Shown: in pieces, positions 1-64,000 of the stretch
Numbering within the stretch: position 1 is the stretch's first letter
How the letters are laid out: every line of letters starts with the position of its first letter
Source of the DNA: Bacteroidales bacterium
Lineage (GTDB): Bacteria; Bacteroidota; Bacteroidia; Bacteroidales; JAADJA01
Assembly (NCBI GenBank): GCA_020438105.1
Contig: JAGQVE010000009.1
Location: 1 to 64,000 of the forward strand
Direction of reading: 5' to 3'
Length of the DNA: 64,000 bases
Made by a program: the position numbers and the translations under genes
The notes under the pieces: generated by a model
Told to the model about the DNA's origin: nothing
Databases searched by the model: none
The model's input: the letters and a program-made list of their open reading frames with translations, nothing else

Positions 1-488
1 ACCATCACGATCGCTTTTTGTCCCTGTGCCGCACAGATCCCGGCCAGCGAAGATCCGGCATTCCCGGTGGAGGCTGTCACGATGGTACCGATTCCTTTTT
101 CTTTGGCAAATGCCGAAACAATGGCCGAAGCACGGTCCTTGAACGAAAAGGTCGGATTTTGGGAATCGTCTTTCACGTAAAAATCAAAGTTCAGTGCTTC
201 ATTTCCGAGCTTATTAAAATGGTATAAAGCTGTTTCGCCAATTCTGAGATTGGGTAAGCTTTTCAAATCATTAACCGGAAGCAGGTCGAGCCAATGGTTT
301 TGTTTGAGTTGGCTGAGTGTTATTCCTTTTTGTTTGAGAGAATCGTAATCGTAAAGGGTTTTTAATACACCTTTGGGAGGCAGGGCATTCGGGAAATTTG
401 CGGAACAGTCGGGGCACAGGTAGTGAATTGCATCTGAATCAAACCTTTTGCCACAGTTTGTGCACGCATATGTAAATTTATTTCCCAT
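1..488 (-). CDS. thrC: Threonine synthase, N-terminal part (cut by window edge)
   Basis: Converts O-phosphohomoserine to threonine with pyridoxal phosphate. The 162 visible residues begin at the ATG at 488 with a zinc-ribbon-like segment (Cys 9, 12, 25 and 28), then the threonine-synthase N-terminal region. The PLP-binding motif SFKDRAS lies near residue 117 and is followed by the phosphate-contacting STGNAGSS motif. The rest of the protein lies left of the window. The stop of the next gene upstream is 25 bp away in the same direction, so the two are probably co-transcribed. Threonine synthase paralogues also occur in clusters with YgfK and xanthine dehydrogenase, so a catabolic role rather than threonine biosynthesis cannot be excluded from this fragment. 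Confidence 0.85.
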   Translation of the reverse strand, partial: MGNKFTYACTNCGKRFDSDAIHYLCPDCSANFPNALPPKGVLKTLYDYDSLKQKGITLSQLKQNHWLDLLPVNDLKSLPNLRIGETALYHFNKLGNEALNFDFYVKDDSQNPTFSFKDRASAIVSAFAKEKGIGTIVTASTGNAGSSLAGICAAQGQKAIVM

Positions 489-513
489 TCGTATCTTGTA
501 AATTTAGACAGAA

Positions 514-1983
514 TTATTCATATTCCTTCATCACCCCAGTCCGCTCATTGAACTCCATGATCTTTTCATCCCACTCATCGGCTTTTGCAAACTGCGATTT
601 CCAGTAATTGTCGTCGTACCACTGTGCATTGAGTTCATCCACTGTTTTGCCTTGCTGCTCGATCCATGTGAAATATTTCAGGTTATGCATCCGCCGCTTT
701 TCGTAATAAGTCATTTCGATCATGTAGTCGGTTTTCAGTCCCATCAAATCACGCTGGAAGATCACTTCAGCTTTTTGGTTACTCAGTTTCCCGTGCTCAT
801 CTTTCTCTTCCAGCAACCGCGATTGATACATTTCCATCGAATCCGTGGCTACTGTGAATAAGATGTCATGTTCATTCATCTCAAAATATTTCGCCAGTTT
901 GATGGTGCCCATGAGGTTAGCTATGGACGAAATACCGAGATAGCGCAGTTTTTTCACTAGTTCTGGATCGATCCCGAGTTCATCAGTCAGGAATTCTTTG
1001 CCTGCCGGTTCATTGAAAAGTCGCATGATCCGGATATTCGGTTCATCATCGATGCCGGCCACCAGGTCCATGTTTTTAATATTGTGGATCCACGGCACAT
1101 GCTTGTCGCCGATGCCTTCGATGCGGTGGGCGCCATAACCGTTGTAGAGCAGGGTAGGGCATTGCAAAGCTTCGCCGGCACATACTTTCATCGTCGGATA
1201 TTTTTCGCGCAGGTAATCGGCGCTGCCCAACGTTCCGGCGGATCCCTGTGTTAGGAACATTCCACTAAACCGGCTTTCAGGTGATTTAATGGAATTAAAA
1301 ACCTCTTCCATGGCCGGACCGGTCACCGCATAATGCCAAAGTGGGTTTCCTATCTCCTCAAACTGGTTCAGGTTGACGATCTCATCACCGCGCTCGGCTT
1401 TTAGTTCCTTCACTTTATCATAAATTTCCTTGACATTGCTTTCGCTTCCGGGCGTAGCAAAAATCTCCGTACCCACTTTCTTTAGCCAGTCGAAACGCTC
1501 TTTCGACATGCCTTCCGGCAAAACGGCTATTGACTCGCATCCCAAAAGGTAAGAATCGTAAGCTCCACCGCGACAATAATTACCGGTGGAGGGCCAGAGG
1601 GCTTTTTGCCGGGTTGGATCGAATCGGCCGGATACCAGTTTTTCAACCAGCGGCCCGAAAGTTGCACCCACTTTATGAGCTCCTGTCGGAAAGTATTTCC
1701 CGATGAGCATGATGATGCGGGCATCCACGCCGGTCAACGATTTGGGCAATTCGATGTAATTGACCTTCCCGAATCCTCCACCGAATTCCACAGACTCATT
1801 TTTCCAGGTGATGCGGAAAAGGTTGAGGGAGTTCAGATCCCACAAACCGATGTGTTTCAGCTTTGCTTTGATCTTCTCCGGGATCAGTTCCGGGTTGCGC
1901 ATCTGTTTGTAAGTCGGGATGATGATGTGCCGCTCCCGGCAGCGCTGAATGGTGTTTTTTAAAATTTCGTCTTTTGTGCTCAT
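514..1983 (-). CDS. PLP-dependent fold-type II enzyme (TrpB/cysteine-synthase-like), 489 aa
   Basis: A 489-residue enzyme of the tryptophan synthase beta superfamily. The motif PTGAHKVGA near residue 103 matches the TrpB-type HTGAHK site, whose lysine forms the Schiff base with PLP. A substrate-side motif PSTGNYCRGGAYDS follows near residue 133, and a glycine-rich phosphate-binding loop (GSAGTLGSADYL) comes later. It is longer than cysteine synthase (about 310 aa) or DpaL/YgeX (about 400 aa), so the substrate is not evident. Its neighbours, YgfK and threonine synthase, suggest that it handles an amino-acid product of the purine or amino-acid catabolic locus, as YgeX does in E. coli. That role is an inference. 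The reading frame is intact and the start is the ATG at 1983. Confidence 0.75.
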   Translation of the reverse strand: MSTKDEILKNTIQRCRERHIIIPTYKQMRNPELIPEKIKAKLKHIGLWDLNSLNLFRITWKNESVEFGGGFGKVNYIELPKSLTGVDARIIMLIGKYFPTGAHKVGATFGPLVEKLVSGRFDPTRQKALWPSTGNYCRGGAYDSYLLGCESIAVLPEGMSKERFDWLKKVGTEIFATPGSESNVKEIYDKVKELKAERGDEIVNLNQFEEIGNPLWHYAVTGPAMEEVFNSIKSPESRFSGMFLTQGSAGTLGSADYLREKYPTMKVCAGEALQCPTLLYNGYGAHRIEGIGDKHVPWIHNIKNMDLVAGIDDEPNIRIMRLFNEPAGKEFLTDELGIDPELVKKLRYLGISSIANLMGTIKLAKYFEMNEHDILFTVATDSMEMYQSRLLEEKDEHGKLSNQKAEVIFQRDLMGLKTDYMIEMTYYEKRRMHNLKYFTWIEQQGKTVDELNAQWYDDNYWKSQFAKADEWDEKIMEFNERTGVMKEYE

Positions 1984-1998
1984 ATATCTTCGTCAATT

Positions 1999-2038
1999 GA
2001 ACGCGGATGACGCTGATTTAACAGATCATCGCGGATTG
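1999..2038. repeat. Left imperfect terminal inverted repeat of GxxExxY unit
   Basis: About 37-40 nt beginning GAACGCGGATGACGCTGATT. It pairs as an imperfect inverted repeat with 2408-2445 (about 25 of 37 positions identical by eye). The GxxExxY gene stops inside it, so its last residues (NNPR) are encoded by the repeat. Confidence 0.6.
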
Positions 2039-2406
2039 TTTGTGAATATTTTTCGTTTGAATTGTGGTTCTTTGCCAAAATTAAGCAACAAACCTATTTC
2101 TATGTCAGTAGCTTTCAGGTAATTGATCAACTGGAATTCATGCTCTTCGCAGATGACTTCTGCCGCTTTTAACTCCACGATGACCTTTTCTTCGACCAAT
2201 AAATCTGCAAAATAGCTGCCCACTAATTTTTCTCTATAATACACATCAATTGGATATTGCTTTTGCACTGATAGTCCCATTTCTGTCAATTCGAGCAGCA
2301 TGGAATTTTCATAAACTTTCTCCAGAAACCCAAACCCTAACGTATTATACACATTATAAAACGCCCTGATTATCCTATCCGTAATATTCTTATGTTTAAT
2401 TTCCAT
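2026..2406 (-). CDS. GxxExxY family protein
   Basis: A 126-residue protein of the GxxExxY family, named after a motif seen here as GFLEKVYENSM near residue 27. Later motifs, YFADLLVEEKVIVELKA and a QLINYLKA segment, fit the PD-(D/E)xK-like nuclease fold proposed for this family (D, E-x-K order). No function is established. The gene sits between ygfK and the PLP enzyme in the same direction and is bracketed by imperfect inverted repeats. Its stop codon lies within the left repeat, and its start is next to the right one. This arrangement suggests that the gene and its repeats form one mobile or once-mobile unit that entered the locus after it formed. Confidence 0.85.
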   Translation of the reverse strand: MEIKHKNITDRIIRAFYNVYNTLGFGFLEKVYENSMLLELTEMGLSVQKQYPIDVYYREKLVGSYFADLLVEEKVIVELKAAEVICEEHEFQLINYLKATDIEIGLLLNFGKEPQFKRKIFTNNPR

Positions 2407-2407
2407 A

Positions 2408-2445
2408 TCCGTGTAAATCCGCTAAATCCGTTTAATCTGTGTTCC
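2408..2445. repeat. Right imperfect terminal inverted repeat of GxxExxY unit
   Basis: On the minus strand it reads GGAACACAGATTAAACGGAT and onward, matching the left repeat at 1999-2038 in inverted orientation. The stop codon of ygfK (2422-2424) and its last residues (NGTQIKRI) are encoded within this repeat. Confidence 0.6.
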
Positions 2446-5400
2446 ATTTAAATTTTCAATTCCTGCTTTAATTATCCTCATCTCCACCGCCCTACTCAAA
2501 TCAACTTCTCCCTCAATTTCAATCCCAAAATCCAAAATGCTAAAATCTTTTTTTGATAAAAGGATCTTTGAAGTTGGTGTACTATATTCAAAATGATCTT
2601 CCTTTTCTTTTAATTGGCTAAGCTGCCCATTATTTCTGTAAAGTAACATATCCCCGTCCAGAAAATAGCAATCATCATCTTTTTCAAAAGCGGATCGAGT
2701 CAGGTAAAGATGCGGTTTTTCTTTGTACGGTGCTCCCGAAGTCGGGCAAAAGGTATTGCAGTTGCCGCATTCGTTGCACCAGTCGGCGATGTGTAGGATT
2801 TGTGGTGACTGTCCTATTTTGAAAATCCCATCTTCCACAATTTCGGTTTTACCATTTGAATAAACCAACTTAGAAAGTCTGATTTCCTGGGGTTCCACAA
2901 AATACGAATAGAGCGCCAGGTTTGGGCAGACCGTCACGCAGGTGTTGCAGAGCTCATCGCATTTCAGGCAGCGGGATGCCTCCTGCCTGGCCTGATCATC
3001 GGTCAGGGTTTGTGTGACCAACTGGAAACTTTTTCTTTCTTTCAACCCGATTTCTTCCACCTGCACTGCCCTGTTTTTCTTCATGCGATTGATCATCAGT
3101 TTTCGCGGATCGGTTTTTTGCCTTTCAGCGGGAAGATCAATTTTAAAATCGATGCCTGCCTTCAGCATGATTTGCTCTGCTGCTTTCCGGCCGTCGCCGA
3201 TGGCATTGATGGCCGTGGAAGCGCCGCGCAGGGCATCCCCACCGATAAGCACGTTCGGGATTTTCGTTTCATAAAGGCCCGGTTCAGCCTTCAGGTATTT
3301 GGGCTCGATGAAATCAATCTCCGGATCCTGACCGATGGCCGGAAGCAGCGTGTCGCAGGGAATTTCAAATTCCGAACCGGTTATCTCTACCGGTTTTGGC
3401 CGGCCGGCGCCATCCGTGCCTTCCAGTTTCATACGGATACAGGTGAGCGATTCCACTTTGAAATTTTTTACATTGACCTTGACAGGCAATACCAGTTCCT
3501 GTATTTCCATTCCTTCTTCAAGCACCGCTTTGATTTCCCCCTGGTCAGCCGGCATCTGGTCCATCGTCCGGCGATAGAGAATGGTGATCTTTGCATTTTT
3601 ATCAGCAAGCCGAAAAGCCGTACGGGCCGTGTCCATGGCAGTGTTTCCTCCGCCAATGATGGCAATGTTTTTTCCCAGTTGAAGCGTTTTTCCTTCTTTT
3701 ACCTTAATTAAAAAATCAAGCGGATCAATCACACCCCCAGCTTCGATATTCTCAATTATAAATTTACGCGATCGGGGTGCTCCGGTGGCGATGTAAACAA
3801 AATCGGCCTTTTGCCTGATCTCCTCAAAATTGTTTTTAGTAATTTCGGTGTTGTAATGGATCTTTACACCGGCTTTTTCAATCCATTTTAAATCCTTTAA
3901 ATAGGTTTCATGGGTTAACCGAAATGACGGAATTGCTCCTGAAACCATGCCTCCGGTTTGTGTTTTATTTTCAAAAACATCCACCTGAAATCCTGCCAGG
4001 GCTAGGAAATATGCTGCACTGAGTCCTGAAGGTCCTGCCCCGATGACAGCTACTTTCTTCTTGTTTTTACTAATTTTTCCAGGATTGTATTCCAAATCCT
4101 TCTCGGCGACAAACCGTTTGATTTCGCGGATCAGCAGCGGATCATCGTAATTGATGCGCGTGCATTTGGTCTGGCATAGGTGATCGCACACCATCCCGGT
4201 TGAATTGGGGAAGGGGTTGGTCCGCAGGATGGCGCGAAACGAATTTGTATCCTCATCATTCCCAACATAATGTAAATAATCCGGTATGTCCTGGTTTGTC
4301 GGACAGGTTTCAACACAAGGCGCCGCAACACAATCGAAGGTCCCCAGTTTCCGGCTGGTTTTTGTGGTGGGCTCCTGAATGGATGTTTTTTGATAGTCAC
4401 TTGATTCAATAACCTCCTGGGCATAGGTTTTTAGGTTTTTTAAAATCGCTTTATCTTTTGCTTTCCGGTTTGAAACCCTCAAAATATATTCATCAATCGA
4501 TCCAGCCTGTATGTTTTGAAATTCAGAATTGAGATTATCAACATATTGCCGTAGAAGTCCGTAGCCACCGGGTTTCAGGATGTCGGAACAAACCGTTACC
4601 GGACTCAATCCGCAGGCAACCAGCCGGTGAATGTTAAACGCATTTGCACCTGCTGAAAATGAGATATCGAGTTTTCCGTCGAAATCTTTTTGAAGCTTGA
4701 AAGCCAGGTTCACCGCCAGCGGATGCAGGGCCCTGCCGCTCATATACATCATTTTTTCGGTTTCCGGGAAAACCGGTTTGTGATTCCGGCTTTCGAGGGT
4801 GTTGGTGAGTTTTAATCCAAAATGGACGTTGTTTATGGAAGCCGTAATTTGCAGGTTTTTGATGATCTGAACCGCGTCAGGATATTTCAGGTCGTGTTCG
4901 AACGCTTCATCCGGAACCCGTGTTTTAAAACCGCTGTGATCAAGAATATCATGCAATTTTTCTTTTCCAAGCAAGGTAGGGTTGAGCTTAATGGTGGTAT
5001 GCAATTTTTTCTCCTGAATAAGATACAAGCCGATTTTTTCAATTTCGTCAGGCGGGCAACCATGCATGGTGGAGAGGGTAATATTATCCGAAATACAATC
5101 GGGAATTTCAAGCTGACCGATCTCCGGATAAAGGTCACGAATCTCCTCAATTTTGGTCTTTTTCTCCTTACTGCAATCCTTCATCCTGCTGAAAAACCAC
5201 TGCACATTTTCATTAATAATCCCCTTTAGGTCATAACCGACGCTCATGTTGAAGATCGTTCCTAACTCCTTATCATCGAAACCCAGTTTGTGTTTCAGCA
5301 AATGGATCAAAATCCAGGCATTGAGGTATTGGTCGAAAGATTCATGGATTTTCAGTTCCTGCGACCATTCGCAGTTGTAACCTTCATCCTGCATATCAAT

Positions 5401-5697
5401 ACAGGGTTTGGCGACCGCAATTTCATCCAGGGTTTGAACGGTTTTCAATTCCACGTACCGTGCACCGCAAAGCCAGGCTGCCACAATATTTTGCGTCAAT
5501 TGAGAATGCGGTCCTGCTGCAACGCCGATGGGTGTTTCAAGCAGTTGGTCAAAGCGTCTGAGGCGAAAAGTATCACTTGGGTTTGGTTTAAAAAAAACTT
5601 TAGCAGGGATGCCAAAGTACTGCCCCTTTGAATTGATCTGATCCAAAATCAACTGGGTGAGCTGACGAAACGGTAAAATGGAGAAATTGTCGGTCAT
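2422..5697 (-). CDS. ygfK: YgfK-type putative selenate reductase / iron-sulfur flavoprotein subunit
   Basis: A 1091-residue multidomain oxidoreductase matching E. coli YgfK (about 1030 aa). Residues 1-430 resemble the dihydroorotate-dehydrogenase-like FMN barrel. A GltD-type Fe-S domain follows with CVAAPCVETCP and CDHLCQTKC. An FAD fold with VAVIGAGPSG lies near residue 549 and an NAD(P) fold with AIIGGGNTAMD near 682. C-terminal [4Fe-4S] motifs CLKCDELCNTCVTVCP (about 911) and CNECGNCNTFCP (about 971) complete it. YgfK occurs with selenium-dependent molybdenum hydroxylases and the anaerobic purine-degradation cluster, where it is thought to move electrons; its exact reaction is unsettled. 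A near-perfect Bacteroidota promoter precedes it. Its last eight residues lie in a dispersed repeat. Confidence 0.9.
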   Translation of the reverse strand: MTDNFSILPFRQLTQLILDQINSKGQYFGIPAKVFFKPNPSDTFRLRRFDQLLETPIGVAAGPHSQLTQNIVAAWLCGARYVELKTVQTLDEIAVAKPCIDMQDEGYNCEWSQELKIHESFDQYLNAWILIHLLKHKLGFDDKELGTIFNMSVGYDLKGIINENVQWFFSRMKDCSKEKKTKIEEIRDLYPEIGQLEIPDCISDNITLSTMHGCPPDEIEKIGLYLIQEKKLHTTIKLNPTLLGKEKLHDILDHSGFKTRVPDEAFEHDLKYPDAVQIIKNLQITASINNVHFGLKLTNTLESRNHKPVFPETEKMMYMSGRALHPLAVNLAFKLQKDFDGKLDISFSAGANAFNIHRLVACGLSPVTVCSDILKPGGYGLLRQYVDNLNSEFQNIQAGSIDEYILRVSNRKAKDKAILKNLKTYAQEVIESSDYQKTSIQEPTTKTSRKLGTFDCVAAPCVETCPTNQDIPDYLHYVGNDEDTNSFRAILRTNPFPNSTGMVCDHLCQTKCTRINYDDPLLIREIKRFVAEKDLEYNPGKISKNKKKVAVIGAGPSGLSAAYFLALAGFQVDVFENKTQTGGMVSGAIPSFRLTHETYLKDLKWIEKAGVKIHYNTEITKNNFEEIRQKADFVYIATGAPRSRKFIIENIEAGGVIDPLDFLIKVKEGKTLQLGKNIAIIGGGNTAMDTARTAFRLADKNAKITILYRRTMDQMPADQGEIKAVLEEGMEIQELVLPVKVNVKNFKVESLTCIRMKLEGTDGAGRPKPVEITGSEFEIPCDTLLPAIGQDPEIDFIEPKYLKAEPGLYETKIPNVLIGGDALRGASTAINAIGDGRKAAEQIMLKAGIDFKIDLPAERQKTDPRKLMINRMKKNRAVQVEEIGLKERKSFQLVTQTLTDDQARQEASRCLKCDELCNTCVTVCPNLALYSYFVEPQEIRLSKLVYSNGKTEIVEDGIFKIGQSPQILHIADWCNECGNCNTFCPTSGAPYKEKPHLYLTRSAFEKDDDCYFLDGDMLLYRNNGQLSQLKEKEDHFEYSTPTSKILLSKKDFSILDFGIEIEGEVDLSRAVEMRIIKAGIENLNGTQIKRI

Positions 5698-5712
5698 CCT
5701 ATTGTTATTCCC

Positions 5713-5749
5713 TAAACAGCAAATCTACAAATATTCGTAGTTTTGGCAA
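5713..5749 (-). promoter_or_regulatory. Promoter of ygfK (TTG-N19-TAnnTTTG)
   Basis: On the minus strand TTG (5749-5747) is followed after exactly 19 nt by TAGATTTG (5727-5720), the Bacteroidota -33/-7 consensus. Transcription would start near 5713, about 16 nt before the ygfK ATG at 5697, which supports that start. Confidence 0.65.
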
Positions 5750-5788
5750 CGATTACATGAATTTCTATAAACAATACTTAGTTGAAAA

Positions 5789-6376
5789 ATGAATGAACGG
5801 GGCGACCGGCCTGCAGTGGTGATCCTTGCTGCCGGATTATCGGAACGAATAGGGAAACCGAAACACGAACTGCGGTTTTCGGAAGAGTCGACTTTTCTGG
5901 AGCATATCATCCGGGTATATCAAAAGTTTGTGGCTTCGCAAATCGTGCTGGTGATCAATGATAGGGATGATTTCGGCAGGTATTTCTATGAAGATGATTT
6001 GAAGATTATTGTCAATAAGAACCCTGAGCTTGGTCGGTTTCATTCGATTCAACTTGGTCTGAAAGAAATCAACGATGCTCCTGTCTTTATCCAGAACATC
6101 GACAATCCCTTTGTGTCGCCGGGTTTGCTGATGATACTGGAAAAGGGGATTGAAGATGCGGACTTTGCAGTTCCGGTGAATGAAAGAAAGGGTGGGCATC
6201 CGATACTTCTATCAAAAACAATAGTCAGTAATCTTGTTGAAGATTTTAATAAGGAGGAGAAACTAAATAATGTGTTAACGCATTTCATCCGAAAAGACGT
6301 TCCGATGAATGATCCTTATGTTTTAGTGAATATAAATACGGAAGAGGATTATCGGAAATATTTTTCTGGTTTATAG
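5789..6376 (+). CDS. mocA: Molybdenum cofactor cytidylyltransferase (MocA/YgfJ-like)
   Basis: A 195-residue nucleotidyltransferase of the MobA-like NTP_transf_3 family. The signature VVILAAGLSERIGKPK lies near residue 12 and the metal-binding region IQNIDNPF near residue 110. E. coli MocA (YgfJ, 192 aa) attaches CMP to molybdopterin for xanthine-dehydrogenase-type enzymes, which fits the xdh genes here. The gene is divergent from ygfK (91-bp spacer) and convergent with xdhB. Its stop codon TAG (6374-6376) touches the first base of the 75-bp inverted repeat at 6376-6450. A MobA-type guanylyltransferase is the alternative, but the locus strongly favours the cytidylyl form. Confidence 0.85.
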   Translation: MNERGDRPAVVILAAGLSERIGKPKHELRFSEESTFLEHIIRVYQKFVASQIVLVINDRDDFGRYFYEDDLKIIVNKNPELGRFHSIQLGLKEINDAPVFIQNIDNPFVSPGLLMILEKGIEDADFAVPVNERKGGHPILLSKTIVSNLVEDFNKEEKLNNVLTHFIRKDVPMNDPYVLVNINTEEDYRKYFSGL

Positions 6377-6450
6377 AACGCGGATGACACGGATCTTGCT
6401 GATTCTCGCGGATCTGTGTAAATCCGTTTAATCAGGGTCATCCGCGTTCC
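6376..6450. repeat. Palindromic 75-bp element, the GxxExxY-unit repeats without a gene
   Basis: Begins GAACGCGGATGAC and ends with its exact 13-nt inverted complement; the interior is also loosely palindromic and uses the same GCGGAT/TGATT words as the repeats at 1999-2038 and 2408-2445. It fills the whole gap between convergent mocA and xdhB, and xdhB stops inside it (ending MERG). It could fold into a long hairpin that terminates both transcripts. Confidence 0.65.
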
Positions 6451-8741
6451 ATCCCTTCCCGGATCTTCTCCACAGCTTCCAGTATCACCTCATTCGTCGC
6501 CGGCAAAGAAAACTCAGGCTCAGATTGATGATCTCCCACAGCGGAAATCGCATCCTTAATTGCCAGCCACACCGACAACGCCAGCATAAAGGGCGGTTCA
6601 CCCACAGCCTTGCTTTGTTTGATGGTGGCAGGATTTGGGGCATTCTTCAAAATCTCAACCCGGAAATCTTTTGGAATGTCTTGAATGGTGGGGATTTTAT
6701 ATGTGTCGGGTGAATGGTTAAGCAGGTTGCCGTTTGCATCGTATTTCAAATCTTCCGTTGTAACCCAGCCCATTCCCTGCACAAACCCACCTTCGATTTG
6801 GCCGATATCAATACGTTCGTTGATCGATTTTCCGACATCATGGAGGATGTCTGTTCTCAAAACCTTTGCATAACCGGTAAGTGTATCCACCTCAACTTCA
6901 GTTACGGCCATCCCGAAAGCAAAATAATGAAAGGGTTTGCCGCGGCCTTTGTCTTTGTCGTAATGAATGTCGGGTGTTTTGTAGTACCCGGTGGCACTCA
7001 GACTGGTCTGGTTGAGATAAGCGAGATTGATAAGGTCAGGAAACCGGATATTATTTTCCGGATTATTCGCATCAAAAACAATATCTTTTTCAAACCGGAT
7101 GTTCTCAGGCTTGGAACCGCCATTGAACGCAACCTTTGCAGCCACTTCCGATAACCTTGATTTTAATTTGTCGATGGCATTTTGTACCGCCATCCCGTTC
7201 AGGTCGCTGCCGCTGGAGGCTGCAGTAGCCGATGTGTTGGGGACTTTGGACGTATTTGTTGAAGTAACTTTAATGAACTTCGGATCGATTCCCAACTCTG
7301 AGGCCGCCACCTGTAGAATTTTGAGGTATAATCCCTGACCCATTTCCGTTCCGCCGTGATTTACCTGAACAGTTCCGTCTTTGTAAATATTGACCAAAGC
7401 CCCGGCCTGGTTGAGAAAGGAGGTTGTAAAGGAGATACCGAATTTGACCGGAGTGAGTGCTATGCCGCGCTTGGTAAATCGGTTGAATTGGTTAAACTGG
7501 TTAATTTGGGAACGGCGTTCGCTATAGTCTGATGTTTTCGTTAACTGTTTGTAAAGCGCCTGCAATCGGTTGTTTTCAACTTTTTGCCCATAATGAGTGA
7601 TGTTTTCTTTTTCTTCATTATAAAAATTCAGTTTCCTGATCTCCAGCGGATCTTTACCAAGATGTCGTGCAATGCGGTCGATGATATTTTCGATTACAGC
7701 CATACCCTGTGGCCCGCCGAAACCGCGAAAAGCGGTGTTGGAAGGGAGGTTGGTTTTCCAGGTATTTCCGACCACTTTCAGATTGGGAATATAGTAGGCA
7801 TTATCAATATGGAACATAGCCCGTTCGGTAATGGCCATCGTAAGGTCGTTTGATGATCCGGCATCCAGGTTAAGATCGACATCCAGAGCATGGATTTTAC
7901 CATTTCTATCAAAACCTACCTTGTAATAATTCAGTGTCCGGTGGCGTTTACCGGTCATGATCTGATCCTCATCACGGTTCAAACAAATTTTAACCGGTTT
8001 GCCAGTGGCATTTGCTAGCAGGGAGGACCATGCCGCCACATGATTAGCCTGTGTTTCTTTTCCACCGAACGCGCCGCCCATTCGCCGAACCTCAACTTCA
8101 ACTTCATTTTTCTGAATCCCCAAAACTTCAGCAACAATGGCCTGTGTTTCGGACGGATGTTGGGTGGAACTGTAAGCCATCATCTCCCTGTCTTCACCCG
8201 GAACCGCCAGGCAGGATTGCGTTTCGAGATACCAGTGTTCCTGTCCGCCTGTTTTTAAAGAGCCTTCAAGGATTTTGTCACTTTCTGAAAAGCCCTTTTC
8301 AAGATCACCACATTCGATTTTCCTGGGAGGAGCCAGTCGGTTTTCTTTTTCTATGGCTGTGTCAAGATCAAGAATGGCATCAAGAAGTTCATAATCGATT
8401 TTCAATTTCTTTTCAGCTTCCCGGGCGGCTTTCTTAGTTTTGGCTGCGATCAGAGCGATCGCCTGTCCGATAAACGTCACTTCCTTGTCTGCCAGGCAAA
8501 TTTCATCATGCACCACCGGCCCCATCTGGTTTAGCCCTGGGATGTCTTTTGCCAACAAAATGGTATCAACTCCATTAACCTTTAAGGCCTCTGAAATATT
8601 GATGGAAACGATCTTTGCATGCGCCTGCTTGCTATACACCACGTGGCCTTCAAGCATCTCGCTGCTGGCCTGCATGTCGTTCACATACACCGACTGACCG
8701 GTGACGTGTTTGTGGGCGCTATCGTGCGGGAGAAAGTTCAT
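6438..8741 (-). CDS. xdhB: Xanthine dehydrogenase, molybdopterin-binding subunit
   Basis: A molybdenum hydroxylase large subunit of about 767 residues. Three motifs mark it as a purine hydroxylase rather than an aldehyde oxidase: GGAFGGKE near residue 222, TAFRGFGGPQG near 339 and the catalytic GEPP glutamate near 712. The first two hold the Glu and Arg that bind purines in bovine and Rhodobacter XDH. I chose the ATG at 8741 because AGGAG (8753-8749) sits 7 nt upstream; an earlier ATG at 8756 lies ahead of that site. The gene overlaps the xdhA end, so they are translationally coupled. A stretch at 7471-7509 encoding QINQFNQFNRF matches an intergenic 9-nt tandem repeat of this genome. The last residues (MERG) come from the 6376-6450 repeat. 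Confidence 0.92.
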   Translation of the reverse strand: MNFLPHDSAHKHVTGQSVYVNDMQASSEMLEGHVVYSKQAHAKIVSINISEALKVNGVDTILLAKDIPGLNQMGPVVHDEICLADKEVTFIGQAIALIAAKTKKAAREAEKKLKIDYELLDAILDLDTAIEKENRLAPPRKIECGDLEKGFSESDKILEGSLKTGGQEHWYLETQSCLAVPGEDREMMAYSSTQHPSETQAIVAEVLGIQKNEVEVEVRRMGGAFGGKETQANHVAAWSSLLANATGKPVKICLNRDEDQIMTGKRHRTLNYYKVGFDRNGKIHALDVDLNLDAGSSNDLTMAITERAMFHIDNAYYIPNLKVVGNTWKTNLPSNTAFRGFGGPQGMAVIENIIDRIARHLGKDPLEIRKLNFYNEEKENITHYGQKVENNRLQALYKQLTKTSDYSERRSQINQFNQFNRFTKRGIALTPVKFGISFTTSFLNQAGALVNIYKDGTVQVNHGGTEMGQGLYLKILQVAASELGIDPKFIKVTSTNTSKVPNTSATAASSGSDLNGMAVQNAIDKLKSRLSEVAAKVAFNGGSKPENIRFEKDIVFDANNPENNIRFPDLINLAYLNQTSLSATGYYKTPDIHYDKDKGRGKPFHYFAFGMAVTEVEVDTLTGYAKVLRTDILHDVGKSINERIDIGQIEGGFVQGMGWVTTEDLKYDANGNLLNHSPDTYKIPTIQDIPKDFRVEILKNAPNPATIKQSKAVGEPPFMLALSVWLAIKDAISAVGDHQSEPEFSLPATNEVILEAVEKIREGMERG

Positions 8742-10179
8742 CTTTTGTCTCCTCATAAAATTTTAACAACAGGTTTTTGGCGGCGAGCTTTCTGAATTCT
8801 TTGCCAGAACGCGCATCCGAAAGGGGCTGGAATTCTTCTTTTAAAATTTTCATGGCCGCTTCAACATTGTTTTCATTCCATGCTTTTCCCAGTAAAAATG
8901 CTTCGGTTTTTTTGGCCCGTTTCGGCATGGCAGCCATCCCGCCAAAGGCCAGGCAAATATCTTTTACTTTTTCATTATTCAGGCCTATCCTGAAGCCTGC
9001 ACTCACTGTTGAAATATCCAGGTCTTTTCGTTTGGATACTTTGTAAAATTTCACGTTTTGATGTTTCGGTATCATAACCGTGTAGATCAATTCACCGGCC
9101 TTTAAATCGGTTTGACGGTAGCCTTTGATGAAATCTTCAATTCGAATAAGTCGCTCCCCATTTTGATTTACAATCTTCAATTTTGCATCATAAGCAAAAA
9201 GTAAAGGTATGGTATCGCCGATGGGGGAGGCTGTTCCGATGTTTCCGCCCAGGGTGGCTAACTCGCGTATCTGTTTTGAAGCAAAAACTTTAAGTGCATC
9301 AGCGAAAGCACAGAATTTTCCATTCAATTTTATTTTGACCGATTCAAGCGGAAGTCCTGCACCGATTTCAATCTGGTCTTCATCTTCATTGAAAAACTTC
9401 AACTCCTGCACTGCCGAGAGATCGATCACTTTCGGGATCAGTTCAAATTTTTTGGTTTGTTTCAGGGCAACATCCGTTGAACCGTTGATGATTATTGCAT
9501 CAGGGTTTTGACTTACGTATTTTAATGCACTTTTCAGTGATTTTGGCTGGATGTATGTTTGATCTTTTGTTTTGATCAAAATATCTGTTGGTTCGGAATT
9601 TAGCTTGCTAAGTTCTTCCGAAATGTTTTTTTCATCCTTAGTAAAATGATCGGGCTCACCATTTGAAGATTTTAAAGCAGCATTCAGGATGGGTTGATAA
9701 CCAGTGCATCGGCAGAGATTTCCGGTGAGGGCATCTTCGGCAATTTCACGGGATGGATTGACATGTGATTTCTGCAAAGCAAAGATCGACATCACAATGC
9801 CCGGTGTGCAAAACCCGCACTGACTGCCATTTAGATCGACCATGGCCTGCTGAACCGCATGAAGTTTTACTTCCCCGCTTTCCTTTTGCGCCAGGTTTTC
9901 AATCGTGATCAGGTGTTTGCCGTCGATCATGGGTAAAAATATTAGGCAGGAATTGACAGCACGGTAAGTCATTTTTCCATTGGAATCTGCTTCTGCCAAA
10001 ACCACCGTGCAGGCGCCGCAATCGCCTTCGGCACAACCTTCTTTAACACCTTTGTGCTTGGGAAGTGAACGGATGTAATTCAGCACCGTGATCGTAGGAG
10101 ATATCATTTCTTTCTCAAAATCGATGGTAACCGTTTTGCCATCGAGAATAAATCTTACTGTGTTCCGAACCCCGTCCAT
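8719..10179 (-). CDS. xdhA: Xanthine dehydrogenase, [2Fe-2S]/FAD subunit
   Basis: A small subunit of about 486 residues with the usual order. A plant-type ferredoxin domain (GCAEGDCGACTVV, near residue 46) comes first, then a second [2Fe-2S] helical domain (CGFCTPG near 119 and CRCTGYQ near 156). An FAD-binding domain follows with INGSTD near 229 and LGGNIGTASPIGDT near 311. It passes electrons from the molybdenum site of XdhB through both clusters to FAD. Length fits Rhodobacter XdhA (462 aa). The ATG at 10179 overlaps the xdhC stop in a TGATG arrangement, indicating coupling; a GTG one codon earlier (10182) is the alternative start. The 3' end overlaps xdhB. Confidence 0.93.
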   Translation of the reverse strand: MDGVRNTVRFILDGKTVTIDFEKEMISPTITVLNYIRSLPKHKGVKEGCAEGDCGACTVVLAEADSNGKMTYRAVNSCLIFLPMIDGKHLITIENLAQKESGEVKLHAVQQAMVDLNGSQCGFCTPGIVMSIFALQKSHVNPSREIAEDALTGNLCRCTGYQPILNAALKSSNGEPDHFTKDEKNISEELSKLNSEPTDILIKTKDQTYIQPKSLKSALKYVSQNPDAIIINGSTDVALKQTKKFELIPKVIDLSAVQELKFFNEDEDQIEIGAGLPLESVKIKLNGKFCAFADALKVFASKQIRELATLGGNIGTASPIGDTIPLLFAYDAKLKIVNQNGERLIRIEDFIKGYRQTDLKAGELIYTVMIPKHQNVKFYKVSKRKDLDISTVSAGFRIGLNNEKVKDICLAFGGMAAMPKRAKKTEAFLLGKAWNENNVEAAMKILKEEFQPLSDARSGKEFRKLAAKNLLLKFYEETKDELSPAR

Positions 10180-10946
10180 CACTTGTTTTTTGAATTTTTT
10201 ACGTCGATCAGTTTGGCCAGGATACTCACTGCGATCTCCTCCGGTGTTTGCGCATTGAATTTTATCCCGATGGGCATATCCACGCGGTCGATCTCCTCCT
10301 GTGTAAGGATGCTTTCTTCGAGAAACCGTTTTTTTGCCAAAGCCACCTTGTTTTTACTTCCAATCATACCAACGTATACAGCAGGCTTTTTAGCGCAAAC
10401 TGCCAGCACATCTTCATCATATTTGTGTTTGGGGGTGGTGATCACAATGTAAGCATTCCCGCGGAATGCCAATTCTTTGGCTGCTTCAACAAAATCCTGC
10501 CGGATAAATTTATAGGATGTACCCTGAAATCCTTTGATTATTTCTTCACGCGGATCTACGAGGATAATCTCAAATCCAAATTGAGAAGCAAGGTCAGCCA
10601 GAGCTTTCCCCACATGGCCGGCACCGAAAATGTAAAGCTGTTCATCCGGCAATATGGGTTCAATATAAACTTCGGCATAACCACCGCAATGCATACCCAG
10701 ATCATCTTCGAGGTTGTAGCTGAATTTTTGAGGAGTACCCGACTCAATCACTTGCGGGGCGTCTTCCATCACTTTCATTTCGAGGCTGCCGCCGCCGATG
10801 GTGCCTTCGATGGTTTTATCTTCATAAACGATCATCTTGGATCCGGCTTTTCGCGGCGATGAACCTTTGGTTGCCACGATGATGCAAAGGGCGGCTCGTT
10901 TGCCGGAAGCCTTAATTTGCCTGATGTTTTCTATAATATCTTTCAT
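10179..10946 (-). CDS. xdhC: XdhC/CoxI-family molybdenum cofactor sulfuration and insertion protein
   Basis: A 255-residue XdhC protein. The N-terminal XdhC_CoxI part carries ATKGSSPRKAGSKM and the GTIGGGSLE motif, and a C-terminal Rossmann domain starts with LYIFGAGHVGKALADLA near residue 102. XdhC binds molybdenum cofactor, promotes its sulfuration and delivers it to XdhB. The order xdhC-xdhA-xdhB with overlapping ends implies one operon. The start at 10946 lies 35 nt inside the 3' end of the ORF6N gene, with GAGGGAT immediately before the ATG as ribosome-binding site, so translation is probably coupled to that gene. Confidence 0.92.
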   Translation of the reverse strand: MKDIIENIRQIKASGKRAALCIIVATKGSSPRKAGSKMIVYEDKTIEGTIGGGSLEMKVMEDAPQVIESGTPQKFSYNLEDDLGMHCGGYAEVYIEPILPDEQLYIFGAGHVGKALADLASQFGFEIILVDPREEIIKGFQGTSYKFIRQDFVEAAKELAFRGNAYIVITTPKHKYDEDVLAVCAKKPAVYVGMIGSKNKVALAKKRFLEESILTQEEIDRVDMPIGIKFNAQTPEEIAVSILAKLIDVKNSKNK

Positions 10947-11466
10947 ATCCCTCTTTGACTCTGTACCCGATGGGTTGCCTGTTTTTGTACGCCGGTTCCA
11001 CCAGCTCTTTGATCACTTCGTAAATCTGAATAATGTGCTCGTTTTGTTCCAGGGCGCTGGCTTCAAGTGCTTCCACTTTCTCCAGCAATTCCTCATAACG
11101 GGTGATCAGGTTGCGCATTTTCACGAAAACCCGCATTATCTGGATATTGACCTGCACGGCGGTCGGGCTCCTTAATACTCCTGAAAGCATTGCAACACCC
11201 TGTTCGGTAAATGCCATCGGAGGATACCTCGTACCACCCCAACTTGAGGTGTAATTATTGCACCTCAAGATTTCAAGTTCCTCTTTTGTTAATATAAACA
11301 TAAAGTCTTCCGGAAAACGGTCGATGTTATTTCTAACCTGACGTTTCAGAACCTTGGTTTCCACGCCATACAAGGCTGCCAGGTCGACATCGAGTAACAC
11401 TTTCAGCCCTCTGATCTTAAGAATTTTATCAGCAATAAACTCTTCTTTTGGTGCTAATTCATTCAT
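10912..11466 (-). CDS. ORF6N-domain DNA-binding protein
   Basis: A 184-residue protein with an N-terminal ORF6N domain. It includes the segments VLLDVDLAALYGVETKVLKRQVRNN-like start, RFPEDFMF and AFTEQGVAMLSGVL (about residues 15-95). A coiled-coil-prone region (about 120-160) and the usual basic tail containing PIGYR follow. ORF6N domains are found in phage and chromosomal DNA-binding proteins related to KilA-N; their targets are mostly unknown. It overlaps xdhC by 35 nt and so heads the xdhCAB operon. A palindrome of TTGAGGTG arms occurs both upstream of the gene and inside it, suggesting autoregulation, though that has not been shown. It may be an acquired gene that now leads the operon. 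Confidence 0.85.
   Translation of the reverse strand: MNELAPKEEFIADKILKIRGLKVLLDVDLAALYGVETKVLKRQVRNNIDRFPEDFMFILTKEELEILRCNNYTSSWGGTRYPPMAFTEQGVAMLSGVLRSPTAVQVNIQIMRVFVKMRNLITRYEELLEKVEALEASALEQNEHIIQIYEVIKELVEPAYKNRQPIGYRVKEGYERYYRKHQAN
11244..11268. promoter_or_regulatory. Intragenic palindrome, second copy of ORF6N operator-like motif
   Basis: TTGAGGTG (11244-11251), 9 nt, then CACCTCAA (11261-11268), followed by GATTT as in the upstream copy. It lies within the ORF6N gene, in the stretch encoding ILRCNNYTSS. Confidence 0.5.
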
Positions 11467-11479
11467 GATTTTATGGATT

Positions 11480-11505
11480 TTGAGGTGTCAAATAAGTCAC
11501 CTCAA
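11480..11505. promoter_or_regulatory. Palindromic candidate operator upstream of ORF6N-xdhCAB
   Basis: TTGAGGTG (11480-11487), 10 nt, then CACCTCAA (11498-11505), in the 57-bp gap upstream of the ORF6N start. On the minus strand a TTG at 11517-11515 and a -7-like CTTATTTG at 11496-11489 overlap it (18-nt spacing, weak -7), so a bound protein would block transcription. Confidence 0.55.
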
Positions 11506-11523
11506 GATTTTAACCAACATAAT

Positions 11524-12783
11524 TTATTGATATTTCGCATAAAAATCCAAAAACCGGTTGGCAATGGCTTCCCAGCTATATTCGTCGATAATGAGCTGGT
11601 GGGCGGCCTTTCCGAGTTGCTCCCTGTAATCATTGTCCTTTAACACTTTTATCATGGATTGTGCAAATTCCTCCTTATTTGTAGGATCAATCAAAAGTCC
11701 GTTTTTTTCGTGGGTAATGGCATTCCTGATCCCGCCAAACTTACTGGCGACCACAGGTGTTCCGCAAGCCATTGATTCCTGAGAGGTCATGCCGAAAGGT
11801 TCAAATTGCGATGGAAGAACAAACAATTGCGCCTGCTGGTAATACTGGGTCATCATGTTATCAGGAACATAACCAATAAACTCCACACGATCTTCCATAT
11901 CTTCTTCAGCAACAATAGCATGCATTTTATCAAATAATTCCACCTCACGTGGTTTTGGATTGGGCGAACCGCCACCGATTACCAAATCGACATCGGGGAT
12001 TTCATCTTTTACCAAAGCAAATGCGCGCAACAGGTGATCGTGGCCTTTGTTGGTATCAATCCGGCTCATACAATAAATGTATTTATCCGGAAGGTTTGAG
12101 GGTTTTTTCAATTCTTTTTCGGTCGGATAGAAAAACCGGTCAATATCAACGCCCGGAGCTATAATTTCGATATTATCGGCATCAAAGTCGTATAAACTTC
12201 TCAATTTTTCATATTGAACTTCTGATGTCAGGGTTTGGGCATTTACCTCCCGGAATATTCTAAGTTCTTCAGAAATGCGGTGTTCAAAGTTGAACTTTTT
12301 CTCCATTTCTTCGGGGTCACCGCCCATTTGATCTCTTTTCCATGCGCCCAGTGAATGCGCTGTGAAAAATGAAGGTTTATTCATCGCCTTGGCGAGGATA
12401 AGGGTGACAATACCTGCATCTACATAATGACCATGATACAGATCATAATCAATCCCGCTTCGGTGAACATAGTTCATCATATTGGTGGATAATTCAGGAA
12501 GTAATTCATAAATAAACTCTTTGGGCCTGAATTTCCACGGACCTGCAGGAATTCTGATAACCCTCACATTTGGATGGCCGGGAACCGGATCTGCCTGAAT
12601 CTTTTCCCTTTCAAACCACCTGGTGAAAATATCCACCTTAATTCCTTTTTTTGCGATCGCTTTGGCCATTTCAAGTACATAAACAACCTGTCCGCCGGTA
12701 TCCGTTCTTCCTAATTTTGGTACGGGATCAAAATATCCATGGGTACTTAAAAGGGCAATGTGTTTAAAGTTTGCTTTACTCAT
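11524..12783 (-). CDS. GT4 glycosyltransferase, sucrose-phosphate-synthase-like
   Basis: A 419-residue GT-B glycosyltransferase. The N-terminus has the sucrose synthase/sucrose-phosphate synthase signature TGGQVVYVLEMAKAIA near residue 28 and the DLYHGHYVDAG region near 112. The C-terminal domain holds FEPFGMTSQESMACGTPVV, which includes the GT4 E-x7-E nucleotide-sugar motif. The family includes sucrose-phosphate, mannosylfructose-phosphate and other synthases; donor and acceptor cannot be read from the sequence. A kinase-like gene lies 54 bp upstream in the same direction, separated by a weak hairpin. The gene may make an osmolyte or storage disaccharide, which is an inference. Confidence 0.85.
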   Translation of the reverse strand: MSKANFKHIALLSTHGYFDPVPKLGRTDTGGQVVYVLEMAKAIAKKGIKVDIFTRWFEREKIQADPVPGHPNVRVIRIPAGPWKFRPKEFIYELLPELSTNMMNYVHRSGIDYDLYHGHYVDAGIVTLILAKAMNKPSFFTAHSLGAWKRDQMGGDPEEMEKKFNFEHRISEELRIFREVNAQTLTSEVQYEKLRSLYDFDADNIEIIAPGVDIDRFFYPTEKELKKPSNLPDKYIYCMSRIDTNKGHDHLLRAFALVKDEIPDVDLVIGGGSPNPKPREVELFDKMHAIVAEEDMEDRVEFIGYVPDNMMTQYYQQAQLFVLPSQFEPFGMTSQESMACGTPVVASKFGGIRNAITHEKNGLLIDPTNKEEFAQSMIKVLKDNDYREQLGKAAHQLIIDEYSWEAIANRFLDFYAKYQ

Positions 12784-12820
12784 TATTTTCCTGGTTAGTG
12801 TTTGTAATTAAAAAAATTAA

Positions 12821-12837
12821 CAGTTGTTTTTCAACTG
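12821..12837 (-). terminator. Weak intrinsic terminator after the uridine-kinase-like gene
   Basis: On the minus strand CAGTTG-AAAAA-CAACTG forms a 6-bp stem and is followed by TTAATTTTTTT. It starts at the stop codon of the 12838-13482 gene. Confidence 0.5.
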
Positions 12838-13482
12838 CTAACTGACTTTACTGGCCTTCCATTCCTTTGAAATAACAATGTCGGCCATGGCTTTGTGTTT
12901 CGAAATGATTTCGTGTTCGATCGTCAGGATACGGTCAAGAAACTCATCTTGTTTCTCACGGTTGCGTTTTTTCCTCGATTCAATGGTGTCCATTTTGTTT
13001 CTGTCAATAAAAACTTTGCAATCAACATTCTGAAGAGCAGTGGTATAAGTGCCTTCCGCAATCAGCACTTTATAAGGTTTCAAATCAACCTGTTCTTCCC
13101 CAATTTTGTCTGCATCAAAGTCAACAAGCGGTTTTGTGATTTTTGGATCACCCTCAACGGCATCTCTTATGTTTTGATCAAGTAAATCGAGCCTAACTTC
13201 CTGAATTCCCACCCAGGCTATATCCTTCTCCCGCTGTTTTGCATTGGTTTTTGGTGGATAAAGGAAATAATCGTCCTGGCCAAAAACATAGGCCTCAATA
13301 TCATAATCCAGCAGTTTGTCGGCAATCGACCTGCCAATTTCAGATTTTCCTGCACCTGATTCGCCAGCAACTGTTATAACATACTTTTTCGGAGCATTTT
13401 GAATATCCTTTAAAATTAGCTCAACAACCTGTGCAGCGGCTTGCCGATGATTATCATCAATGATTAAAATGTCACCTTTCAT
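12838..13482 (-). CDS. Uridine kinase / phosphoribulokinase-family P-loop kinase
   Basis: A 214-residue P-loop kinase with Walker A GESGAGKSE near residue 42, a substrate-loop segment GQDDYFLYPP near 78, and a Walker-B-like strand KVLIAEGTY near 137. The fold is that of uridine kinase and phosphoribulokinase, but sequence features specific for either substrate are not obvious. It is encoded directly upstream of the sucrose-phosphate-synthase-like glycosyltransferase, so it could phosphorylate a sugar for that enzyme; this is only a context argument. It is divergent from prmC with a 65-bp AT-rich spacer. Confidence 0.75.
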   Translation of the reverse strand: MKGDILIIDDNHRQAAAQVVELILKDIQNAPKKYVITVAGESGAGKSEIGRSIADKLLDYDIEAYVFGQDDYFLYPPKTNAKQREKDIAWVGIQEVRLDLLDQNIRDAVEGDPKITKPLVDFDADKIGEEQVDLKPYKVLIAEGTYTTALQNVDCKVFIDRNKMDTIESRKKRNREKQDEFLDRILTIEHEIISKHKAMADIVISKEWKASKVS

Positions 13483-13547
13483 AGCACTGTTAATTAATTA
13501 ATGTATTAGTTCCATCAAAAATATGATTTTTTGTTTACTTTGGTGTT

Positions 13548-14414
13548 GTGGAAGTGCGAACAAATAAAATAGGTGATATCCGAAGTCATTACCGGCTTAA
13601 ACTGGCGCAATTATATAACGATCGTGAGGCTGATACCCTGCTGTTTCAGTTATTATCTGATATTACCCAAATGTCGAAGGCCCATATTTTAAGCTTCCCT
13701 GAAAAAACAATTTCTGAGTCAGAACTTTTGCGTGTTCATTTTGGCGTTAAGGATTTACTAAAAAACAAACCTATTCAATATATCATTGGCAACGCCGAGT
13801 TTTACGGATTGAATTTTAAAGTTAATTCCAAAGTTTTAATCCCCAGACCCGAAACGGAGGAGTTGGTCGAAATGGTTATTAAAAATATCCCTGAAAATGA
13901 ACCTCGCAAGGTTTTGGATGTCGGAACAGGATCAGGATGTATTGCCATTGCCATTAAAAAACTAAGACCCCTTTGCGATATTTTAGCAATTGATATTTCG
14001 GAGTTTGCATTGGAAATGGCCCAGCAAAATGCCGTATTAAACAATGTTCAGGTTCAGTTTAAAAAAGTTGATTTTTTGAAAAAAAATCAGGTTCAATTAT
14101 TGCCAAAATTTGATATTGTGGTTTCAAATCCTCCTTATGTTAGGAATTCGGAAAAGTTGATGATGAAGAAAAACGTACTTGACTATGAGCCCTTGCTAGC
14201 ACTTTTTGTTGATGATGATAACCCTTTAATTTTTTATGAAGCACTGGCATCATTTTGCGAAACAAATCTGCAGGCTGGAGGGATGTTATTTGCAGAAATT
14301 AACCAATACTTATCAGCCGAAACTGAGCAACTTTTTACTGGTAATGGATTTAAAAATGTGAATATTGAAAAAGACCTATTTGGAAATGACAGATTTTTAA
14401 CCGTGCTAACATAA
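13548..14414 (+). CDS. prmC: Release factor glutamine N5-methyltransferase PrmC
   Basis: A 288-residue HemK/PrmC protein that methylates the glutamine of the GGQ motif in peptide-release factors using S-adenosylmethionine. An N-terminal helical domain precedes the methyltransferase domain. The latter has LIPRPETEEL near residue 98, the SAM-binding VLDVGTGSGCIAIA near 122, and the catalytic SNPPYV near 189. The start is GTG at 13548; no ATG is available before the conserved N-terminus. A TTACTTTG sequence (13535-13542) resembles a -7 box, which would give a very short or absent leader. Confidence 0.9.
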   Translation: MEVRTNKIGDIRSHYRLKLAQLYNDREADTLLFQLLSDITQMSKAHILSFPEKTISESELLRVHFGVKDLLKNKPIQYIIGNAEFYGLNFKVNSKVLIPRPETEELVEMVIKNIPENEPRKVLDVGTGSGCIAIAIKKLRPLCDILAIDISEFALEMAQQNAVLNNVQVQFKKVDFLKKNQVQLLPKFDIVVSNPPYVRNSEKLMMKKNVLDYEPLLALFVDDDNPLIFYEALASFCETNLQAGGMLFAEINQYLSAETEQLFTGNGFKNVNIEKDLFGNDRFLTVLT

Positions 14415-14499
14415 AATTTTCCATATTTTCAGGTTACCTTAATTTTGACTTTACAAATCATTCACAGACCAGGGATAATTTTGTGCACCAAAACCTCTC

Positions 14500-15186
14500 A
14501 TGCAATCTGTTGAAAGTACCATATTAATTGTAGATGATGAGCAATATACGCTTGAATTTCTGAGCTACAACCTTACCAGAAACGGCTTTAATGTAGTAAC
14601 AGCCACAAATGGGAAAGATGCTATAAAAAAGGCCGAATTGCATAAACCTGCGATTATTGTATTGGATATTATGATGCCCGAAATGGATGGCATTGAAACC
14701 TGCATTGAATTACGAAAAAATAAACTTTTGAATGATTCGGCCATTGCATTTTTAAGCTGCAGGGGTGAGGATTACACGCAAATTATCGGGTTTGAAGCCG
14801 GAGCCGATGATTTTATAAAAAAACCGATCCGCATCAATTTGTTAATTGAACGATTAAAAGCTCTGGAAAGACGCATGAATAAAACGCGGGAAAAATTACC
14901 CGTCAATAAATCGCTGATTATTGATGAGGAGTGTTTTGTGGTAAATTATCTCGGGAATAATATTGAACTCACCAAAAAGGAATTTGAATTATTGCATTTA
15001 CTTTATAAAAATCCAGGAAAGACAATTTCGAGAGATGATTTGTTTAATAATATATGGAGCGGTGACGAGCAATCTTCAAGCAGAACCATACATGTGCATA
15101 TTAGCAGGATAAGGAATAAACTTAATCCGGATGTGGTTCAAACAGTGAAAGGTTTTGGTTACCGGTATAAGCCACCCGAGGCGTAA
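14500..15186 (+). CDS. OmpR/PhoB-family response regulator (orphan)
   Basis: A 228-residue two-domain regulator. The receiver domain has paired acidic residues in VDDEQ near residue 12, the phospho-acceptor aspartate in VLDIMMPEMDG near 55, and the lysine in IKKPI. The C-terminal winged helix contains KEFELLHLLYKNPGKTISRDDL and ends GFGYRYKPPEA, typical of OmpR/PhoB proteins. No histidine kinase is adjacent, so its partner is elsewhere. Its last 28 bp overlap the end of the convergent gene at 15159-15674, an arrangement that could produce antisense interference. Confidence 0.9.
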   Translation: MQSVESTILIVDDEQYTLEFLSYNLTRNGFNVVTATNGKDAIKKAELHKPAIIVLDIMMPEMDGIETCIELRKNKLLNDSAIAFLSCRGEDYTQIIGFEAGADDFIKKPIRINLLIERLKALERRMNKTREKLPVNKSLIIDEECFVVNYLGNNIELTKKEFELLHLLYKNPGKTISRDDLFNNIWSGDEQSSSRTIHVHISRIRNKLNPDVVQTVKGFGYRYKPPEA

Positions 15187-15674
15187 TTAAAAGAAATCTC
15201 CAGGTATCGGAAAACGTCCTTATAAATTCCATTTTCACTGCTTTCGCGGGGACCGGCAACATTTAAAACAGAAATTTTATTTTCATTTATCCAATTAAGT
15301 AAGGTGTGTTTATTAGCAGATTCAGAGAGCTTTACAGCTAAATGAGGTTTGTTTAGCTTTTTACATAATTTCAAAGTTAATCCTGTTCCGGCATCAAATT
15401 TTTGAAGGTAAATGATAAGTGTCCCGTCGCTTGTTTCGATATTTTTTAGTGTCCGGATGGGATAAGATCGGGAATTGGTTTCTGAGAGGGGATATCGTTT
15501 ATCTATAATACCATCTTCGGCTCTCCTCCCTTTTGTGCACCAGCCGCCAACAGCAATTTGATGTTTTATGGCAAAATCAAGGGCGGCACGGTCAGCGCCG
15601 GTTTGTCCTCCTGATATTATTTTTAAGCCGGTCAATGTTGTGATTTCAGGAAATAAAAATAGCGAAAAAACCAT
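15159..15674 (-). CDS. Putative molybdenum carrier protein (PF12694-like)
   Basis: A Rossmann-like protein of up to 171 residues with the family motif ISGGQTGADRAALDFAI and the region GWCTKGRRAEDGII, as in proteins annotated as putative molybdenum carrier (related to the YpsA/DprA fold). A role in molybdate or nucleotide binding is suggested by family name only, though a molybdenum enzyme is encoded 5 kb away. The only in-frame ATG (15674) sits in the loop of a terminator hairpin, so translation may begin lower, for example at the TTG just before LTGLKIISGG. The 3' end overlaps the convergent response regulator. Confidence 0.7.
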   Translation of the reverse strand: MVFSLFLFPEITTLTGLKIISGGQTGADRAALDFAIKHQIAVGGWCTKGRRAEDGIIDKRYPLSETNSRSYPIRTLKNIETSDGTLIIYLQKFDAGTGLTLKLCKKLNKPHLAVKLSESANKHTLLNWINENKISVLNVAGPRESSENGIYKDVFRYLEISFNYASGGLYR

Positions 15675-15691
15675 AGAGGCTTTTTCGCTAT
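15659..15691 (-). terminator. Intrinsic terminator after the 71-aa gene
   Basis: On the minus strand a 12-bp stem (AGCGAAAAAGCC with GGTTTTTTCGCT, one G-T pair) has the loop TCTAT and is followed by a T-rich run. It lies 28 bp after the stop of the 15719-15934 gene and overlaps the first codons of the next reading frame. Confidence 0.7.
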
Positions 15692-15718
15692 ATCATAAAG
15701 AATTATGAAGAAAAGTTG

Positions 15719-15934
15719 TTATGTAAGATTTGGTTGGATAACTACCATCGATTCTTCCTCGGTCATTGCATTTGGAGAAATCATATTCTGAAACGAATGA
15801 TCCAGCAGGAATGAATTCGGATGGTCATTTAAATTAATAACCCAATAAAACCCATTTTCTTTGTTTTTAACAATGAAGTAGCAATCGTTCATTTGCTCAA
15901 ACCAAACTTCATTATTTATATCATTATTTTTCAT
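15719..15934 (-). CDS. Small protein of unknown function (71 aa)
   Basis: A 71-residue protein starting MKNNDINNEVWFEQ, with aromatic and acidic residues and the segment CYFIVKNKENGFYWVINLN. I do not recognise a family and see neither signal peptide nor membrane segment. It is supported as a gene by a proper ATG start, by a well-formed terminator just after the stop, and by isolation from other frames. It is transcribed leftward, divergent from ffh, with a 240-bp AT-rich spacer between them. Confidence 0.5.
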   Translation of the reverse strand: MKNNDINNEVWFEQMNDCYFIVKNKENGFYWVINLNDHPNSFLLDHSFQNMISPNAMTEEESMVVIQPNLT

Positions 15935-16143
15935 CAGACTTTATATCTTGTTTTATTCGTAAATGATAGTTTCAATAATTATGCTAATGTTTAAGTGTCT
16001 TTAAACGAGGTGTTTGTAAAAATTCGGGTTTCCCATATATGGAAAATTTAAACTTGTTTGAGACTAATTTGAAATGAAATGATATTAAAGATTTATTATG
16101 ATTTTAAGGGGTTTCAGAATTATTTTCGCTTTTTATAAATTGC

Positions 16144-16151
16144 TAACTTTG
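16144..16151 (+). promoter_or_regulatory. -7 box of the ffh promoter
   Basis: TAACTTTG matches the Bacteroidota -7 consensus TAnnTTTG. Transcription would begin near 16157, about 17 nt before the ffh ATG at 16174. No clear TTG is seen at the -33 spacing. Confidence 0.45.
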
Positions 16152-16173
16152 CACCCTCAAAATTTGATTGATT

Positions 16174-17517
16174 ATGTTTGAAGGTTTATCAGAAAAACTA
16201 GAAAGATCGTTTAAGGTACTCAAAGGGCACGGCCACATTTCGGAAGTAAATGTTGCCGAAACACTCAAAGAAGTAAGAAGAGCGCTGCTTGATGCTGACG
16301 TTAGCTTTAAAATTGCCAAAGATTTTACGGATTCAGTAAAGGAAAAAGCACTTGGGCAAAAGATATTGACCTCCGTTTCGCCAGGCCAGTTGATGGTAAA
16401 AATTGTGCATGATGAGCTGGCTCAGCTTATGGGGCCTGAATCGGTAGATATAAATATTAAGGGCCAACCTGCAATTATTTTGATTGCCGGGTTGCAGGGT
16501 TCCGGTAAAACCACCTTTTCAGCCAAGTTGGCCAATTATCTGAAAAGTAAAAAAGGAAGAAATCCGCTGCTTGTTGCCGGCGACGTTTACCGTCCGGCTG
16601 CCATCGACCAGTTGAAAGTGCTGGGTGAGCAGATTGGGGTGAAAGTTTACACAGAAGAAGAAAATAAAAATCCTGTAAAAATTGCTCAAAACGGGATTAA
16701 ATATGCCCGTGATTACGGTCATAATTTGGTGATCATTGATACTGCCGGTCGATTGGCGATTGATGAACAAATGATGGATGAAATATCCAGTATTAAAAAA
16801 ACGGTAGCTCCGCAAGAAACGCTGTTTGTGGTGGATTCAATGACCGGTCAGGATGCTGTAAATACTGCCAAAGCTTTTAATGACAGGCTCGACTATGAAG
16901 GCGTGGTGCTGACAAAATTGGATGGTGATACCCGTGGTGGGGCAGCGCTTACAATAAAGTCGGTAGTTAACAAACCGATCAAGTTTGTGGGGATTGGTGA
17001 AAAAATGGATGCCATTGATCAGTTTCATCCAAGCCGTATGGCCGACAGGATTCTGGGAATGGGTGACATCGTATCGCTTGTTGAAAAAGCACAGGAACAA
17101 TTTGATGCCGACGAAGCCCGCAAGCTACAGCGCAAAATTGCCAAGAATGAATTTAATTTTGATGACTTTCTTAACCAGATCAAACAGATCAAAAAGATGG
17201 GTAATGTTAAGGATTTGATGGGAATGATACCGGGTGTAGGAAAAGCGATTAAAAATATGGATATTGATGATGACGCATTTAAGGGAATTGAAGCCATCAT
17301 CCATTCAATGACCCCTGAAGAAAGGGCTAATCCCAAAATTTTAAATGGAAGTCGCCGAAGAAGAATTGCATCAGGTAGCGGTGCTGAAATTCAGGAAGTA
17401 AACCAATTGATAAAACAATTTGGCGAAACACAGAAAATGATGAAAATGATGTCGGGGGGCAAAGGCAAAAACCTGATGAGGGCTCTTTCAAGTGCCAGGA
17501 ACATGCCGGGCAGATAA
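16174..17517 (+). CDS. ffh: Signal recognition particle GTPase Ffh (SRP54)
   Basis: A 447-residue Ffh that binds signal peptides of nascent proteins and, with SRP RNA and FtsY, delivers ribosomes to the membrane. The N domain precedes the G domain, with G1 GLQGSGKTTF near residue 108, DTAGRL near 188, and TKLDGDTRGG near 246. The methionine-rich M domain at the end contains the RRRRIASGSG segment that contacts SRP RNA. The ATG at 16174 fits the family N-terminus (MFEGLSEKLERSF) and the promoter position better than a TTG two codons earlier. It is the first gene of a probable operon with folD, a secreted protein, queE and a porE-like gene. Confidence 0.95.
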   Translation: MFEGLSEKLERSFKVLKGHGHISEVNVAETLKEVRRALLDADVSFKIAKDFTDSVKEKALGQKILTSVSPGQLMVKIVHDELAQLMGPESVDINIKGQPAIILIAGLQGSGKTTFSAKLANYLKSKKGRNPLLVAGDVYRPAAIDQLKVLGEQIGVKVYTEEENKNPVKIAQNGIKYARDYGHNLVIIDTAGRLAIDEQMMDEISSIKKTVAPQETLFVVDSMTGQDAVNTAKAFNDRLDYEGVVLTKLDGDTRGGAALTIKSVVNKPIKFVGIGEKMDAIDQFHPSRMADRILGMGDIVSLVEKAQEQFDADEARKLQRKIAKNEFNFDDFLNQIKQIKKMGNVKDLMGMIPGVGKAIKNMDIDDDAFKGIEAIIHSMTPEERANPKILNGSRRRRIASGSGAEIQEVNQLIKQFGETQKMMKMMSGGKGKNLMRALSSARNMPGR

Positions 17518-17567
17518 GGTTGATTATTAGAAAATCTCTTTGTTTTTAATGTCTAAAAGAATAATGA

Positions 17568-18449
17568 ATGAATTTAATTGACGGCAAAGCAACTGCTAAA
17601 CAAATAAAAATGGAAATTGCTACTGAAGTTGCTGCCATGATTGATGCCGGCCACGAAGGCCCCCACCTTGCCGCAGTTATTGTGGGTGATGATCCGGCAA
17701 GTCATACGTATGTTAATGGCAAAGAAAAAGCCTGCCAGGAAGTGGGGATGACCTCCTCTATTTACCGTTTGCCGGAAGATACCAGTGAAAAAGAGGTACT
17801 TGAAATTGTAGATTTTCTGAATAACGATGATCATGTGGATGGGTTCATTGTTCAGCTTCCGCTGCCGAAACACATCGACGAAAACAAGGTGATCATGTCG
17901 ATCAAACCGGAAAAGGATGTAGATGGCTTTCACCCGGTGAATGTTGGACGAATGGCGTTGGGCTTGCCTGCTTATATCAGTGCCACACCTTTTGGAATCA
18001 TGGAATTGATCAAACGATATAATATCGAAACGGAAGGCAAAAGGGTAGTTGTTTTAGGCCGAAGTAATATCGTTGGATCGCCAATGAGTATTCTATTATC
18101 GCGCAAAGCTTATCCCGGAAATGCTACGGTAACCCTTTGTCATAGCAGAACAAAAAACCTCAAGCAAATCGCGAAAAGTGCGGATATCCTGATCGTTGCC
18201 ATGGGGCAGCCACATTTTGTGAACGAGGAAATGGTCAAGAAAAATGCAGTTGTAATTGATGTTGGCATTCATCGGGTTGCTTCTGATCAAACAAAATCAG
18301 GGTTTCGTTTGATCGGGGATGTGGATTTTGACCGTGTTATTTCAAAGGCATCTTATATTACGCCGGTACCTGGTGGTGTCGGCCCAATGACTATCGTCTC
18401 CTTACTTCTTAATACTTTAAAAGCTCATAAAAAGGAAATTTATTCCTGA
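17568..18449 (+). CDS. folD: Bifunctional methylenetetrahydrofolate dehydrogenase/cyclohydrolase FolD
   Basis: A 293-residue FolD that interconverts methylene-, methenyl- and formyl-tetrahydrofolate using NADP. It shows [18 protein letters not shown] with the active-site Tyr-x3-Lys near residue 48, the signature [10 protein letters not shown] near 90, the NADP-binding [10 protein letters not shown] near 165, and the family ending PGGVGPMT. It begins 50 bp after ffh in the same direction, and the next gene follows after 15 bp, consistent with co-transcription. Confidence 0.95.
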
Positions 18450-18464
18450 TAAAATCAATTGATC

Positions 18465-19382
18465 ATGATCAGAAAATTGTATTTCGTACCGGTGATTGCC
18501 CTATTGTTTTCTTCGGTTAATCCGGTATTTTGTCAAAAGTCAAATATCCATATTGTTGATGTTGAAAAAGCACCTATTCAATACGCCCTTTTCCCTGAGA
18601 AAGCAGAAGAAACGTCGGGGTTAATTTGGTTTGAAGATGCCTTGTGGACCTTTAACGATAGTGGCGGTGACCCTGAATTATATAAAATCGACAGTCTTGG
18701 TAAAATTACTCAAACCATCGTTTTAGAAAAAGCCAAAAACCATGACTGGGAAGATATAACACAGGACGATCAATACATTTATGTGGGAGATTTTGGTAAT
18801 AACCTGGGGAATCGCACCAACTTGATGATTTATAAAATCGATAAAGAGAAAATTGAGCCCGACGAAAAAATTACAATCGAGGCATCGCCCATGAGCATTT
18901 CATTTGCTGACCAAACTGATTTTACCATCAGAAACCGCAAGCATAATTTTGATTGCGAATCGATGATCAATTATGGAGATTCCCTGATTTTGTTCTCTAA
19001 AGACTGGGGCGATGGAAAAACCAGGATGTATAAAACAGCTAAAGTAACTGGAAGATATCCCCTGGAGCCGGTGGCCGAATTTAATGCCGATGGCCTGGTA
19101 ACCGGTGCTTCCTATAATCCGGATAATGGAAAGCTGGCATTGATTGGGTACAAAAACTTTGTGCCTTTTATCTGGATATTTGAAAATTTTGATGGAAAAA
19201 GTTTTAATGCTGAAAATATTACCCGCTATAATTTGATGGGTATCACAAACTCTCAAACAGAAGGCATTTGCTGGATGGATGATGATACATTACTTGTTTC
19301 AACGGAACAAAGAGACGAGTTTCAGCAAGGTGCCTTTATCCTGAAATTGTCGGATTTAGCTGAATTGACAGGCAGGAAGTAA
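18465..19382 (+). CDS. Secreted protein of unknown function, probable beta-propeller
   Basis: About 305 residues starting MIRKLYFVPVIALLFSS, a signal peptide ending around NPVFCQKS. The mature part has repeated short strands with aromatic and Asp-Gly turns (for example TFNDSGGDPELYKID and YVGDFGNN), which suggests a beta-propeller similar to esterase-like or phytase-like folds. I see no catalytic motif and no T9SS sorting domain. It sits between folD (15 bp) and queE (6 bp), so it is probably expressed with them. The ATG at 18465 is preferred over a TTG two codons earlier because it directly precedes the signal peptide. Confidence 0.6.
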   Translation: MIRKLYFVPVIALLFSSVNPVFCQKSNIHIVDVEKAPIQYALFPEKAEETSGLIWFEDALWTFNDSGGDPELYKIDSLGKITQTIVLEKAKNHDWEDITQDDQYIYVGDFGNNLGNRTNLMIYKIDKEKIEPDEKITIEASPMSISFADQTDFTIRNRKHNFDCESMINYGDSLILFSKDWGDGKTRMYKTAKVTGRYPLEPVAEFNADGLVTGASYNPDNGKLALIGYKNFVPFIWIFENFDGKSFNAENITRYNLMGITNSQTEGICWMDDDTLLVSTEQRDEFQQGAFILKLSDLAELTGRK

Positions 19383-19388
19383 AATTTG

Positions 19389-20015
19389 ATGACCAACGAA
19401 GAATTGCTCTTAAACGGACTTGCCCTGCCTCTGATGGAAGACTTTTATACCATTCAGGGCGAGGGTTTTCATACCGGTAAACCTGCCTATTTTACCCGTG
19501 TGGGAGGCTGCGATGTGGGGTGCAGTTGGTGCGATGTGAAAGAGTCGTGGAATGCTGATATTTGGCCATTAACATCTACTGATGAAATTGTAAAACGAGT
19601 AGTGAGTTGTCCTTCAAAAGCAGTGGTAGTTACGGGTGGTGAACCACTCATGTATAATTTGGATTATTATTGTGATCAACTCAAAAAAGCAGGATTCGAA
19701 ACATATCTCGAAACTTCGGGATCGCATCCGTTAAGTGGTAAGTGGGACTGGATTTGCTTGTCACCCAAAAAATATAGCCCGCCGTTGGAAGCAATTTATG
19801 AAAAAGCAGATGAATATAAGGTGATCATCCAAACAAAAGGTGATTTTGACTGGGCAGAAAAAAATGCGGAGAGGCTGCGAAAGGATTGTAAATTGTATTT
19901 GCAACCTGAATGGAGCAAAGCAGAAGCGATGATGCCATTAATTGTGGAATATGTTAAGGAGCATCCCCGGTGGAACATTTCCCTGCAAAGCCATAAATAT
20001 ATGCGTATTCCGTAA
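19389..20015 (+). CDS. queE: 7-carboxy-7-deazaguanine synthase QueE
   Basis: A 208-residue radical SAM enzyme that forms the 7-deazaguanine ring of queuosine and related modified bases from carboxytetrahydropterin. The N-terminus EDFYTIQGEGFHTGKPAYF is characteristic. It is followed by the [4Fe-4S] cysteines in GGCDVGCSWCDVKESW (C-x3-C-x2-C) and the SAM-binding VVTGGEPL. The C-terminus has SLQSHKYMRIP, matching the family's QxHK ending. No other queuosine genes (queC, queD, queF) are in the window. It lies 21 bp before the porE-like gene. Confidence 0.93.
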   Translation: MTNEELLLNGLALPLMEDFYTIQGEGFHTGKPAYFTRVGGCDVGCSWCDVKESWNADIWPLTSTDEIVKRVVSCPSKAVVVTGGEPLMYNLDYYCDQLKKAGFETYLETSGSHPLSGKWDWICLSPKKYSPPLEAIYEKADEYKVIIQTKGDFDWAEKNAERLRKDCKLYLQPEWSKAEAMMPLIVEYVKEHPRWNISLQSHKYMRIP

Positions 20016-20036
20016 AAATACCGTTAATACTGGACT

Positions 20037-21983
20037 ATGATTAAAAAGGCTGTTTTATTGATTTTAATTATTTTAGGTTTTAACTTTTCAATTAACCTCT
20101 CGGCGCAGGAACTGTCCAGTAAATCCAAAAAAGCGATTAAAGCTTATGAAGCCGGTGAAACGGCTTTCCGGTTTCAGGATTATCCAAATGCAGAAATGTT
20201 TTTTAAACAATCAATTGAACTGGATCCTGTTTTTTTCGAGGCCTGGGTCATGTTAGGTGAATTATATGAAAAAACTAAAATTGATAGCAGCGCCATTGAT
20301 GCCTACCGGCATGCGCTCGCCATTGATTCGGTGATTTATCCTTCCGCCTATTATTTCCTGGCTGAATTGGAATTTGGAACTGGTCAATATCAATCAGCAC
20401 TTGATCATTTTGAAAAATTTCTGAGCTTTGATAAAATACCTCGCGTATATGAAGCAAAGACCAAAAAACAATTGCTGAACTGCTATTTTGCCGTTGAAGC
20501 CATCAAAAATCCGGTTCCATTCGATCCAGTGAACTTAGGTCACAATATAAATACAGAACTGAATGAATATTTTCCCTGCCTTACCGCTGATAAGCAGGTT
20601 TTGTTGTTTACAAGGTTGCTAAATGATAAGGCCTCGTTCACAGGCCGGCAGGAAGACTTTTATGTAAGTACCCGTAAAAATCATGAATGGAATCCGGCTA
20701 AAAATATTGGTCCACCTATCAATACCTATTATAATGAGGGTGCTCCAACTTTATCCGTGGATGGCAATGTGCTCATATTCACCGCCTGCGAAAGCGTAAA
20801 TGGATATGGCGCAAACCGATCCGGTTTTGGTCGTTGTGATCTGTTTATCTCAGGTAAAAACGGGGATAACTGGACAGCTCCCCGGAACCTTGGCATTCCA
20901 GTAAGCTCAAGATATTGGGAATCTCAGCCTTCCCTGTCAGCAGATGGCCGCACGCTTTACTTTGTAAGCAACCGGGATGATGACTACGATATTTATGTTA
21001 CCATTCAGGATGATGATGGCGTTTGGAGTGAACCCGAAATGCTAGGCGGTAATATCAACACCGAAGGCTATGAGGGTTCGGTTTTTATACATCCCGATAA
21101 TCAAACACTCTATTTTTCGTCGGATGGGCATGTTGGTATGGGTGGCATGGACATTTATTACACCCGCCGTGATAGCCTTGGAAATTGGGGCGAGCCCATT
21201 AACCTCGGATATCCTATCAATACCCATAAGGACGAAAACAGTATTCTGATCTCTGCTGATGGATCGCTTGCGATGTTTGCCTCCGACAGGGAAGAGGGTT
21301 TTGGTGGTTTGGATCTTTACGGTTTTAATCTTTACGAAGCAGCCCGCCCCCAGTTTGTTACCTATCTTAAAGGCACCGTGTATGACGAAACAAACGGCCA
21401 GAAACTGGAGGCCCGTTTTGATTTAACAGACCTGAAAACCGGAGAAATCGCGGTTCGTTCATTTTCCAACAAAGGAAATGGCGAATTCCTGGTTTGCCTG
21501 CCCACCGATCGCGATTATGCACTGAATGTAAGCAGGGAGGGGTATTTGTTTTATTCTGAGAATTTTAATTTGAATGGTATTCATTCCACATCCAATCCAT
21601 TTTTAAAGGATATTCCCTTAAAGCCAATCAGGTTGGGCGAGAAGGTTATATTGCGAAATATTTTCTTTGAAACCGACATGTTTGACTTGAAGCCCGAATC
21701 GCAGGTAGAATTACAAAAACTGATCGATTTGCTAAATAAAAACCCGGAATTGAAAATAGAGATCAGTGGACATACCGATAATGTCGGGACACCGGAATAT
21801 AATCTGGAATTGTCAAAAAACAGGGCCAAGGCGGTTAATGATTATCTCGTCGATAACGGAATTGATCAGGCTCGACTGCTTTATAAAGGTTATGGAGAAT
21901 CGGAGCCAATTGATACCAATGATACTGAGACTGGAAAAGCCAATAACCGGCGCACCGAATTTAAGGTGATCAGCCAGGACTAA
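20037..21983 (+). CDS. PorE-like T9SS envelope protein (TPR, PD40 propeller, CRD, OmpA)
   Basis: A 648-residue protein with a signal peptide (to about residue 24). TPR-type helices span about 30-135 and a PD40/WD40-like propeller about 165-430 (repeated forms like PTLSVDGNVLIFTAC and PSLSADGRTLYFVSN). A carboxypeptidase-regulatory-like domain covers about 445-530 and an OmpA peptidoglycan-binding domain 540-648 with SGHTDNVGTPEYNLELSKNRA. This exact domain order and length match PorE of the type IX secretion system in Porphyromonas, which anchors the machinery to peptidoglycan. Paralogues with the same layout and other roles exist in Bacteroidota, so PorE itself is likely but not certain. The two T9SS substrates in this window fit a functional system. 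Confidence 0.8.
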   Translation: MIKKAVLLILIILGFNFSINLSAQELSSKSKKAIKAYEAGETAFRFQDYPNAEMFFKQSIELDPVFFEAWVMLGELYEKTKIDSSAIDAYRHALAIDSVIYPSAYYFLAELEFGTGQYQSALDHFEKFLSFDKIPRVYEAKTKKQLLNCYFAVEAIKNPVPFDPVNLGHNINTELNEYFPCLTADKQVLLFTRLLNDKASFTGRQEDFYVSTRKNHEWNPAKNIGPPINTYYNEGAPTLSVDGNVLIFTACESVNGYGANRSGFGRCDLFISGKNGDNWTAPRNLGIPVSSRYWESQPSLSADGRTLYFVSNRDDDYDIYVTIQDDDGVWSEPEMLGGNINTEGYEGSVFIHPDNQTLYFSSDGHVGMGGMDIYYTRRDSLGNWGEPINLGYPINTHKDENSILISADGSLAMFASDREEGFGGLDLYGFNLYEAARPQFVTYLKGTVYDETNGQKLEARFDLTDLKTGEIAVRSFSNKGNGEFLVCLPTDRDYALNVSREGYLFYSENFNLNGIHSTSNPFLKDIPLKPIRLGEKVILRNIFFETDMFDLKPESQVELQKLIDLLNKNPELKIEISGHTDNVGTPEYNLELSKNRAKAVNDYLVDNGIDQARLLYKGYGESEPIDTNDTETGKANNRRTEFKVISQD

Positions 21984-22050
21984 ATTGATTTACCTATTTT
22001 TTATTCTGTCTAAATTACCAGCTTTCCTGTTTCTGAAAAGCTGAACTTAG

Positions 22051-22058
22051 TATATTTG
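22051..22058 (+). promoter_or_regulatory. -7 box of the S46 peptidase promoter
   Basis: TATATTTG matches TAnnTTTG. Transcription would begin near 22065, about 20 nt before the ATG at 22086, excluding upstream in-frame start codons. A 7-bp inverted repeat (22019-22025 with 22037-22043) overlaps the -33 region. Confidence 0.5.
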
Positions 22059-22085
22059 CGTTTCTTTCAAAAAAACACACAAATA

Positions 22086-24248
22086 ATGAAGAAATACGCT
22101 TATCTCCTTATCATTCTTTTTACCATCAATTTTACATTAAAGGCCGACGAGGGTATGTGGATTCCCCTCTTCTTAGGGCAGATTAATGAAGCTGAAATGC
22201 AGGCTATGGGCATGAACATCACTGCAGAAGATATCTATAGCATCAATCAATCGAGTTTGAAAGATGCTATTGTCATTTTTGGTGGCGGGTGTACCGGTGA
22301 ACTGGTTTCAGACCAGGGGTTGCTGTTGACCAATCATCACTGCGGTTACCGGCAAATTCAAAAACATTCCTCTGTGGATCATGATTATCTGACAAATGGT
22401 TTTTGGGCCATGGATCGCTCCGAAGAACTTCCCAATCCGGGTCTTAAGGTTACTTTCCTGGTTCGGATGGAAGAAGTAACCGATGCCGTTCTGAATGGCG
22501 TGAATGCGCAAATGACAGAGGAAGATCGAAATAAAATCATTAATGAAAATATTGAAACTATAAAAGCTGATGCCATTAAGGATACCCATTTCCAAGCGTT
22601 GATCAAACCGTTTTATTATGGAAACCGGTATTTCCTTTTTGTAAATGAAATTTACGAAGATGTAAGGCTGGTAGGTGCTCCGCCAAGCAATATCGGTAAA
22701 TTTGGTGGCGATACCGACAACTGGGTTTGGCCCAGGCATACCGGCGATTTTTCGATGTTCAGGATTTATGCTGATAAAGACAATAATCCGGCTCCTTATT
22801 CAGAAGACAATGTACCTTATCAACCCAAAAAGCATATGAATATTTCGCTGGCTGGAGTTGAGCCGGGCGATTTTACCTTTGTTTTTGGCTACCCTGGAAG
22901 TACGGAAGAATACATTCCATCCTGGGCAGTTGAAACCACGGTGGATGTGATCAATCCAATCCGGATTCAGCTTCGTGGTAAACGAATTGATATATTCAAA
23001 AGATACATGAACGAAGATCCTGCGGTTCGAATTCAATATGCTGCAAAGCAAGCCGGTATCAGCAACGGATGGAAAAAATGGATCGGCGAAAACCGCGGAA
23101 TAAAGCGCCTGAAGGCGGTTGAGCAAAAGCAGGCATTTGAAACTTCGTTTTCCGAATGGGTAAATTCTTCTGAAGAACTCAAAGAAAAATATGGAAGCTT
23201 GCTGGAGGCTTTAAAAATTACCTATGAAGAGCTCGCTGATATCAGCTTTTATTCCACCTATTTGTACGAGGCCGGGCTTGGTGTTGAGGCCATTCGCTAC
23301 TCCAGGTCGTTTGATCGGTTGGTTGATTTTTCAAAAGCTAAAGCTGAAAATCAGGAGGAGTTAATGCAATTGGTTGAGCGTCAGAAAAGCGGCGCCAAAA
23401 CATTTTTCAAGGACTATCAGGCAGTAATAGACCATGAGGTTTTTGTTGCTCTCCTGAGTGATTATTATGATCATCTTACGGATGAGCATATTCCGGATTA
23501 TTTGGCTGAACTTCATAAAAAATACAAAGGCGATTTTAATAAAATGGCGGATGTCCTTTTCGAAAAGTCCATTTTTGTGTCGGAACAAAAAGTTGATGAT
23601 CTGTTGAATAATTACAAAGCTTCAAATTATAAGAAGATCGAAAAAGATCCGGTTTACCAACTTGCGCAGTCGTTTGCTGATTTGTATTATAATAAATACA
23701 TGCCTCAAATTCGTGCGGTTAAAAATAATATCGACAGTTTAATGCGGGTATATATGCAGGCACAGATTGATATGCAACCCATGAAAAACATTTATCCGGA
23801 TGCCAATTTTACTTTGCGTGTGGCTTATGGCAATGTGGATGGATACAATCCGGATGATGCCGTTATTTTCAACTATTTCACTACACTTGATGGCATCATG
23901 GAGAAAGAGAATCCTGATATTTACGACTACGTTGTTGAGGATAAATTAAAGGATTTATACCACAATGAAAATTATGGACAATATGGCGATGCTGATGGTA
24001 AGATGCATGTGTGTTTCACAGCGACAAATCATACAACAGGAGGTAATTCAGGGAGCCCGGTGCTGGATGCTGATGGCAACCTGATCGGGATCAATTTCGA
24101 TCGCTGCTGGGAAGGAACCATGAGCGACATTATTTATGATAAAAGCCAGTGTCGAAATATTGCGCTGGATATCCGTTATTGCCTCTTTATAATTGATAAA
24201 TTTGCCGGAGCAGGCCATTTGGTGGAGGAAATGACGCTTGTTGATTAA
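22086..24248 (+). CDS. S46 family dipeptidyl peptidase, DPP11-type
   Basis: A serine exopeptidase of about 720 residues in the periplasm, with a signal peptide (MKKYAYLLIILFTINF). It removes dipeptides from protein N-termini. Catalytic residues are visible: His in TNHHCGY near residue 86, Asp in GGDTDNWVWPRHTGDF near 220, and Ser in GNSGSPV near 653. The S1-pocket segment reads NFDRCWEGTMSD, with Arg near 671. In Porphyromonas DPP11 the equivalent Arg673 gives Asp/Glu specificity, whereas DPP7 has Gly. So this enzyme should release acidic dipeptides. Gene length and order are normal. It belongs to the amino-acid-using lifestyle of Bacteroidota. Confidence 0.93.
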   Translation: MKKYAYLLIILFTINFTLKADEGMWIPLFLGQINEAEMQAMGMNITAEDIYSINQSSLKDAIVIFGGGCTGELVSDQGLLLTNHHCGYRQIQKHSSVDHDYLTNGFWAMDRSEELPNPGLKVTFLVRMEEVTDAVLNGVNAQMTEEDRNKIINENIETIKADAIKDTHFQALIKPFYYGNRYFLFVNEIYEDVRLVGAPPSNIGKFGGDTDNWVWPRHTGDFSMFRIYADKDNNPAPYSEDNVPYQPKKHMNISLAGVEPGDFTFVFGYPGSTEEYIPSWAVETTVDVINPIRIQLRGKRIDIFKRYMNEDPAVRIQYAAKQAGISNGWKKWIGENRGIKRLKAVEQKQAFETSFSEWVNSSEELKEKYGSLLEALKITYEELADISFYSTYLYEAGLGVEAIRYSRSFDRLVDFSKAKAENQEELMQLVERQKSGAKTFFKDYQAVIDHEVFVALLSDYYDHLTDEHIPDYLAELHKKYKGDFNKMADVLFEKSIFVSEQKVDDLLNNYKASNYKKIEKDPVYQLAQSFADLYYNKYMPQIRAVKNNIDSLMRVYMQAQIDMQPMKNIYPDANFTLRVAYGNVDGYNPDDAVIFNYFTTLDGIMEKENPDIYDYVVEDKLKDLYHNENYGQYGDADGKMHVCFTATNHTTGGNSGSPVLDADGNLIGINFDRCWEGTMSDIIYDKSQCRNIALDIRYCLFIIDKFAGAGHLVEEMTLVD

Positions 24249-24319
24249 TGCCTGACAACTGAAGGCAGGATTGATGAACCACTCGCTGTCAGAACTGAAA
24301 ACCAGTATCCAGTAACCCC

Positions 24320-24385
24320 GTCCGACTGGAGTCGTCCGGGCGGGCAGTAACAAGCAGCCAGCAACCAGTAGCAAGCAGCAAGAAA
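24320..24385. repeat. CCAGCAA-type heptamer repeat, copy 1
   Basis: After CGTCCGGGCGGGCAG there is a run of words such as CAGCCAGCAACCAGTAGC. The same GC-rich lead and repeat words recur at 26338-26408. It lies in the 155-bp gap between the S46 peptidase and arsC-like genes. Confidence 0.55.
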
Positions 24386-24403
24386 TAAAAAAAATCAAAC
24401 AAA

Positions 24404-24748
24404 ATGATTAAAATCTACCACAATCCACGATGTAAAAAGTCCAGGGCAGGGCTTGAGCACTTGAAAAGTAAAAAAGTAGAATTTGAAATTGTTGAGTATC
24501 TCAAAAACGAATTTACCAAAGAGGAATTGAAGGACGTTTTGGTTAAGCTTAACAAAAAGCCTACTGAGATGATACGCACGCAAGAGGAAATTTACAAAAA
24601 GCAATTCAAGGGTAAAAATTTTACAGATGATGAGTGGATCAGGATCATGGTTGAAAATCCGAAGCTGATCCAAAGACCTATTGTGGTGAAAGATTACAAA
24701 GCCGTGTGGGGCGATCCGGCCGATGAAATCGACAGGTTATTTAAATAG
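24404..24748 (+). CDS. ArsC/Spx-family glutaredoxin-type reductase
   Basis: A 114-residue thioredoxin-fold protein of the ArsC family. The motif HNPRCKKSR near residue 6 carries the single active cysteine of glutaredoxin-linked arsenate reductases (HNPxCxxSR), and NPKLIQRPIVV near 86 is the second family motif. No arsenic-resistance genes (arsR, arsB, acr3) are near, so it may act on another substrate, as many YffB/ArsC-like housekeeping proteins do. It stands alone between the S46 peptidase and fumC. Confidence 0.85.
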   Translation: MIKIYHNPRCKKSRAGLEHLKSKKVEFEIVEYLKNEFTKEELKDVLVKLNKKPTEMIRTQEEIYKKQFKGKNFTDDEWIRIMVENPKLIQRPIVVKDYKAVWGDPADEIDRLFK

Positions 24749-24788
24749 AACAAAAACAAGTTAAATTATACGTGTAAAATATTGAATC

Positions 24789-26174
24789 ATGGAATACAGA
24801 ATAGAAAAAGACACCATGGGAACTGTAGAAGTTCCTGCCGACAAATACTGGGGTGCGCAAACCCAGCGATCAAAAATGAATTTCCCGATCGGTGAGCCGG
24901 GATCCATGCCCATTGAAATCATCAGGGCATTTGCATACCTTAAAAAGGCTGCAGCCTTAACCAATACCGATTTGGGCGTTTTACCTGCTGAAAAATCAGC
25001 ATTGATCGGAAAAGTATGTGATGAAGTGCTCACAGGCAAACTTGATGATAACTTTCCGCTTGTAATATGGCAAACCGGTTCAGGTACCCAGTCAAATATG
25101 AATATGAATGAGGTGATCGCCAACAGGGCACATGTGCTGGCTGGTGGCCAACTGGGTGATGGCAAACGGAGTATCCACCCTAATGATGATGTGAACAAAT
25201 CACAATCGTCAAACGATACTTTCCCCACGGCTATGCACATTGCTGCTTATACCATGGTAGTGGAAACCACACTTCCGGGTGTGAAAAAATTGCGGGATAC
25301 CCTTGCAGCCAAAGCAGATACTTTCAAAAATATTGTAAAAACCGGCCGTACCCACCTGATGGATGCAACACCATTAACCCTTGGCCAGGAATTTTCAGGA
25401 TATGTCTCACAACTTGATCATGGAATTAAAGCCCTTGAAAATACCCTTGATCATTTACAGGAACTGGCATTGGGTGGCACTGCTGTTGGAACCGGGATCA
25501 ATACGCCCCCTAATTATGCCAATAAAGTGGCTGAAAAAATTGCCGAGCTTACCGGATACCACTTCAGATCAGCAGATAATAAATTTGAAGCTTTATCAGC
25601 TCATGATGCCATTGTTGAAACTTCCGGGGCATTAAAAACCCTGGCTGTAAGCCTGATACATATTGCCAACAATACCCGCATGCTCGCCAGTGGTCCACGT
25701 TGCGGAATAGGGGAGATCATGCTTCCGGCCAATGAGCCAGGTTCATCCATTATGCCCGGAAAAGTAAATCCAACTCAAAATGAAGCTTTGTCGATGGTAT
25801 GTGCACAGGTGATCGGGAATGATGCTGCTATCACTGCCGGTGGAATGCAGGGCCATTTCCAGTTGAATGTTTTTAAACCGGTGATGATCTACAACTTGCT
25901 GCAAGCTGCACGGCTAATTGGTGATGCCTGTGTTTCCTTTAACGATAACTGCGCCGTTGGAATTGAAGCAAATATGCCTTTCATCAATAAAAACCTTGAA
26001 AATTCATTGATGTTGGTTACTGCCCTCAATACACATATCGGCTATGAAAAAGCGGCCGAAATTGCTAAAAAAGCACATAAAGAAGGTTCAACGCTTCGTG
26101 AAGCTGCCCTCGCCCTTGGCTATCTGACGGATGCCGAGTTTACCGAATGGGTGGATCCTAAGAAAATGATTTAG
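24789..26174 (+). CDS. fumC: Class II fumarate hydratase FumC
   Basis: A 461-residue fumarase of the aspartase/fumarase superfamily, converting fumarate and water to malate in the citric acid cycle. Visible motifs are [14 protein letters not shown] near residue 97, [11 protein letters not shown] near 138, [11 protein letters not shown] near 186, and the mobile catalytic loop [15 protein letters not shown] near 317. Oxygen-stable class II enzymes contain no iron-sulfur cluster. The gene is complete and begins 40 bp after the ArsC-like gene; no strong promoter box was found in the gap. Confidence 0.95.
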
Positions 26175-26206
26175 ATTTTCGAGTTTAGTTCTGATAGCTT
26201 TCGGGA

Positions 26207-26280
26207 GGTTAAATTGGTTGAACTGGTTAAATTGGTTAAATTGGTTAAAATAGTTGAATCAGTTGAATTGGTTAAGTTGA
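26207..26280. repeat. 9-nt tandem repeat (TTGGTTAAA-type)
   Basis: Seven or more copies of TTGGTTAAA/TTGGTTGAA with a few substitutions, directly downstream of fumC. The reverse of the same unit appears in frame inside xdhB (7471-7509). Confidence 0.7.
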
Positions 26281-26337
26281 AGATTGTTTTGCTAATTGCC
26301 AGGCACCCTTCTGAGCTCATTTTTATCTGGGTCACCA

Positions 26338-26408
26338 CGTCCGGGCGGGCAGCAGCCAGCAACCAGCAACCAGCAGCCAGTAGCCAGTAGCCAGTAACCA
26401 GCAGGCAG
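26338..26408. repeat. CCAGCAA-type heptamer repeat, copy 2
   Basis: Starts CGTCCGGGCGGGCAGCAGCC and continues as CCAGCAACCAGCAGCCAGTA-like words. Related to 24320-24385. Together with the 9-nt array it fills the gap between fumC and the convergent secreted-protein gene. Confidence 0.6.
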
Positions 26409-26411
26409 CAC

Positions 26412-27959
26412 TTACTCAAACGCTACCTTATTGATGTAAAAAACGGTTCTTTTACTATTTGTTAGAGAATTGTTTCGGATGGTTTGAAATCCGTAGGCAA
26501 CAAAATAATTATCATACCAATGTTCCATCGTACTTTTTGTATCACTCATGATTTTATCATTGGTATAGGTGGTTTCAAGGGGGAAGTTATCCACACCTTC
26601 TGATGTCTCGGAACCCTTGATGATTTTGGCACTTATTTTACCATCACGGTTATAGGCCATTACCGTTTCTTTACCTGCAAAGAAAATATTTACCCTTGTT
26701 ATTAAATCAAACGAGAGGATGTTGAATATCTCCATTCCGTTGTCCCATAATTTATCACCCTGCTGGTCATAACACGAAATGAATGCATTGAAATAACGAT
26801 ATCCGTCAAATACATCATAGGAAACCGGCATAGCCCGACCGTAAAAATCATAATAGGTATTAGTTACCATATGATAATCTTCATAATAGCCCTCGCCCAC
26901 AAAGTAAAACATACTGTCGTGTTCCCGAATATCATGCAATAAGAGATTGTATCCCAGTGAAATTTTTTCGCCCTGCTCATCAACCTTGGCTTGTTTCTTT
27001 TTGGCAAGCTGGTATTCACGGCTTTTCAGGTATCCAGTCATGTTTTCAAGATCGAGAAAATTTTCATAACGGGTAGTTACTTTTTCCTGATTCGTAAAAT
27101 TGATCACAAAAAACCCGGAAGCATCAGAAACAAAATAATCTTTATCATCCACCGACTGGCCTTTGATCAAATCGTAGGTACCGAAGACCAATAACCTGTT
27201 ACCACTGACCCGTTTGATTTTTCCGGTATTGAATTTTTTACCTGCCTCGGCAGTAAACCGAATGGACCCGGTTTCTTTCATTATTGTGTCGAAAGAGTTC
27301 AATTGCAGGTATTGATCCTCACGGTTGTTGAATACATTAAACAATGCGGAAACATTACCGGAGACGGTATCCAGATATAGGTTTTCGAGCCTGGTTTTCA
27401 ATTCTTTTAATTCAGCTGCAACAATTATTTCTTTGGATTGAAGATTAAAGCTATACAGTCCCGATTCCCAGTTAGGAAGATTTAAGCCGATAAGCACATT
27501 CGGCCCGAAAACGTCAAATGCTGCCACTGTTCCTTCATCAGGGATAAGACCGCTGAACAATTCATAGCGCTTAAGTTCCAAATTAATTTTTAAAACCTGG
27601 AAATTGTAATTCTGGTCCTTCTTTTTATTGTCATTGTAAAAAAATACATAAAGGTCATCGCCAATCAGCACCTGTTTCTGATAACTCATGCTTTCAAAAA
27701 TGGGAATATCCTCCTTCCAGATTTCTTTCATGAATTTATTATAAAGTATAAAAATCCAGAAATTATAATCGTTTTCCTGAAGTGTAGTCCGGTAAAACAG
27801 CATTAATCCCTTTTCACCACAGGGAGTAAGCCGATAGTTGGCTTCGTCTGATTTGGTTTCAATCTCAATCCGCAGTACCGGGTCGGTTTGTCCCAAAAGC
27901 TGCTTCATTCCCGGATGTATTAAAAAGGACAGAAAAAGCAGGATATATAGTTTCTTCAT
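26412..27959 (-). CDS. Secreted protein of unknown function (515 aa)
   Basis: The ATG at 27959 gives 515 residues starting MKKLYILLFLSFLIH, a signal peptide ending near KQLLGQTD. In-frame codons upstream encode no sensible extension and overlap the terminator of the neighbouring gene. The mature part consists of repeated beta-strand patterns with many tyrosines and phenylalanines, and frequent KSD/NRD turns, suggesting a propeller-like all-beta fold. I do not recognise a family, a catalytic motif or a sorting domain. It is transcribed leftward, downstream of the giant T9SS protein but separated from it by a strong terminator. Confidence 0.6.
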   Translation of the reverse strand: MKKLYILLFLSFLIHPGMKQLLGQTDPVLRIEIETKSDEANYRLTPCGEKGLMLFYRTTLQENDYNFWIFILYNKFMKEIWKEDIPIFESMSYQKQVLIGDDLYVFFYNDNKKKDQNYNFQVLKINLELKRYELFSGLIPDEGTVAAFDVFGPNVLIGLNLPNWESGLYSFNLQSKEIIVAAELKELKTRLENLYLDTVSGNVSALFNVFNNREDQYLQLNSFDTIMKETGSIRFTAEAGKKFNTGKIKRVSGNRLLVFGTYDLIKGQSVDDKDYFVSDASGFFVINFTNQEKVTTRYENFLDLENMTGYLKSREYQLAKKKQAKVDEQGEKISLGYNLLLHDIREHDSMFYFVGEGYYEDYHMVTNTYYDFYGRAMPVSYDVFDGYRYFNAFISCYDQQGDKLWDNGMEIFNILSFDLITRVNIFFAGKETVMAYNRDGKISAKIIKGSETSEGVDNFPLETTYTNDKIMSDTKSTMEHWYDNYFVAYGFQTIRNNSLTNSKRTVFYINKVAFE

Positions 27960-28048
27960 TTGTTGCAAAGGATAGGTATCAACAAAAATACGCAAAGCAC
28001 AGAAATAACGAAAATCAAATTGTATAATTGTCGGAAAGGCACATTCAG

Positions 28049-28080
28049 AAAAAAAACCGCCATCAGCATGCTGATGGCGG
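28049..28080 (-). terminator. Strong terminator of the giant T9SS gene
   Basis: A perfect 24-nt palindrome at 28057-28080 (CCGCCATCAGCA and its complement) is followed on the minus strand by eight T residues (28056-28049). It lies 24 bp after the stop of the 28105-36066 gene. Confidence 0.85.
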
Positions 28081-28104
28081 AACATAAATTCAAGTAATAG
28101 TTTT

Positions 28105-31100
28105 CTACTGAATAATTACTTTTTTGACAACAGAAGGCAGTGTACCGTTGCTTCTAACCTGAATAAAATATAATCCGGGTTTTAATCCGCTCAGGTCAAT
28201 TTGAACTTTCAATCCTTCAACAGATTCAGTACGAACCGCATTTCCTGTGTTATCGAAGATCATTATTTGATCATAATTGTCATTATTCATTTCTACAACA
28301 ATGTGATCGTCGGCCGGGTTAGGATACACATTCAGCATATTGGCCAAATTATTTTCATCAATTCCGATTTCAATTTCACCGGTTATTAAAATATTATCCA
28401 GTTCCCATGTAGCTCCCGACGAACTTGTAGAAGTGTAAAGGAATGCTACATAAGCGGAGGTGCTTTCATACGCACTCAGATCTACGTCGCCACTGTAATA
28501 GAAATCCCAGCTACCACCCGGTGACATGGTGTATGAAAGTTGTGTCCAGTTTGCCTGGTTCGGGTCACCTTCGCCGGCATAGTCAGTTGAGATCATCAAT
28601 TCCAGATCAGCACCTGAGTAGTTTTTCACATTGTAGAATGATATTTTTTCGTTGATATACAAACTCAGGTCAAGTGCAGGTGAAATCAACCAGTCTTCAT
28701 TTTGGAAGTTACCTCCATTATAACCACTCATCTGTGCACAAGCAGTACCATTTAATCCGAATGAATTGCTTCTATCCCATTCTTCGTCGCCAATTACACT
28801 CAAAGGTGTCCATCCACCCCAATCACTGTCAAAACCTTCTTCAAGAATGGTTACTAACTGAACTGCTGTAGTTTGTGCTGATGATGTTGGAGCAGTGCCA
28901 TCATTTTTGTAGTTAATATCCGGACCAAAGTTGGTAAAAGGATAAATGGAGAAATAGTAAGTTGTAAAATTCTCCAATCCGGTATTGAAGGTATAGTCAC
29001 CATTTCCGTACTCAACTATCACGGTAGCCTGTCCGTCGCTGAGGTCGGTGTCAAGTTGAACTGGCAAACCATCCTGAGTTACAGGAAGGTTATCTTCTTT
29101 ACTTGCAAATATTACATATCCGTCAGGCAATTGAGCGCCGGTTGCATCCGTCCAGGTAGTTTTTACAATATTACCACTTCCGGTTGCAGTAAAAGAAGCA
29201 GGGTAATTGGTAGGCTCCGGTTGAACCACATATTCTTCCTCACCGGTGATGGTGATTTCGTCAAGCTCCCAGGTAGCACTTGATGTTGAACTTGAAGTAA
29301 ACTTAAAGGCCACATAAACTGCACTTCCTGAAAATTCGTTCAAACTGACATCACTGCTATTCACCCAACTCCATGAACCGCCCGACATTGTATATGGCAG
29401 GCTTGTCCAGGTTGCCTGGTTTGGATCACCACTTCCACCGTAGTTTTCTGAAACCATCAGTTGTAAATCAGGTCCGCTGTAATTTTTAGCATTCATGAAA
29501 CTGATCTTTTCATTGGTATAAGCATCCAGATCCAATGCCGGAGAAACTAACCAATCTTCATTTTCAAAGTTACCACTGTCGTAACCACTCATTTGTGCAC
29601 ATGGTGAAAAATCAGGTCCGTAAGTATTATCGCGGTCCCAAACCTGCTCACCAATCACTGAAATAGGTGTCCAATCGCCCCAGGAATCATTGAAGTTTTG
29701 ATATTCAATAGCTACAACGGTTACGTTTCCTGAACTTGCATTGTCAGCAGGAGGTGTTCCGTCAGTTTTATAATCGATATCTGTTCCGATATTGGTGTAT
29801 GGATAAATTGTAAAATAGAAAGTGGTATTTGGAGGTAATGAGCCAAAGCCAACTTCTTTTTCACCGTAAGCAACATTCACCGCAGCATAACCATCACTCA
29901 GGTCGGTGTCGTTTGTAACAAGGATTCCATCAACAGGAACAGGTAGTGAAGGATCGGTGCTTCCGTAAACTACATAGTTTTCCGGAATTTGTGAGCCCGT
30001 AGCATCCGTCCAGGTAACCAGTATTGATGATCCGTTTCCATCCGCACTGAAATTGGTTGGGTAGTTTGTAGGTTCGGGCAGCACAATGGATGATTTGATC
30101 AGGATTTCATCTACTTCCCAGGTTGAGGATTGGCTATCAGTAGAGGTGTAACGGAAAGCCACATGAACAGAAGATCCATTGTATTGGGAAAGATCAATTT
30201 CACCACTTTCAATCCATTCAAAGAAACCAGTTGATTTTTCATAAGTCAGATCGGTCCAGGTTGCCTGAGTAGGATCACCTGATCCGCTATAATCTTCAGA
30301 AATTTTAACTTCCATATCAGGACCATCATAATTTTTTGCATTGTAGAAGGTCATGATTACATCTTCATAATCTCCAAGGTTCATGGAGGGCGATATGAGC
30401 CAGTCATCATTTGCAACCGGTCCACCCGAATAACCATTCATCCTCGCACAGGGAGGGTTCGGGAAGCCATAGCCTGGATCCACCTGCCATTCTTGTGATC
30501 CGGTAACGCTGTAAATGAACCAATCATCAAACCCATTATCAAAGTTTTGATATTCGATAACCGGTGAAATACCTGTTGTTGCATCTGTTGCTGGGGCTGT
30601 GCCATCGTTTTTATAGTCGGTATTAACACCACTATTTGTATAAGGATAAATGGCGAAATAATAAGTAGTAGCCTGATTTAATCCTGAGAAAGTTGCATTT
30701 TCCAAACCATAAGCAATGTTTAATGCTCCGTTTCCATCACTCAGATCGGTATCGTTTGCAACGGGAGTTCCATCTGCGGGCATGGGCAATGAGTTATCAG
30801 TTCCTGCCAAAATGAGGTAGGAATCCGGCAACTGATCACCTGTGGCGTCAACCCATGACAATATGATACTTGTTCCGGCCGCTCCCGCACCAAATTGAGT
30901 TGGATAATTGGTGGGTTCTCCAACAACTACTGATTCCTCTTCACCGGTAATCATTATTTCATCAATTTCCCAGGTTTTTGAACCGGAAGTGGTACTTGTA
31001 AATTTAAATCCAACATAAACCGTTGAACCACTGAAGTCAGAAAGATCAACAATGCCGCTTAAGGTCCAGGTCCACGAACCGGGTGATTTGGTATAACTCA

Positions 31101-34100
31101 TCGAAGTCCAGTTGGCTGCGTTCGGATCACCGCTTCCACTATAATCTTCCGAAACCATTAGTTCAAGATCAGGTCCCGAATAATTATAGGCGTTATAGAA
31201 TGTGAGTTTTTCATTTTCATATACATCAAAATTCATCGCCGGTGAAATCAGCCAGTCTTCGTTGGCAAAGTTACCGCCATCATAACCACTCATTTGTGCA
31301 CAGGCTGTATTGTTGATTCCATAAGTATTATTACGATCCCAAACCTGGTCGCCTGTAACACTTACTGTAGTCCAGTTGCCCCATGATACATCGAAATTTT
31401 CGTATTCAATGGTCACGATTTGCACATTTGCAGTGGTTGCATTGGCTGCAGGTGCAGTTCCGTCATTTTTATAATCGATGCTTGAACCCGAATTGGAATA
31501 GGGGTAAATTGCAAAGTAATAAATAGATGAAGCTTCCAGTGAGGAGAAGGTAGCATCTTCCTGACCATAACTGATATTTAATGCTCCGCTACCGTCGGAA
31601 AGGTCTGTATCATCAGCAATTGGAGTTCCATCAACAGGCACTGCCAGGTTGCTTGTGGTGCCTGCAATGATTACATATGCTTCCGGCAATTGTGCACCGG
31701 TGGCATCAGTCCAGGTCAGGTCAATGGAAGTTCCGGATGACATGGCTTCAAAAGCTGTTGGATAATTGCTTGGCTCCGGATTTGTAATTACCTGCTCTAT
31801 CAGGATATTATCCACTTCCCAGGTAGCAGCGGCAGTGGCATCACTGATATATTTGAAAGCAACGTAAACCGCACTTCCATTATAAGCTGATAAGTCAACT
31901 TCGCCGGAGTGGGTCCATTCCCATGAGCCGGGACTTAGATTATAATTGAGATCTGTCCAGTTGGCTGCATTAGGATCGCCACTTCCCGAATAGTCAGTCG
32001 ATATTTTCAACTCGAGGTTCTCACCATCATAATTTAAGGCGGTAAAGAAGGTCATGATTACAACCTCATAATTATTCATGTTGATGGCCGGCGAAACAAG
32101 CCAGTCTTCATTCACAACTGCTCCGCCTGAAAATCCGCTCATCCGGGCACAAGGCGTTCCGTCGATGCCATAGGTATTATCACGACTCCATTGCTGCGCT
32201 CCGGTAACGCTGATCGGTGACCAGCCTCCCCAACTTAAATCAAAGTTTTGCTCAATGATTACCGGTGAATAGGTTGTGGTGGCCTGCGCTGTTGGGGCCG
32301 TACCATCGGTTTTATAGTCAACATAAATGCCCGCATTTGAGTATGAGTAGATGGCAAAATAGTAAGTTGTTTGTGGCGTTAATCCTGTAAAGGAAGCCTG
32401 ACCAACATTAAAATCTACATTCAACGCACCTGCTCCGTCGCTTAGGTCAAGATCATCAGCAACTGCTGTTCCATCAACCGGAGTTGGCAAGCTGGCAGAT
32501 GTTCCTACAAAAATGATGTAAGCATCTGGTAGCTGTGTGCCGGTAGCATCAATCCACGACAAATCGATGGTGGTGCTGGTGGCATCCGCATCAAAAGCAG
32601 TGGGATAGTTGCTTGGTTCCGGGTCGATGGTAGCTTCTTCTTCGCCGGTGATCAGTATCTCATCAAGTTCCCATGTTTTGGCTGCTGTGGATGAACTTGT
32701 GTATTTGAAAGCAATGTAAACAGCACTTCCGCTAAATCCTGAAAGGTTGATCTCACCGCTTAAAGTCCAGGTCCATGTTCCGGGTGATTTAGTGTAAGGC
32801 AATGAAGTCCAGGTAGCAGCATTAGGATCGCCACTACCGCTGTAGTTTTCTGAAACCATCAGTTCCAAATCTGGTCCTGAGTAGTTGAAGGCATTATAAA
32901 AAGTGAGTTTTTCATTTTCATAGTTGTCCATGTTGATGGCCGGTGAAATCAGCCAGTCTTCATTGGCCACATAACCACCGTCATATCCGCTCATCGAAGC
33001 GCAAGGAGAATTATTTATACCGTAGGTATTGTCACGGTTCCATTCCTGAGCTCCAACAACACTTAATGGAGTCCAGTTGCCCCAGGAAGCATCAAAGTTT
33101 TCATATTCAATGGTTACCACTTGCACATTGGCCGTAGTAGCATTTGCTGCAGGAGCTGTTCCATCATTTTTATAATTGATGATAGCTCCTCCATTGGTGT
33201 ATGGATAAATGCTAAAGTAATAAGTTGTGGCAGCCTGTAGTCCACTGAATGCCGCCATTCCTTCTCCATATGCAACATTTAAGGCACCGCTTCCATCACT
33301 CAGGTCCGTATCATCGGCAACGGGTGTTCCGTCAGCAGGAACTGCAAGCGAGGCGCTGGTACCGGCCATGATAATATAAGCCTCCGGCAATTGGGTGCCA
33401 GTGGCATCTGTCCATGATAGATTAACAGTTGTTCCTGAAGCCTCTGCTGAAAATGCAGTAGGATAATTGGTAGGTTCAGGGAGTGTTACAATTTCTTCGA
33501 TTAATATATTATCCACCTCCCAGGTTGCGGAAGCCACATTATCGCAGGTGTAAAGGAAAGCAACATAGACGCTGCTGCCGTTATAACCCGACAAATCAAC
33601 ATCGCCTGATTCGGTCCATTCCCATGATCCTGCTGAAGGTGTGAAGTCAAGATCGCTCCAGTTAGCCACATTGGGGTCGCCGGTTCCTGAGTAATCAGTT
33701 GAAACTTTCAATTGCAGATCATCTCCATCATAATTTTTGGCGGTAAAGAAGGTCATGATCACGGTTTCATAAATATTCATATTGATCGACGGTGAAATCA
33801 GCCAGTCTTCATTTTGGATGGCTGCTCCCGAAAATCCGCTCATGCGTGCGCAGGGTGTATTGTCGATTCCATAGGTGTTGTTTCTGTCCCAAATTTGGGC
33901 ACCGATTACACTCACAGGGTTCCAGCCACCCCAGCTATCATCAAAAGTTTCGTCAACGATGATGGGTGAATAAGTGGTAGAAGCATTTGCAGTGGGCGCG
34001 GTTCCATCATTTTTATAGTCAATTGTTGCTCCTGAATTGGAATATGGATAAATAGAAAAATAATAGGTAACCGATGATTCCAATCCTCCAAAAGAAGCCT

Positions 34101-36066
34101 GACCGCTGCCATAAGAAACATTAAGCGCGCCGGAGCCATCACTCAGGTCGAGGTCGTCGGCCACGGGTGTTCCATCAACAGGCACCGGCAGGGATGCGCT
34201 TGTACCTGCATAAATGATATAAGCAACCGGAAGTTGTGATCCGGTGGCATCTGTCCAGCTAAGGTTCACAACTGTTGAACCGGCACTGGCGGAAAACAAG
34301 GTCGGATAATTGCTCGGTTCGGGATCAACTGTTGTTGTAGCATCAGCCGTTGGAGCAGTTCCATCGTTTTTATAGTCGATGTTGATTCCGCTGTTGGTGT
34401 AAGGATAGATTGAAAAATAGTAGGTGGTAGCTGCGTCGAGTCCGGAGAAAGTAACTTCTTCCTGTCCGTAAAGCACATTCAATGCACCATTGCCATCACT
34501 CAGATCGGCATCATTGGCCACCGGCGTTCCGTCAACCGGAACAGGCAGGGTTGAAGAGGTTGATGCGTAAACAATATATGCATCCGGTAATTGTGTACCT
34601 GTTGCATCATCCCAAAATAAATCTATAAATGTAGAGCCCGCATTGGCAACAAACCCTTGTGGATAGTTACTCGGTTCCGGGTCAATTGTAATATCTTCTT
34701 CCCCGGTTAGGGTGATATCATCCACCTCCCAGGTGGCGGCACTTGTGGTATTTGAAGTATATTTAAAGGCAATATGAACGGTGCCGTCGTATCCCGATAC
34801 GTCCACAATTCCTGATTCAGTCCATACCCATGAACCTGAAGAAGGAGTGAATGAGAGGCTTTCCCATGATGCATTGTTTGGATCACCTGTTCCACTGTAA
34901 TTCTCCGAAATCAAACATTCAAGAGCAGGACCGGTGTAGTTCATAGCCGTGTAAAAAACGAGACTCTCGTTTTGGTAGTTGTCAAAATCAAGGGCAGGTG
35001 AAACCAGCCAGTCTTCATTGTCGAGATAGCCACCATCATAACCACTCATTTGAGCACAGGCTGTCGAATTGATACCATAGGTATTATCCCTGTCCCAAAC
35101 CTGGTCGCCAATTACTGAAATAGCTTGCCAACTGCCCCAGCTTACGTCAAAATTTTCTGATTCAATAACAGTGAAGTTTGCAGTAGTAGCATTGGCTGAA
35201 GGAGCAGTTCCATCGGTTTTGTAATCAATATTGGCTCCTGAATTCGTGTACGGATATATAGCAAAATAATAAGTGGTATTTCCTAAAAGCGATGCAAAAT
35301 TCGCTGATTGGGTTCCATAAGTAATATTCAATGTGGCGGACCCGTCAGATAGATCCGGATCGTTAGCTACCGGAGTTCCATCAACAGGCATTGGCAGCGA
35401 ACCGTTATCGGCTGCATAAATAATATATCCCGAAGGCAGTTGTGATCCGGTAGCATCGGTCCATGTAAGATCAATGGCCAGGCCACTGGCATTGGCAGTA
35501 AATGCTGTGGGATAATTGGAAGGCTCAGGATTAACTATTACATCGCCGGTAAATTCGAAGTCGTCATAATATACCGTACCTCCGATATTTCCATCCTGGT
35601 TATAAACCCGAACTTCAAACTTAAATCCGTCGGCAGTGGCAGGTGCATTTAAAACAACATTAAACTGCTGCCATGCTGCATTGTCTTCCGAGTAAGTTGA
35701 AGGTCTTAATTCCGTTGCATTGTCGGGAAGGTTAGCACCTGCGGCTGTCCAATAAGCCCAGATCCTGGTTCTTGCATTGGGGTCGTTATCAAAATACCAA
35801 TAACTGATATTATATTCCTGACCCTCCTGAATTCCCCCGATCACTTGTTGAAAATCTTTAGTGGATGCATCCGAAGTGTGTCCTGCCGAAGAGGAGCCAC
35901 CGTGCACGGTGGTGGTCTCTTGCGTAATGTTTTCAGCTACGGTCCAGCCATCCGGCAAACCACCGGTCCATGATTCCAGATCTCCGTTAATTACTAAGTT
36001 TTGAGCGGTTAAGTTGCTCAGTACGAACAGCGTAGAAAGTGCTAAAAAAAGTATTCCTTTTCTCAT
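28105..36066 (-). CDS. Giant modular T9SS surface protein (9 FnIII-like, 8 choice-of-anchor J modules)
   Basis: A 2653-residue secreted protein. Signal peptide (to about residue 21), then a carbohydrate-binding-like module (NLVINGDLESWTGG onward). Nine fibronectin-III-like modules follow, each opening with PEPSNYPT-like residues and WTDATGSQLP. They are interleaved with eight choice-of-anchor-J (cleaved-adhesin/MAM-like) modules containing FDxSWGxW, MSGYxGG and NEDWLISP. The J modules begin near residues 304, 705, 989, 1275, 1557, 1840, 2125 and 2409. Two FnIII-like modules stand in tandem after the first J module. The C-terminus (about the last 75 residues, with VYPNPADDHI) is a type A T9SS sorting domain, so it is exported and anchored to the cell surface. 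An adhesive or glycan-binding role is likely by family, without a known ligand. Confidence 0.88.
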   Translation of the reverse strand: MRKGILFLALSTLFVLSNLTAQNLVINGDLESWTGGLPDGWTVAENITQETTTVHGGSSSAGHTSDASTKDFQQVIGGIQEGQEYNISYWYFDNDPNARTRIWAYWTAAGANLPDNATELRPSTYSEDNAAWQQFNVVLNAPATADGFKFEVRVYNQDGNIGGTVYYDDFEFTGDVIVNPEPSNYPTAFTANASGLAIDLTWTDATGSQLPSGYIIYAADNGSLPMPVDGTPVANDPDLSDGSATLNITYGTQSANFASLLGNTTYYFAIYPYTNSGANIDYKTDGTAPSANATTANFTVIESENFDVSWGSWQAISVIGDQVWDRDNTYGINSTACAQMSGYDGGYLDNEDWLVSPALDFDNYQNESLVFYTAMNYTGPALECLISENYSGTGDPNNASWESLSFTPSSGSWVWTESGIVDVSGYDGTVHIAFKYTSNTTSAATWEVDDITLTGEEDITIDPEPSNYPQGFVANAGSTFIDLFWDDATGTQLPDAYIVYASTSSTLPVPVDGTPVANDADLSDGNGALNVLYGQEEVTFSGLDAATTYYFSIYPYTNSGINIDYKNDGTAPTADATTTVDPEPSNYPTLFSASAGSTVVNLSWTDATGSQLPVAYIIYAGTSASLPVPVDGTPVADDLDLSDGSGALNVSYGSGQASFGGLESSVTYYFSIYPYSNSGATIDYKNDGTAPTANASTTYSPIIVDETFDDSWGGWNPVSVIGAQIWDRNNTYGIDNTPCARMSGFSGAAIQNEDWLISPSINMNIYETVIMTFFTAKNYDGDDLQLKVSTDYSGTGDPNVANWSDLDFTPSAGSWEWTESGDVDLSGYNGSSVYVAFLYTCDNVASATWEVDNILIEEIVTLPEPTNYPTAFSAEASGTTVNLSWTDATGTQLPEAYIIMAGTSASLAVPADGTPVADDTDLSDGSGALNVAYGEGMAAFSGLQAATTYYFSIYPYTNGGAIINYKNDGTAPAANATTANVQVVTIEYENFDASWGNWTPLSVVGAQEWNRDNTYGINNSPCASMSGYDGGYVANEDWLISPAINMDNYENEKLTFYNAFNYSGPDLELMVSENYSGSGDPNAATWTSLPYTKSPGTWTWTLSGEINLSGFSGSAVYIAFKYTSSSTAAKTWELDEILITGEEEATIDPEPSNYPTAFDADATSTTIDLSWIDATGTQLPDAYIIFVGTSASLPTPVDGTAVADDLDLSDGAGALNVDFNVGQASFTGLTPQTTYYFAIYSYSNAGIYVDYKTDGTAPTAQATTTYSPVIIEQNFDLSWGGWSPISVTGAQQWSRDNTYGIDGTPCARMSGFSGGAVVNEDWLVSPAINMNNYEVVIMTFFTALNYDGENLELKISTDYSGSGDPNAANWTDLNYNLSPGSWEWTHSGEVDLSAYNGSAVYVAFKYISDATAAATWEVDNILIEQVITNPEPSNYPTAFEAMSSGTSIDLTWTDATGAQLPEAYVIIAGTTSNLAVPVDGTPIADDTDLSDGSGALNISYGQEDATFSSLEASSIYYFAIYPYSNSGSSIDYKNDGTAPAANATTANVQIVTIEYENFDVSWGNWTTVSVTGDQVWDRNNTYGINNTACAQMSGYDGGNFANEDWLISPAMNFDVYENEKLTFYNAYNYSGPDLELMVSEDYSGSGDPNAANWTSMSYTKSPGSWTWTLSGIVDLSDFSGSTVYVGFKFTSTTSGSKTWEIDEIMITGEEESVVVGEPTNYPTQFGAGAAGTSIILSWVDATGDQLPDSYLILAGTDNSLPMPADGTPVANDTDLSDGNGALNIAYGLENATFSGLNQATTYYFAIYPYTNSGVNTDYKNDGTAPATDATTGISPVIEYQNFDNGFDDWFIYSVTGSQEWQVDPGYGFPNPPCARMNGYSGGPVANDDWLISPSMNLGDYEDVIMTFYNAKNYDGPDMEVKISEDYSGSGDPTQATWTDLTYEKSTGFFEWIESGEIDLSQYNGSSVHVAFRYTSTDSQSSTWEVDEILIKSSIVLPEPTNYPTNFSADGNGSSILVTWTDATGSQIPENYVVYGSTDPSLPVPVDGILVTNDTDLSDGYAAVNVAYGEKEVGFGSLPPNTTFYFTIYPYTNIGTDIDYKTDGTPPADNASSGNVTVVAIEYQNFNDSWGDWTPISVIGEQVWDRDNTYGPDFSPCAQMSGYDSGNFENEDWLVSPALDLDAYTNEKISFMNAKNYSGPDLQLMVSENYGGSGDPNQATWTSLPYTMSGGSWSWVNSSDVSLNEFSGSAVYVAFKFTSSSTSSATWELDEITITGEEEYVVQPEPTNYPASFTATGSGNIVKTTWTDATGAQLPDGYVIFASKEDNLPVTQDGLPVQLDTDLSDGQATVIVEYGNGDYTFNTGLENFTTYYFSIYPFTNFGPDINYKNDGTAPTSSAQTTAVQLVTILEEGFDSDWGGWTPLSVIGDEEWDRSNSFGLNGTACAQMSGYNGGNFQNEDWLISPALDLSLYINEKISFYNVKNYSGADLELMISTDYAGEGDPNQANWTQLSYTMSPGGSWDFYYSGDVDLSAYESTSAYVAFLYTSTSSSGATWELDNILITGEIEIGIDENNLANMLNVYPNPADDHIVVEMNNDNYDQIMIFDNTGNAVRTESVEGLKVQIDLSGLKPGLYFIQVRSNGTLPSVVKKVIIQ

Positions 36067-36152
36067 TATTAATAAAGAATTTTTTGGTTACAAAAAGCTT
36101 GTAAAATTAATAGTTTCGGTGGTATTGACTTTAATTATTTTTTAACAGATTG

Positions 36153-37955
36153 TTAACCTTTTCTGAGGTAAAAAATATCAAAATGACCATTTGGCAAAAG
36201 AAATGGTTTTTTGTCAATGTTCCATATATAAATCACAATATTTTGGGCTTTTTCAGGAAGCTCCGGTAAATAGAGGGCATTGAGGAAAGATTTCTCGGGA
36301 TCTGACCAATCGGTACGATACCAGTCGAATTGGGTAAATTCATATAGCAAGGAGTTGTTTTGATCATCCTGCACATCGGCTACAATTCGGCCGTGAAACG
36401 GGCTTTTCTCAGAAGATAGTTTCAAGTTAAAGTCAATATAAAGTGCCTTGCCTGCCAATGAATCTATCGGTCCACGGTACAGTTCAAAAAACGCTGATGC
36501 TTGCGGCTCGTTTTTTTGAATATCGTCTTTACTGAAAACTGGAATTCTGGTAAGTTGATTTTTTCGTTTCAGTAAGGCAAATCCCGTTCTTTGATCGCCA
36601 TCAATTGAGTCGTAAGCTGTGCGCCATTCCGGATATTCACCCAGGTTTACTATTTGGTAATCTCCATTCATGGAAGGGTAATCCTCAAAAAAGATACGGC
36701 TTAAAGGTGTTTCGTTTCTAAAATTCATGTAAAGCCAGCGCATTAACCGCCCCTGATATCCCTGCACAATCAATGGGTATTCACTTTTACCCTGATCTTC
36801 AGCTACCGTTATGTGAAATCTTTCCGGTATCGCCTGGTTTTCCATGGATGACCAGCTGAGGTTCATATGGGAAATAAAGTGGATCGGGAAAAACAGGAAT
36901 GGTAAAGCCGGGATCAGGTTTAAATAAGGCTTTTTAAATTTTATCGCATCCAGACTGAAAAATACACTTCCCACCAGCCAGGGATAAAGGAATAAGCCGG
37001 TTCGGTCTTCGGGGTAGTTGGTGCCGAATATTTTGTGCTCAAGGTAATAAGCGATGATGTTTCCAGTTAGCAAACACAAAAAGAACCACTGGGGCTCAAA
37101 CAGGTTTTTATATTGCTTTTTGGGTAATTTTTTGATTTGGACAAAAATGAAAGCACCTGCAGAAATTAAAAAAAGCAAAAGCGCCAAATAAACAAAAACA
37201 GGTGAATCTGATCCGGTTAATAACCTGCTTAACGTTGCAACACTCACCTGGATAAATCCATCCGGTTTTCCGTAATAGAGTTCTCCTTCGGCCTGAATCT
37301 TAAATAGCAAAAGGATCATTAATATAATAGGTATTATACCAAACAGAATAATTATTGCGGATTTGGATACCTTTGAGCTTTGCTTCTGAAAAAGAAGGAT
37401 TAACATCAGTTCTCCAACCAGCAGGATAAAGGAGTTCATGATGGTGAGGTTGGCATAGGTTGCCAGTGAGAGTAAAATCAATGCCAGAAAATAATGTTTG
37501 GTTTTGTGGGTATCATGCGCAAGCATCACGAACCAAACGCCGGCAATTACCAGTCCCATCGACATGCCATAACCCCGACCCGTACCGAAAAATTCAAAAA
37601 AGTTATGGGCAAACAACATGCTGATCAGAAACCCCCATTTTAAAAACGGGTTTGAAATTTTACCCGAGATTTTCCATACAAAAAAGAAATAGATCGGGAA
37701 AAAGATCACATTCGGGAGCTTAAGGGCAATAGGGGAGGAGCCGAACAATTCATAACTCCCAAGCATTAAAAGTGAGTTTAGGAAATGGTTATTCGCCGAC
37801 CACTCGGAATAATAAGGAAAAACCTGGTGGATATGCACATATCTGAAAAAGGTGGCAATGGAGTCGTGCAGCATGGGAACATACATTGCCCGGAGCAGCA
37901 GGTAGATCATCAATCCTGCGAAAAGAACCAGGGCTATGTATTTTTCTATTTTCAC
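36153..37955 (-). CDS. Multi-pass membrane protein, GT-C glycosyltransferase-like
   Basis: A 600-residue protein with about ten hydrophobic segments in its first 370 residues and a soluble C-terminal part of about 230 residues. The first external loop has MLHDSIATFFRYVH with an aspartate at the place of the catalytic acid in GT-C/GT39 enzymes, followed by HFLNSLLMLGSYELFG, a common pattern for ArnT/GT39-like proteins. It could move sugars from a lipid carrier to protein or lipid, but donor and target are unknown. It lies 86 bp upstream of the giant surface protein in the same direction and might glycosylate exported proteins; that link is speculative. Confidence 0.65.
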   Translation of the reverse strand: MKIEKYIALVLFAGLMIYLLLRAMYVPMLHDSIATFFRYVHIHQVFPYYSEWSANNHFLNSLLMLGSYELFGSSPIALKLPNVIFFPIYFFFVWKISGKISNPFLKWGFLISMLFAHNFFEFFGTGRGYGMSMGLVIAGVWFVMLAHDTHKTKHYFLALILLSLATYANLTIMNSFILLVGELMLILLFQKQSSKVSKSAIIILFGIIPIILMILLLFKIQAEGELYYGKPDGFIQVSVATLSRLLTGSDSPVFVYLALLLFLISAGAFIFVQIKKLPKKQYKNLFEPQWFFLCLLTGNIIAYYLEHKIFGTNYPEDRTGLFLYPWLVGSVFFSLDAIKFKKPYLNLIPALPFLFFPIHFISHMNLSWSSMENQAIPERFHITVAEDQGKSEYPLIVQGYQGRLMRWLYMNFRNETPLSRIFFEDYPSMNGDYQIVNLGEYPEWRTAYDSIDGDQRTGFALLKRKNQLTRIPVFSKDDIQKNEPQASAFFELYRGPIDSLAGKALYIDFNLKLSSEKSPFHGRIVADVQDDQNNSLLYEFTQFDWYRTDWSDPEKSFLNALYLPELPEKAQNIVIYIWNIDKKPFLLPNGHFDIFYLRKG

Positions 37956-37972
37956 ACGACGGAGGTAGGTTT

Positions 37973-38082
37973 GGGGTTCAGGGTTCAGGGTTCAGGGTTC
38001 AGAGTTTAGAGTTCAGAGTTGGGAGTTCAGAGTTCTGATTGATTACCTTTCAACCCAGAACCCAGAACCCTGAACTCAGAAC
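37973..38082. repeat. Inverted pair of 7-nt tandem repeats (GGGTTCA-type)
   Basis: From 37973 a run of GGGTTCA units drifts to GAGTTCA units up to about 38036; from 38051 to 38082 the reverse complement follows (CCCAGAACCCAGAACCCTGA). The two halves could pair as a long hairpin between the aldolase and GT-C-like genes, acting as a terminator or processing site. Confidence 0.7.
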
Positions 38083-38088
38083 GTTTTC

Positions 38089-39168
38089 TTAATTCCTGTC
38101 AATGTTATTCAAATCGTCGAAAGCAACTTTCAACCTTTCAATCATGCCAACCTCGCCTTCACGGAGCCATTTCCGCGGGTCGTAGTGTTTTTTGTTGGGT
38201 TTGTCGTCGCCTTCGGGGTTGCCGATCTGGCCCTGCAGGTAGTCGTGGTATTTGGCCTCGTATGCGCGAACGCCATCCCATGCTGCCCACTGGGTATCGG
38301 TATCAATGTTCATTTTGATAACACCATAAGAAATAGCTTCGCGAATCTCTGCATGACTTGATCCTGAACCGCCATGGAATACGAAGTTCACCGGTTTGTC
38401 AACGGTGTTGTATTTCTTTTGAATGTATTCCTGGGAGTTTTTCAGGATGATGGGCTGCAACTTAACATTGCCCGGTTTGTACACACCATGCACGTTTCCG
38501 AAAGCAGCCGCCACGGTAAAATTATCGCTGATCTTGCTTAATTCTTCATAAGCATAAGCAACTTCTTCGGGCTGAGTATATAATTTAGAGCTGTCAACAT
38601 CTGAATTATCCACACCATCTTCTTCACCACCTGTTACACCGAGTTCAATTTCGAGGGTCATCCCGATCTTGCTCATGCGCTCCAGGTATTTTTTCGAAAT
38701 TTCAATATTCTCTTCAATGGGTTCTTCCGAAAGGTCGAGCATATGTGAGCTGAAAAGCGGCTTCCCGAATTCTTTGAAATGTTTTTCACCGGCATCCAGC
38801 AAACCATCGATCCAGGGGAGTAATTTTTTAGCAGCATGATCGGTGTGTAAAATTACCGCAACACCATACAATTCGGCCATTTTATGAACATGTAAAGCAC
38901 CCGAAATGGCACCTGCAATAGCAGCTTGTTCGTTTTCGTTGGAAAGGCCTTTGCCAGCATAAAAAGCAGCACCGCCATTTGAGAACTGAATGATCACCGG
39001 AGAATTCACTTTCTTCGCGGCTTCCAAAACTGCATTTACCGAGTTAGTCCCCACAACATTCACTGCGGGTAATGCAAAATGATTTCTTTTGGCAATTTCA
39101 AAAACTTTCTTTACATCGTTTCCGGTAATTACGCCCGGTTTCACGTGATCTAAAACTTTTTCAGACAT
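38089..39168 (-). CDS. fbaA: Class II fructose-bisphosphate aldolase
   Basis: A 359-residue zinc-dependent aldolase cleaving fructose 1,6-bisphosphate into dihydroxyacetone phosphate and glyceraldehyde 3-phosphate. It carries the active-site and zinc motif LHTDHAAKKLLPW near residue 107, an acidic glycine-rich segment (TGGEEDGVDN) near 180, and the phosphate-binding FHGGSGSSHAEIREA near 264. Length matches the E. coli FbaA type (359 aa). On the minus strand TAATTTTG at 39214-39207 fits the -7 consensus, placing the transcript start about 30 nt before the ATG. Confidence 0.95.
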   Translation of the reverse strand: MSEKVLDHVKPGVITGNDVKKVFEIAKRNHFALPAVNVVGTNSVNAVLEAAKKVNSPVIIQFSNGGAAFYAGKGLSNENEQAAIAGAISGALHVHKMAELYGVAVILHTDHAAKKLLPWIDGLLDAGEKHFKEFGKPLFSSHMLDLSEEPIEENIEISKKYLERMSKIGMTLEIELGVTGGEEDGVDNSDVDSSKLYTQPEEVAYAYEELSKISDNFTVAAAFGNVHGVYKPGNVKLQPIILKNSQEYIQKKYNTVDKPVNFVFHGGSGSSHAEIREAISYGVIKMNIDTDTQWAAWDGVRAYEAKYHDYLQGQIGNPEGDDKPNKKHYDPRKWLREGEVGMIERLKVAFDDLNNIDRN

Positions 39169-39336
39169 ATCTTTATGATTTAATTTTATGACTTATTCCA
39201 GGCTGGCAAAATTAGCCAAAATGAACGTACACTTATTAATTTTATCTTAAATTGTGTTAAGTCGATAGCTACGCTAAAAATCATTATTTTAATTGTTTGG
39301 GTGTGAATTTTAAAATGCCGGGCAACAATTTTCAGG

Positions 39337-39344
39337 TATTTTTG
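39337..39344 (+). promoter_or_regulatory. -7 box of the VPS10/BNR protein gene
   Basis: TATTTTTG fits TAnnTTTG, 32 nt upstream of the ATG at 39376. Confidence 0.4.
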
Positions 39345-39375
39345 TCTATTCAAAAAATAATACAATTTTATATCG

Positions 39376-41862
39376 ATGAAATTTACCAGGAAAGTTATAG
39401 CGCTTCTTTTTCTTGCATTGGCAGGAATTTCAGCAATTCTTATTATCAATCCATTTGAAAAATCAACCGGATTTACTCCGCCTCAGTTGTTTCCCGGCGA
39501 TTACCTTGCCCAACAAAGGATGTATCCTTATGATGAAATCAATTTGGATGTTTACAAAACAGAGATGAAAAAAGCTGCCGAATTGAAGCAACAGAAGGCA
39601 AGTTTAACCTACACGTGGGAGTTTGCCGGGCCGACAAATATTGGTGGCCGGATTACCGATATTGAAATTCATCCCGATGAGCCCGAAACGATCTATATCG
39701 GAGCATCCACAGGTGGCGTTTGGAAATCGACCGACATGGGTGCCAGTTGGGAATACAAATTTGAAGGCGCCAATTTGATCTCGGTTGGGGATATTGCCAT
39801 CGATCCTGAAGATAAAAATACAATATACGCTGGCACAGCAGAGGCTAACAATGCCAGTTACAGTTTTATCGGGGATGGGATTTATAAATCGACCGATGCC
39901 GGTGAAACCTGGCAAAATATTGGACTTGAGAATTCTGCTTATATAAGCCGCATTGTAATTGACCACAGCAATTCACAAAGAATTTGGGTGGCTGCCAACG
40001 GTAATTTATTCACCCCTGATTCGGAAAGAGGTATTTACCGGAGCGAAGATGGTGGTATGAATTGGGAAAAGGTATTGTTTGTAAATGACTCAACATCGGC
40101 GACTGAAATCGTGCAGCATCCGACCAACCCGGATATTCTTTACGCAGGCATGTGGGAACGTATGCGCGGCCTCACTTACCGGCATTCATTCGGACTGGGA
40201 ACCGGCGTTTATAAGAGCACCGATGGCGGCGATACCTGGACCGAACTAACCAACGGATTGCCTTTTAATGAGGATGCCGGCAGGGTTGGGCTCAGCATTG
40301 CCAAATCGAACCCGGATGTAATATACGCCTTTTATGATATGCCCGACTATGAGGTGAATGTTTATAAAACAACCGATGGCGGGGATTCGTGGACCCAGAC
40401 CAATGACAATGCCCTTGACGAGATGAATTCTAATTTTGGCTGGTATTTTGGGCAGGTGCGGGTACACCCGGAGGATGAAGATATGGTGTTTGTCATGGGC
40501 GTTGGCTTTTTCAGGACTTCCAATGGCGGCGCAAGCTGGATGGATATCGGAAGCTGGGATGTTCATGTGGATCATCATGCTATGTGTTTTGATAAGACCA
40601 ACGGACGAATTTACCTGGGGAATGATGGCGGATTGTACGTTTCAAGCAACAATGGAAGTAGCTGGACCCACATCAATAACCTTCCCTTTACACAGTTTTA
40701 TGCAATTGATATTGACTATAATAATCCGCAACGAATTATTGGAGGTACGCAGGACAACAACACCATCATAACCTACGATGGTGCCGTTGATAACTGGGAT
40801 CGCATCCTGGGTGGAGATGGCATGTATTGTTTGATTGATTATAGCAATCCAAATACCATGTATGCCGAATACCAGTGGGGAAATCTGCACAAATCGACCA
40901 ATGGCGGCGACAATTTTGACTATATCGCCTGGAGCTGGTCGGATGACCGGGTAAACTGGGCTGCTCCCCTTGCCATGGATCCTGAAAACCCGCAGGTGCT
41001 CTATTTCGGAACCTATCGTGTTTGGAAATCGACGAATGGCGGAAACAGCTGGAACGATGTGAGCGGTGACATCACAAAGGGAGTTGATCAGTATTTTCAT
41101 ACCATTGCCACCATTCATGTATCACCGGTCAATAATAATATTGTAGTAGCAGGTACCGGCGACGGACTGATCCATGTTTCGGAAAATGCAGGCCTCTCAT
41201 GGACCAATATCACCAATGGCATCCCTGATCGCTGGGTTACGCGTGTATTGTGTGATCCTGTTGATGAAAATACAATTTACGCCACCGTAAGTGGTTTCCG
41301 TTGGGACGAATACATTCCGCATGTTTTAAAATCGACCGATCTTGGACAAAGCTGGACGGATATCAGCAGCAATCTGCCGGGCATTCCAGTGGCGGATATC
41401 GTTGTTGATCCCGATCATCCGGGATATTTGTATGTGGCAACGGATGCTGGTGTATTCTTCTCAAACAACGATGGTATCTCCTGGGAAAGTTTGAACGAAG
41501 GCATTCATGGTGTTCCAACCATGACCCTGAAAATTCACAATCCAACCCGTACGCTGGTTGCCGGAACGCATGGATTATCGGCCTTCAGACTGAATATGGA
41601 TGACCTGGTAACCGGAACAGCAATAGCTGAAAATAATCAACCGCAATATAAGGTGTACCCCAATCCATTTACCGATAAAATAAAAGTAGCGGGAAGTCTC
41701 AATAATATAGAAGTCGCCTTATACACGCTTGATGGAAAGCTAATTGCAGATGCAGATGCAAATGGGGAAATTGAAACTATAAATCTTCCAAAAGGAACAT
41801 ACGTTTTGGAAATTCAACAGAAGGGAAAAATTATACAAACGGATAAGCTTATAAAGAATTAA
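39376..41862 (+). CDS. Secreted VPS10/BNR-repeat (sortilin-like) protein with T9SS sorting domain
   Basis: An 828-residue protein. After an N-terminal signal/anchor segment (FTRKVIALLFLALAGISAIL) it contains a beta-propeller of sortilin/BNR type. GPTNIGGRITDIEIHP near residue 80 opens it, and Asp-box-like words recur many times (WKSTDMGASW, YKSTDAGETW, YKTTDGGDSW, WKSTNGGNSW). The C-terminal 75 residues, beginning YKVYPNPFTDKIK, form a type A T9SS sorting domain. Related proteins are often annotated as glycosyl hydrolases, but no catalytic residues can be assigned; the propeller resembles the metalloprotease-associated and photosynthesis-type BNR proteins. It is probably cell-surface or released. 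Confidence 0.85.
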   Translation: MKFTRKVIALLFLALAGISAILIINPFEKSTGFTPPQLFPGDYLAQQRMYPYDEINLDVYKTEMKKAAELKQQKASLTYTWEFAGPTNIGGRITDIEIHPDEPETIYIGASTGGVWKSTDMGASWEYKFEGANLISVGDIAIDPEDKNTIYAGTAEANNASYSFIGDGIYKSTDAGETWQNIGLENSAYISRIVIDHSNSQRIWVAANGNLFTPDSERGIYRSEDGGMNWEKVLFVNDSTSATEIVQHPTNPDILYAGMWERMRGLTYRHSFGLGTGVYKSTDGGDTWTELTNGLPFNEDAGRVGLSIAKSNPDVIYAFYDMPDYEVNVYKTTDGGDSWTQTNDNALDEMNSNFGWYFGQVRVHPEDEDMVFVMGVGFFRTSNGGASWMDIGSWDVHVDHHAMCFDKTNGRIYLGNDGGLYVSSNNGSSWTHINNLPFTQFYAIDIDYNNPQRIIGGTQDNNTIITYDGAVDNWDRILGGDGMYCLIDYSNPNTMYAEYQWGNLHKSTNGGDNFDYIAWSWSDDRVNWAAPLAMDPENPQVLYFGTYRVWKSTNGGNSWNDVSGDITKGVDQYFHTIATIHVSPVNNNIVVAGTGDGLIHVSENAGLSWTNITNGIPDRWVTRVLCDPVDENTIYATVSGFRWDEYIPHVLKSTDLGQSWTDISSNLPGIPVADIVVDPDHPGYLYVATDAGVFFSNNDGISWESLNEGIHGVPTMTLKIHNPTRTLVAGTHGLSAFRLNMDDLVTGTAIAENNQPQYKVYPNPFTDKIKVAGSLNNIEVALYTLDGKLIADADANGEIETINLPKGTYVLEIQQKGKIIQTDKLIKN

Positions 41863-41958
41863 TAATTATTACTTTTGCCAGCTGATTGGATTTTGGTGCA
41901 GATTACAAAAGGGTTATAAGTATCCCAAATCTTAAATTTACATTCAGAAATTTATATT

Positions 41959-42031
41959 GGTCCCGTAGTTTAACTGGATAAAACTCAAGATTCCGGTTCT
42001 TGCGCTGGGGGTTCGAGTCCTCCCGGGATCA
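41959..42031 (+). tRNA. tRNA-Arg (anticodon CCG)
   Basis: A 73-nt cloverleaf: acceptor GGTCCCG with CGGGATC, D stem GTTT/AAAC, anticodon stem CAAGA/TCTTG with loop TTCCGGT (anticodon CCG), and T arm GGGGG-TTCGAGT-CCTCC with discriminator A at 42031. CCA is not encoded. Reads CGG arginine codons. A terminator follows at once. Confidence 0.95.
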
Positions 42032-42034
42032 CTT

Positions 42035-42058
42035 AAAAAGCCGCTTTTGCGGCTTTTT
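42035..42058 (+). terminator. Terminator of tRNA-Arg
   Basis: AAAAAGCCGC, loop TTTT, GCGGCTTTTT: a 10-bp stem, 4 nt after the tRNA. Its symmetry lets it work in both directions. Confidence 0.85.
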
Positions 42059-42113
42059 GTGATAAAGGAGGACGAGAAGTTTATCCCGATCGGCGCGTTA
42101 GCGCAGCATCGGG

Positions 42114-42131
42114 GAGTCCTCCCGGGATCAC
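42114..42131 (+). repeat. Direct repeat of the tRNA-Arg 3' end
   Basis: GAGTCCTCCCGGGATCAC is identical to 42015-42032 in the tRNA, 99 bp further along. Such copies mark attachment sites or target duplications of elements entering tRNA genes. A more degenerate third copy (CGGGAAGTCTT) follows near 42200. Confidence 0.75.
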
Positions 42132-42133
42132 AG

Positions 42134-42159
42134 AAAAGCTCAGCGAAAGCTGGGCTTTT
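42134..42159 (+). terminator. Second terminator-like hairpin after the tRNA tail copy
   Basis: AAAAGCTCAGC, loop GAAA, GCTGGGCTTTT with one T-G pair, then a further T. It follows the tail copy just as the first terminator follows the tRNA. Confidence 0.65.
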
Positions 42160-42359
42160 TGTGATTAAGGTGTTTCCCTATCTAAGCGCAGTGAAACGTC
42201 GGGAAGTCTTACCATCCTTTTTATAATTTTTAAGAAATTCAATTGAAGACCGATCTAATGGACTTTTATTATCAATATTCAAATAAATTACCTGGTTAAC
42301 TTGATCCTTTCCCCATCAAAATTTGTTGTATTCCTGATAAAACCCCTAATTCACCCGCT

Positions 42360-43958
42360 ATGGCTAAACTTAAAACTCCCGGCGTTTATATTGAAGAAAT
42401 CAGTGCATTCCCAAATTCAATCGCACAGGTTGAAACGGCTATACCGGCTTTTGTTGGTTTTACAAAAAAAACGATGGATGGTAATAAGCCATTGTTAAAT
42501 ACGCCTGTGCAGATAAGTTCAATGGCCCAATTCATTCAGGTCTTTGGCGGGGCGCCAAATTACCAGTTTCAATTGCAGGAAGGGTTAGTCACTGGCACTA
42601 TTCAAAACAAATTCGAAAATTTCAACCTTTCCGTCCAGGGAAAAGATTACACGCTGCAAAGGATCGGAAACCGCTACCGGTTATTTGATGCGATCCGTTT
42701 CTTTTACCAGAATGGGGGTGGGGACTGTTACATTGTTTCGGTGGGTGATTACAACACAGATATATCAAAAGGTAGATTTGACGGCACGGATGCCGCTAAT
42801 CCCGGGTTTGGACTGCCGGCACTTGAAAATGAAACTGAGCCAACCATGATCGTGATCCCCGAAGCGGTTTCACTGAGTGCTGAAGATTGCTATTCGGTTT
42901 ATCGGGAGGTTTTATTGCATTGTGAAAAAATGGCAAACCGCATCGGAATTTTTGATGTTCACAATGGCTTTAAAGATCGTCAGGATCCCACAGAACCAAC
43001 CGATGTAATTGATAAGTTTAGAAACGAAATCGGCAATGTGGCATTGAAATACGGTGCCGCTTATTATCCATGGTTGCAAACTTCGGTGATACAGGAATCT
43101 GAGCTTTCATTTCAAAACCTGAGTGATGAGAGTTTGGGTCCGTTTCAGGAACTAATCCAAAGCGAATTGAATTCATCAGGGACTCGTTTGCGTCGTTCTT
43201 TTGTTAAGGATGAAATGGATTTTTATTCAGTTATTCACCGGTACACAAAGGAATATGTAGTACAAAAAACCGCAAACCCCGATTTGGATGAAAACCCTAT
43301 GCCTGAATTTCTGCATCAGTCGCTTTTTCGAATGAGTCCGGCTTATAAACTAATCATCCAGTTTATGAAGGAGCGTTTGAGTTTAATACCTCCCGCGTCA
43401 GCCATGGCAGGCATTTATCCCATGGTTGATAATTCAAAGGGTGTGTGGAAATCACCTGCAAATGTCTCCATGAATTCGGTGATCAAACCTGCCGTAGAAA
43501 TTACCCAGGCAGAGCAAGAAGATTTGAATATTACTTCTTCCGGGAAATCCATCAATGCAATCCGTTCTTTCATTGGCGAAGGGGTGTTGGTATGGGGCGC
43601 CCGCACGCTTGATGGCAATAGCAACGAATGGCGGTACATCAATGTGCTAAGGACGATGATCATGCTGGAGCAATCCATAAAAGCAGGCATCAATGCATTT
43701 GTCTTCGAACCCAATGATGCCAATACCTGGGCAAAGATTAAAAACATGACCGAAAATTTCCTGATCCAGCAATGGAAAATAGGAGCCCTTGCCGGCGCCA
43801 AACCTGATGATGCGTTTGCAGTTAAAGTGGGGCTTGGCGAAACCATGACTTCAAACGATATTTTAAATGGTCTGTTAAAAGTATATGTTATGGTTGCTAT
43901 TCTGCGGCCTGCGGAATTCCTGGTCATGAAAATTGAGGAAAAAATGCTTAATTCCTGA
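42360..43958 (+). CDS. Contractile tail sheath protein (phage tail / eCIS type)
   Basis: A 532-residue tail sheath. The N-terminus KTPGVYIEEISAFPNSIAQV with AFVGFT is typical, and the C-terminal domain contains RYINVLRTMIMLEQSIKAG and FEPNDANTWAKI. These match the sheath subunits of contractile phage tails and of extracellular contractile injection systems (eCIS, such as Afp, PVC and MAC arrays). In those machines the sheath contracts and drives the inner tube through a membrane. The tube gene follows after 18 bp. No baseplate, spike, LysM, AAA+ ATPase or terminator genes are adjacent, so the pair is isolated. The gene starts 329 bp after tRNA-Arg. Confidence 0.88.
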   Translation: MAKLKTPGVYIEEISAFPNSIAQVETAIPAFVGFTKKTMDGNKPLLNTPVQISSMAQFIQVFGGAPNYQFQLQEGLVTGTIQNKFENFNLSVQGKDYTLQRIGNRYRLFDAIRFFYQNGGGDCYIVSVGDYNTDISKGRFDGTDAANPGFGLPALENETEPTMIVIPEAVSLSAEDCYSVYREVLLHCEKMANRIGIFDVHNGFKDRQDPTEPTDVIDKFRNEIGNVALKYGAAYYPWLQTSVIQESELSFQNLSDESLGPFQELIQSELNSSGTRLRRSFVKDEMDFYSVIHRYTKEYVVQKTANPDLDENPMPEFLHQSLFRMSPAYKLIIQFMKERLSLIPPASAMAGIYPMVDNSKGVWKSPANVSMNSVIKPAVEITQAEQEDLNITSSGKSINAIRSFIGEGVLVWGARTLDGNSNEWRYINVLRTMIMLEQSIKAGINAFVFEPNDANTWAKIKNMTENFLIQQWKIGALAGAKPDDAFAVKVGLGETMTSNDILNGLLKVYVMVAILRPAEFLVMKIEEKMLNS

Positions 43959-43976
43959 TCAATTAAATTATCAAGT

Positions 43977-44432
43977 ATGACTGATATCAATTATCCCCCG
44001 GTTGGATTTTATTTTACGATTGCCTTATCAAATGAAGCCGGTGCATCGGAGAGCTCGTTTCAGGAGGTGAACGGTATTTCAACAGATATTGAAACCGCAT
44101 CTATTGACAGTGGTGATGAAAATAGATTTAGATATAAATTGCCCAAACAGACCGGTTATTCAAACCTCGTTTTAAAAAGGGGGTTGCTTTCCAGTGATTC
44201 TGAATTACTGAAATGGGTGCAGAACTGTTTGACAGTTGGATTGACAGATCAGATTGAAGTAAAGCCCCTTTTTGTAAAATTACTGGATAATAATTATGAC
44301 ATAATAAGAAGCTGGACTTTTGAAAATGCCTACCCCATAAAGTTCACCATAGGCAGTTTAATTGCAAATGCACGTGAGGTAGCTGTTGATTCGATTGAGT
44401 TTTCCTACACTCATTTTTCCAGATTATTTTAA
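43977..44432 (+). CDS. Contractile tail tube protein (gp19-like)
   Basis: A 151-residue tail tube protein of the T4 gp19-like family. It opens with YPPVGFYFTIAL and has FQEVNGISTDIETASI, then LVLKRGLLSSDSELLKWVQ, and a final strand AREVAVDSIEFSYTHFSRLF. All are typical of eCIS and phage tubes. It would form the inner tube polymer surrounded by the sheath encoded just upstream. The usual second and third tube genes of eCIS loci are missing. The downstream gene is unrelated, so the two genes may be remnants, or they may supply an otherwise distant locus. Confidence 0.87.
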   Translation: MTDINYPPVGFYFTIALSNEAGASESSFQEVNGISTDIETASIDSGDENRFRYKLPKQTGYSNLVLKRGLLSSDSELLKWVQNCLTVGLTDQIEVKPLFVKLLDNNYDIIRSWTFENAYPIKFTIGSLIANAREVAVDSIEFSYTHFSRLF

Positions 44433-44570
44433 GACGATATAAAGAAGTTCGGTTTGTAACTGCTTGCCAAATCAAAAATATATAAGCTTGATTCAAGGGG
44501 TGCTTATGCTTTGGAATATGATTTGCTAAAACAATTTCATTAATACATATCTAAAAACAGGGGAAATAAA

Positions 44571-44578
44571 TATTTTTG
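44571..44578 (+). promoter_or_regulatory. -7 box before the GIY-YIG gene
   Basis: TATTTTTG fits TAnnTTTG but lies only 9 nt before the ATG at 44588, so the transcript would be almost leaderless. Start or promoter may be misplaced. Confidence 0.35.
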
Positions 44579-44587
44579 CAACCTATT

Positions 44588-44857
44588 ATGATTGAATATC
44601 TATATCTGCTTCATTGTTCTGATGGTTCCTTTTTTACTGGGTCTACCGATGATCTGGATAAAAGCATCAGCGATCATATTGAAGGCAAAGATCCCCATCA
44701 TTATACCTTTTCCCGCCGTCCTGTTAAGTTGGTCTTTTCTGAAAAAGTACTTCAATCGCAAAAGGGCGGACTCACTGAGGAGCAATTAAAAAACTGGTCG
44801 AGAAAAAAGAAACTTGAGATTTTAAGCCGACCTAAAACAAAAGATATCGCCAAATAA
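44588..44857 (+). CDS. Divergent GIY-YIG domain protein (UPF0213-like)
   Basis: An 89-residue GIY-YIG-type protein. LLHCSDGSFFTGSTDDLDKS corresponds to the nuclease core, and YTFSRRPVKLVFSE and QLKNWSRKKK are strong UPF0213 landmarks. Several catalytic positions differ from the norm. The second tyrosine (YTG) is Phe, the arginine that usually follows the DL motif is missing (DKSISDH), and the REKQ segment reads TEEQ. The protein may therefore be an inactive or substrate-binding form. It stands alone downstream of the sheath-tube pair. Confidence 0.75.
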   Translation: MIEYLYLLHCSDGSFFTGSTDDLDKSISDHIEGKDPHHYTFSRRPVKLVFSEKVLQSQKGGLTEEQLKNWSRKKKLEILSRPKTKDIAK

Positions 44858-45150
44858 TTTCAGTTATTTTTCCCATATCCGGAAAATAAGTTCATTTTTA
44901 GAAATTCCGGTAAATGCTTAAATTTGGAGTTTTAAACCAAAAAGCTTCCCAATTATTTGATGTTTGCAAATGTTAGTCCTTTTATTTTGAGGGGTTTGTA
45001 TGCAATTATTTTATTCTGAAATGAAGGTGCTAATTTGAAGAACAATTAGCTTGTTCAAATTTTAATTGAATGGCACCATTTATGAAATTCAGGGCCATGA
45101 CACCGAAAGGTTATCTTAGTAATCAGGTTCGATAAGACAAACAACGATTC

Positions 45151-47535
45151 ATGAAAAAACTTCTATCACTTCTTATTGCTATAGGTTTATGGATGCCAAA
45201 TATTTGGGCACAATCATTAACTGTTGCCTCCGGAACATTGAATATTGGCGTAATTAACACCGGCGAATCCTCACCGGATGGAGCACACTGGTTTCAGATA
45301 ACGGGAGCAGGATATAATCCTTACGAAATAATTTATGTTGATTCGCCCAGTTTATTATTCACCGTTTCTGAATCGGGTTTAAGCGGAACCTACAATTCAG
45401 CACTTTATTTTACTGCGAATAGCACAGGTGCCATCAGCCAGAATATCTATGTGAAGTATTCTCCCGAAGTAGCCGGAGTGGTTGCTACTCAGCTTACCAT
45501 TTATGAGTTTCAGACGTTTGTTTTTCATTACAAGTCGCTGCAGGGTATAGGCAAGGCTCCGGAAATCATGATGGAAGGAAGGGAATCCGAAGGGGATAGT
45601 TGGGTGGAAATTGTAAATAACGATAATTCAACAACACTCACTGATGGAACTAATTTTGGCGAAACAGCTTATGGTGTAGCAACTTCAATCCGAAAATTTA
45701 AAGTTACCAATAACCTGCCATTGGGCGGATTGAACGGCGACTTACTATTGTTTGAATTTTCTGCCGGGAAAACGATTGAGATAACCGGACCGGAGGCTGA
45801 CCAGTTTTCTGTTGAGCTTGAGCCTGCATCAGTTGTTTACCCCAATTACGATACAACTTATTTTAAAATTGCTTTTACACCCACCTCGTTTGGTTTGAAA
45901 TCGGCCTTTGTAAATATTGCAAATAACGATGGAGATGAAGATCCATTTGTATTTGCTATTTCCGGGTTGGGAATTATCGAACCGGCTGGTATACCGGTCG
46001 TGAAAAAGGCATCTGTTATCGACAATAACAGCTTCCAGGCAAATTGGCTGCCGGGAACAGGCGGTACCCCAACTGGATACTTGCTTGATGTATCGGATGA
46101 CCCCACGTTTTTTGATTTTTTACCCGGTTATCAGGCAAAGAATGTTGGAAATACTACCGCTAAAAGTATCGCGGGTTTGGTAGATGCTACCAATTATTAT
46201 TTCCGCGTGCGGGCTTACAAACCTGGAGATACCTCAACCTATTCGCAAGTGATGAGTTTGAAAACAGCTCCTGAAGTTCCAACTGTATTGCCAGCCTCTA
46301 TCATTGAGCAAAGTGCTTTTTATGCAAACTGGAGTTTTGTATCAGAAGCTACTGCTTACCGGGTTGATGTAAATACTTCGCCGGATTTTACAGGTTTTGC
46401 TGCATTGCAAAATGCTACTGCCACTGCAAATTATCTGCATATTGAGGGACTTACAGGAGGGGTTACTTATTATTACAGGGTAAGAAGCTTTAACGGGGCC
46501 TCAAGTGAAAATTCGGCGGTTATTTCGGCTGTTACGCTGCCCGAAAAACCTGTGGCTAAAATAGCTACCCAGATAATTGATGAGGGATTTACTGCAAACT
46601 GGAGTTTCAGCAATCCCATTTTTGCTGAAGGTTTTTTGCTTGATATTTCTACTGCGCCTGATTTTAGTTCTTTTGTCCCCGGATATGAAAATTATTCAGT
46701 AGGACCTTTTCTCCAGGCTTATATTATTGGATTAAATCCAACCTCTACTTACTATTACCGTGTTAGAACCAGATATGAAAATGATACAACGGATTATTCA
46801 AATATTATTAGTGTTATTACTACTTCATTTGCGCCTGAAGTTCAGGTAAGTGTAAAGGTGTTTATGGAAGGGCCATTTGGTGGGGGACAAATGTCAACCA
46901 TGTTGAACGATCAGGATGTGTTACCCACTTCTCAACCCTATGCCACCGGTCCGTGGAATTATAACGGTTCTGAATCTGTTGGGGCAGTTCCTTCAACAGA
47001 TATCGTGGATTGGGTTTTGCTCCGTTTGCTTAAACGCGATGATGTGGATACCTCCATGTTTTACCTGTTAGGGACAGAGGCTGCATGGCTGCAGAACGAC
47101 GGTCAGGTGATTAATTACAGTGGGGCAGGGGACGTTGGATTTAAAACAGTAGTGGATGGAAACTATTACATACAGGTATTTCACCGAAATCATTTGCCGG
47201 TAATATCAGCGCTTCCGTTAACCGAAGATGAAGGTGTTTATACCTATGATTTTACCCTTGATAATTTGGAAAATTCAATGCAATATGTCGGTCAAAAAGA
47301 GCTTATGACAGGGGTTTGGGGTATGATTGCTGCCGATGCGGATGGAAATGGTGAAATAAATACCATTGATAATAACGGGGTGTGGTATCCGGCTAAAATG
47401 CAATCAGGATATTTAAGAGCAGATTACAACCTTGATGGAACCGTGGACGAATTGGATAAAGCTGGTTACTGGAAAATGAATGTCGGGAAGGGTGTATCAT
47501 CTCAAAATATTCAAATTGTGGGAGATAATTTATAA
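45151..47535 (+). CDS. Secreted FnIII-repeat protein with dockerin-like C-terminus
   Basis: A 794-residue protein with signal peptide (MKKLLSLLIAIGLWMPNIWA). A choice-of-anchor-D/ASPM-like beta region spans about 60-275 and ends NDGDEDPFVFAISGLG. Three fibronectin-III-like modules (about 280-365, 375-460, 465-555) have YYFRVRAY, YYYRVRSF and YYYRVRTR strands. A C-terminal region typical of Bacteroidota surface proteins follows. The end has two EF-hand or dockerin-like calcium loops (ADADGNGEINTID and ADYNLDGTVDELD). No T9SS type A domain is seen. It probably acts in adhesion or matrix binding. Its 3' end overlaps the convergent transporter gene by 6 bp. Confidence 0.75.
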   Translation: MKKLLSLLIAIGLWMPNIWAQSLTVASGTLNIGVINTGESSPDGAHWFQITGAGYNPYEIIYVDSPSLLFTVSESGLSGTYNSALYFTANSTGAISQNIYVKYSPEVAGVVATQLTIYEFQTFVFHYKSLQGIGKAPEIMMEGRESEGDSWVEIVNNDNSTTLTDGTNFGETAYGVATSIRKFKVTNNLPLGGLNGDLLLFEFSAGKTIEITGPEADQFSVELEPASVVYPNYDTTYFKIAFTPTSFGLKSAFVNIANNDGDEDPFVFAISGLGIIEPAGIPVVKKASVIDNNSFQANWLPGTGGTPTGYLLDVSDDPTFFDFLPGYQAKNVGNTTAKSIAGLVDATNYYFRVRAYKPGDTSTYSQVMSLKTAPEVPTVLPASIIEQSAFYANWSFVSEATAYRVDVNTSPDFTGFAALQNATATANYLHIEGLTGGVTYYYRVRSFNGASSENSAVISAVTLPEKPVAKIATQIIDEGFTANWSFSNPIFAEGFLLDISTAPDFSSFVPGYENYSVGPFLQAYIIGLNPTSTYYYRVRTRYENDTTDYSNIISVITTSFAPEVQVSVKVFMEGPFGGGQMSTMLNDQDVLPTSQPYATGPWNYNGSESVGAVPSTDIVDWVLLRLLKRDDVDTSMFYLLGTEAAWLQNDGQVINYSGAGDVGFKTVVDGNYYIQVFHRNHLPVISALPLTEDEGVYTYDFTLDNLENSMQYVGQKELMTGVWGMIAADADGNGEINTIDNNGVWYPAKMQSGYLRADYNLDGTVDELDKAGYWKMNVGKGVSSQNIQIVGDNL

Positions 47536-48438
47536 GCTCTTTTTACGGAGTTGTTTCCAGCCTGCTTTGCTCTGATTAATTAAATAAACACCGAGCAGAA
47601 TCACCGCCATAAATAAGATGTCGCCGGCGGTAATGGTTTCTTCAGCAACGATTCCCCACAATATCGCAAAAATTGGAATAATATAAGTTACTGAGGACGC
47701 AAATATAGCCGAAGTGTAACGGATCATGGTATTCATCAGTAGCATGGCGAAGGCCGTGCCCACAATACCCAGGGTGGCAAGTGCAGCGAGGTGAAGAGGC
47801 CAGTCAGGATGTTCTGCTACCGGTGCAAAATCAGTGGTTAGTAAATAAGCAAGGGCTGCCGGAAAAATGAACATGAAGGAAAAACTGGTAATTTGGATGC
47901 CATTCAGGTGCGTAAGGTATGATTTAATGGTATTTACATTGATGCCATAACACATTGTGGCAGCTACGATAAACAGCGCGTAAGAGTTAATATTGAGTTC
48001 CGCCAAATTTTTACCGGAGACAATGAGCCCTACCGCACCGACCAGTCCAAGCAGCAAACCATAGATCTGCCGGCTTTTGATTTTGGTTTGGTGCCATATC
48101 AAACCAACAATCAGTGTGAAAACCGGAGTTAAACTGTTTAGTATTCCTGCCAGTGCGCTGTCGATGCGAGTTTGCGCCTTGGTAAATAAAAAGGCAGGAA
48201 AAAAACTTCCGATAAAAGCGGCAATGAGTAAGCTTTTAATATCCTTTTTTTTGAAGTGGTGCCGGTTTCGGTATGCCAATGGTAAAAGAACTGTAGATGC
48301 AAACAACAAACGAATGGCGGCCGCCTGATCGTTGCTGAAACTCTTAAGTCCCACTTTAATGAGGATAAAGCTACTTCCCCAAATAAACGCGAGAACCATC
48401 AGAATCGCAAACTGAAACCACTTTTTTTCCCAGTGCAT
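47530..48438 (-). CDS. EamA/DMT-family transporter
   Basis: A 302-residue protein with ten hydrophobic segments arranged as two EamA repeats. The first starts FAILMVLAFIWGSSFILIKVG, and the second half begins around the LFIVAATMCYGIN segment, with EETITAGDILFMAVILLGVYL near the end. This is the drug/metabolite transporter superfamily, exporting amino acids or other metabolites; the substrate cannot be read from sequence. It is convergent with the FnIII protein. Confidence 0.88.
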   Translation of the reverse strand: MHWEKKWFQFAILMVLAFIWGSSFILIKVGLKSFSNDQAAAIRLLFASTVLLPLAYRNRHHFKKKDIKSLLIAAFIGSFFPAFLFTKAQTRIDSALAGILNSLTPVFTLIVGLIWHQTKIKSRQIYGLLLGLVGAVGLIVSGKNLAELNINSYALFIVAATMCYGINVNTIKSYLTHLNGIQITSFSFMFIFPAALAYLLTTDFAPVAEHPDWPLHLAALATLGIVGTAFAMLLMNTMIRYTSAIFASSVTYIIPIFAILWGIVAEETITAGDILFMAVILLGVYLINQSKAGWKQLRKKSL

Positions 48439-48553
48439 ATTATTTTTTCTGGCGCCAAAAATATGGATAATAGGAATTGATAATTGTTATCAAAAAGATA
48501 AATAAATCAAGAAATTCAGAATCACTTTGCTTGCAAGGGAAGACAGGGTATAG

Positions 48554-48955
48554 CTATTTTTTATTAAACTTCATCTTGCATGGTTCAATGCAGGGAAGAA
48601 GCAATTCAAGGGTGTTGCTTGAAAGTATAAAACGAATGGGAAGGGGGGTGTCGTCGCAATTTTCAACATTGATAGTAGAGTCGGCCAGTGAATAGGTACC
48701 GGACTCCCATGAGCCTGTTTGGAGGCTCATATAGCAAAGAGAACCATTGGAGCTTACGGAGCCATTTGAATTGAAAATCAAAATCCTTTCGCTTTGAACC
48801 GGATTGTAGGTGCCGCTTCCGTCACCGGGGTCGGAAAGCATTTCAGTTAGTTTCCAGGTGCCTGTTAATGGAGTGGTGTTACTGTTGTTGTTTTCTTTTT
48901 TTGAGCAGGAGATAAAAAGAAATAGCAGAATTGCGAGGTAAATTGTGTGTTTCAT
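48554..48955 (-). CDS. Lipocalin-like lipoprotein
   Basis: A 133-residue lipoprotein from the ATG at 48955: MKHTIYLAILLFLFISCSKKE is a signal peptide with lipobox ISCS. The mature part reads LTGTWKLTEMLSDPGDGSG and has strand patterns like ILIFNSNGSVSSNGSL and GTYSLADSTIN, as in the small lipocalin-like (DUF4488/Lipocalin_4-type) proteins common in Bacteroidota. These are outer-membrane lipoproteins with unknown ligand. Acidic residues do not follow the Cys directly, so surface export by the LES signal is uncertain. Confidence 0.75.
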   Translation of the reverse strand: MKHTIYLAILLFLFISCSKKENNNSNTTPLTGTWKLTEMLSDPGDGSGTYNPVQSERILIFNSNGSVSSNGSLCYMSLQTGSWESGTYSLADSTINVENCDDTPLPIRFILSSNTLELLLPCIEPCKMKFNKK

Positions 48956-49006
48956 AGTGGTTATTATTATGCAGGTTACTTGCAATAATTAGTCCAAAAT
49001 TAAGCA

Positions 49007-49032
49007 TAAAAAAAGCCCTGGAAAACAGGGCT
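49007..49032 (-). terminator. Terminator of amt
   Basis: On the minus strand AGCCCTG-TTTTC-CAGGGCT is followed by a run of T residues, 28 bp after the amt stop. Confidence 0.8.
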
Positions 49033-49059
49033 CTTTCATTAAAAAATCTAAAAGTTATG

Positions 49060-50271
49060 TTATAATGCTCCTTCATCATAAGCTTTTTCTCCGTGTTGAG
49101 AATCATCCAGTCCAATATCTTCTTCGGACTCTGAAACCCGCACCGGAGTCAGGAAGTTGATTACAATCAACATCAGATAAGTAAACAGGAATGCATAAAT
49201 GGCACCCAATAAGACTGCGACAAGTTCTTTGAAAAAGAAAGCAGTATCGCCTTCAATCAGTCCGGATTGTCCGCCAATTGCTTCCACAGCAAAAACACCT
49301 AGTAAAATGGTACCAAGTGTTCCGCCAATTCCGTGAACGCCCCAAACATCGAGTGCATCATCCCATCCAAGTTTGTTTTTCATTGCTACCGCCAGGTAAC
49401 AAATAAACCCTGCTGCAATACCAATTACGATGGCTGCCCATAATGGAACAAATCCTGCGGCCGGGGTAATGGTTGCCAAACCGGCTACAGCACCTGTTAG
49501 CAGACCTACAAATTTGGGCTTACGTGCACGTGACCATTCAATCACCATCCAGGTAATGGCGGCAAAAGAGGCTGCTACGTCGGTGTTCAGGAAGGCGAGG
49601 GTAGTAATGGCATCCACGTCAAGTTCGCTACCGGCATTAAATCCATACCATCCAAACCACAATAAACCGGTACCAATGGCAACCAAAGGAATACTGTTTG
49701 GTGGTGATGCGGTATCTCTTCTTTTTCCAACATAAAATACGGATGCAAGAGCTGCAAAACCTGCAGTAGCGTGAACTACAATACCACCTGCAAAGTCTTT
49801 AACACCCCAGTCGGCGAGGAATCCACCACCCCAAACCATATGAACAAAAGGATAATACACAAAAATCTGCCATAAAACCAGGAAGATCAGGTATGCTTTA
49901 AAAGTTACCCTGTTTACAAATGCTCCGGTTATGAGGGCAGGGGTGATAATTGCAAACATCATTTGGTATGCTACGAAAATGTACATGGGGTACTTGCCGT
50001 TATCAAAGGCTGCATCAAATGAAATTCCATTTAAAAATGCCAGGTCAAAATTCCCAATTACTCCACCTTCGCCACCACTAAAACAAAGTGAAAAACCGAA
50101 GGCCACCCACATGATGGTGGTAATACCCAGTGATACAAAAGTCTGGATCATAATACCCAGAATATTTCTTTTTCCGGCCAAACCGCCATAGAAAAATGCC
50201 AAACCAGGTGTCATTAACATCACCAGGCTGGTTGCGAGGATCATAAATCCGGTTGCTCCGCTATCGAACAT
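49060..50271 (-). CDS. amt: Ammonium transporter Amt
   Basis: A 403-residue Amt/Mep/Rh channel with eleven membrane segments. The pore twin histidines are present in GGIVVHATAGFAAL (near residue 160) and DVWGVHGIGGTLGTI (near 310), and the conserved aspartate precedes the first (VKDFAGG). It imports ammonium at low concentration. No glnK gene adjoins, which is unusual for bacterial amt. Instead a TorF-type outer-membrane protein gene lies 30 bp upstream in the same direction, suggesting that the two are co-expressed under nitrogen limitation. Confidence 0.95.
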   Translation of the reverse strand: MFDSGATGFMILATSLVMLMTPGLAFFYGGLAGKRNILGIMIQTFVSLGITTIMWVAFGFSLCFSGGEGGVIGNFDLAFLNGISFDAAFDNGKYPMYIFVAYQMMFAIITPALITGAFVNRVTFKAYLIFLVLWQIFVYYPFVHMVWGGGFLADWGVKDFAGGIVVHATAGFAALASVFYVGKRRDTASPPNSIPLVAIGTGLLWFGWYGFNAGSELDVDAITTLAFLNTDVAASFAAITWMVIEWSRARKPKFVGLLTGAVAGLATITPAAGFVPLWAAIVIGIAAGFICYLAVAMKNKLGWDDALDVWGVHGIGGTLGTILLGVFAVEAIGGQSGLIEGDTAFFFKELVAVLLGAIYAFLFTYLMLIVINFLTPVRVSESEEDIGLDDSQHGEKAYDEGAL

Positions 50272-50301
50272 AATTTTTTTCTCCTATTTTTAAGTGATTA
50301 A

Positions 50302-51051
50302 TCAGAGTGAAATTCCAAAAACAAAGAATATATTTTGTGCCTGTGGATTGGTGATTACCGAAACATTTACGGGTAAGGAAAATGAATCAGTTATTTTTAC
50401 TTCTTTCTCAGCTTTTACACCAATATTAACAATTCCGGCACTGTTGCCATAAAAGCCTGCTTCGCCTTTATCGCCATCAGGATTGTTGGGTGTGGCCCCA
50501 ACAAAGAAATCCAGTGAAGTTTCCTGAATGCTTGTTGAATAACCTAATTCGATGTAAGTTGAATATTGCAACTTATTGTCGTAGGTGCGGGCATCAGCTC
50601 CGGCGAAGTTGGTTGCCACCATCAACGATAAGGGGATCTTATCGGTTCCGTTAAATAAAACTGCTCCTTCAAATACATGCCCGGTGCTGTCAGGATCGTA
50701 ATCAAAGTACTTGTTTTTGCCAATGTTCCCGTCCGGGAAAAAGTAATCTGTTACCATCAGCGTTAAAACATCATTGAATGTGTAGGACGCATAAAGATCA
50801 GCTTCCTGGAAGTTCATGTCATTGGTAGAATATGAACCCCATGCTCCAAATGCAAATCCTCCGTATCCCAGCTCCAGTCCGGGTTGTATTGCCGGTGAAT
50901 TCCCGAAATCGGTACCGCGCCAGATATACCTGCTCACAAGGTCGGCTCCGGGAGTTAATGATAACTCATTTTGAGCATTGCTTGCCAAAGTCATCAGCGA
51001 TAGCAAACATACTACAACTGTTGTTTTTAAAAGAGTAAAATGCCTCATCAT
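50302..51051 (-). CDS. TorF-family putative porin (Gcw_chp), paired with amt
   Basis: About 249 residues from the ATG at 51051: signal peptide (MMRHFTLLKTTVVVCLLSLM ending SNAQ), then ADLVSRYIWRGTDFGNSPAIQPGLELGYGGF-like text typical of the Gcw_chp/TorF outer-membrane family, and amphipathic strands to the end. In Bacteroidota and Proteobacteria these genes often precede amt and are thought to let ammonium or nitrogen compounds cross the outer membrane. The minus strand upstream has TTG, 20 nt, AAACTTTG (near 51085), close to the promoter consensus. Confidence 0.82.
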   Translation of the reverse strand: MMRHFTLLKTTVVVCLLSLMTLASNAQNELSLTPGADLVSRYIWRGTDFGNSPAIQPGLELGYGGFAFGAWGSYSTNDMNFQEADLYASYTFNDVLTLMVTDYFFPDGNIGKNKYFDYDPDSTGHVFEGAVLFNGTDKIPLSLMVATNFAGADARTYDNKLQYSTYIELGYSTSIQETSLDFFVGATPNNPDGDKGEAGFYGNSAGIVNIGVKAEKEVKITDSFSLPVNVSVITNPQAQNIFFVFGISL

Positions 51052-51172
51052 AATTTTTTTTAGAATTGATGAAGCAAAGTTTGAACTTCCTGATAATAAA
51101 TTCAATCAGGTAAATCTTGAAACTAATTAAGTGAATCACGGAGTTATTGTTAAGTAATTCACAGAGGGCTGT

Positions 51173-51823
51173 CTAAATTTCGATCAGGTGGTTACGTATG
51201 GCAAATTTGATGAGTTCAACGGTTGATTTCAGTTCCAGCTTTTGCATGATATGATTTTTGTGGGATTCCACAGTTCGTGTTGAAATATAGAGCATATCGG
51301 CGATCTCTTTGTTGTTTTTACCTTCGGCAAACAAAGTCAGGATTTCGGTTTCACGTTTGGTTAGTTCCTTTTCCTGTTCATCTGCTTCATCTTTTTTGGC
51401 CTTTTTGATATAACTTTTCAAGATGATATTGGAGACCGGTTCAGCAAAGAACTCTTCGCCGTTAAAAACCTTTTCAATGGCTTCCAGTAATTCGCTTCGG
51501 CTTGTGTTTTTGGGCAGGTAAGCCATCGCTCCGGCTTTGATCGCATTAAAAATAAAATCCTCATTCAGGTGCATCGACAGAATGATAACCCTGATTTCAG
51601 GATAATCTTCCTTTAACTTTTTGGTGATCTCTATGCCTGATATGTCGGGCAAACTGATATCTAGAATGGCCACATCCGGGAGGCCGGTTTTGAGCAACGT
51701 GAAAAACTCACGTGCCGAGGAGGCTTCGTTGATAACTTCGATGTGTTCCGATTGGATGAGTGCTTTTATTCCATCGCGGACGATAGCATGATCGTCGACG
51801 AGCATTACTTTAATAGTTGCCAT
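51173..51823 (-). CDS. NarL/FixJ-family response regulator
   Basis: A 216-residue regulator with receiver domain (VDDHAIVRDGI; phospho-aspartate in VAILDISLPDISG near residue 53; lysine in LPKNTSRSE) and a LuxR-type helix-turn-helix at the C-terminus (LTKRETEILTLFAEGKNNKEIA, then STRTVESHKNHIMQKL). Its start overlaps the end of the histidine kinase by 14 bp, so the two are a co-translated pair. Targets are unknown; the multiheme cytochrome operon directly upstream and the amt unit directly downstream are the nearest candidates. Confidence 0.93.
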   Translation of the reverse strand: MATIKVMLVDDHAIVRDGIKALIQSEHIEVINEASSAREFFTLLKTGLPDVAILDISLPDISGIEITKKLKEDYPEIRVIILSMHLNEDFIFNAIKAGAMAYLPKNTSRSELLEAIEKVFNGEEFFAEPVSNIILKSYIKKAKKDEADEQEKELTKRETEILTLFAEGKNNKEIADMLYISTRTVESHKNHIMQKLELKSTVELIKFAIRNHLIEI

Positions 51824-53582
51824 TATTGTTTGTAATTAATGGTATTTCAATATTTAATCTCGTTCCCTTGCCTGATTCGGAAATAAATTCGATATTTCCA
51901 TTCAACAGCCGTACCCTTTCCCGCATATTGGGTATTCCTGATCCGCCTTTTTCCGGTTGCTCCGGCATTTCTATACCTTTTCCATTGTCCTGTATCATTG
52001 CAAAAACTGCTTCCGGATTTCTTTCGATATGAAGGGTTGCCCGGCTTGCATCAGCATGTTTTACCATGTTGTTCAAGGCTTCCTGAATGATCCTGAAAAT
52101 GTAAATGGTGATTCGTTGGGATAAGTCGTTAAGCTGGCCTTTGGAGCTGAATTCGATATTCATGCCTGTTGTGTCGGCGATGCTGTTACATAAATTCTTA
52201 AGTGCAGTAATCAAACCGAATTCCAGCAGCACGGCCGGCATCAGGTCGTTCGATATCCTGCGGATTTCATTGATGGTATCGTCGAATGCAATGCAGGTTT
52301 GCTCAATTGTTTCGAGCGTATCTTCATGCCTTTTGCCCTCTGCCGCAGCCAGCATTAGTTTAAGTGCAATGAGGGATTGCCCCAGTCCGTCGTGCAGTTC
52401 TCTGCTCAGCCGTTGCCGTTCAAGTTCCTGTCCGTCGATCATTGCGGTAATGCGCATATTACGCTCTGTTTGAAGCTCTGTTTCCTTCGATTTCAGCGTG
52501 TGGGCCATTTCATTAAACGAATTAGTCAATTGGCCGATCTCGTCGTTTTTAATTTTGGGCAGGGAAACATCCAAATCTCCCTCCTGAATATGCTTCGTGG
52601 CGTCATTGAGTTTAATCAGGGGTAGTGTAATCCGTTTGGAAAATACAAATGAAATAATGAAAACCACAGCTACCACAAGAATTGAAAGAAGCAGAATATT
52701 ATTTCTTATCCAATAAATTGATTTGGTAGCTTCCTTGTAATCAATTTCGGCAAGGATTACCCAATTTAATCCGGGCACATTTAATTTGCTATACGAACTC
52801 AGAACTTCTATTCCCCTGTAATCCATGATCATAGTGGTACCAGTTTGACCTTCCTGGGCTTGTTTTACAGCATCCGTTCGGACCTCGGTTTTTAAAATGG
52901 ACTCAGTTTGAAACCTGGAGCTGCTTCGCATTAATCCATCAAATCCCACAAGGTACGATTCCCCGGAATGACCCAGGCCTGAAGCCGGATTTTTTTCCAG
53001 CATGATCAGGTTAATCGCATCGAGGGATATTTCCAGAGCAATTTGAACCGAAACATTGTTTTGGATTTTATAAATACCTGTAATAAACATACGAGGTTGC
53101 CCGCTTATTGAATCGAACACGTAATCATGAAGAACTGGAATTTGGTTAGTTGCTGAAATGACCTGGGCCAAAACCTGATAATCCCTCATTCCCGATTGGG
53201 CATAAAAGTCAGGTCCATTTTTTAAATTAAATGAAATGATTGATTTATCCGGTTTGATAAAATATATTGCTTTGTAATAATTGCTGGATTGCAAATGTTC
53301 CAGAATAAAACAATCAATCGCTTTAAAAATCATTCCTGAATCTGCATTAATGGGCAGGTTCTCCGTGTTCAAAACCAGCAACATCTCGCTTAACCGATCA
53401 TTGAAAAACTGCTCTATTTGTCCTTTTTTAACCACCCTCACAGATGTGAGCTGATCAAAAGTCCGGTCGAGCAAAGCATTTTTCGAAGTATGAAATGAGT
53501 AGGTGCTTACCGCCGCAATGGCAATGATTCCAATAGTAACGAAATATAATACGATTTTTTCTGCGAGTGATCTTATCCTCAT
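51810..53582 (-). CDS. Membrane sensor histidine kinase (HisKA_3, NarX-like)
   Basis: A 590-residue kinase. A first membrane segment (about residues 10-30) is followed by a periplasmic Cache-type sensor (about 35-285) and a second membrane segment (near 300). A HAMP domain follows, then the H-box RLSRELHDGLGQSLIALKLM near 393, and a HATPase domain with EALNNMVKHADAS near 500 and GSGIPNMRERVRLLNG. It phosphorylates the adjacent NarL-type regulator. The Cache domain implies an extracellular small-molecule signal. A -7 box 17 nt before its ATG indicates a promoter separate from the cytochrome operon. Confidence 0.92.
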   Translation of the reverse strand: MRIRSLAEKIVLYFVTIGIIAIAAVSTYSFHTSKNALLDRTFDQLTSVRVVKKGQIEQFFNDRLSEMLLVLNTENLPINADSGMIFKAIDCFILEHLQSSNYYKAIYFIKPDKSIISFNLKNGPDFYAQSGMRDYQVLAQVISATNQIPVLHDYVFDSISGQPRMFITGIYKIQNNVSVQIALEISLDAINLIMLEKNPASGLGHSGESYLVGFDGLMRSSSRFQTESILKTEVRTDAVKQAQEGQTGTTMIMDYRGIEVLSSYSKLNVPGLNWVILAEIDYKEATKSIYWIRNNILLLSILVVAVVFIISFVFSKRITLPLIKLNDATKHIQEGDLDVSLPKIKNDEIGQLTNSFNEMAHTLKSKETELQTERNMRITAMIDGQELERQRLSRELHDGLGQSLIALKLMLAAAEGKRHEDTLETIEQTCIAFDDTINEIRRISNDLMPAVLLEFGLITALKNLCNSIADTTGMNIEFSSKGQLNDLSQRITIYIFRIIQEALNNMVKHADASRATLHIERNPEAVFAMIQDNGKGIEMPEQPEKGGSGIPNMRERVRLLNGNIEFISESGKGTRLNIEIPLITNNNGNY

Positions 53583-53598
53583 ACTTGATGTATTACAC

Positions 53599-53606
53599 CA
53601 AAAGTA
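53599..53606 (-). promoter_or_regulatory. -7 box of the histidine kinase promoter
   Basis: On the minus strand TACTTTTG matches TAnnTTTG, 17 nt before the ATG at 53582. It lies in the 88-bp gap after the beta-barrel gene and suggests that the two-component system is its own transcription unit. Confidence 0.5.
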
Positions 53607-53670
53607 TGAAGTTATCCAAAAACAAGCACATAAATACGTGAAAGAATGATTCTAAATTGAATTGCCAGCG

Positions 53671-55284
53671 CTAAAACCGGTAGCTGATATTGGCATACAA
53701 ACGATTATAAGTGCGGGGTTTCTCAAATGTTCCTTCGTAGTTTGCTCCAAAGGAGAACTTTTTATTCAATTTCCAGGTCAGGTTCAAATCAGCTATGCTT
53801 TGCGCAATATTGATCTCGTAGTTTATGTATTTGTAATCCACCATCCGGTAGCTGAAACCACCAAATAATTTACCCGGAATAATATCACGGTTCAAGGCTA
53901 TTGAATAGATATTCCCTGTTAAATATGCAGTTTCTAGCAGTGTTGCTGAAAGTGTTACTGAAGCGTCAATACCCGGAACCCTTGTATAAGTTACGTAACC
54001 ATAAAGGTTTCTGGAAGGATTCGGGTCGGAAGGACGAGAACGGTAACCTCCGTTTACTCCAACGGACAGGAACTTGAGAGGCCTGTAGTTGACCTGTAAG
54101 CGCCATCCCTGAAGGGTTTCTGTTTCAATTAATTTGTCAATGAAACTCTTGAAGGTTTCATAATAAACAATGTTGTTACGCGCACTGTATGATGCTGAAA
54201 GTGATAATTGCCTCACCGGCCGGTAACGCAACATGAAATACATGTTGGTTAAATCAAAAGTCGATTGTGCAACTTCGTTCACCTTTTTATACAAGTCTAC
54301 TTCCAAAGAAGCAAAGAAATAGATGTTTTTAACCAGAGCATTGCTATGCTGCAAATATGCAAAGCGACGGTCGGTATTGCCATTATTAGTTTGTTCGAGG
54401 AATGAAACGGTATTTTGCATTAAGCCATGCTCACCTTTCAGATCGTGGGAGAGGTAAGCGCCGTATTGAAGCAGATCGAAGTTAAATCCATAATTTTGGT
54501 AATCTGGTCTTGACCCCAAAATTAATCCACCTGTAAATTTTCCGAACATTTTCTCAAATTGCAAGCCGTCAATAGCACCGGCATTTGCCATTCGCTGGTT
54601 TATTTTCCGTCCGATGATTGTCCGGGTTGTGGAATTAAAATCATAGGTGACAGCAAGGTTATAAATCTTTAAACCGTTAAAAACATTTTCCTGGATCTCA
54701 TTCCATCGCTGGTTTGAGTGAATAAATGAAATATAAGTATCAACAGAGGTTTTTGAATTATTTATATGTTCTGCATTCAAGGTAAATGTGTACCGCATCC
54801 GCTGGTTAAACGGGGCACCTGTATTTGAATAGTTGGAATAGGATGCAACCCGAACCCGTCCCCGAATGCGTTCCTGATTTAATAATTCTTCTTCTGTTTT
54901 AGCCTTCATCTTTGTACTGTCCGTCACATCAATTACGATAGCTGGTACTTGCTCAGTTGGTTCAGCTGTTTCAACCTCTGGCATAAGATTGACCTTTGCC
55001 TGAACCTTATCACCGGTATTCAAAATAACACCTTCAATGGGCGTTCCTACCACAGAAATAGAGGAACTGTTAGTAACTACCATAGCAGGGATCAGTTTTC
55101 CATCTTTCACCAATTTAATGGTGTCACCTACCTGAATGCCTTCCGTAGATTCAAATTTTACATACACACTTTGTGAAGTAACATAGGAAACTGAACCTTC
55201 AGTTTGTGATTGTTCATTTTGTGAGAGTAGGTTTAGGCTGATTAATGCGACCGATAATATTGTGATAATTATTCTCATACGCAT
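53671..55284 (-). CDS. Outer-membrane beta-barrel protein of the multiheme cytochrome operon
   Basis: About 537 residues from the ATG at 55284 (a second ATG at 55278 is equally good): signal peptide RIIITILSVALISLNLLSQN. A small beta domain of about 90 residues follows (VSYVTSQSVYVKFESTEGI onward), SH3-like and similar to FlgT-type domains. An acidic linker comes next, then about 390 residues of alternating strands ending in the aromatic NISYRF, as outer-membrane barrels do. It starts only 4 bp after the 70-heme gene stop, so it is translated with it. By position it corresponds to the porin of porin-cytochrome conduits (MtrB/PioB), though I see no clear MtrB similarity. A general porin is the alternative. 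Confidence 0.75.
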   Translation of the reverse strand: MRMRIIITILSVALISLNLLSQNEQSQTEGSVSYVTSQSVYVKFESTEGIQVGDTIKLVKDGKLIPAMVVTNSSSISVVGTPIEGVILNTGDKVQAKVNLMPEVETAEPTEQVPAIVIDVTDSTKMKAKTEEELLNQERIRGRVRVASYSNYSNTGAPFNQRMRYTFTLNAEHINNSKTSVDTYISFIHSNQRWNEIQENVFNGLKIYNLAVTYDFNSTTRTIIGRKINQRMANAGAIDGLQFEKMFGKFTGGLILGSRPDYQNYGFNFDLLQYGAYLSHDLKGEHGLMQNTVSFLEQTNNGNTDRRFAYLQHSNALVKNIYFFASLEVDLYKKVNEVAQSTFDLTNMYFMLRYRPVRQLSLSASYSARNNIVYYETFKSFIDKLIETETLQGWRLQVNYRPLKFLSVGVNGGYRSRPSDPNPSRNLYGYVTYTRVPGIDASVTLSATLLETAYLTGNIYSIALNRDIIPGKLFGGFSYRMVDYKYINYEINIAQSIADLNLTWKLNKKFSFGANYEGTFEKPRTYNRLYANISYRF

Positions 55285-55288
55285 CTGT

Positions 55289-58200
55289 TTAGCGGGTTCT
55301 TTCAATTTGCATATTTACTGGTGATTTACCATTGCCGTTGGGGTGACATGAATAACAACCTGCATTACCCTGGCTTTGATGGTGCGCATTGGAATGGCAA
55401 TTAATACAATCAAATATGGTGAAATTACCGGGTGTAGTGTGACAATCGATACATTGATCCCATTCTCCCTGATGTTTTCCGGAATATATCGGGAAGTATT
55501 GACTGTCATGGTTAAATGTTGATGGTGTCCATGCGGTTTGTGAATGACAGGGTTCGCAATCAGTCGGGAATTGTGCCAACTGGTGATTCGGATCATTGGT
55601 TGAATTATAGTCACCTTCATGGCATCCAAAACATGTATTGGGTGTATTGCTGTAGCTGCCCTCATGGCATTCAAAACAATCATTTGCAATGCTTGCATGC
55701 GCTCCCTGCAACTGGTAGAAATCATCATGCACCGGGAATGTGGCCGGTTGCCAGTTAGGGTTGGTAGTGTGGCACTGAGCACAATCGTTTGTCAATCCAA
55801 GGTCATTGTGATCAGGATTGGATGTTGCATTATAATTCTCAATATGACAGCCGGCACACTCATTGGGTGTGTTGGTGTAATTGCCTTCATGACAATCAAA
55901 GCAGGAAACCGTTTCGTGTGCACCGGTAAGCGGATAGAACTCATCATGACCGCTGTAACTGGCCGGTGACCAGCCCGGGTTGGTTGTATGGCAAACCTGG
56001 CATTCGGTGGGATAACCACTTTCAATATGATTCGGATCAGTAGTTTGATTGTAGTTTTCAATATGGCAACCTGAACACTCATTGGGTGTGTTACCGTAAC
56101 CTCCCTCGTGGCAGTCGTTACATGAGATGCTCGCATGTGCGCCGGTTAGCGGAAATACATTTTCATGATTCGCGTAATTGGCCGGCGACCATCCTGGATT
56201 TGTTGTATGGCACTCATCACAGTTGGTTGAGAATCCATTACCTGAGTGATCAGGATTGGTGGTTTGATTATAATTCTCGATATGACAGCTTTGGCACTCA
56301 TTGGACATATTGGTGTAATTACCCTGGTGGCACTCATTACATGATATTGTTTCATGTGCACCGGTTAAGGGCCAGATATCATCATGATTATTGAATGTTG
56401 CGGGCGACCAACCTGGACTGGTGGTGTGGCAAATTTCGCATTCTTGCGGGAATCCTGATTCAATGTGATTCGGATCCGTAGTTTGATTGTAATTATCAAT
56501 ATGGCATCCGGCACACTCGTTTGGAGTATTGGTATAGCTGCCTTCATGACAATCATAGCAAGAAATGGTGGTATGCGCTCCATTTAACGGGAAGAAGTTA
56601 TCATGGTCAGCATAAGTAGCTGGTGACCAGCCCGGATTAGTTGTATGGCATTCTTCACAAGTGGTCGCAAAACCGATTTCACCATGATCCGGATCAGTTG
56701 TTTGGTTATAATTACTTATGTGGCAACTGGCACACTCATTCGGAATGGTGGTGTAATTACCCTGATGACATTCGTTACATGAGGTTGTTTCGTGAGCTCC
56801 TGTTAGTGGCCAGATTTCATCATGTCCGTTGTATGAAGCAGGTGACCAGCCCGGACTCGTGGTATGGCAAATTTCGCATTCTTGCGGGAATCCTGATTCA
56901 ACGTGATTTGGATCATTCGTTTGATTGTAGTTGTCGAGGTGGCATCCCACACACTCGTTAGGAGTGTTGGTATAGCTTCCTTCATGACATTCATAACACG
57001 AAATTGTGGTATGTGCTCCATTCAATGGGAAGAAGTTATCATGTTCAGCAAAAGTGGCCGGTGACCAGCCAGGATTTGTGGTATGGCACTCTTCACAGGT
57101 GGTTGCAAAACCAATTTCGCCATGATCCGGATCCGTAGTTTGGTTATAATTATTAATATGGCAACTTGCACACTCATTCGAAATGGTGGTGTAATTACCC
57201 TGATGACATTCGTTACATGAGATTGTTTCGTGTGCTCCGGTTAATGGCCAGATTTCATCATGCGTGCTGAAACTTGCAGGCGTCCAACCCGGATCAGTTG
57301 TATGGCAAATATTACATTCCTGAGGGAATCCTGCCTGAACGTGGTTGGGGTCAGTAGTTTGATTGAAATTTTCAATATGACAGGCCACACACTCACTAGG
57401 TGTGTTTTCATAACTTCCCTGGTGGCAATCAAAACAATCTACGGTTGAGTGAGCCCCATCAAGTGGGAAATTGGTTAAACCGTGGTCAAATCCTGTTGCA
57501 TTTCCGCCGTCGGGGTGACATTCAAGACAGTTAATACTATTATAAACGTAGCCAGGAATGCCTTCATGCTCATCATCCATTTCGCCCTGCGGGTGGCAGG
57601 TCAAACACTGGAATATGGCATAGTTTGTCGGGTCGCTGTGGCAATCACTGCATTGATCCCATTCACCTTCATGCTCTCCTGAATAGATCGGGAAATACTG
57701 ATTATCATGGTTAAAAGTTGAAGGCTCCCATGCATTCTGATTATGGCACATTTCACAATCTGTTGGGAACTGTGCTGCCTGGTGGTTGGGATCGTTTGTT
57801 GAAGTATAATCCTCCTGGTGGCAACCATAACATGTATTCGGAGTTGTTGTGTAATTGCCTTCGTGGCACTCAAAGCAGTTATTGGCTATAGCAACGTGTG
57901 CTCCTTCCAGAACATAATACTCATCATGAACCGGGAATGTGGCGGGCTGCCAGTCGGGATCAGTGGTATGGCACAATGCACAATTGTTTGTCAATCCCAA
58001 TTCATTGTGATCAGGATTTGAAGTTTGGTTGAAATTCTCGATATGACAACCGGCACATTCGTTGGGTGTATTGGTGTAACTACCCTGATGACAATCGAAA
58101 CAGGTAGCCGAAGTGTGGGCTCCCGTTAAGGGCCAGATTTCGTCATGACCGCTGTAATTTGCAGGAGTCCAGCCCGGATTTGTTGTATGACAAACCTCAC

Positions 58201-60505
58201 ATTCGGTTGGGAATCCTGATTCAACGTGATTTGGATCAGTTGTTTGATTATAAGCATCTATATGGCAGCTTGCGCATTCATTGGAGGTATTGGTATAACC
58301 GCTTTCATGGCAATCAATACAGGATGCGGTAGTATGCGCTCCGGTCAATGGCCAGATTTCGTCATGTCCGTTAAAGGTAGCTGGACTCCAGCCAGGTTGT
58401 GTGGTGTGGCAAATTTCACATTCCTGAGGAAATCCTGATTCTACGTGATTAGGATCCGTCGTTTGATTAAAGTTGTCGAGGTGGCAGGATACACAAGTGT
58501 TGGGTGTGTTTCCGTAATTGCCTTCGTGACAGGCAAAACAATCCACACCTGCATGTCCACCATCAAGGATAAATCCTGTAGCCGAGTGATCAAACCCAGA
58601 TGCACTGCTGCCATCGGGGTGGCATTCCAAACATGCGATACTATTATATACGTATCCCGGGAATCCCTGGTGCTCCTCATTCATCTCTGGCTGCGGGTGG
58701 CAGGTTAAACACTGGAATATAGCATAGTTACCCGGATCATTATGACAATCCATACACTCTTCCCATTCGCCCTCATGACTTCCACTGTAAATTGGGAAAT
58801 ACTGCGCGTCATGATTAAAATTAGCAGGTTCCCATGCTGTTTGTGAGTGACAGGTTTCACATTCTGTCGGGAATTGTGCTGCAATGTGATTTGGATCTGT
58901 GGATTGATTGTATTCATCGGCATGGCAGCCAAAACAGGTGTTTGGTGTTGTGGTATAATTTCCCTGGTGACATTCAAAACAATCCGCAGCGATGGTGACG
59001 TGCGCGCCTTCCAGCACATAATATTCGTCATGAACCGGGAATTGTGCGGGTTGCCAGTCGGCATCCGTGGTGTGGCACTGGGCACAATCGTTCGAAATTC
59101 CAATGCTGATGTGATTGGGATTGGTGGTTTGCTCGTAGTTGATCTGGTGACAACTCACACACTCGTTGGGAGTGTTGGCATAAACACCTTCGTGGCAATC
59201 AAAACAAGTGGCCGAAAGGTGTTCTCCAGTAAGCGGATATATCTCATCGTGCATCGGGAATTGGGCAGGTGTCCATTCCGGATCAGTGGTATGACATTCA
59301 GCACAATCGTTGGCAATTCCAACTTCCATGTGGTTTGGATTGGTGGATTGCTCATATTCCTGGATATGACAATCGTAGCAATACATGGTAGTTCCTTCAT
59401 AACCGCCTTCATGGCACTCAATACAATCGGTATTTAAGTGAGCTCCGGTTAACGGGAAGTTGGTGGCGGCATGATTAAATGTATTTTCAGCATCTCCTGT
59501 TGGGTGGCATTCAAAACATGCAATGCTTTCGTAAATATATCCATTCACTTCATCATGCTCATCATCAGAATCAGGTTTGTTATGATCATGGCAATCGATG
59601 CAGGAGAATACATTGTAATTATTACCAACAGTGTGGCATTCGCTACAGTTGTTCCATTCATCTTTGTGCCCACCTGAGTATATCGGGAAATATTGCGCAT
59701 CATGAATGGTGAAGTCGGCCGGTTTCCAGTCGGGGGAAGTTGTATGACACTCTGAGCAATCCGTTGATAATTCTGCGGCAGCATGGTTCGGATTAATTGA
59801 TGCCATATAATCGACTTCGTGGCAGGCAAAACAATCTGTAGGTGTGTTGCTGTAATCATTATTGGTGTGGCACTGTGCGCAATCATTAATTGCGTGACCT
59901 TCTACCAATGGGAAAAAACTATGGTTGATATTTGTTCCTGTCCAGGTAGTTCCGTCTACACGGTGACATTCAATACAGTCCGTAGAAAAACCGCTTTCAG
60001 TATGATTGGGATCGGTGGTGGCGTTATAATCAGCTTTATGACAGTCATAACATTCAATTCCGAGTGGCTCAAAAACAAGGGTAGAAGCTGATGGGTGACA
60101 TTGATAACAATCGGCCGTGGCGTGGGGGCCGAGTAGTGGAAATCTGCTTCTTTGGTGAATCTCTGTAATATTATCTACGATCCAGGATTTTGGGGTATGA
60201 CATTCGGCGCAGTTTGTTCCCAAAGTTTCCTGGTGCATATCCGTATGGCAGGAGATACACTCACTACCAGCTTCCTTAAATTTTAAAGTAGGGTGACATC
60301 CAACACAAGCGGCATCCTGATGCATTCCTGTGAGCGGAAAACTGGTTTTTCCATGATCAAAGGTATATGTTCCTGCTTCCAGTTTCCAGCTTTTTGAGTT
60401 ATGGCAGTCGGTACACGACATGTCAAAGTCGCTGCCATGAGGCGATTGCGCAAAAATACTACCTGTTAGCGCCAGTAACAGGACTATTTGTGACAGGATT
60501 CGCAT
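55289..60505 (-). CDS. Giant multiheme c-type cytochrome, about 70 CxxCH motifs
   Basis: A 1738-residue exported cytochrome (signal peptide MRILSQIVLLLALTGSIFAQ). By eye it has 70 CxxCH heme-binding motifs, about one per 25 residues. The core unit of about 70 residues carries three motifs, for example CEICHTTSPGW, then CNECHQGNYT, then CASCHISNYNQT. Extra histidines (GHDE, LTGAH, DPDH) could serve as distal ligands, giving bis-His low-spin hemes. Four related blocks with FPIYSG, near residues 268, 565, 933 and 1665, divide the chain. There is no lipobox and no T9SS domain. It overlaps the 20-heme gene by 22 bp and precedes the barrel gene by 4 bp. A long electron wire across or outside the envelope is the likely role; the partner is unknown. 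Confidence 0.93.
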   Translation of the reverse strand: MRILSQIVLLLALTGSIFAQSPHGSDFDMSCTDCHNSKSWKLEAGTYTFDHGKTSFPLTGMHQDAACVGCHPTLKFKEAGSECISCHTDMHQETLGTNCAECHTPKSWIVDNITEIHQRSRFPLLGPHATADCYQCHPSASTLVFEPLGIECYDCHKADYNATTDPNHTESGFSTDCIECHRVDGTTWTGTNINHSFFPLVEGHAINDCAQCHTNNDYSNTPTDCFACHEVDYMASINPNHAAAELSTDCSECHTTSPDWKPADFTIHDAQYFPIYSGGHKDEWNNCSECHTVGNNYNVFSCIDCHDHNKPDSDDEHDEVNGYIYESIACFECHPTGDAENTFNHAATNFPLTGAHLNTDCIECHEGGYEGTTMYCYDCHIQEYEQSTNPNHMEVGIANDCAECHTTDPEWTPAQFPMHDEIYPLTGEHLSATCFDCHEGVYANTPNECVSCHQINYEQTTNPNHISIGISNDCAQCHTTDADWQPAQFPVHDEYYVLEGAHVTIAADCFECHQGNYTTTPNTCFGCHADEYNQSTDPNHIAAQFPTECETCHSQTAWEPANFNHDAQYFPIYSGSHEGEWEECMDCHNDPGNYAIFQCLTCHPQPEMNEEHQGFPGYVYNSIACLECHPDGSSASGFDHSATGFILDGGHAGVDCFACHEGNYGNTPNTCVSCHLDNFNQTTDPNHVESGFPQECEICHTTQPGWSPATFNGHDEIWPLTGAHTTASCIDCHESGYTNTSNECASCHIDAYNQTTDPNHVESGFPTECEVCHTTNPGWTPANYSGHDEIWPLTGAHTSATCFDCHQGSYTNTPNECAGCHIENFNQTSNPDHNELGLTNNCALCHTTDPDWQPATFPVHDEYYVLEGAHVAIANNCFECHEGNYTTTPNTCYGCHQEDYTSTNDPNHQAAQFPTDCEMCHNQNAWEPSTFNHDNQYFPIYSGEHEGEWDQCSDCHSDPTNYAIFQCLTCHPQGEMDDEHEGIPGYVYNSINCLECHPDGGNATGFDHGLTNFPLDGAHSTVDCFDCHQGSYENTPSECVACHIENFNQTTDPNHVQAGFPQECNICHTTDPGWTPASFSTHDEIWPLTGAHETISCNECHQGNYTTISNECASCHINNYNQTTDPDHGEIGFATTCEECHTTNPGWSPATFAEHDNFFPLNGAHTTISCYECHEGSYTNTPNECVGCHLDNYNQTNDPNHVESGFPQECEICHTTSPGWSPASYNGHDEIWPLTGAHETTSCNECHQGNYTTIPNECASCHISNYNQTTDPDHGEIGFATTCEECHTTNPGWSPATYADHDNFFPLNGAHTTISCYDCHEGSYTNTPNECAGCHIDNYNQTTDPNHIESGFPQECEICHTTSPGWSPATFNNHDDIWPLTGAHETISCNECHQGNYTNMSNECQSCHIENYNQTTNPDHSGNGFSTNCDECHTTNPGWSPANYANHENVFPLTGAHASISCNDCHEGGYGNTPNECSGCHIENYNQTTDPNHIESGYPTECQVCHTTNPGWSPASYSGHDEFYPLTGAHETVSCFDCHEGNYTNTPNECAGCHIENYNATSNPDHNDLGLTNDCAQCHTTNPNWQPATFPVHDDFYQLQGAHASIANDCFECHEGSYSNTPNTCFGCHEGDYNSTNDPNHQLAQFPTDCEPCHSQTAWTPSTFNHDSQYFPIYSGKHQGEWDQCIDCHTTPGNFTIFDCINCHSNAHHQSQGNAGCYSCHPNGNGKSPVNMQIERTR

Positions 60506-62091
60506 TTGTTATCAATTTTGTATTGAATATAAATTTTATTATCACTGGTTTCTGTTGGTTTATGACATTCCTTACAGGCAACTTTTTCGTGTGCACCTTT
60601 CAGACTGAATAATGTTTTATCATGGTCGAAACGACTTGCTGGTTTAAAGGCTTTAAAATCGTGGCACGCAAAACAATCAATCTGGCCTACTTTTTCAAAT
60701 TGACCGAAATGAATATCAATATGACAATTAACGCAGCTCTCAGGAAGGTCAGCAAACTGCTGATGCAGCGGGCCGCTCTCGTCTTGCTTAAAATGACACG
60801 AACGGCATGTTTGCTTTTCATGTGCACCCTGCAATTTGTATTCCGTTTGATTGTGGTCAAAATTTATCTCACTCCAGCGGCTTTCGGTATGGCAATTTTT
60901 GCAGGCTGATTCAGGGTAATATTTCTTATTCAGATATGGCTGGTGTATATCTTCATGACAATCGGCACATTTTTTCCCGATAGATCTGAACTTCCAGTCG
61001 GCCTCGGGATCTTTTTTGTGGCAGGCAAAACAGGGTGTTGCAAGGTGGGCTCCATTTAATTTAAATTCACTCTCATTGTGTTTTTCCACAGTAAACGATG
61101 ATTGATTAAATCCATCAACTGTGTGACATTCCTGGCAATCGGTAATCAATCTGTCCTTTTTAAAATCACCATTATGGTAATCACGATGGCAATTGGTGCA
61201 TTTGCTTGTCCAGATTGGATCAGTGTAATTTACTTTATGGCAAAGTTTACAATCTACTTGCTGATGTTTCCCTTCAAGTTTGTAATCGGTTTTATCATGA
61301 TCAAAGCGGTTGGTGGTTTTTAATTCGCGGAAAGAGAATTCTGTGTGGCACTCACTACAATTAGGACCAAATTTATTATTGTGAACATCCTGATGGCAGT
61401 TTACGCAGCTTTCAAACTTCAAACCTTTAAATGCCTGAAAGTCCTTGCCTCCTCTAACTTCCATTTTATGGCATTTTGCACATTCTACATCTTTGTGCTT
61501 GCCAACCAGTTTGTAATCGGCTTTATCGTGGTCGAATTTCGGTGCAGGTTTAAACTTTTCAAAATTGTGACAGTTTGCACATTCGTTTGATAATGTTTTT
61601 TGATGGTAATCCTCATGGCAACTCAAACACTCGGTTTTCAACCCCATATAAGTGTATTTCTTCTTTTTAATGTCATTACTTGATATATAATCTTTTTTAT
61701 GGCAATCAATGCATTCCTTTTTTGCATGCGCTCCTTCAAGTTTATATCCTGTTAGGTTATGGTCAAATTGATCCTTGTTAAACCGGATCATTTCAAACTC
61801 CCGGCCATGATGTTCGCTGTGACATGAAAAACAATCCTTCCCTTTAACATCAGATGAAGCATGATATCCCAAACTTTGATTTACCCGCGACTTAAGCTCT
61901 TTATGACAATCGAGGCATTTGTCGTTTGAAACTTTATCACCAAGAATATGACATTGAGTGCAATTGGAGAGGCCCTCCAGGTCGGCATGTGATTTTGTTA
62001 AATCACCCGGAGATATTTGTGCATTAACGGTTGTTAAATTAAATCCGAGCCAAGATAATACAATAATATAAGTAATCTTCCTGATAAGCAT
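60484..62091 (-). CDS. Multiheme c-type cytochrome, 20 CxxCH motifs
   Basis: A 535-residue cytochrome with signal peptide (to about VNAQIS) and 20 CxxCH motifs by eye, in irregular repeats. Each repeat has a pattern like FDHDKTDYKLEGKH, where the His residues are likely distal ligands, followed by CxxCH. It is lysine-rich and basic, unlike the acidic 70-heme protein encoded next, which would favour electrostatic docking. Its stop lies 22 bp inside the start of that gene. Presumably periplasmic, it would take electrons from the membrane oxidoreductase encoded upstream and pass them to the giant cytochrome. Confidence 0.93.
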   Translation of the reverse strand: MLIRKITYIIVLSWLGFNLTTVNAQISPGDLTKSHADLEGLSNCTQCHILGDKVSNDKCLDCHKELKSRVNQSLGYHASSDVKGKDCFSCHSEHHGREFEMIRFNKDQFDHNLTGYKLEGAHAKKECIDCHKKDYISSNDIKKKKYTYMGLKTECLSCHEDYHQKTLSNECANCHNFEKFKPAPKFDHDKADYKLVGKHKDVECAKCHKMEVRGGKDFQAFKGLKFESCVNCHQDVHNNKFGPNCSECHTEFSFRELKTTNRFDHDKTDYKLEGKHQQVDCKLCHKVNYTDPIWTSKCTNCHRDYHNGDFKKDRLITDCQECHTVDGFNQSSFTVEKHNESEFKLNGAHLATPCFACHKKDPEADWKFRSIGKKCADCHEDIHQPYLNKKYYPESACKNCHTESRWSEINFDHNQTEYKLQGAHEKQTCRSCHFKQDESGPLHQQFADLPESCVNCHIDIHFGQFEKVGQIDCFACHDFKAFKPASRFDHDKTLFSLKGAHEKVACKECHKPTETSDNKIYIQYKIDNKCESCHK

Positions 62092-62107
62092 GCTGTCAAT
62101 TTTTGAA

Positions 62108-63442
62108 CTAGTGTTTCAATAAAGCTTCACCGTATTTTTTGGTAATTTCCAGGCCGATTTTCTTTAAAAACTGGGTGGGTAGTTCACCCCCTGCAAAAAT
62201 ATAGACCAGGTCGTTTTTGATAACAATCGGCTCATCCGGTTTGCCATTTAACAGATGAACTTCATGATCCCTGATTTCTTTTACATTGGTATTAAATAAC
62301 ACTTCAACTTTTCCTTCTTTAATGGCCTTATTTATCCGTTCGCTGTTTTTTGGCTTAACCCTGCTAAAAGATTCTTTTCGGTACGAAAGTGTAACTTTAT
62401 TGTGTTCAGCAAGCAACATCGCCGATTCAACTGCTGAATCACCTCCGCCAACAACCAAAATGTTTTTCCGTTCAATATGCTCCGGTTCAAGAAGCCGGTA
62501 GGCTACTTTTTCAGTAATCTCGCCCGGAACCTCAAGTTTACGTGGTGTCCCCCTTCGGCCAATGGCAAGCAATACATGTTTGGCTGTATATTTTTTACCA
62601 TTTAAAGTTTCCACCTCAAAATAATCATCAATTGCAATAATTGATTCAACCTTACAATTTTCCTGGATTTTGATATCGTTTTTATTCAGAGCTTCATTCC
62701 ATACCTTTAATAACTCGGCTTTGTTGGTTTCGTTAAGTTTTACTTTTCCGTAAAGAGGCAGGTCCATCGGCGAAGTCATTACAATTTTAGAACGCGGAAA
62801 AGTGAAAACAGTACCACCCAGTGTATCCTGCTCAAGGGTGATGAATTTTAAGTTGTTTTTTTTAGCTGTCAGTGATGCCGATATACCGGCAGGTCCTGCT
62901 CCAACAATCAGGAGATCAAACGCTGCATTATGCTGTTTTTTTACATTGGTGGTCAGGTATTCCACGGCTTGTTTACCCTGCTCCGCCGCATTTTTGATCA
63001 ATCCCATTCCTCCAAGTTCACCTGCAATTGAAATTCCGGGTACATTGGATTCAAATTTCTGATTTACATGAGGCAGGTCAACTCCCCTTGTTTCGGTGCC
63101 AATGCACAGACTTATGGCCTGGGTAGGGCAGGCGTGAAAACAGGCCCCATGGCCTACGCATCTTGAGGCATTAATAGCTGTTGCTTTGCCTCTCCTGATG
63201 CCAATGATATCACGTTCAGGGCATGCTATGATGCATGCACCTGTTTTGATACAACTGTTTTCATCAATGACGGGATGAAGGGAGATGGGTTCGTAAAGTC
63301 CGGTTTCCTTGGCTTTTTCTATTTTTTCTTCCACCTGCCGCGATTCCCTTGCTTGTTTGCGGAGATAAATCCAAACCACAATACCACACAGGAGTAGTAC
63401 AAATCCGTAGACTATTATATTTTCAATTAGCTGTTCTGACAT
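62108..63442 (-). CDS. Membrane-anchored ferredoxin-type NAD(P)/FAD oxidoreductase
   Basis: A 444-residue protein. One N-terminal membrane helix (YGFVLLLCGIVVWIYL) is followed by two ferredoxin-like motifs, CIKTGACIIACP (about residue 63) and CVGHGACFHACP (about 94). A flavin domain then has LLIVGAGPAGISAS near 178 and an NAD(P) domain has ILVVGGGDSAVESAM near 328, in the thioredoxin-reductase-like fold but without its CxxC. Both Fe-S motifs lack the second cysteine (Thr and His instead), which seems normal for this subfamily. It lies 16 bp upstream of the 20-heme gene and could exchange electrons between NAD(P)H, ferredoxin sites and the membrane cytochrome. Confidence 0.85.
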   Translation of the reverse strand: MSEQLIENIIVYGFVLLLCGIVVWIYLRKQARESRQVEEKIEKAKETGLYEPISLHPVIDENSCIKTGACIIACPERDIIGIRRGKATAINASRCVGHGACFHACPTQAISLCIGTETRGVDLPHVNQKFESNVPGISIAGELGGMGLIKNAAEQGKQAVEYLTTNVKKQHNAAFDLLIVGAGPAGISASLTAKKNNLKFITLEQDTLGGTVFTFPRSKIVMTSPMDLPLYGKVKLNETNKAELLKVWNEALNKNDIKIQENCKVESIIAIDDYFEVETLNGKKYTAKHVLLAIGRRGTPRKLEVPGEITEKVAYRLLEPEHIERKNILVVGGGDSAVESAMLLAEHNKVTLSYRKESFSRVKPKNSERINKAIKEGKVEVLFNTNVKEIRDHEVHLLNGKPDEPIVIKNDLVYIFAGGELPTQFLKKIGLEITKKYGEALLKH

Positions 63443-63448
63443 AATTTA

Positions 63449-64000
63449 TTAAAATATCCATCGATAACCGAAAGTAATCGTCACGATGATATGGATCACC
63501 ATAATAATTAACATAACCAAAGCAAATGGAAGGTGGGCAACATGCCAGTATTTGAAAAGGTTTTGCATTGTTTTTAAACGTCCGATCCGCCGTTCAAGAG
63601 CAAGTTCATCATTAACTATTTTAAGAACACTTTTTCTTTCCTTATGAGTTAAGCTGGTACTTTTGAGGATTTTTTTAACTGTTTTCAGCGCTTTACGATC
63701 CTCCATATACTGGCTTCCCAATCCTTTTAATGGTTTCTGCCTAACGTCTTCCTGGTCGAGTTTGGTTGTTGCAATAATACTTTTATAGCTTTCTTCGTCA
63801 AGATTGTATTCTTCATGCAACATTGCACTCAAATTGGTTTTTAAGTCCCGGATTTCATTGAGGGTAAGTGCGCGGCCTTCAATGGAACGTGGTATTTGAA
63901 TATAAATAAACCTGCCGGCAACTCCACTGGCAAACACCGCCACCATACTCCAGAAACTCACCGAAACAATACCTCCGAATTTAAATGCAGTGTGAAAAAG
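63449..64000 (-). CDS. Membrane protein with candidate b-type heme histidines, C-terminal part
   Basis: The frame is open to the right edge, so the N-terminus lies beyond the window; about 183 residues are visible. A membrane segment (HTAFKFGGIVSVSFWSMVAV, then SGVAGRFIYIQIPRS), a cytoplasmic helical part of about 100 residues, and a final hydrophobic hairpin containing YWHVAHLPFALVM and IMVIHIIV are seen. Histidines in these segments are placed like heme b ligands in cytochrome b561 or ferric-reductase-type proteins. A GTG at 63961 could be read as a start, but in-frame hydrophobic codons continue upstream. The gene ends 6 bp before the FAD protein and opens the visible cytochrome operon. 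Confidence 0.7.
   Translation of the reverse strand, partial: LFHTAFKFGGIVSVSFWSMVAVFASGVAGRFIYIQIPRSIEGRALTLNEIRDLKTNLSAMLHEEYNLDEESYKSIIATTKLDQEDVRQKPLKGLGSQYMEDRKALKTVKKILKSTSLTHKERKSVLKIVNDELALERRIGRLKTMQNLFKYWHVAHLPFALVMLIIMVIHIIVTITFGYRWIF

Follow-up and report, generated by a model that had tools for sequence, protein, structure and literature searches.

A GxxExxY nuclease gene between inverted iteron arrays, a candidate minimal mobile element in bacteria

The window analyzed here, a stretch of 64,000 nucleotides from a Bacteroidales bacterium (contig JAGQVE010000009.1), contains at positions 1999-2444 a unit of ~450 bases that consists of one GxxExxY gene between imperfect inverted arms. 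We read this unit as a probable minimal mobile element built around a nuclease gene, and palindromes that have ends of the same kind but no gene as its probable non-autonomous derivatives. We hold with good confidence that it is a mobile unit whose ends are specific to its nuclease, while the steps by which the nuclease and repair would cut and copy it are proposed tentatively. Comparison of sequences supports the ends, their recognition (as read from co-variation), past movement, and the association of the gene-free copies with the gene. We infer a transposition-like or homing function for the GxxExxY gene.

The left arm (1999-2036, plus strand) begins with GAAC at its outer end, position 1999, and carries the inward-facing iterons CGCGGAT (2002-2008), CGCTGAT (2011-2017), AACAGAT (2020-2026), and CGCGGAT (2030-2036). 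The right arm (2407-2444, minus strand) has its own outer GAAC on the minus strand at 2444 and carries within 2407-2444, in the same register, the iterons CACAGAT, AACGGAT, AGCGGAT, and CACGGAT. Each arm is an array of four 7-nt iterons ending in GAT, spaced 9, 9, and 10 nt in both. In ungapped alignment, the left arm and the reverse complement of the right are identical at 25 of 37 positions, or 26 of 42, which confirms the imperfect inverted repeats of ~37 nt that a first-pass annotation of this DNA had described. The GxxExxY gene (2026-2406, minus strand, 126 amino acids) has an ATG that abuts the right arm and a stop codon (2026-2028) inside the left arm, as that annotation had it. The right arm also overlaps the 3' end of a ygfK-like gene (2422-5697, minus strand), to which it supplies the final 7 codons and the stop (2422-2445, minus strand). 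A gene-free palindrome of the same end type lies at 6376-6449, with its left arm beginning at 6376 and its right arm ending at 6449, so the claim that the repeats recur 4 kb away without the gene also holds. The consensus given for the ends, GAACrCrGAT, fares less evenly: GAAC does form the outer ends of both window arms, but the ends are not one sequence across the family, as the iterons vary by locus.

That such repeats are a chance resemblance, or ordinary intergenic hairpins such as terminators around an unrelated gene, is extremely improbable. The gapped local score of the window locus alone, 16, would fit this explanation, as it is reached by 37% of gene-centred controls; the locus is ordinary by that measure, and the case stands on wider evidence. 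The best ungapped 37-mer between the flanks, at 25 identities, exceeds the maximum of 23 reached by any of 600 intervals of gene size drawn at random from the window, and BLAST matches the arms to other places in the same genome, the right arm to C53 (E = 1.8e-6) and the left arm to C99 (E = 2.7e-4). On these two results and the family-wide controls described below, chance resemblance was rejected. With no more than 2 mismatches allowed, the genome contains the loose pattern GAACRCRGATGACRC 34 times and its reversed control 11 times. At 3 mismatches in the window only, there is no excess (10 matches versus a shuffle mean of 10.8), and the four best of those 10 are the arms described above. The palindrome matches the pattern on both strands, and its fold as single-stranded DNA has a z of -4.96; a search of Rfam with positions 1-8000 of the window returned no structured RNA match. 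Elsewhere in the window, 56181-58469 contains tandem repeats of 219 and 438 bp, perhaps repetitive coding sequence.

The protein itself is a confident member of its family, scoring 135.5 bits against TIGR04256 (cut-off 35) and 139.2 bits against PF13366 (cut-off 22). An AlphaFold2 model of the window protein has a pLDDT of 95.1, and the structures closest to it are PD-(D/E)XK superfamily nucleases, including lambda exonuclease; the model matches SSO0001 (4ic1), which we take to be a Cas4, with Z 10.4 and the archaeal Holliday-junction resolvase Hjc (1gef) with Z 7.2. A sequence-profile search of the PDB gave nothing significant (best E 0.088). Residues E29, D68, E78, and K80, which correspond to the catalytic E, D, and ExK, are fully conserved in two alignments, one of 71 and one of 68 sequences. 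Its modelled fold and catalytic residues place the protein among PD-(D/E)XK nucleases, with DNA cleavage as the predicted activity, in keeping with the nuclease-like fold ascribed to GxxExxY proteins at first pass. A substrate able to form cruciforms would go well with the predicted likeness to junction resolvases, although a shared fold alone shows no function. The PF13366/TIGR04256 gene is the only gene in the unit, which has no HUH (Y1) transposase and no known transposase of another kind.

GxxExxY genes are common, being present in 152 of 296 sampled Bacteroidota genomes, and a single genome can hold as many as 15 matches, many of them broken. Whether other members have inverted flanks was a check that the first-pass annotation had proposed, and they do, both in the same genome and statistically across phyla. 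All four PF13366 matches in the window's own genome, one of them a fragment, adjoin inverted or palindromic repeats when judged by eye, and the repeats belong to a different sequence family at each. We scored flanks by the best gapped inverted alignment between the two 250-nt stretches that border the gene. The median score was 22 versus 12 at shifted positions among relatives (67/72 loci), 22.5 versus 12 across the phylum (30/30 loci), 23 versus 13 among named loci (76/80), and 25 versus 13 in the phylum of a genome titled Methylobacter (29/29 loci). When loci were pooled, 126 of 254 exceeded the 95th percentile of 223 gene-centred controls, as did 12 of the controls themselves, and 70 of 254 exceeded the 99th percentile, as did 2 controls. 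Cases beyond Bacteroidota, by record title, include Cyanobacteria (L300), Pyrinomonadaceae (L302), Dojkabacteria (L303), Gemmatirosa (L317), and Sphingomonas (L318). In the last of these (Sphingomonas parapaucimobilis, NZ_CP155749.1) fabD and fabG enclose the gene, and iterons CACGCGAAGGCGCGAGGACGCGAAG stand immediately before it. Several Flavobacterium loci appear, by eye, to have flanking sequence in common, as would be expected if the unit had long stayed at one site.

Across the family, the arms can be described as arrays of oriented 7-mers, roughly CRCNRNK in form, that point inward from both sides, with a spacing of 8 to 13 nt (mode 9). Iteron families vary by locus and include CRCRGAT, CRCARAG, and CRCGAAT, among others, so that a single repeat family serving all GxxExxY genes was rejected. 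At least three inward iterons stand on both sides of the gene at 90 of 254 loci (8 of 262 having been dropped for short flanks), compared with 0 of 254 for shuffled flanks and 14 of 254 in the opposite orientation; 28 of the 254 have no iteron chain whatever on one side. The CRCNRNK pattern was written after the flanks had been viewed and so describes the arrays rather than testing them; the inverted-repeat flank scores are independent of it.

The iteron letters follow the protein. We built a FastTree tree of 162 proteins from the 254 loci, after leaving out 88 that have no chain of three iterons on either side and 4 whose proteins are shorter than 100 amino acids. This tree requires 4 changes of the last iteron base (G or T), compared with a mean of 19.1 in 300 shuffles (minimum 16), and 17 changes of the second base (A or G), compared with 54 in the shuffles (minimum 45). 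Labels were also shuffled within genomes to limit host effects (15 genomes and 37 loci, with 6 and 10 genomes informative), and the observed value was reached in 0 of 500 shuffles for both bases. Alignment of whole arms correlates with protein similarity overall (rho 0.29) and shows no correlation within genomes (rho 0.11, p 0.48). Iteron sequence tracks the GxxExxY protein, and this co-variation supports recognition by the nuclease of its own ends.

Gene-free palindromes are linked to the gene in turn. When the 296 genomes of the phylum were searched for three iterons of the CRCARAG class, 67 had matches; the reversed control pattern gave 3 hits in total. These arrays are found in 63 of 152 gene-bearing Bacteroidota genomes and in 4 of 144 without the gene; with one large gene-poor family left out, the figures are 63 of 147 and 3 of 84. 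The other 89 of the 152 gene-bearing genomes are without the CRCARAG class, the one class searched. One genome, G299, has 56 array hits at 39 places, with 3 hits less than 500 bp from a gene. Among 12 gene-free palindromes examined, 10 are intergenic, often within 40 nt of the end of an ORF, and four palindromes (the window's and three from other loci) have DNA fold z values of -5 to -9.8. In G299 the arms are joined as if the gene had been lost, while in G267 three gene-free palindromes (L383, L384, and L385) carry the arms of a gene-bearing locus, L386, joined inside-out. These three have differing loops and unrelated flanks and resemble the circle junction of an element. Iteron blocks also form tandem arrays at L397 and L398 (G183) and L402 (G285), with periods of ~245, ~120 to 140, and ~147 bp.

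The many palindromes without a gene would also fit an explanation in which they are mobilized by an enzyme acting in trans, for example an HUH (Y1) transposase, with GxxExxY as an accessory gene that two of them have trapped. In other systems it is HUH enzymes that move REPs (PMC8266576). The tracking of the GxxExxY protein tree by the iteron letters, and the concentration of arrays in genomes with a GxxExxY gene, argue against a passenger gene of this kind, which we regard as improbable.

The orthologous loci without insertion that the first-pass annotation had proposed to look for exist at two sites within the genus. The gap between a PALP gene and the ygfK-like gene was readable at 12 same-genus loci. 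The element is present in G000 and G012, and in G006 the gap is an empty 11 nt, with the PALP proteins 93% and the ygfK proteins 81% identical. G013 holds a bare iteron array, and four other gaps are short (40 to 137 nt) and without the element. The ygfK-like protein match covers residues 1-1083 only in the empty G006 and 1-1091 in the occupied G012; by this comparison, the final ygfK codons in G000 come from the element. At the second site, for which the 260 nt upstream of aspS were viewed in other species, a full copy is present in G000, a stop-bearing copy in G006, a remnant in G008, the array only in G010, and ~72 nt in the empty G012. At the place orthologous to the 6376-6449 palindrome, G012, G006, G014, and G002 have diverged palindrome-like sequence, which in G012 (L271) is interrupted by another short palindrome, CCTGCCTGCCGGCAGGCAGG; this has no match in the window at up to 3 mismatches. 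Comparison of CAATT/element/CATTT in G000 with CAATT at the empty G006 site would be consistent with a target duplication of 5 bp with one mismatch, and no duplication is seen at the occupied G012 site. The presence and absence of the unit at two orthologous sites within one genus supports past movement.

Other small elements occupy the same gap. In L278 (G015) it is filled with tandem copies of two other palindromic repeats, AACCTTTCGGG... and AAACCTGTGAGG-like, which makes the gap a hot spot for small palindromic elements. In G014, G008, and G001 a DUF559 gene, another small nuclease-like gene, stands in place of the element with inverted repeats of its own. In the three same-genus relatives with this gene (loci L273, L280, and L286, orthologous to the window gap at 1984-2421), DUF559 (PF04480, 105.6 bits) is fused in frame to ygfK, and its inverted repeats read AATTCCCCCTT...AAGGGGG. 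Plasmid DUF559 genes in a Deinococcus paa operon and in Pseudanabaena have near-perfect inverted flanks. Among the 8 of 16 plasmid matches fetched, inverted-repeat scores are 62 (L435), 69 (L436), and 17 (L433), with palindromes visible, and 9, 11, and 15 (L434, L438, and L439), without palindromes; L440 (36, a long GC-rich alignment) was not counted and L437, in a large ORF, was left out. DUF559 is likely a parallel system.

Varying occupancy of one site between congeners, together with the small number of recent ectopic duplicates, would also be expected of a homing-type selfish endonuclease, which cuts alleles that lack the unit so that recombination copies the unit in. PD-(D/E)XK homing endonucleases exist, which adds to the appeal of this explanation. 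The arms would then be recognition halves or operators, and the scattered palindromes relics of ectopic repair. In some genomes, however, dozens of gene-free palindromes lie in unrelated places, and the same iterons stand on both arms at all kinds of site, unlike split homing sites; we judge homing of this type unlikely, though it deserves real weight. The record of duplicates is sparse: two GxxExxY gene copies in G053, 92% identical and in unrelated places, are the only unlinked within-genome pair near 90% DNA identity that we found, which indicates that recent movement is rare. In G257 the unit is present as a tandem duplicate.

The same orthologous sites bear on a third explanation, in which GxxExxY is a stand-alone defense or repair nuclease with no mobility of its own and the iterons are operators or bidirectional terminators. 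At the 90 loci with arrays on both sides, the arrays lie close to start and stop, at median distances of 23 and 8 nt, and multiple oriented sites per arm would fit cooperative binding. Presence and absence at orthologous sites, an element that supplies its neighbor's stop codon, and a gene set inside the conserved fabD-GxxExxY-fabG operon of Sphingomonas all speak against this explanation, as do the numerous and often broken copies per genome and the mostly intergenic position of the gene-free palindromes. A purely regulatory or defensive role is, in our view, quite improbable.

For the preferred reading, a mobile nuclease element, we envisage that nuclease protomers, probably several, would line up on the iterons of both arms, which are spaced about 9 to 11 bp apart, near one helical turn. 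The nuclease would recognize its own ends, whether in duplex, hairpin, or cruciform form, and would cut either there or at an empty target, after which host repair would copy or insert the unit. It would also act in trans on the gene-free palindromes, as non-autonomous derivatives, in the way proposed for RAYTs and REPs. The scattering of gene-free copies favors transposition-like copying, whereas the scarcity of recent duplicates favors homing.

Several known systems share parts of this organization. The REPtron is a RAYT/TnpA-REP gene flanked by REP palindromes, with co-evolution of repeat and enzyme (PMC8266576, PMC3733652). The GxxExxY unit resembles it in placing a small gene for a DNA-processing enzyme between palindromes, in its head-to-head and tail-to-tail arrangements, in the intergenic position of gene-free palindromes near gene ends, and in repeat-enzyme co-evolution. 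It differs in that its enzyme is a predicted PD-(D/E)XK nuclease rather than the REPtron's HUH (Y1) transposase and in that its arms are arrays of 7-nt iterons; the GTAG tag, a REPtron trait, is absent from 1999-2036, 2407-2444, and 6376-6449. With another enzyme superfamily and arms built as iteron arrays, the GxxExxY unit is not a REPtron, though by analogy it may work like one. Insertion sequences and MITEs likewise have terminal inverted repeats around one gene and gene-free copies that resemble internal deletions, but the present unit is without a DDE, tyrosine, or serine transposase, and its arms are iterons that vary by locus. Cas4, lambda exonuclease, and archaeal Hjc share the predicted fold and kind of active site, and differ from GxxExxY in its genomic setting, bounded by iteron arms. 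PD-(D/E)XK homing endonucleases are likewise single small nuclease genes with occupied and empty alleles, but no intron or intein is seen here, and GxxExxY has inverted iteron ends and scattered gene-free copies.

In the open-access PMC literature we found no description of GxxExxY genes with flanking repeats and no described role for them; PMC8934634 and PMC12085832 name GxxExxY in passing. The unit appears to belong to a class of minimal mobile DNA in bacteria that is widespread and apparently undescribed. We go further only as a conjecture to which we give slightly less than even weight: GxxExxY units may form a new class of autonomous element in many phyla, in which a lone PD-(D/E)XK nuclease takes the role of a transposase, recognizes its own iteron-array palindromes, and spreads both itself and palindromes without the gene, while a second nuclease family, DUF559, may have arrived at this organization independently. 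If the nuclease itself moves the unit, this would be a new class of element. A link between GxxExxY and palindromic repeats would explain many unannotated intergenic repeats, would give the GxxExxY protein a testable substrate in its own flanks, and would mean that REP-like DNA can be spread by a non-HUH enzyme as well. Since iteron and protein vary together, the specificity code can be read from genomes and is directly testable, and a compact nuclease whose end recognition can be read in this way would be of interest to genome engineers.

Follow-up and report, generated by a model that had tools for sequence, protein, structure and literature searches.

What is the role of five adjacent genes that encode, in a member of the Bacteroidales, a membrane protein, a flavoprotein, two multiheme cytochromes and an outer-membrane barrel? 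Members of the Bacteroidota abound in sediments, wastewater and soils and are seldom listed among electroactive bacteria. In their metagenome-assembled genomes (MAGs), giant cytochromes have been noted as undescribed (PMC11495043), and an anode-enriched Bacteroidota MAG contains an uncharacterised cytochrome/barrel cluster (PMC8258643). A sequence-only reading of the window, i.e. the whole stretch of 64,000 nucleotides analysed here, had proposed that the five genes specify a trans-envelope electron conduit. This proposal is well supported by the conservation of the unit, the near-perfect co-occurrence of its genes, a wide barrel devoid of a plug, about two histidines per heme and the heme-b motifs.

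Organization and conservation of the cluster

The five tightly packed leftward genes, with spacings of −22 to +16 bp, were found as that reading had described them. All five open reading frames lie on the minus strand where it had placed them (Table 1), in a predicted operon with successive gaps or overlaps of +6, +16, −22 and −17 bp. The last value depends on the start codon of the barrel gene: the TTG start is followed after 21 bp by an in-frame ATG, whose use turns the overlap into a gap of about 4 bp. The gene of the inner-membrane protein (MEM) is cut by the end of the window and continues on the contig.

Table 1. Genes of the cluster and their positions in the window
Gene product	Position	Strand	Features
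MEM, inner-membrane protein	63449..64000 (full gene on contig 63449-64318)	−	289 aa; about 5 predicted TM helices and motifs
FeSFAD, membrane-anchored flavoprotein	62108..63442	−	444 aa; TM anchor, ferredoxin-type, FAD and NAD(P) motifs
MHC20, 20-heme cytochrome	60484..62091	−	535 aa; Sec signal, constant heme spacing
MHC70, 70-heme cytochrome	55289..60505	−	1738 aa; triheme repeats, Sec signal
Outer-membrane beta-barrel	53671..55284 (start = ATG at 55284; TTG ORF begins 55305)	−	predicted 22-stranded barrel

The five genes form a real unit, patchily distributed in relatives across the phylum. Among 296 genomes sampled across Bacteroidota, MEM was found in 29 and the barrel in the identical 29, so that about a tenth of the sample carries the cluster. 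The flavoprotein (E ≤ 1e-90) accompanied them in 28 of the 29; the last genome holds a decayed remnant, with internal stops in the MEM gene and only a vestige of the barrel. All 28 intact clusters of the phylum contain the flavoprotein gene, and every one contains the barrel. The multiheme genes were present, or the locus lay at a contig end, in all of the other phylum loci retrieved (27/27) and in all loci from the order of the window (14/14). The distances obtained for the different proteins are correlated from locus to locus (r 0.81-0.93 overall, 0.60-0.77 within type A), and none of 2000 permutations reached values as high.

Conservation of the gene order in relatives, which the sequence-only reading had set as a check, is borne out by the recurrence of the window order in relatives from the Bacteroidales and on an Emticicia plasmid. 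MAG39 and Emticicia have all five genes in that order. A named strain, Emticicia oligotrophica DSM 17448, is among the carriers, with the set at EMTOL_RS21090-21110. The further idea that the order retraces the path of the electrons holds for this arrangement but not for a second cluster type, where the flavoprotein gene comes last. A downstream two-component system and AmtB were considered as cluster parts and rejected, as they are not among the families conserved around other loci. The Emticicia species with the cluster is an aerobe, and the window genome has three oxidase-type genes of the heme-copper family. Because an aerobe has the cluster and these oxidase-type genes are present, there is no ground for presuming that the host lives anaerobically by mineral respiration.

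The inner-membrane module

Five hydrophobic segments were detected in MEM by hydropathy, and the candidate heme b ligands claimed for this protein correspond to WX3HX13H motifs on TM3 and TM5, with SGXXG on TM4. These motifs are those printed for the inner-membrane proteins of PCC4 and of PCC3, a porin-cytochrome cluster of Gallionellaceae and other Proteobacteria (He et al. 2017, PMC5566968). The doubled HX13H and the SGXXG occur in all 19 MEM homologues aligned; four of these (L051, L058, L059, L064) lack the W that opens the TM3 motif. MEM is thus probably a di-heme-b trans-inner-membrane subunit. The structure model is of low quality (pLDDT 70.4), and its comparison with solved folds gave no match, so that heme-b binding is predicted from the motifs. 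No match to PF01794 (FRD) appeared among the 19 family members even at E ≤ 1, and a plasmid search with MEM gave only porin-less Proteobacterial relatives of 24-30% identity.

The second protein contains, as had been claimed, ferredoxin, FAD and NAD(P) elements. FeSFAD is anchored by an N-terminal TM segment and has two ferredoxin-type clusters whose motifs are altered (CxxTxxCxxxCP and CxxHxxCxxxCP). Its FAD (GAGPAG) and NAD(P) (GGGDSA) folds belong to the YpdA/TrxR/ferredoxin-NADP reductase type and suggest that it would use NAD(P)H. In YpdA/Bdr enzymes, the glycine-rich FAD motif includes a conserved Cys. In 29 FeSFAD sequences this motif reads GxGP(A/S/G)G and lacks a Cys at the catalytic position, and the score against the YpdA/Bdr bacillithiol disulfide reductase model (155.7 bits) lies below the curated cut-off of 339.9. 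We therefore rejected a thiol-disulfide reductase role. In other bacteria, the [3Fe-4S] clusters bound by ferredoxin motifs with a His substitution are comparatively positive, a property that suits electron delivery to hemes, and FeSFAD probably feeds the conduit with cytosolic electrons.

The multiheme cytochromes

The numbers of CxxCH motifs given by the sequence-only reading are exact, 20 in MHC20 and 70 in MHC70, far above those of shuffled MHC70 (mean 0.9, at most 4). Across cluster loci, the smaller cytochrome keeps to 20 hemes, in rare cases 23, at constant spacing; its profile matches GSU1996 (3ov0) and entry 6r2q, and it is probably a periplasm-spanning wire. The larger one, in contrast, is variable in length. 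MHC70 is built from 23 triheme units, each about 73 aa long, and one additional heme, with a heme spacing of 33/15/25 repeated throughout, and scores 51.8 bits against the c7 triheme domain TIGR04257 (curated cut-off 40). Its counterparts (MHCn) vary in triheme steps (10, 13, 16 ... 64, 70 hemes) between fixed ends. The array is no obvious assembly artefact: exact direct repeats in the MHC70 gene do not exceed about 40 bp, and homologous arrays that differ in length occur in relatives. MHC70, which bears a predicted plain Sec signal, is probably the outer, surface-reaching wire.

The cluster cytochromes have a median of about 26 aa per heme and, in most cases, about 2.0-2.3 His per heme, as expected of a wire rather than an enzyme. 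The similarity of MHC20 and MHC70 to the DmsE/MtrA-type decaheme family is weak (20 and 45 bits, against a cut-off of 192). MHC20 had been called basic, which was not confirmed: its net charge is +1, and homologues range from −51 to +45. MHC70 has a charge of −223, and this strong acidity is not conserved among homologues either. We rejected the pairing of a basic 20-heme with an acidic 70-heme cytochrome as a functional feature for this lack of conservation.

The outer-membrane barrel

In agreement with the barrel assignment, the model (pLDDT 83.8) consists of a small N-terminal beta domain and a predicted 22-stranded barrel with no plug, which is probably the sheath for a cytochrome. A Pfam search gave no family match, including none to the MtrB family. 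The solved structures matching the model are TonB-dependent-receptor barrels, usher pores and OprD-type porins (Z 16-20, 7-13% identity), with no single family prominent; MtrB is not among the matches listed, an absence that excludes nothing. Structure models were built without the plasmid locus L010 in the input rows. A generic porin was rejected, because the barrel was found only alongside MEM in the 296 genomes.

A model for electron transfer

We favor, as the likelier reading, that the five genes encode one PCC3-like trans-envelope conduit, fed by NAD(P)H or by exchange with ferredoxin, whose net flow is outward. The cytoplasm-facing FeS/FAD protein would take electrons from NAD(P)H, or exchange them with ferredoxin, and hand them to the two b-hemes of the five-helix MEM, which would move them across the inner membrane to MHC20. 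This cytochrome would bridge the periplasm and pass the electrons on to the triheme-repeat cytochrome. Either MHC20 or the giant cytochrome may thread the barrel, in what would be a complex, and the giant one, whose length is set by the number of triheme units, may reach outside. Export appears the more likely direction, with Fe(III) minerals, humics or partner cells as possible acceptors. More tentatively, the conduit could be a quinone-independent cable that links the cell surface directly with NAD(P)H (or ferredoxin) in the cytosol. It would combine an NADPH-oxidase-like inner-membrane module, a fixed-length periplasmic wire and an outer wire tuned from 10 to 70 hemes by triheme gain or loss, patchy over Bacteroidota and plasmid-borne at least once.

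The same conduit could instead be coupled to the quinone pool, MEM being a quinol-oxidising cytochrome b and the flavoprotein a side entry or a redox-balancing valve. Quinone exchange has been proposed for motif-identical inner-membrane proteins (He et al., PMC5566968), and the published Proteobacterial PCC3 clusters comprise four genes with no flavoprotein. We nevertheless hold this to be unlikely, as free quinol entry would not require a flavoprotein that is present in 28/28 intact clusters and distance-correlated with the other subunits. Electron uptake, with Fe(II), metal, a partner cell or a cathode as the donor and NAD(P)+ as a possible acceptor inside, likewise seems rather improbable. 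Porin-cytochrome conduits can run either way (PMC10734462), PCC3 is discussed mostly in iron oxidisers, and the oxidase-type genes of the window genome would fit. However, inward flow against the inside-negative potential to the NAD(P)H level is unfavourable without an energy source, the cluster encodes no coupling subunit, and the His-type cluster is expected to lie above the NAD(P)H potential.

That the cytochromes are mainly a periplasmic or surface capacitor, buffering redox swings with no dedicated terminal acceptor, is quite improbable. Heme number does vary freely from 10 to 70, Emticicia carries the set on a plasmid, and such a role has been raised for giant cytochromes (PMC11495043, PMC10734462), but a reservoir leaves unexplained both the obligate wide barrel and the contrast between an MHC20 of fixed and an MHCn of variable length. 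An enzyme of the nitrogen or sulfur cycle, for which the barrel would be a substrate pore, suggested by the multiheme cytochromes known in nitrite, hydroxylamine and tetrathionate enzymes, is very improbable and was rejected: about two His per heme leave no obvious five-coordinate active-site heme, family matches are to c7/c3-type electron-transfer cytochromes, and no conserved catalytic partner was found among the genes flanking the cluster loci.

These results tie giant cytochromes in Bacteroidota to a defined, conserved five-gene unit, for which the MEM motifs, the barrel and the flavoprotein serve as markers. Naming a likely electron entry makes PCC3-type systems testable.

Comparison with known systems

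As in NADPH oxidase (NOX) and ferric reductase (FRD) proteins, an NAD(P)H-FAD module would feed a membrane protein with paired HX13H on TM3 and TM5; the flavoprotein here is, however, TrxR/YpdA-like with ferredoxin domains rather than a NOX FAD/NAD domain, and MEM lacks a Pfam FRD match. Geobacter GSU1996 and TIGR04257 share with MHC70 the tandem c7-like triheme units and extended heme chain, but GSU1996 has four units instead of 23, and the MHC70 gene stands beside those for a barrel and an inner-membrane module, while the His count of MHC70 implies bis-His ligation throughout. With MtrCAB, MtoAB and PioAB the cluster shares the logic of a porin sheath and a multiheme wire, together with the weak DmsE/MtrA-type similarity and, for MHC20, that to 6r2q. 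In MtrAB and MtoAB a 10-heme MtrA sits in an MtrB-family barrel, whereas here the barrel has 22 predicted strands and no Pfam match to an MtrB family, there is no decaheme MtrA or MtrC orthologue, and at the inner membrane a cytochrome b-like protein and a flavoprotein take the place of CymA.

The sequence-only reading had stated that the combination matches no known system. This stands for the flavoprotein subunit and for Bacteroidota as hosts, but the other four parts fit the published architecture of PCC3, down to the inner-membrane motifs (PMC5566968), which PCC3 proteins of about 300 aa and five helices carry at the same places; only the leading W of TM3 varies, in the four homologues mentioned. 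PCC3, which is functionally unverified (PMC12442390), has a periplasmic cytochrome of about 21 hemes (21/24/27), here 20 or rarely 23, and a giant repeat cytochrome of 10-85 hemes, here 10-70, with about 26 aa per heme in both. Both co-encode a large outer-membrane porin, with up to 42 predicted segments in PCC3 versus 22 modelled strands here. The hosts here are Bacteroidota, and a fifth gene is added to the four. Within the literature searched, a conduit of this type had not been reported in Bacteroidota. We conclude that the cluster is, by published architecture and motifs, a PCC3-like trans-envelope conduit with an added FeS/FAD/NAD(P) module, which extends this predicted class to a new phylum and adds to it an apparent direct electron intake.

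Conservation and probable co-inheritance of the cluster

The five genes that the sequence-only reading had described are present in the window as stated, all on the minus strand, with exactly 20 and 70 heme motifs in the two cytochromes (MHC20 and MHC70), far over the shuffled expectation. The 20-heme cytochrome had also been called basic, a description that a net charge of only +1 does not bear out; homologues do not keep the acidity of MHC70. The membrane-protein gene extends beyond the window to contig position 64318 (product, 289 aa).

Coordinates of the cluster and of other features
Location	Feature	Remarks
window 2422-10946	YgfK-like Fe-S flavoprotein, molybdenum hydroxylase subunits, XdhC-like and MobA-like genes	likely a molybdenum-hydroxylase cluster
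window 28105-36066	repetitive secreted protein, 2653 aa	apparently carries a Bacteroidota C-terminal sorting sequence
window 42360-44432	genes like those of a tail sheath and a tail tube	may be part of a contractile injection system
window 51173-53582	histidine kinase with a Cache domain; LuxR-type response regulator	same strand, directly downstream of the cluster; not conserved with it
window 53671-64000	five-gene cluster	minus strand
G140, contig C56, ~46016-47135	130-aa barrel remnant (C-terminus) next to a membrane-protein gene interrupted by stops	decayed remnant
L046 (G263, C127), 3128-7652	separate 34-heme gene, 10-heme gene, 191-aa HX13H/SGXXG membrane protein	beside the main cluster; apparently a second, smaller inner-membrane/cytochrome module

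One panel of 296 genomes from the phylum was searched with the flavoprotein, the membrane protein and the barrel in turn, and the carriers were nearly the same each time: the identical 29 genomes carry the membrane protein and the barrel, and 28 of these encode a full-length flavoprotein (E<=1e-90). The sole exception, genome G140, retains a decayed copy from which the middle genes are apparently gone. Moreover, pairwise distances of the cluster proteins correlate across loci, as expected for subunits inherited together, and the flanking genes are mostly not common to the loci. Two cluster-bearing genomes (the window's and G134) belong to the window's class and the remainder to other classes. 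Since 15 of 149 genomes of the window's order carry the cluster while a second species of its genus does not, the distribution is patchy, a pattern left by horizontal transfer, by loss or by both processes. Among carriers with a name, the closest are a Bacteroidetes MAG, MAG39, and the plasmid pEMTOL02 of Emticicia oligotrophica, which has a CcsA-type cytochrome c assembly gene upstream of the cluster.

Two arrangements were found. Type A (membrane protein, sometimes a TPR protein, flavoprotein, MHC20, MHCn, barrel, where MHCn denotes the variable-length homologues of MHC70) occurs in the window, MAG39, Emticicia, 13 phylum loci and 14 order loci. In type B, the order is membrane protein, MHC20, MHCn (sometimes with an extra 9-10-heme gene), barrel and flavoprotein. 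The membrane-protein gene lies ~15 kb from the other genes in one genome (G294) and on a separate contig in two (G290 and G393).

A fixed and a variable cytochrome

Of 40 MHC20 genes, 30 encode 20 hemes and three encode 23; the others include genes cut off at locus ends. MHC70 consists of one heme and 23 units, each ~73 aa long with its hemes spaced at about 33/15/25. All MHCn share a fixed N-terminal spacing (36-16-16-34-19-25-32-16-25 or close, simpler in 10-heme forms) and a mostly fixed C-terminal one, and vary in the number of triheme units in between. Accordingly, among the 51 MHCn-type genes with at least 9 hemes, the count equals 1 modulo 3 in 45 (10, 13, 16, 19, 22, 25, 28, 31, 34, 37, 40, 43, 46, 49, 55, 58 or 64), as do the window's 70 hemes; among the departures from this rule are truncated frames and separate genes with 9-12 hemes. 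Neighbouring module pairs reach ~85% DNA identity with a period of 438 bp, which points to array growth by tandem duplication. The cytochromes contain about two histidines per heme, the number needed for bis-His ligation throughout. MHC20 may thus be a periplasmic wire fixed by the width of the envelope, and MHCn an outer wire of free reach.

Inner-membrane module, barrel and proposed electron path

In the membrane protein, TM3 and TM5 each bear the motif WX3HX13H and TM4 bears SGXXG. He et al. (PMC5566968) print these very motifs for the inner-membrane proteins of PCC3 and PCC4, liken those proteins to ferric reductase/NADPH oxidase domains and read them as di-heme-b proteins. Porin-less Proteobacterial modules on Alteromonas, Acetobacter, Methylophaga and Rhizorhabdus plasmids (L074-L077) combine a motif-bearing membrane protein with a 2Fe-2S protein and a 7-heme cytochrome, and adjoin hydrogenase or copper-related genes.

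The flavoprotein begins with a TM anchor and a basic stretch that, by the positive-inside rule, would be cytoplasmic. Its FAD and NAD(P) motifs are intact, a catalytic disulfide is absent, and among solved structures those of YpdA, thioredoxin reductase and ferredoxin-NADP reductases are closest to it. The second Cys is replaced in both ferredoxin motifs, by Ser/Thr in the first (type A) and by an invariant His in the second; ferredoxins substituted in this way bind [3Fe-4S] clusters, and those of the His type have a comparatively positive potential (PMC6237146). A fused relative of 800-830 aa (L068-L072), made of the reductase part and distant ferredoxin domains, is ~40% identical over residues 123-433 and occurs in different settings, without multiheme genes.

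In the AlphaFold2 model of the barrel (26 homologues, mean pLDDT 83.8), residues 26-98 form a small N-terminal beta domain and residues 139-536 contain 22 strands, with no plug; the solved structures that it matches, all at low identity, are TonB-dependent-receptor barrels, usher pores and porins. Such a wide, empty predicted barrel is compatible with sheathing a cytochrome. The simplest reading is a route on which electrons would pass from NAD(P)H through FAD, Fe-S, two successive hemes b and MHC20 to MHCn, in or through the barrel, and outside. Export would fit the expected potentials and the inside-negative membrane potential, both of which uptake to NAD(P)H would oppose.

Comparison with known conduits

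The cluster would work like a porin-cytochrome conduit. Giant cytochromes of Bacteroidota (PMC11495043) and a cytochrome/barrel cluster from an anode-enriched Bacteroidetes MAG (PMC8258643) are already on record, both as undescribed. PCC3, whose function was still unverified in 2025 (PMC12442390), is reported from Proteobacteria, where its two cytochromes usually have 21-27 and 10-85 hemes, and our literature search on PCC3 together with Bacteroidetes found no report of it there. The view that the gene combination matches no known system is therefore only partly upheld: judged by the published description, four roles agree with PCC3, whereas the flavoprotein sets the cluster apart. Because this protein changes the composition, and the likeness was judged by roles and motifs, we do not class the cluster as PCC3 proper.
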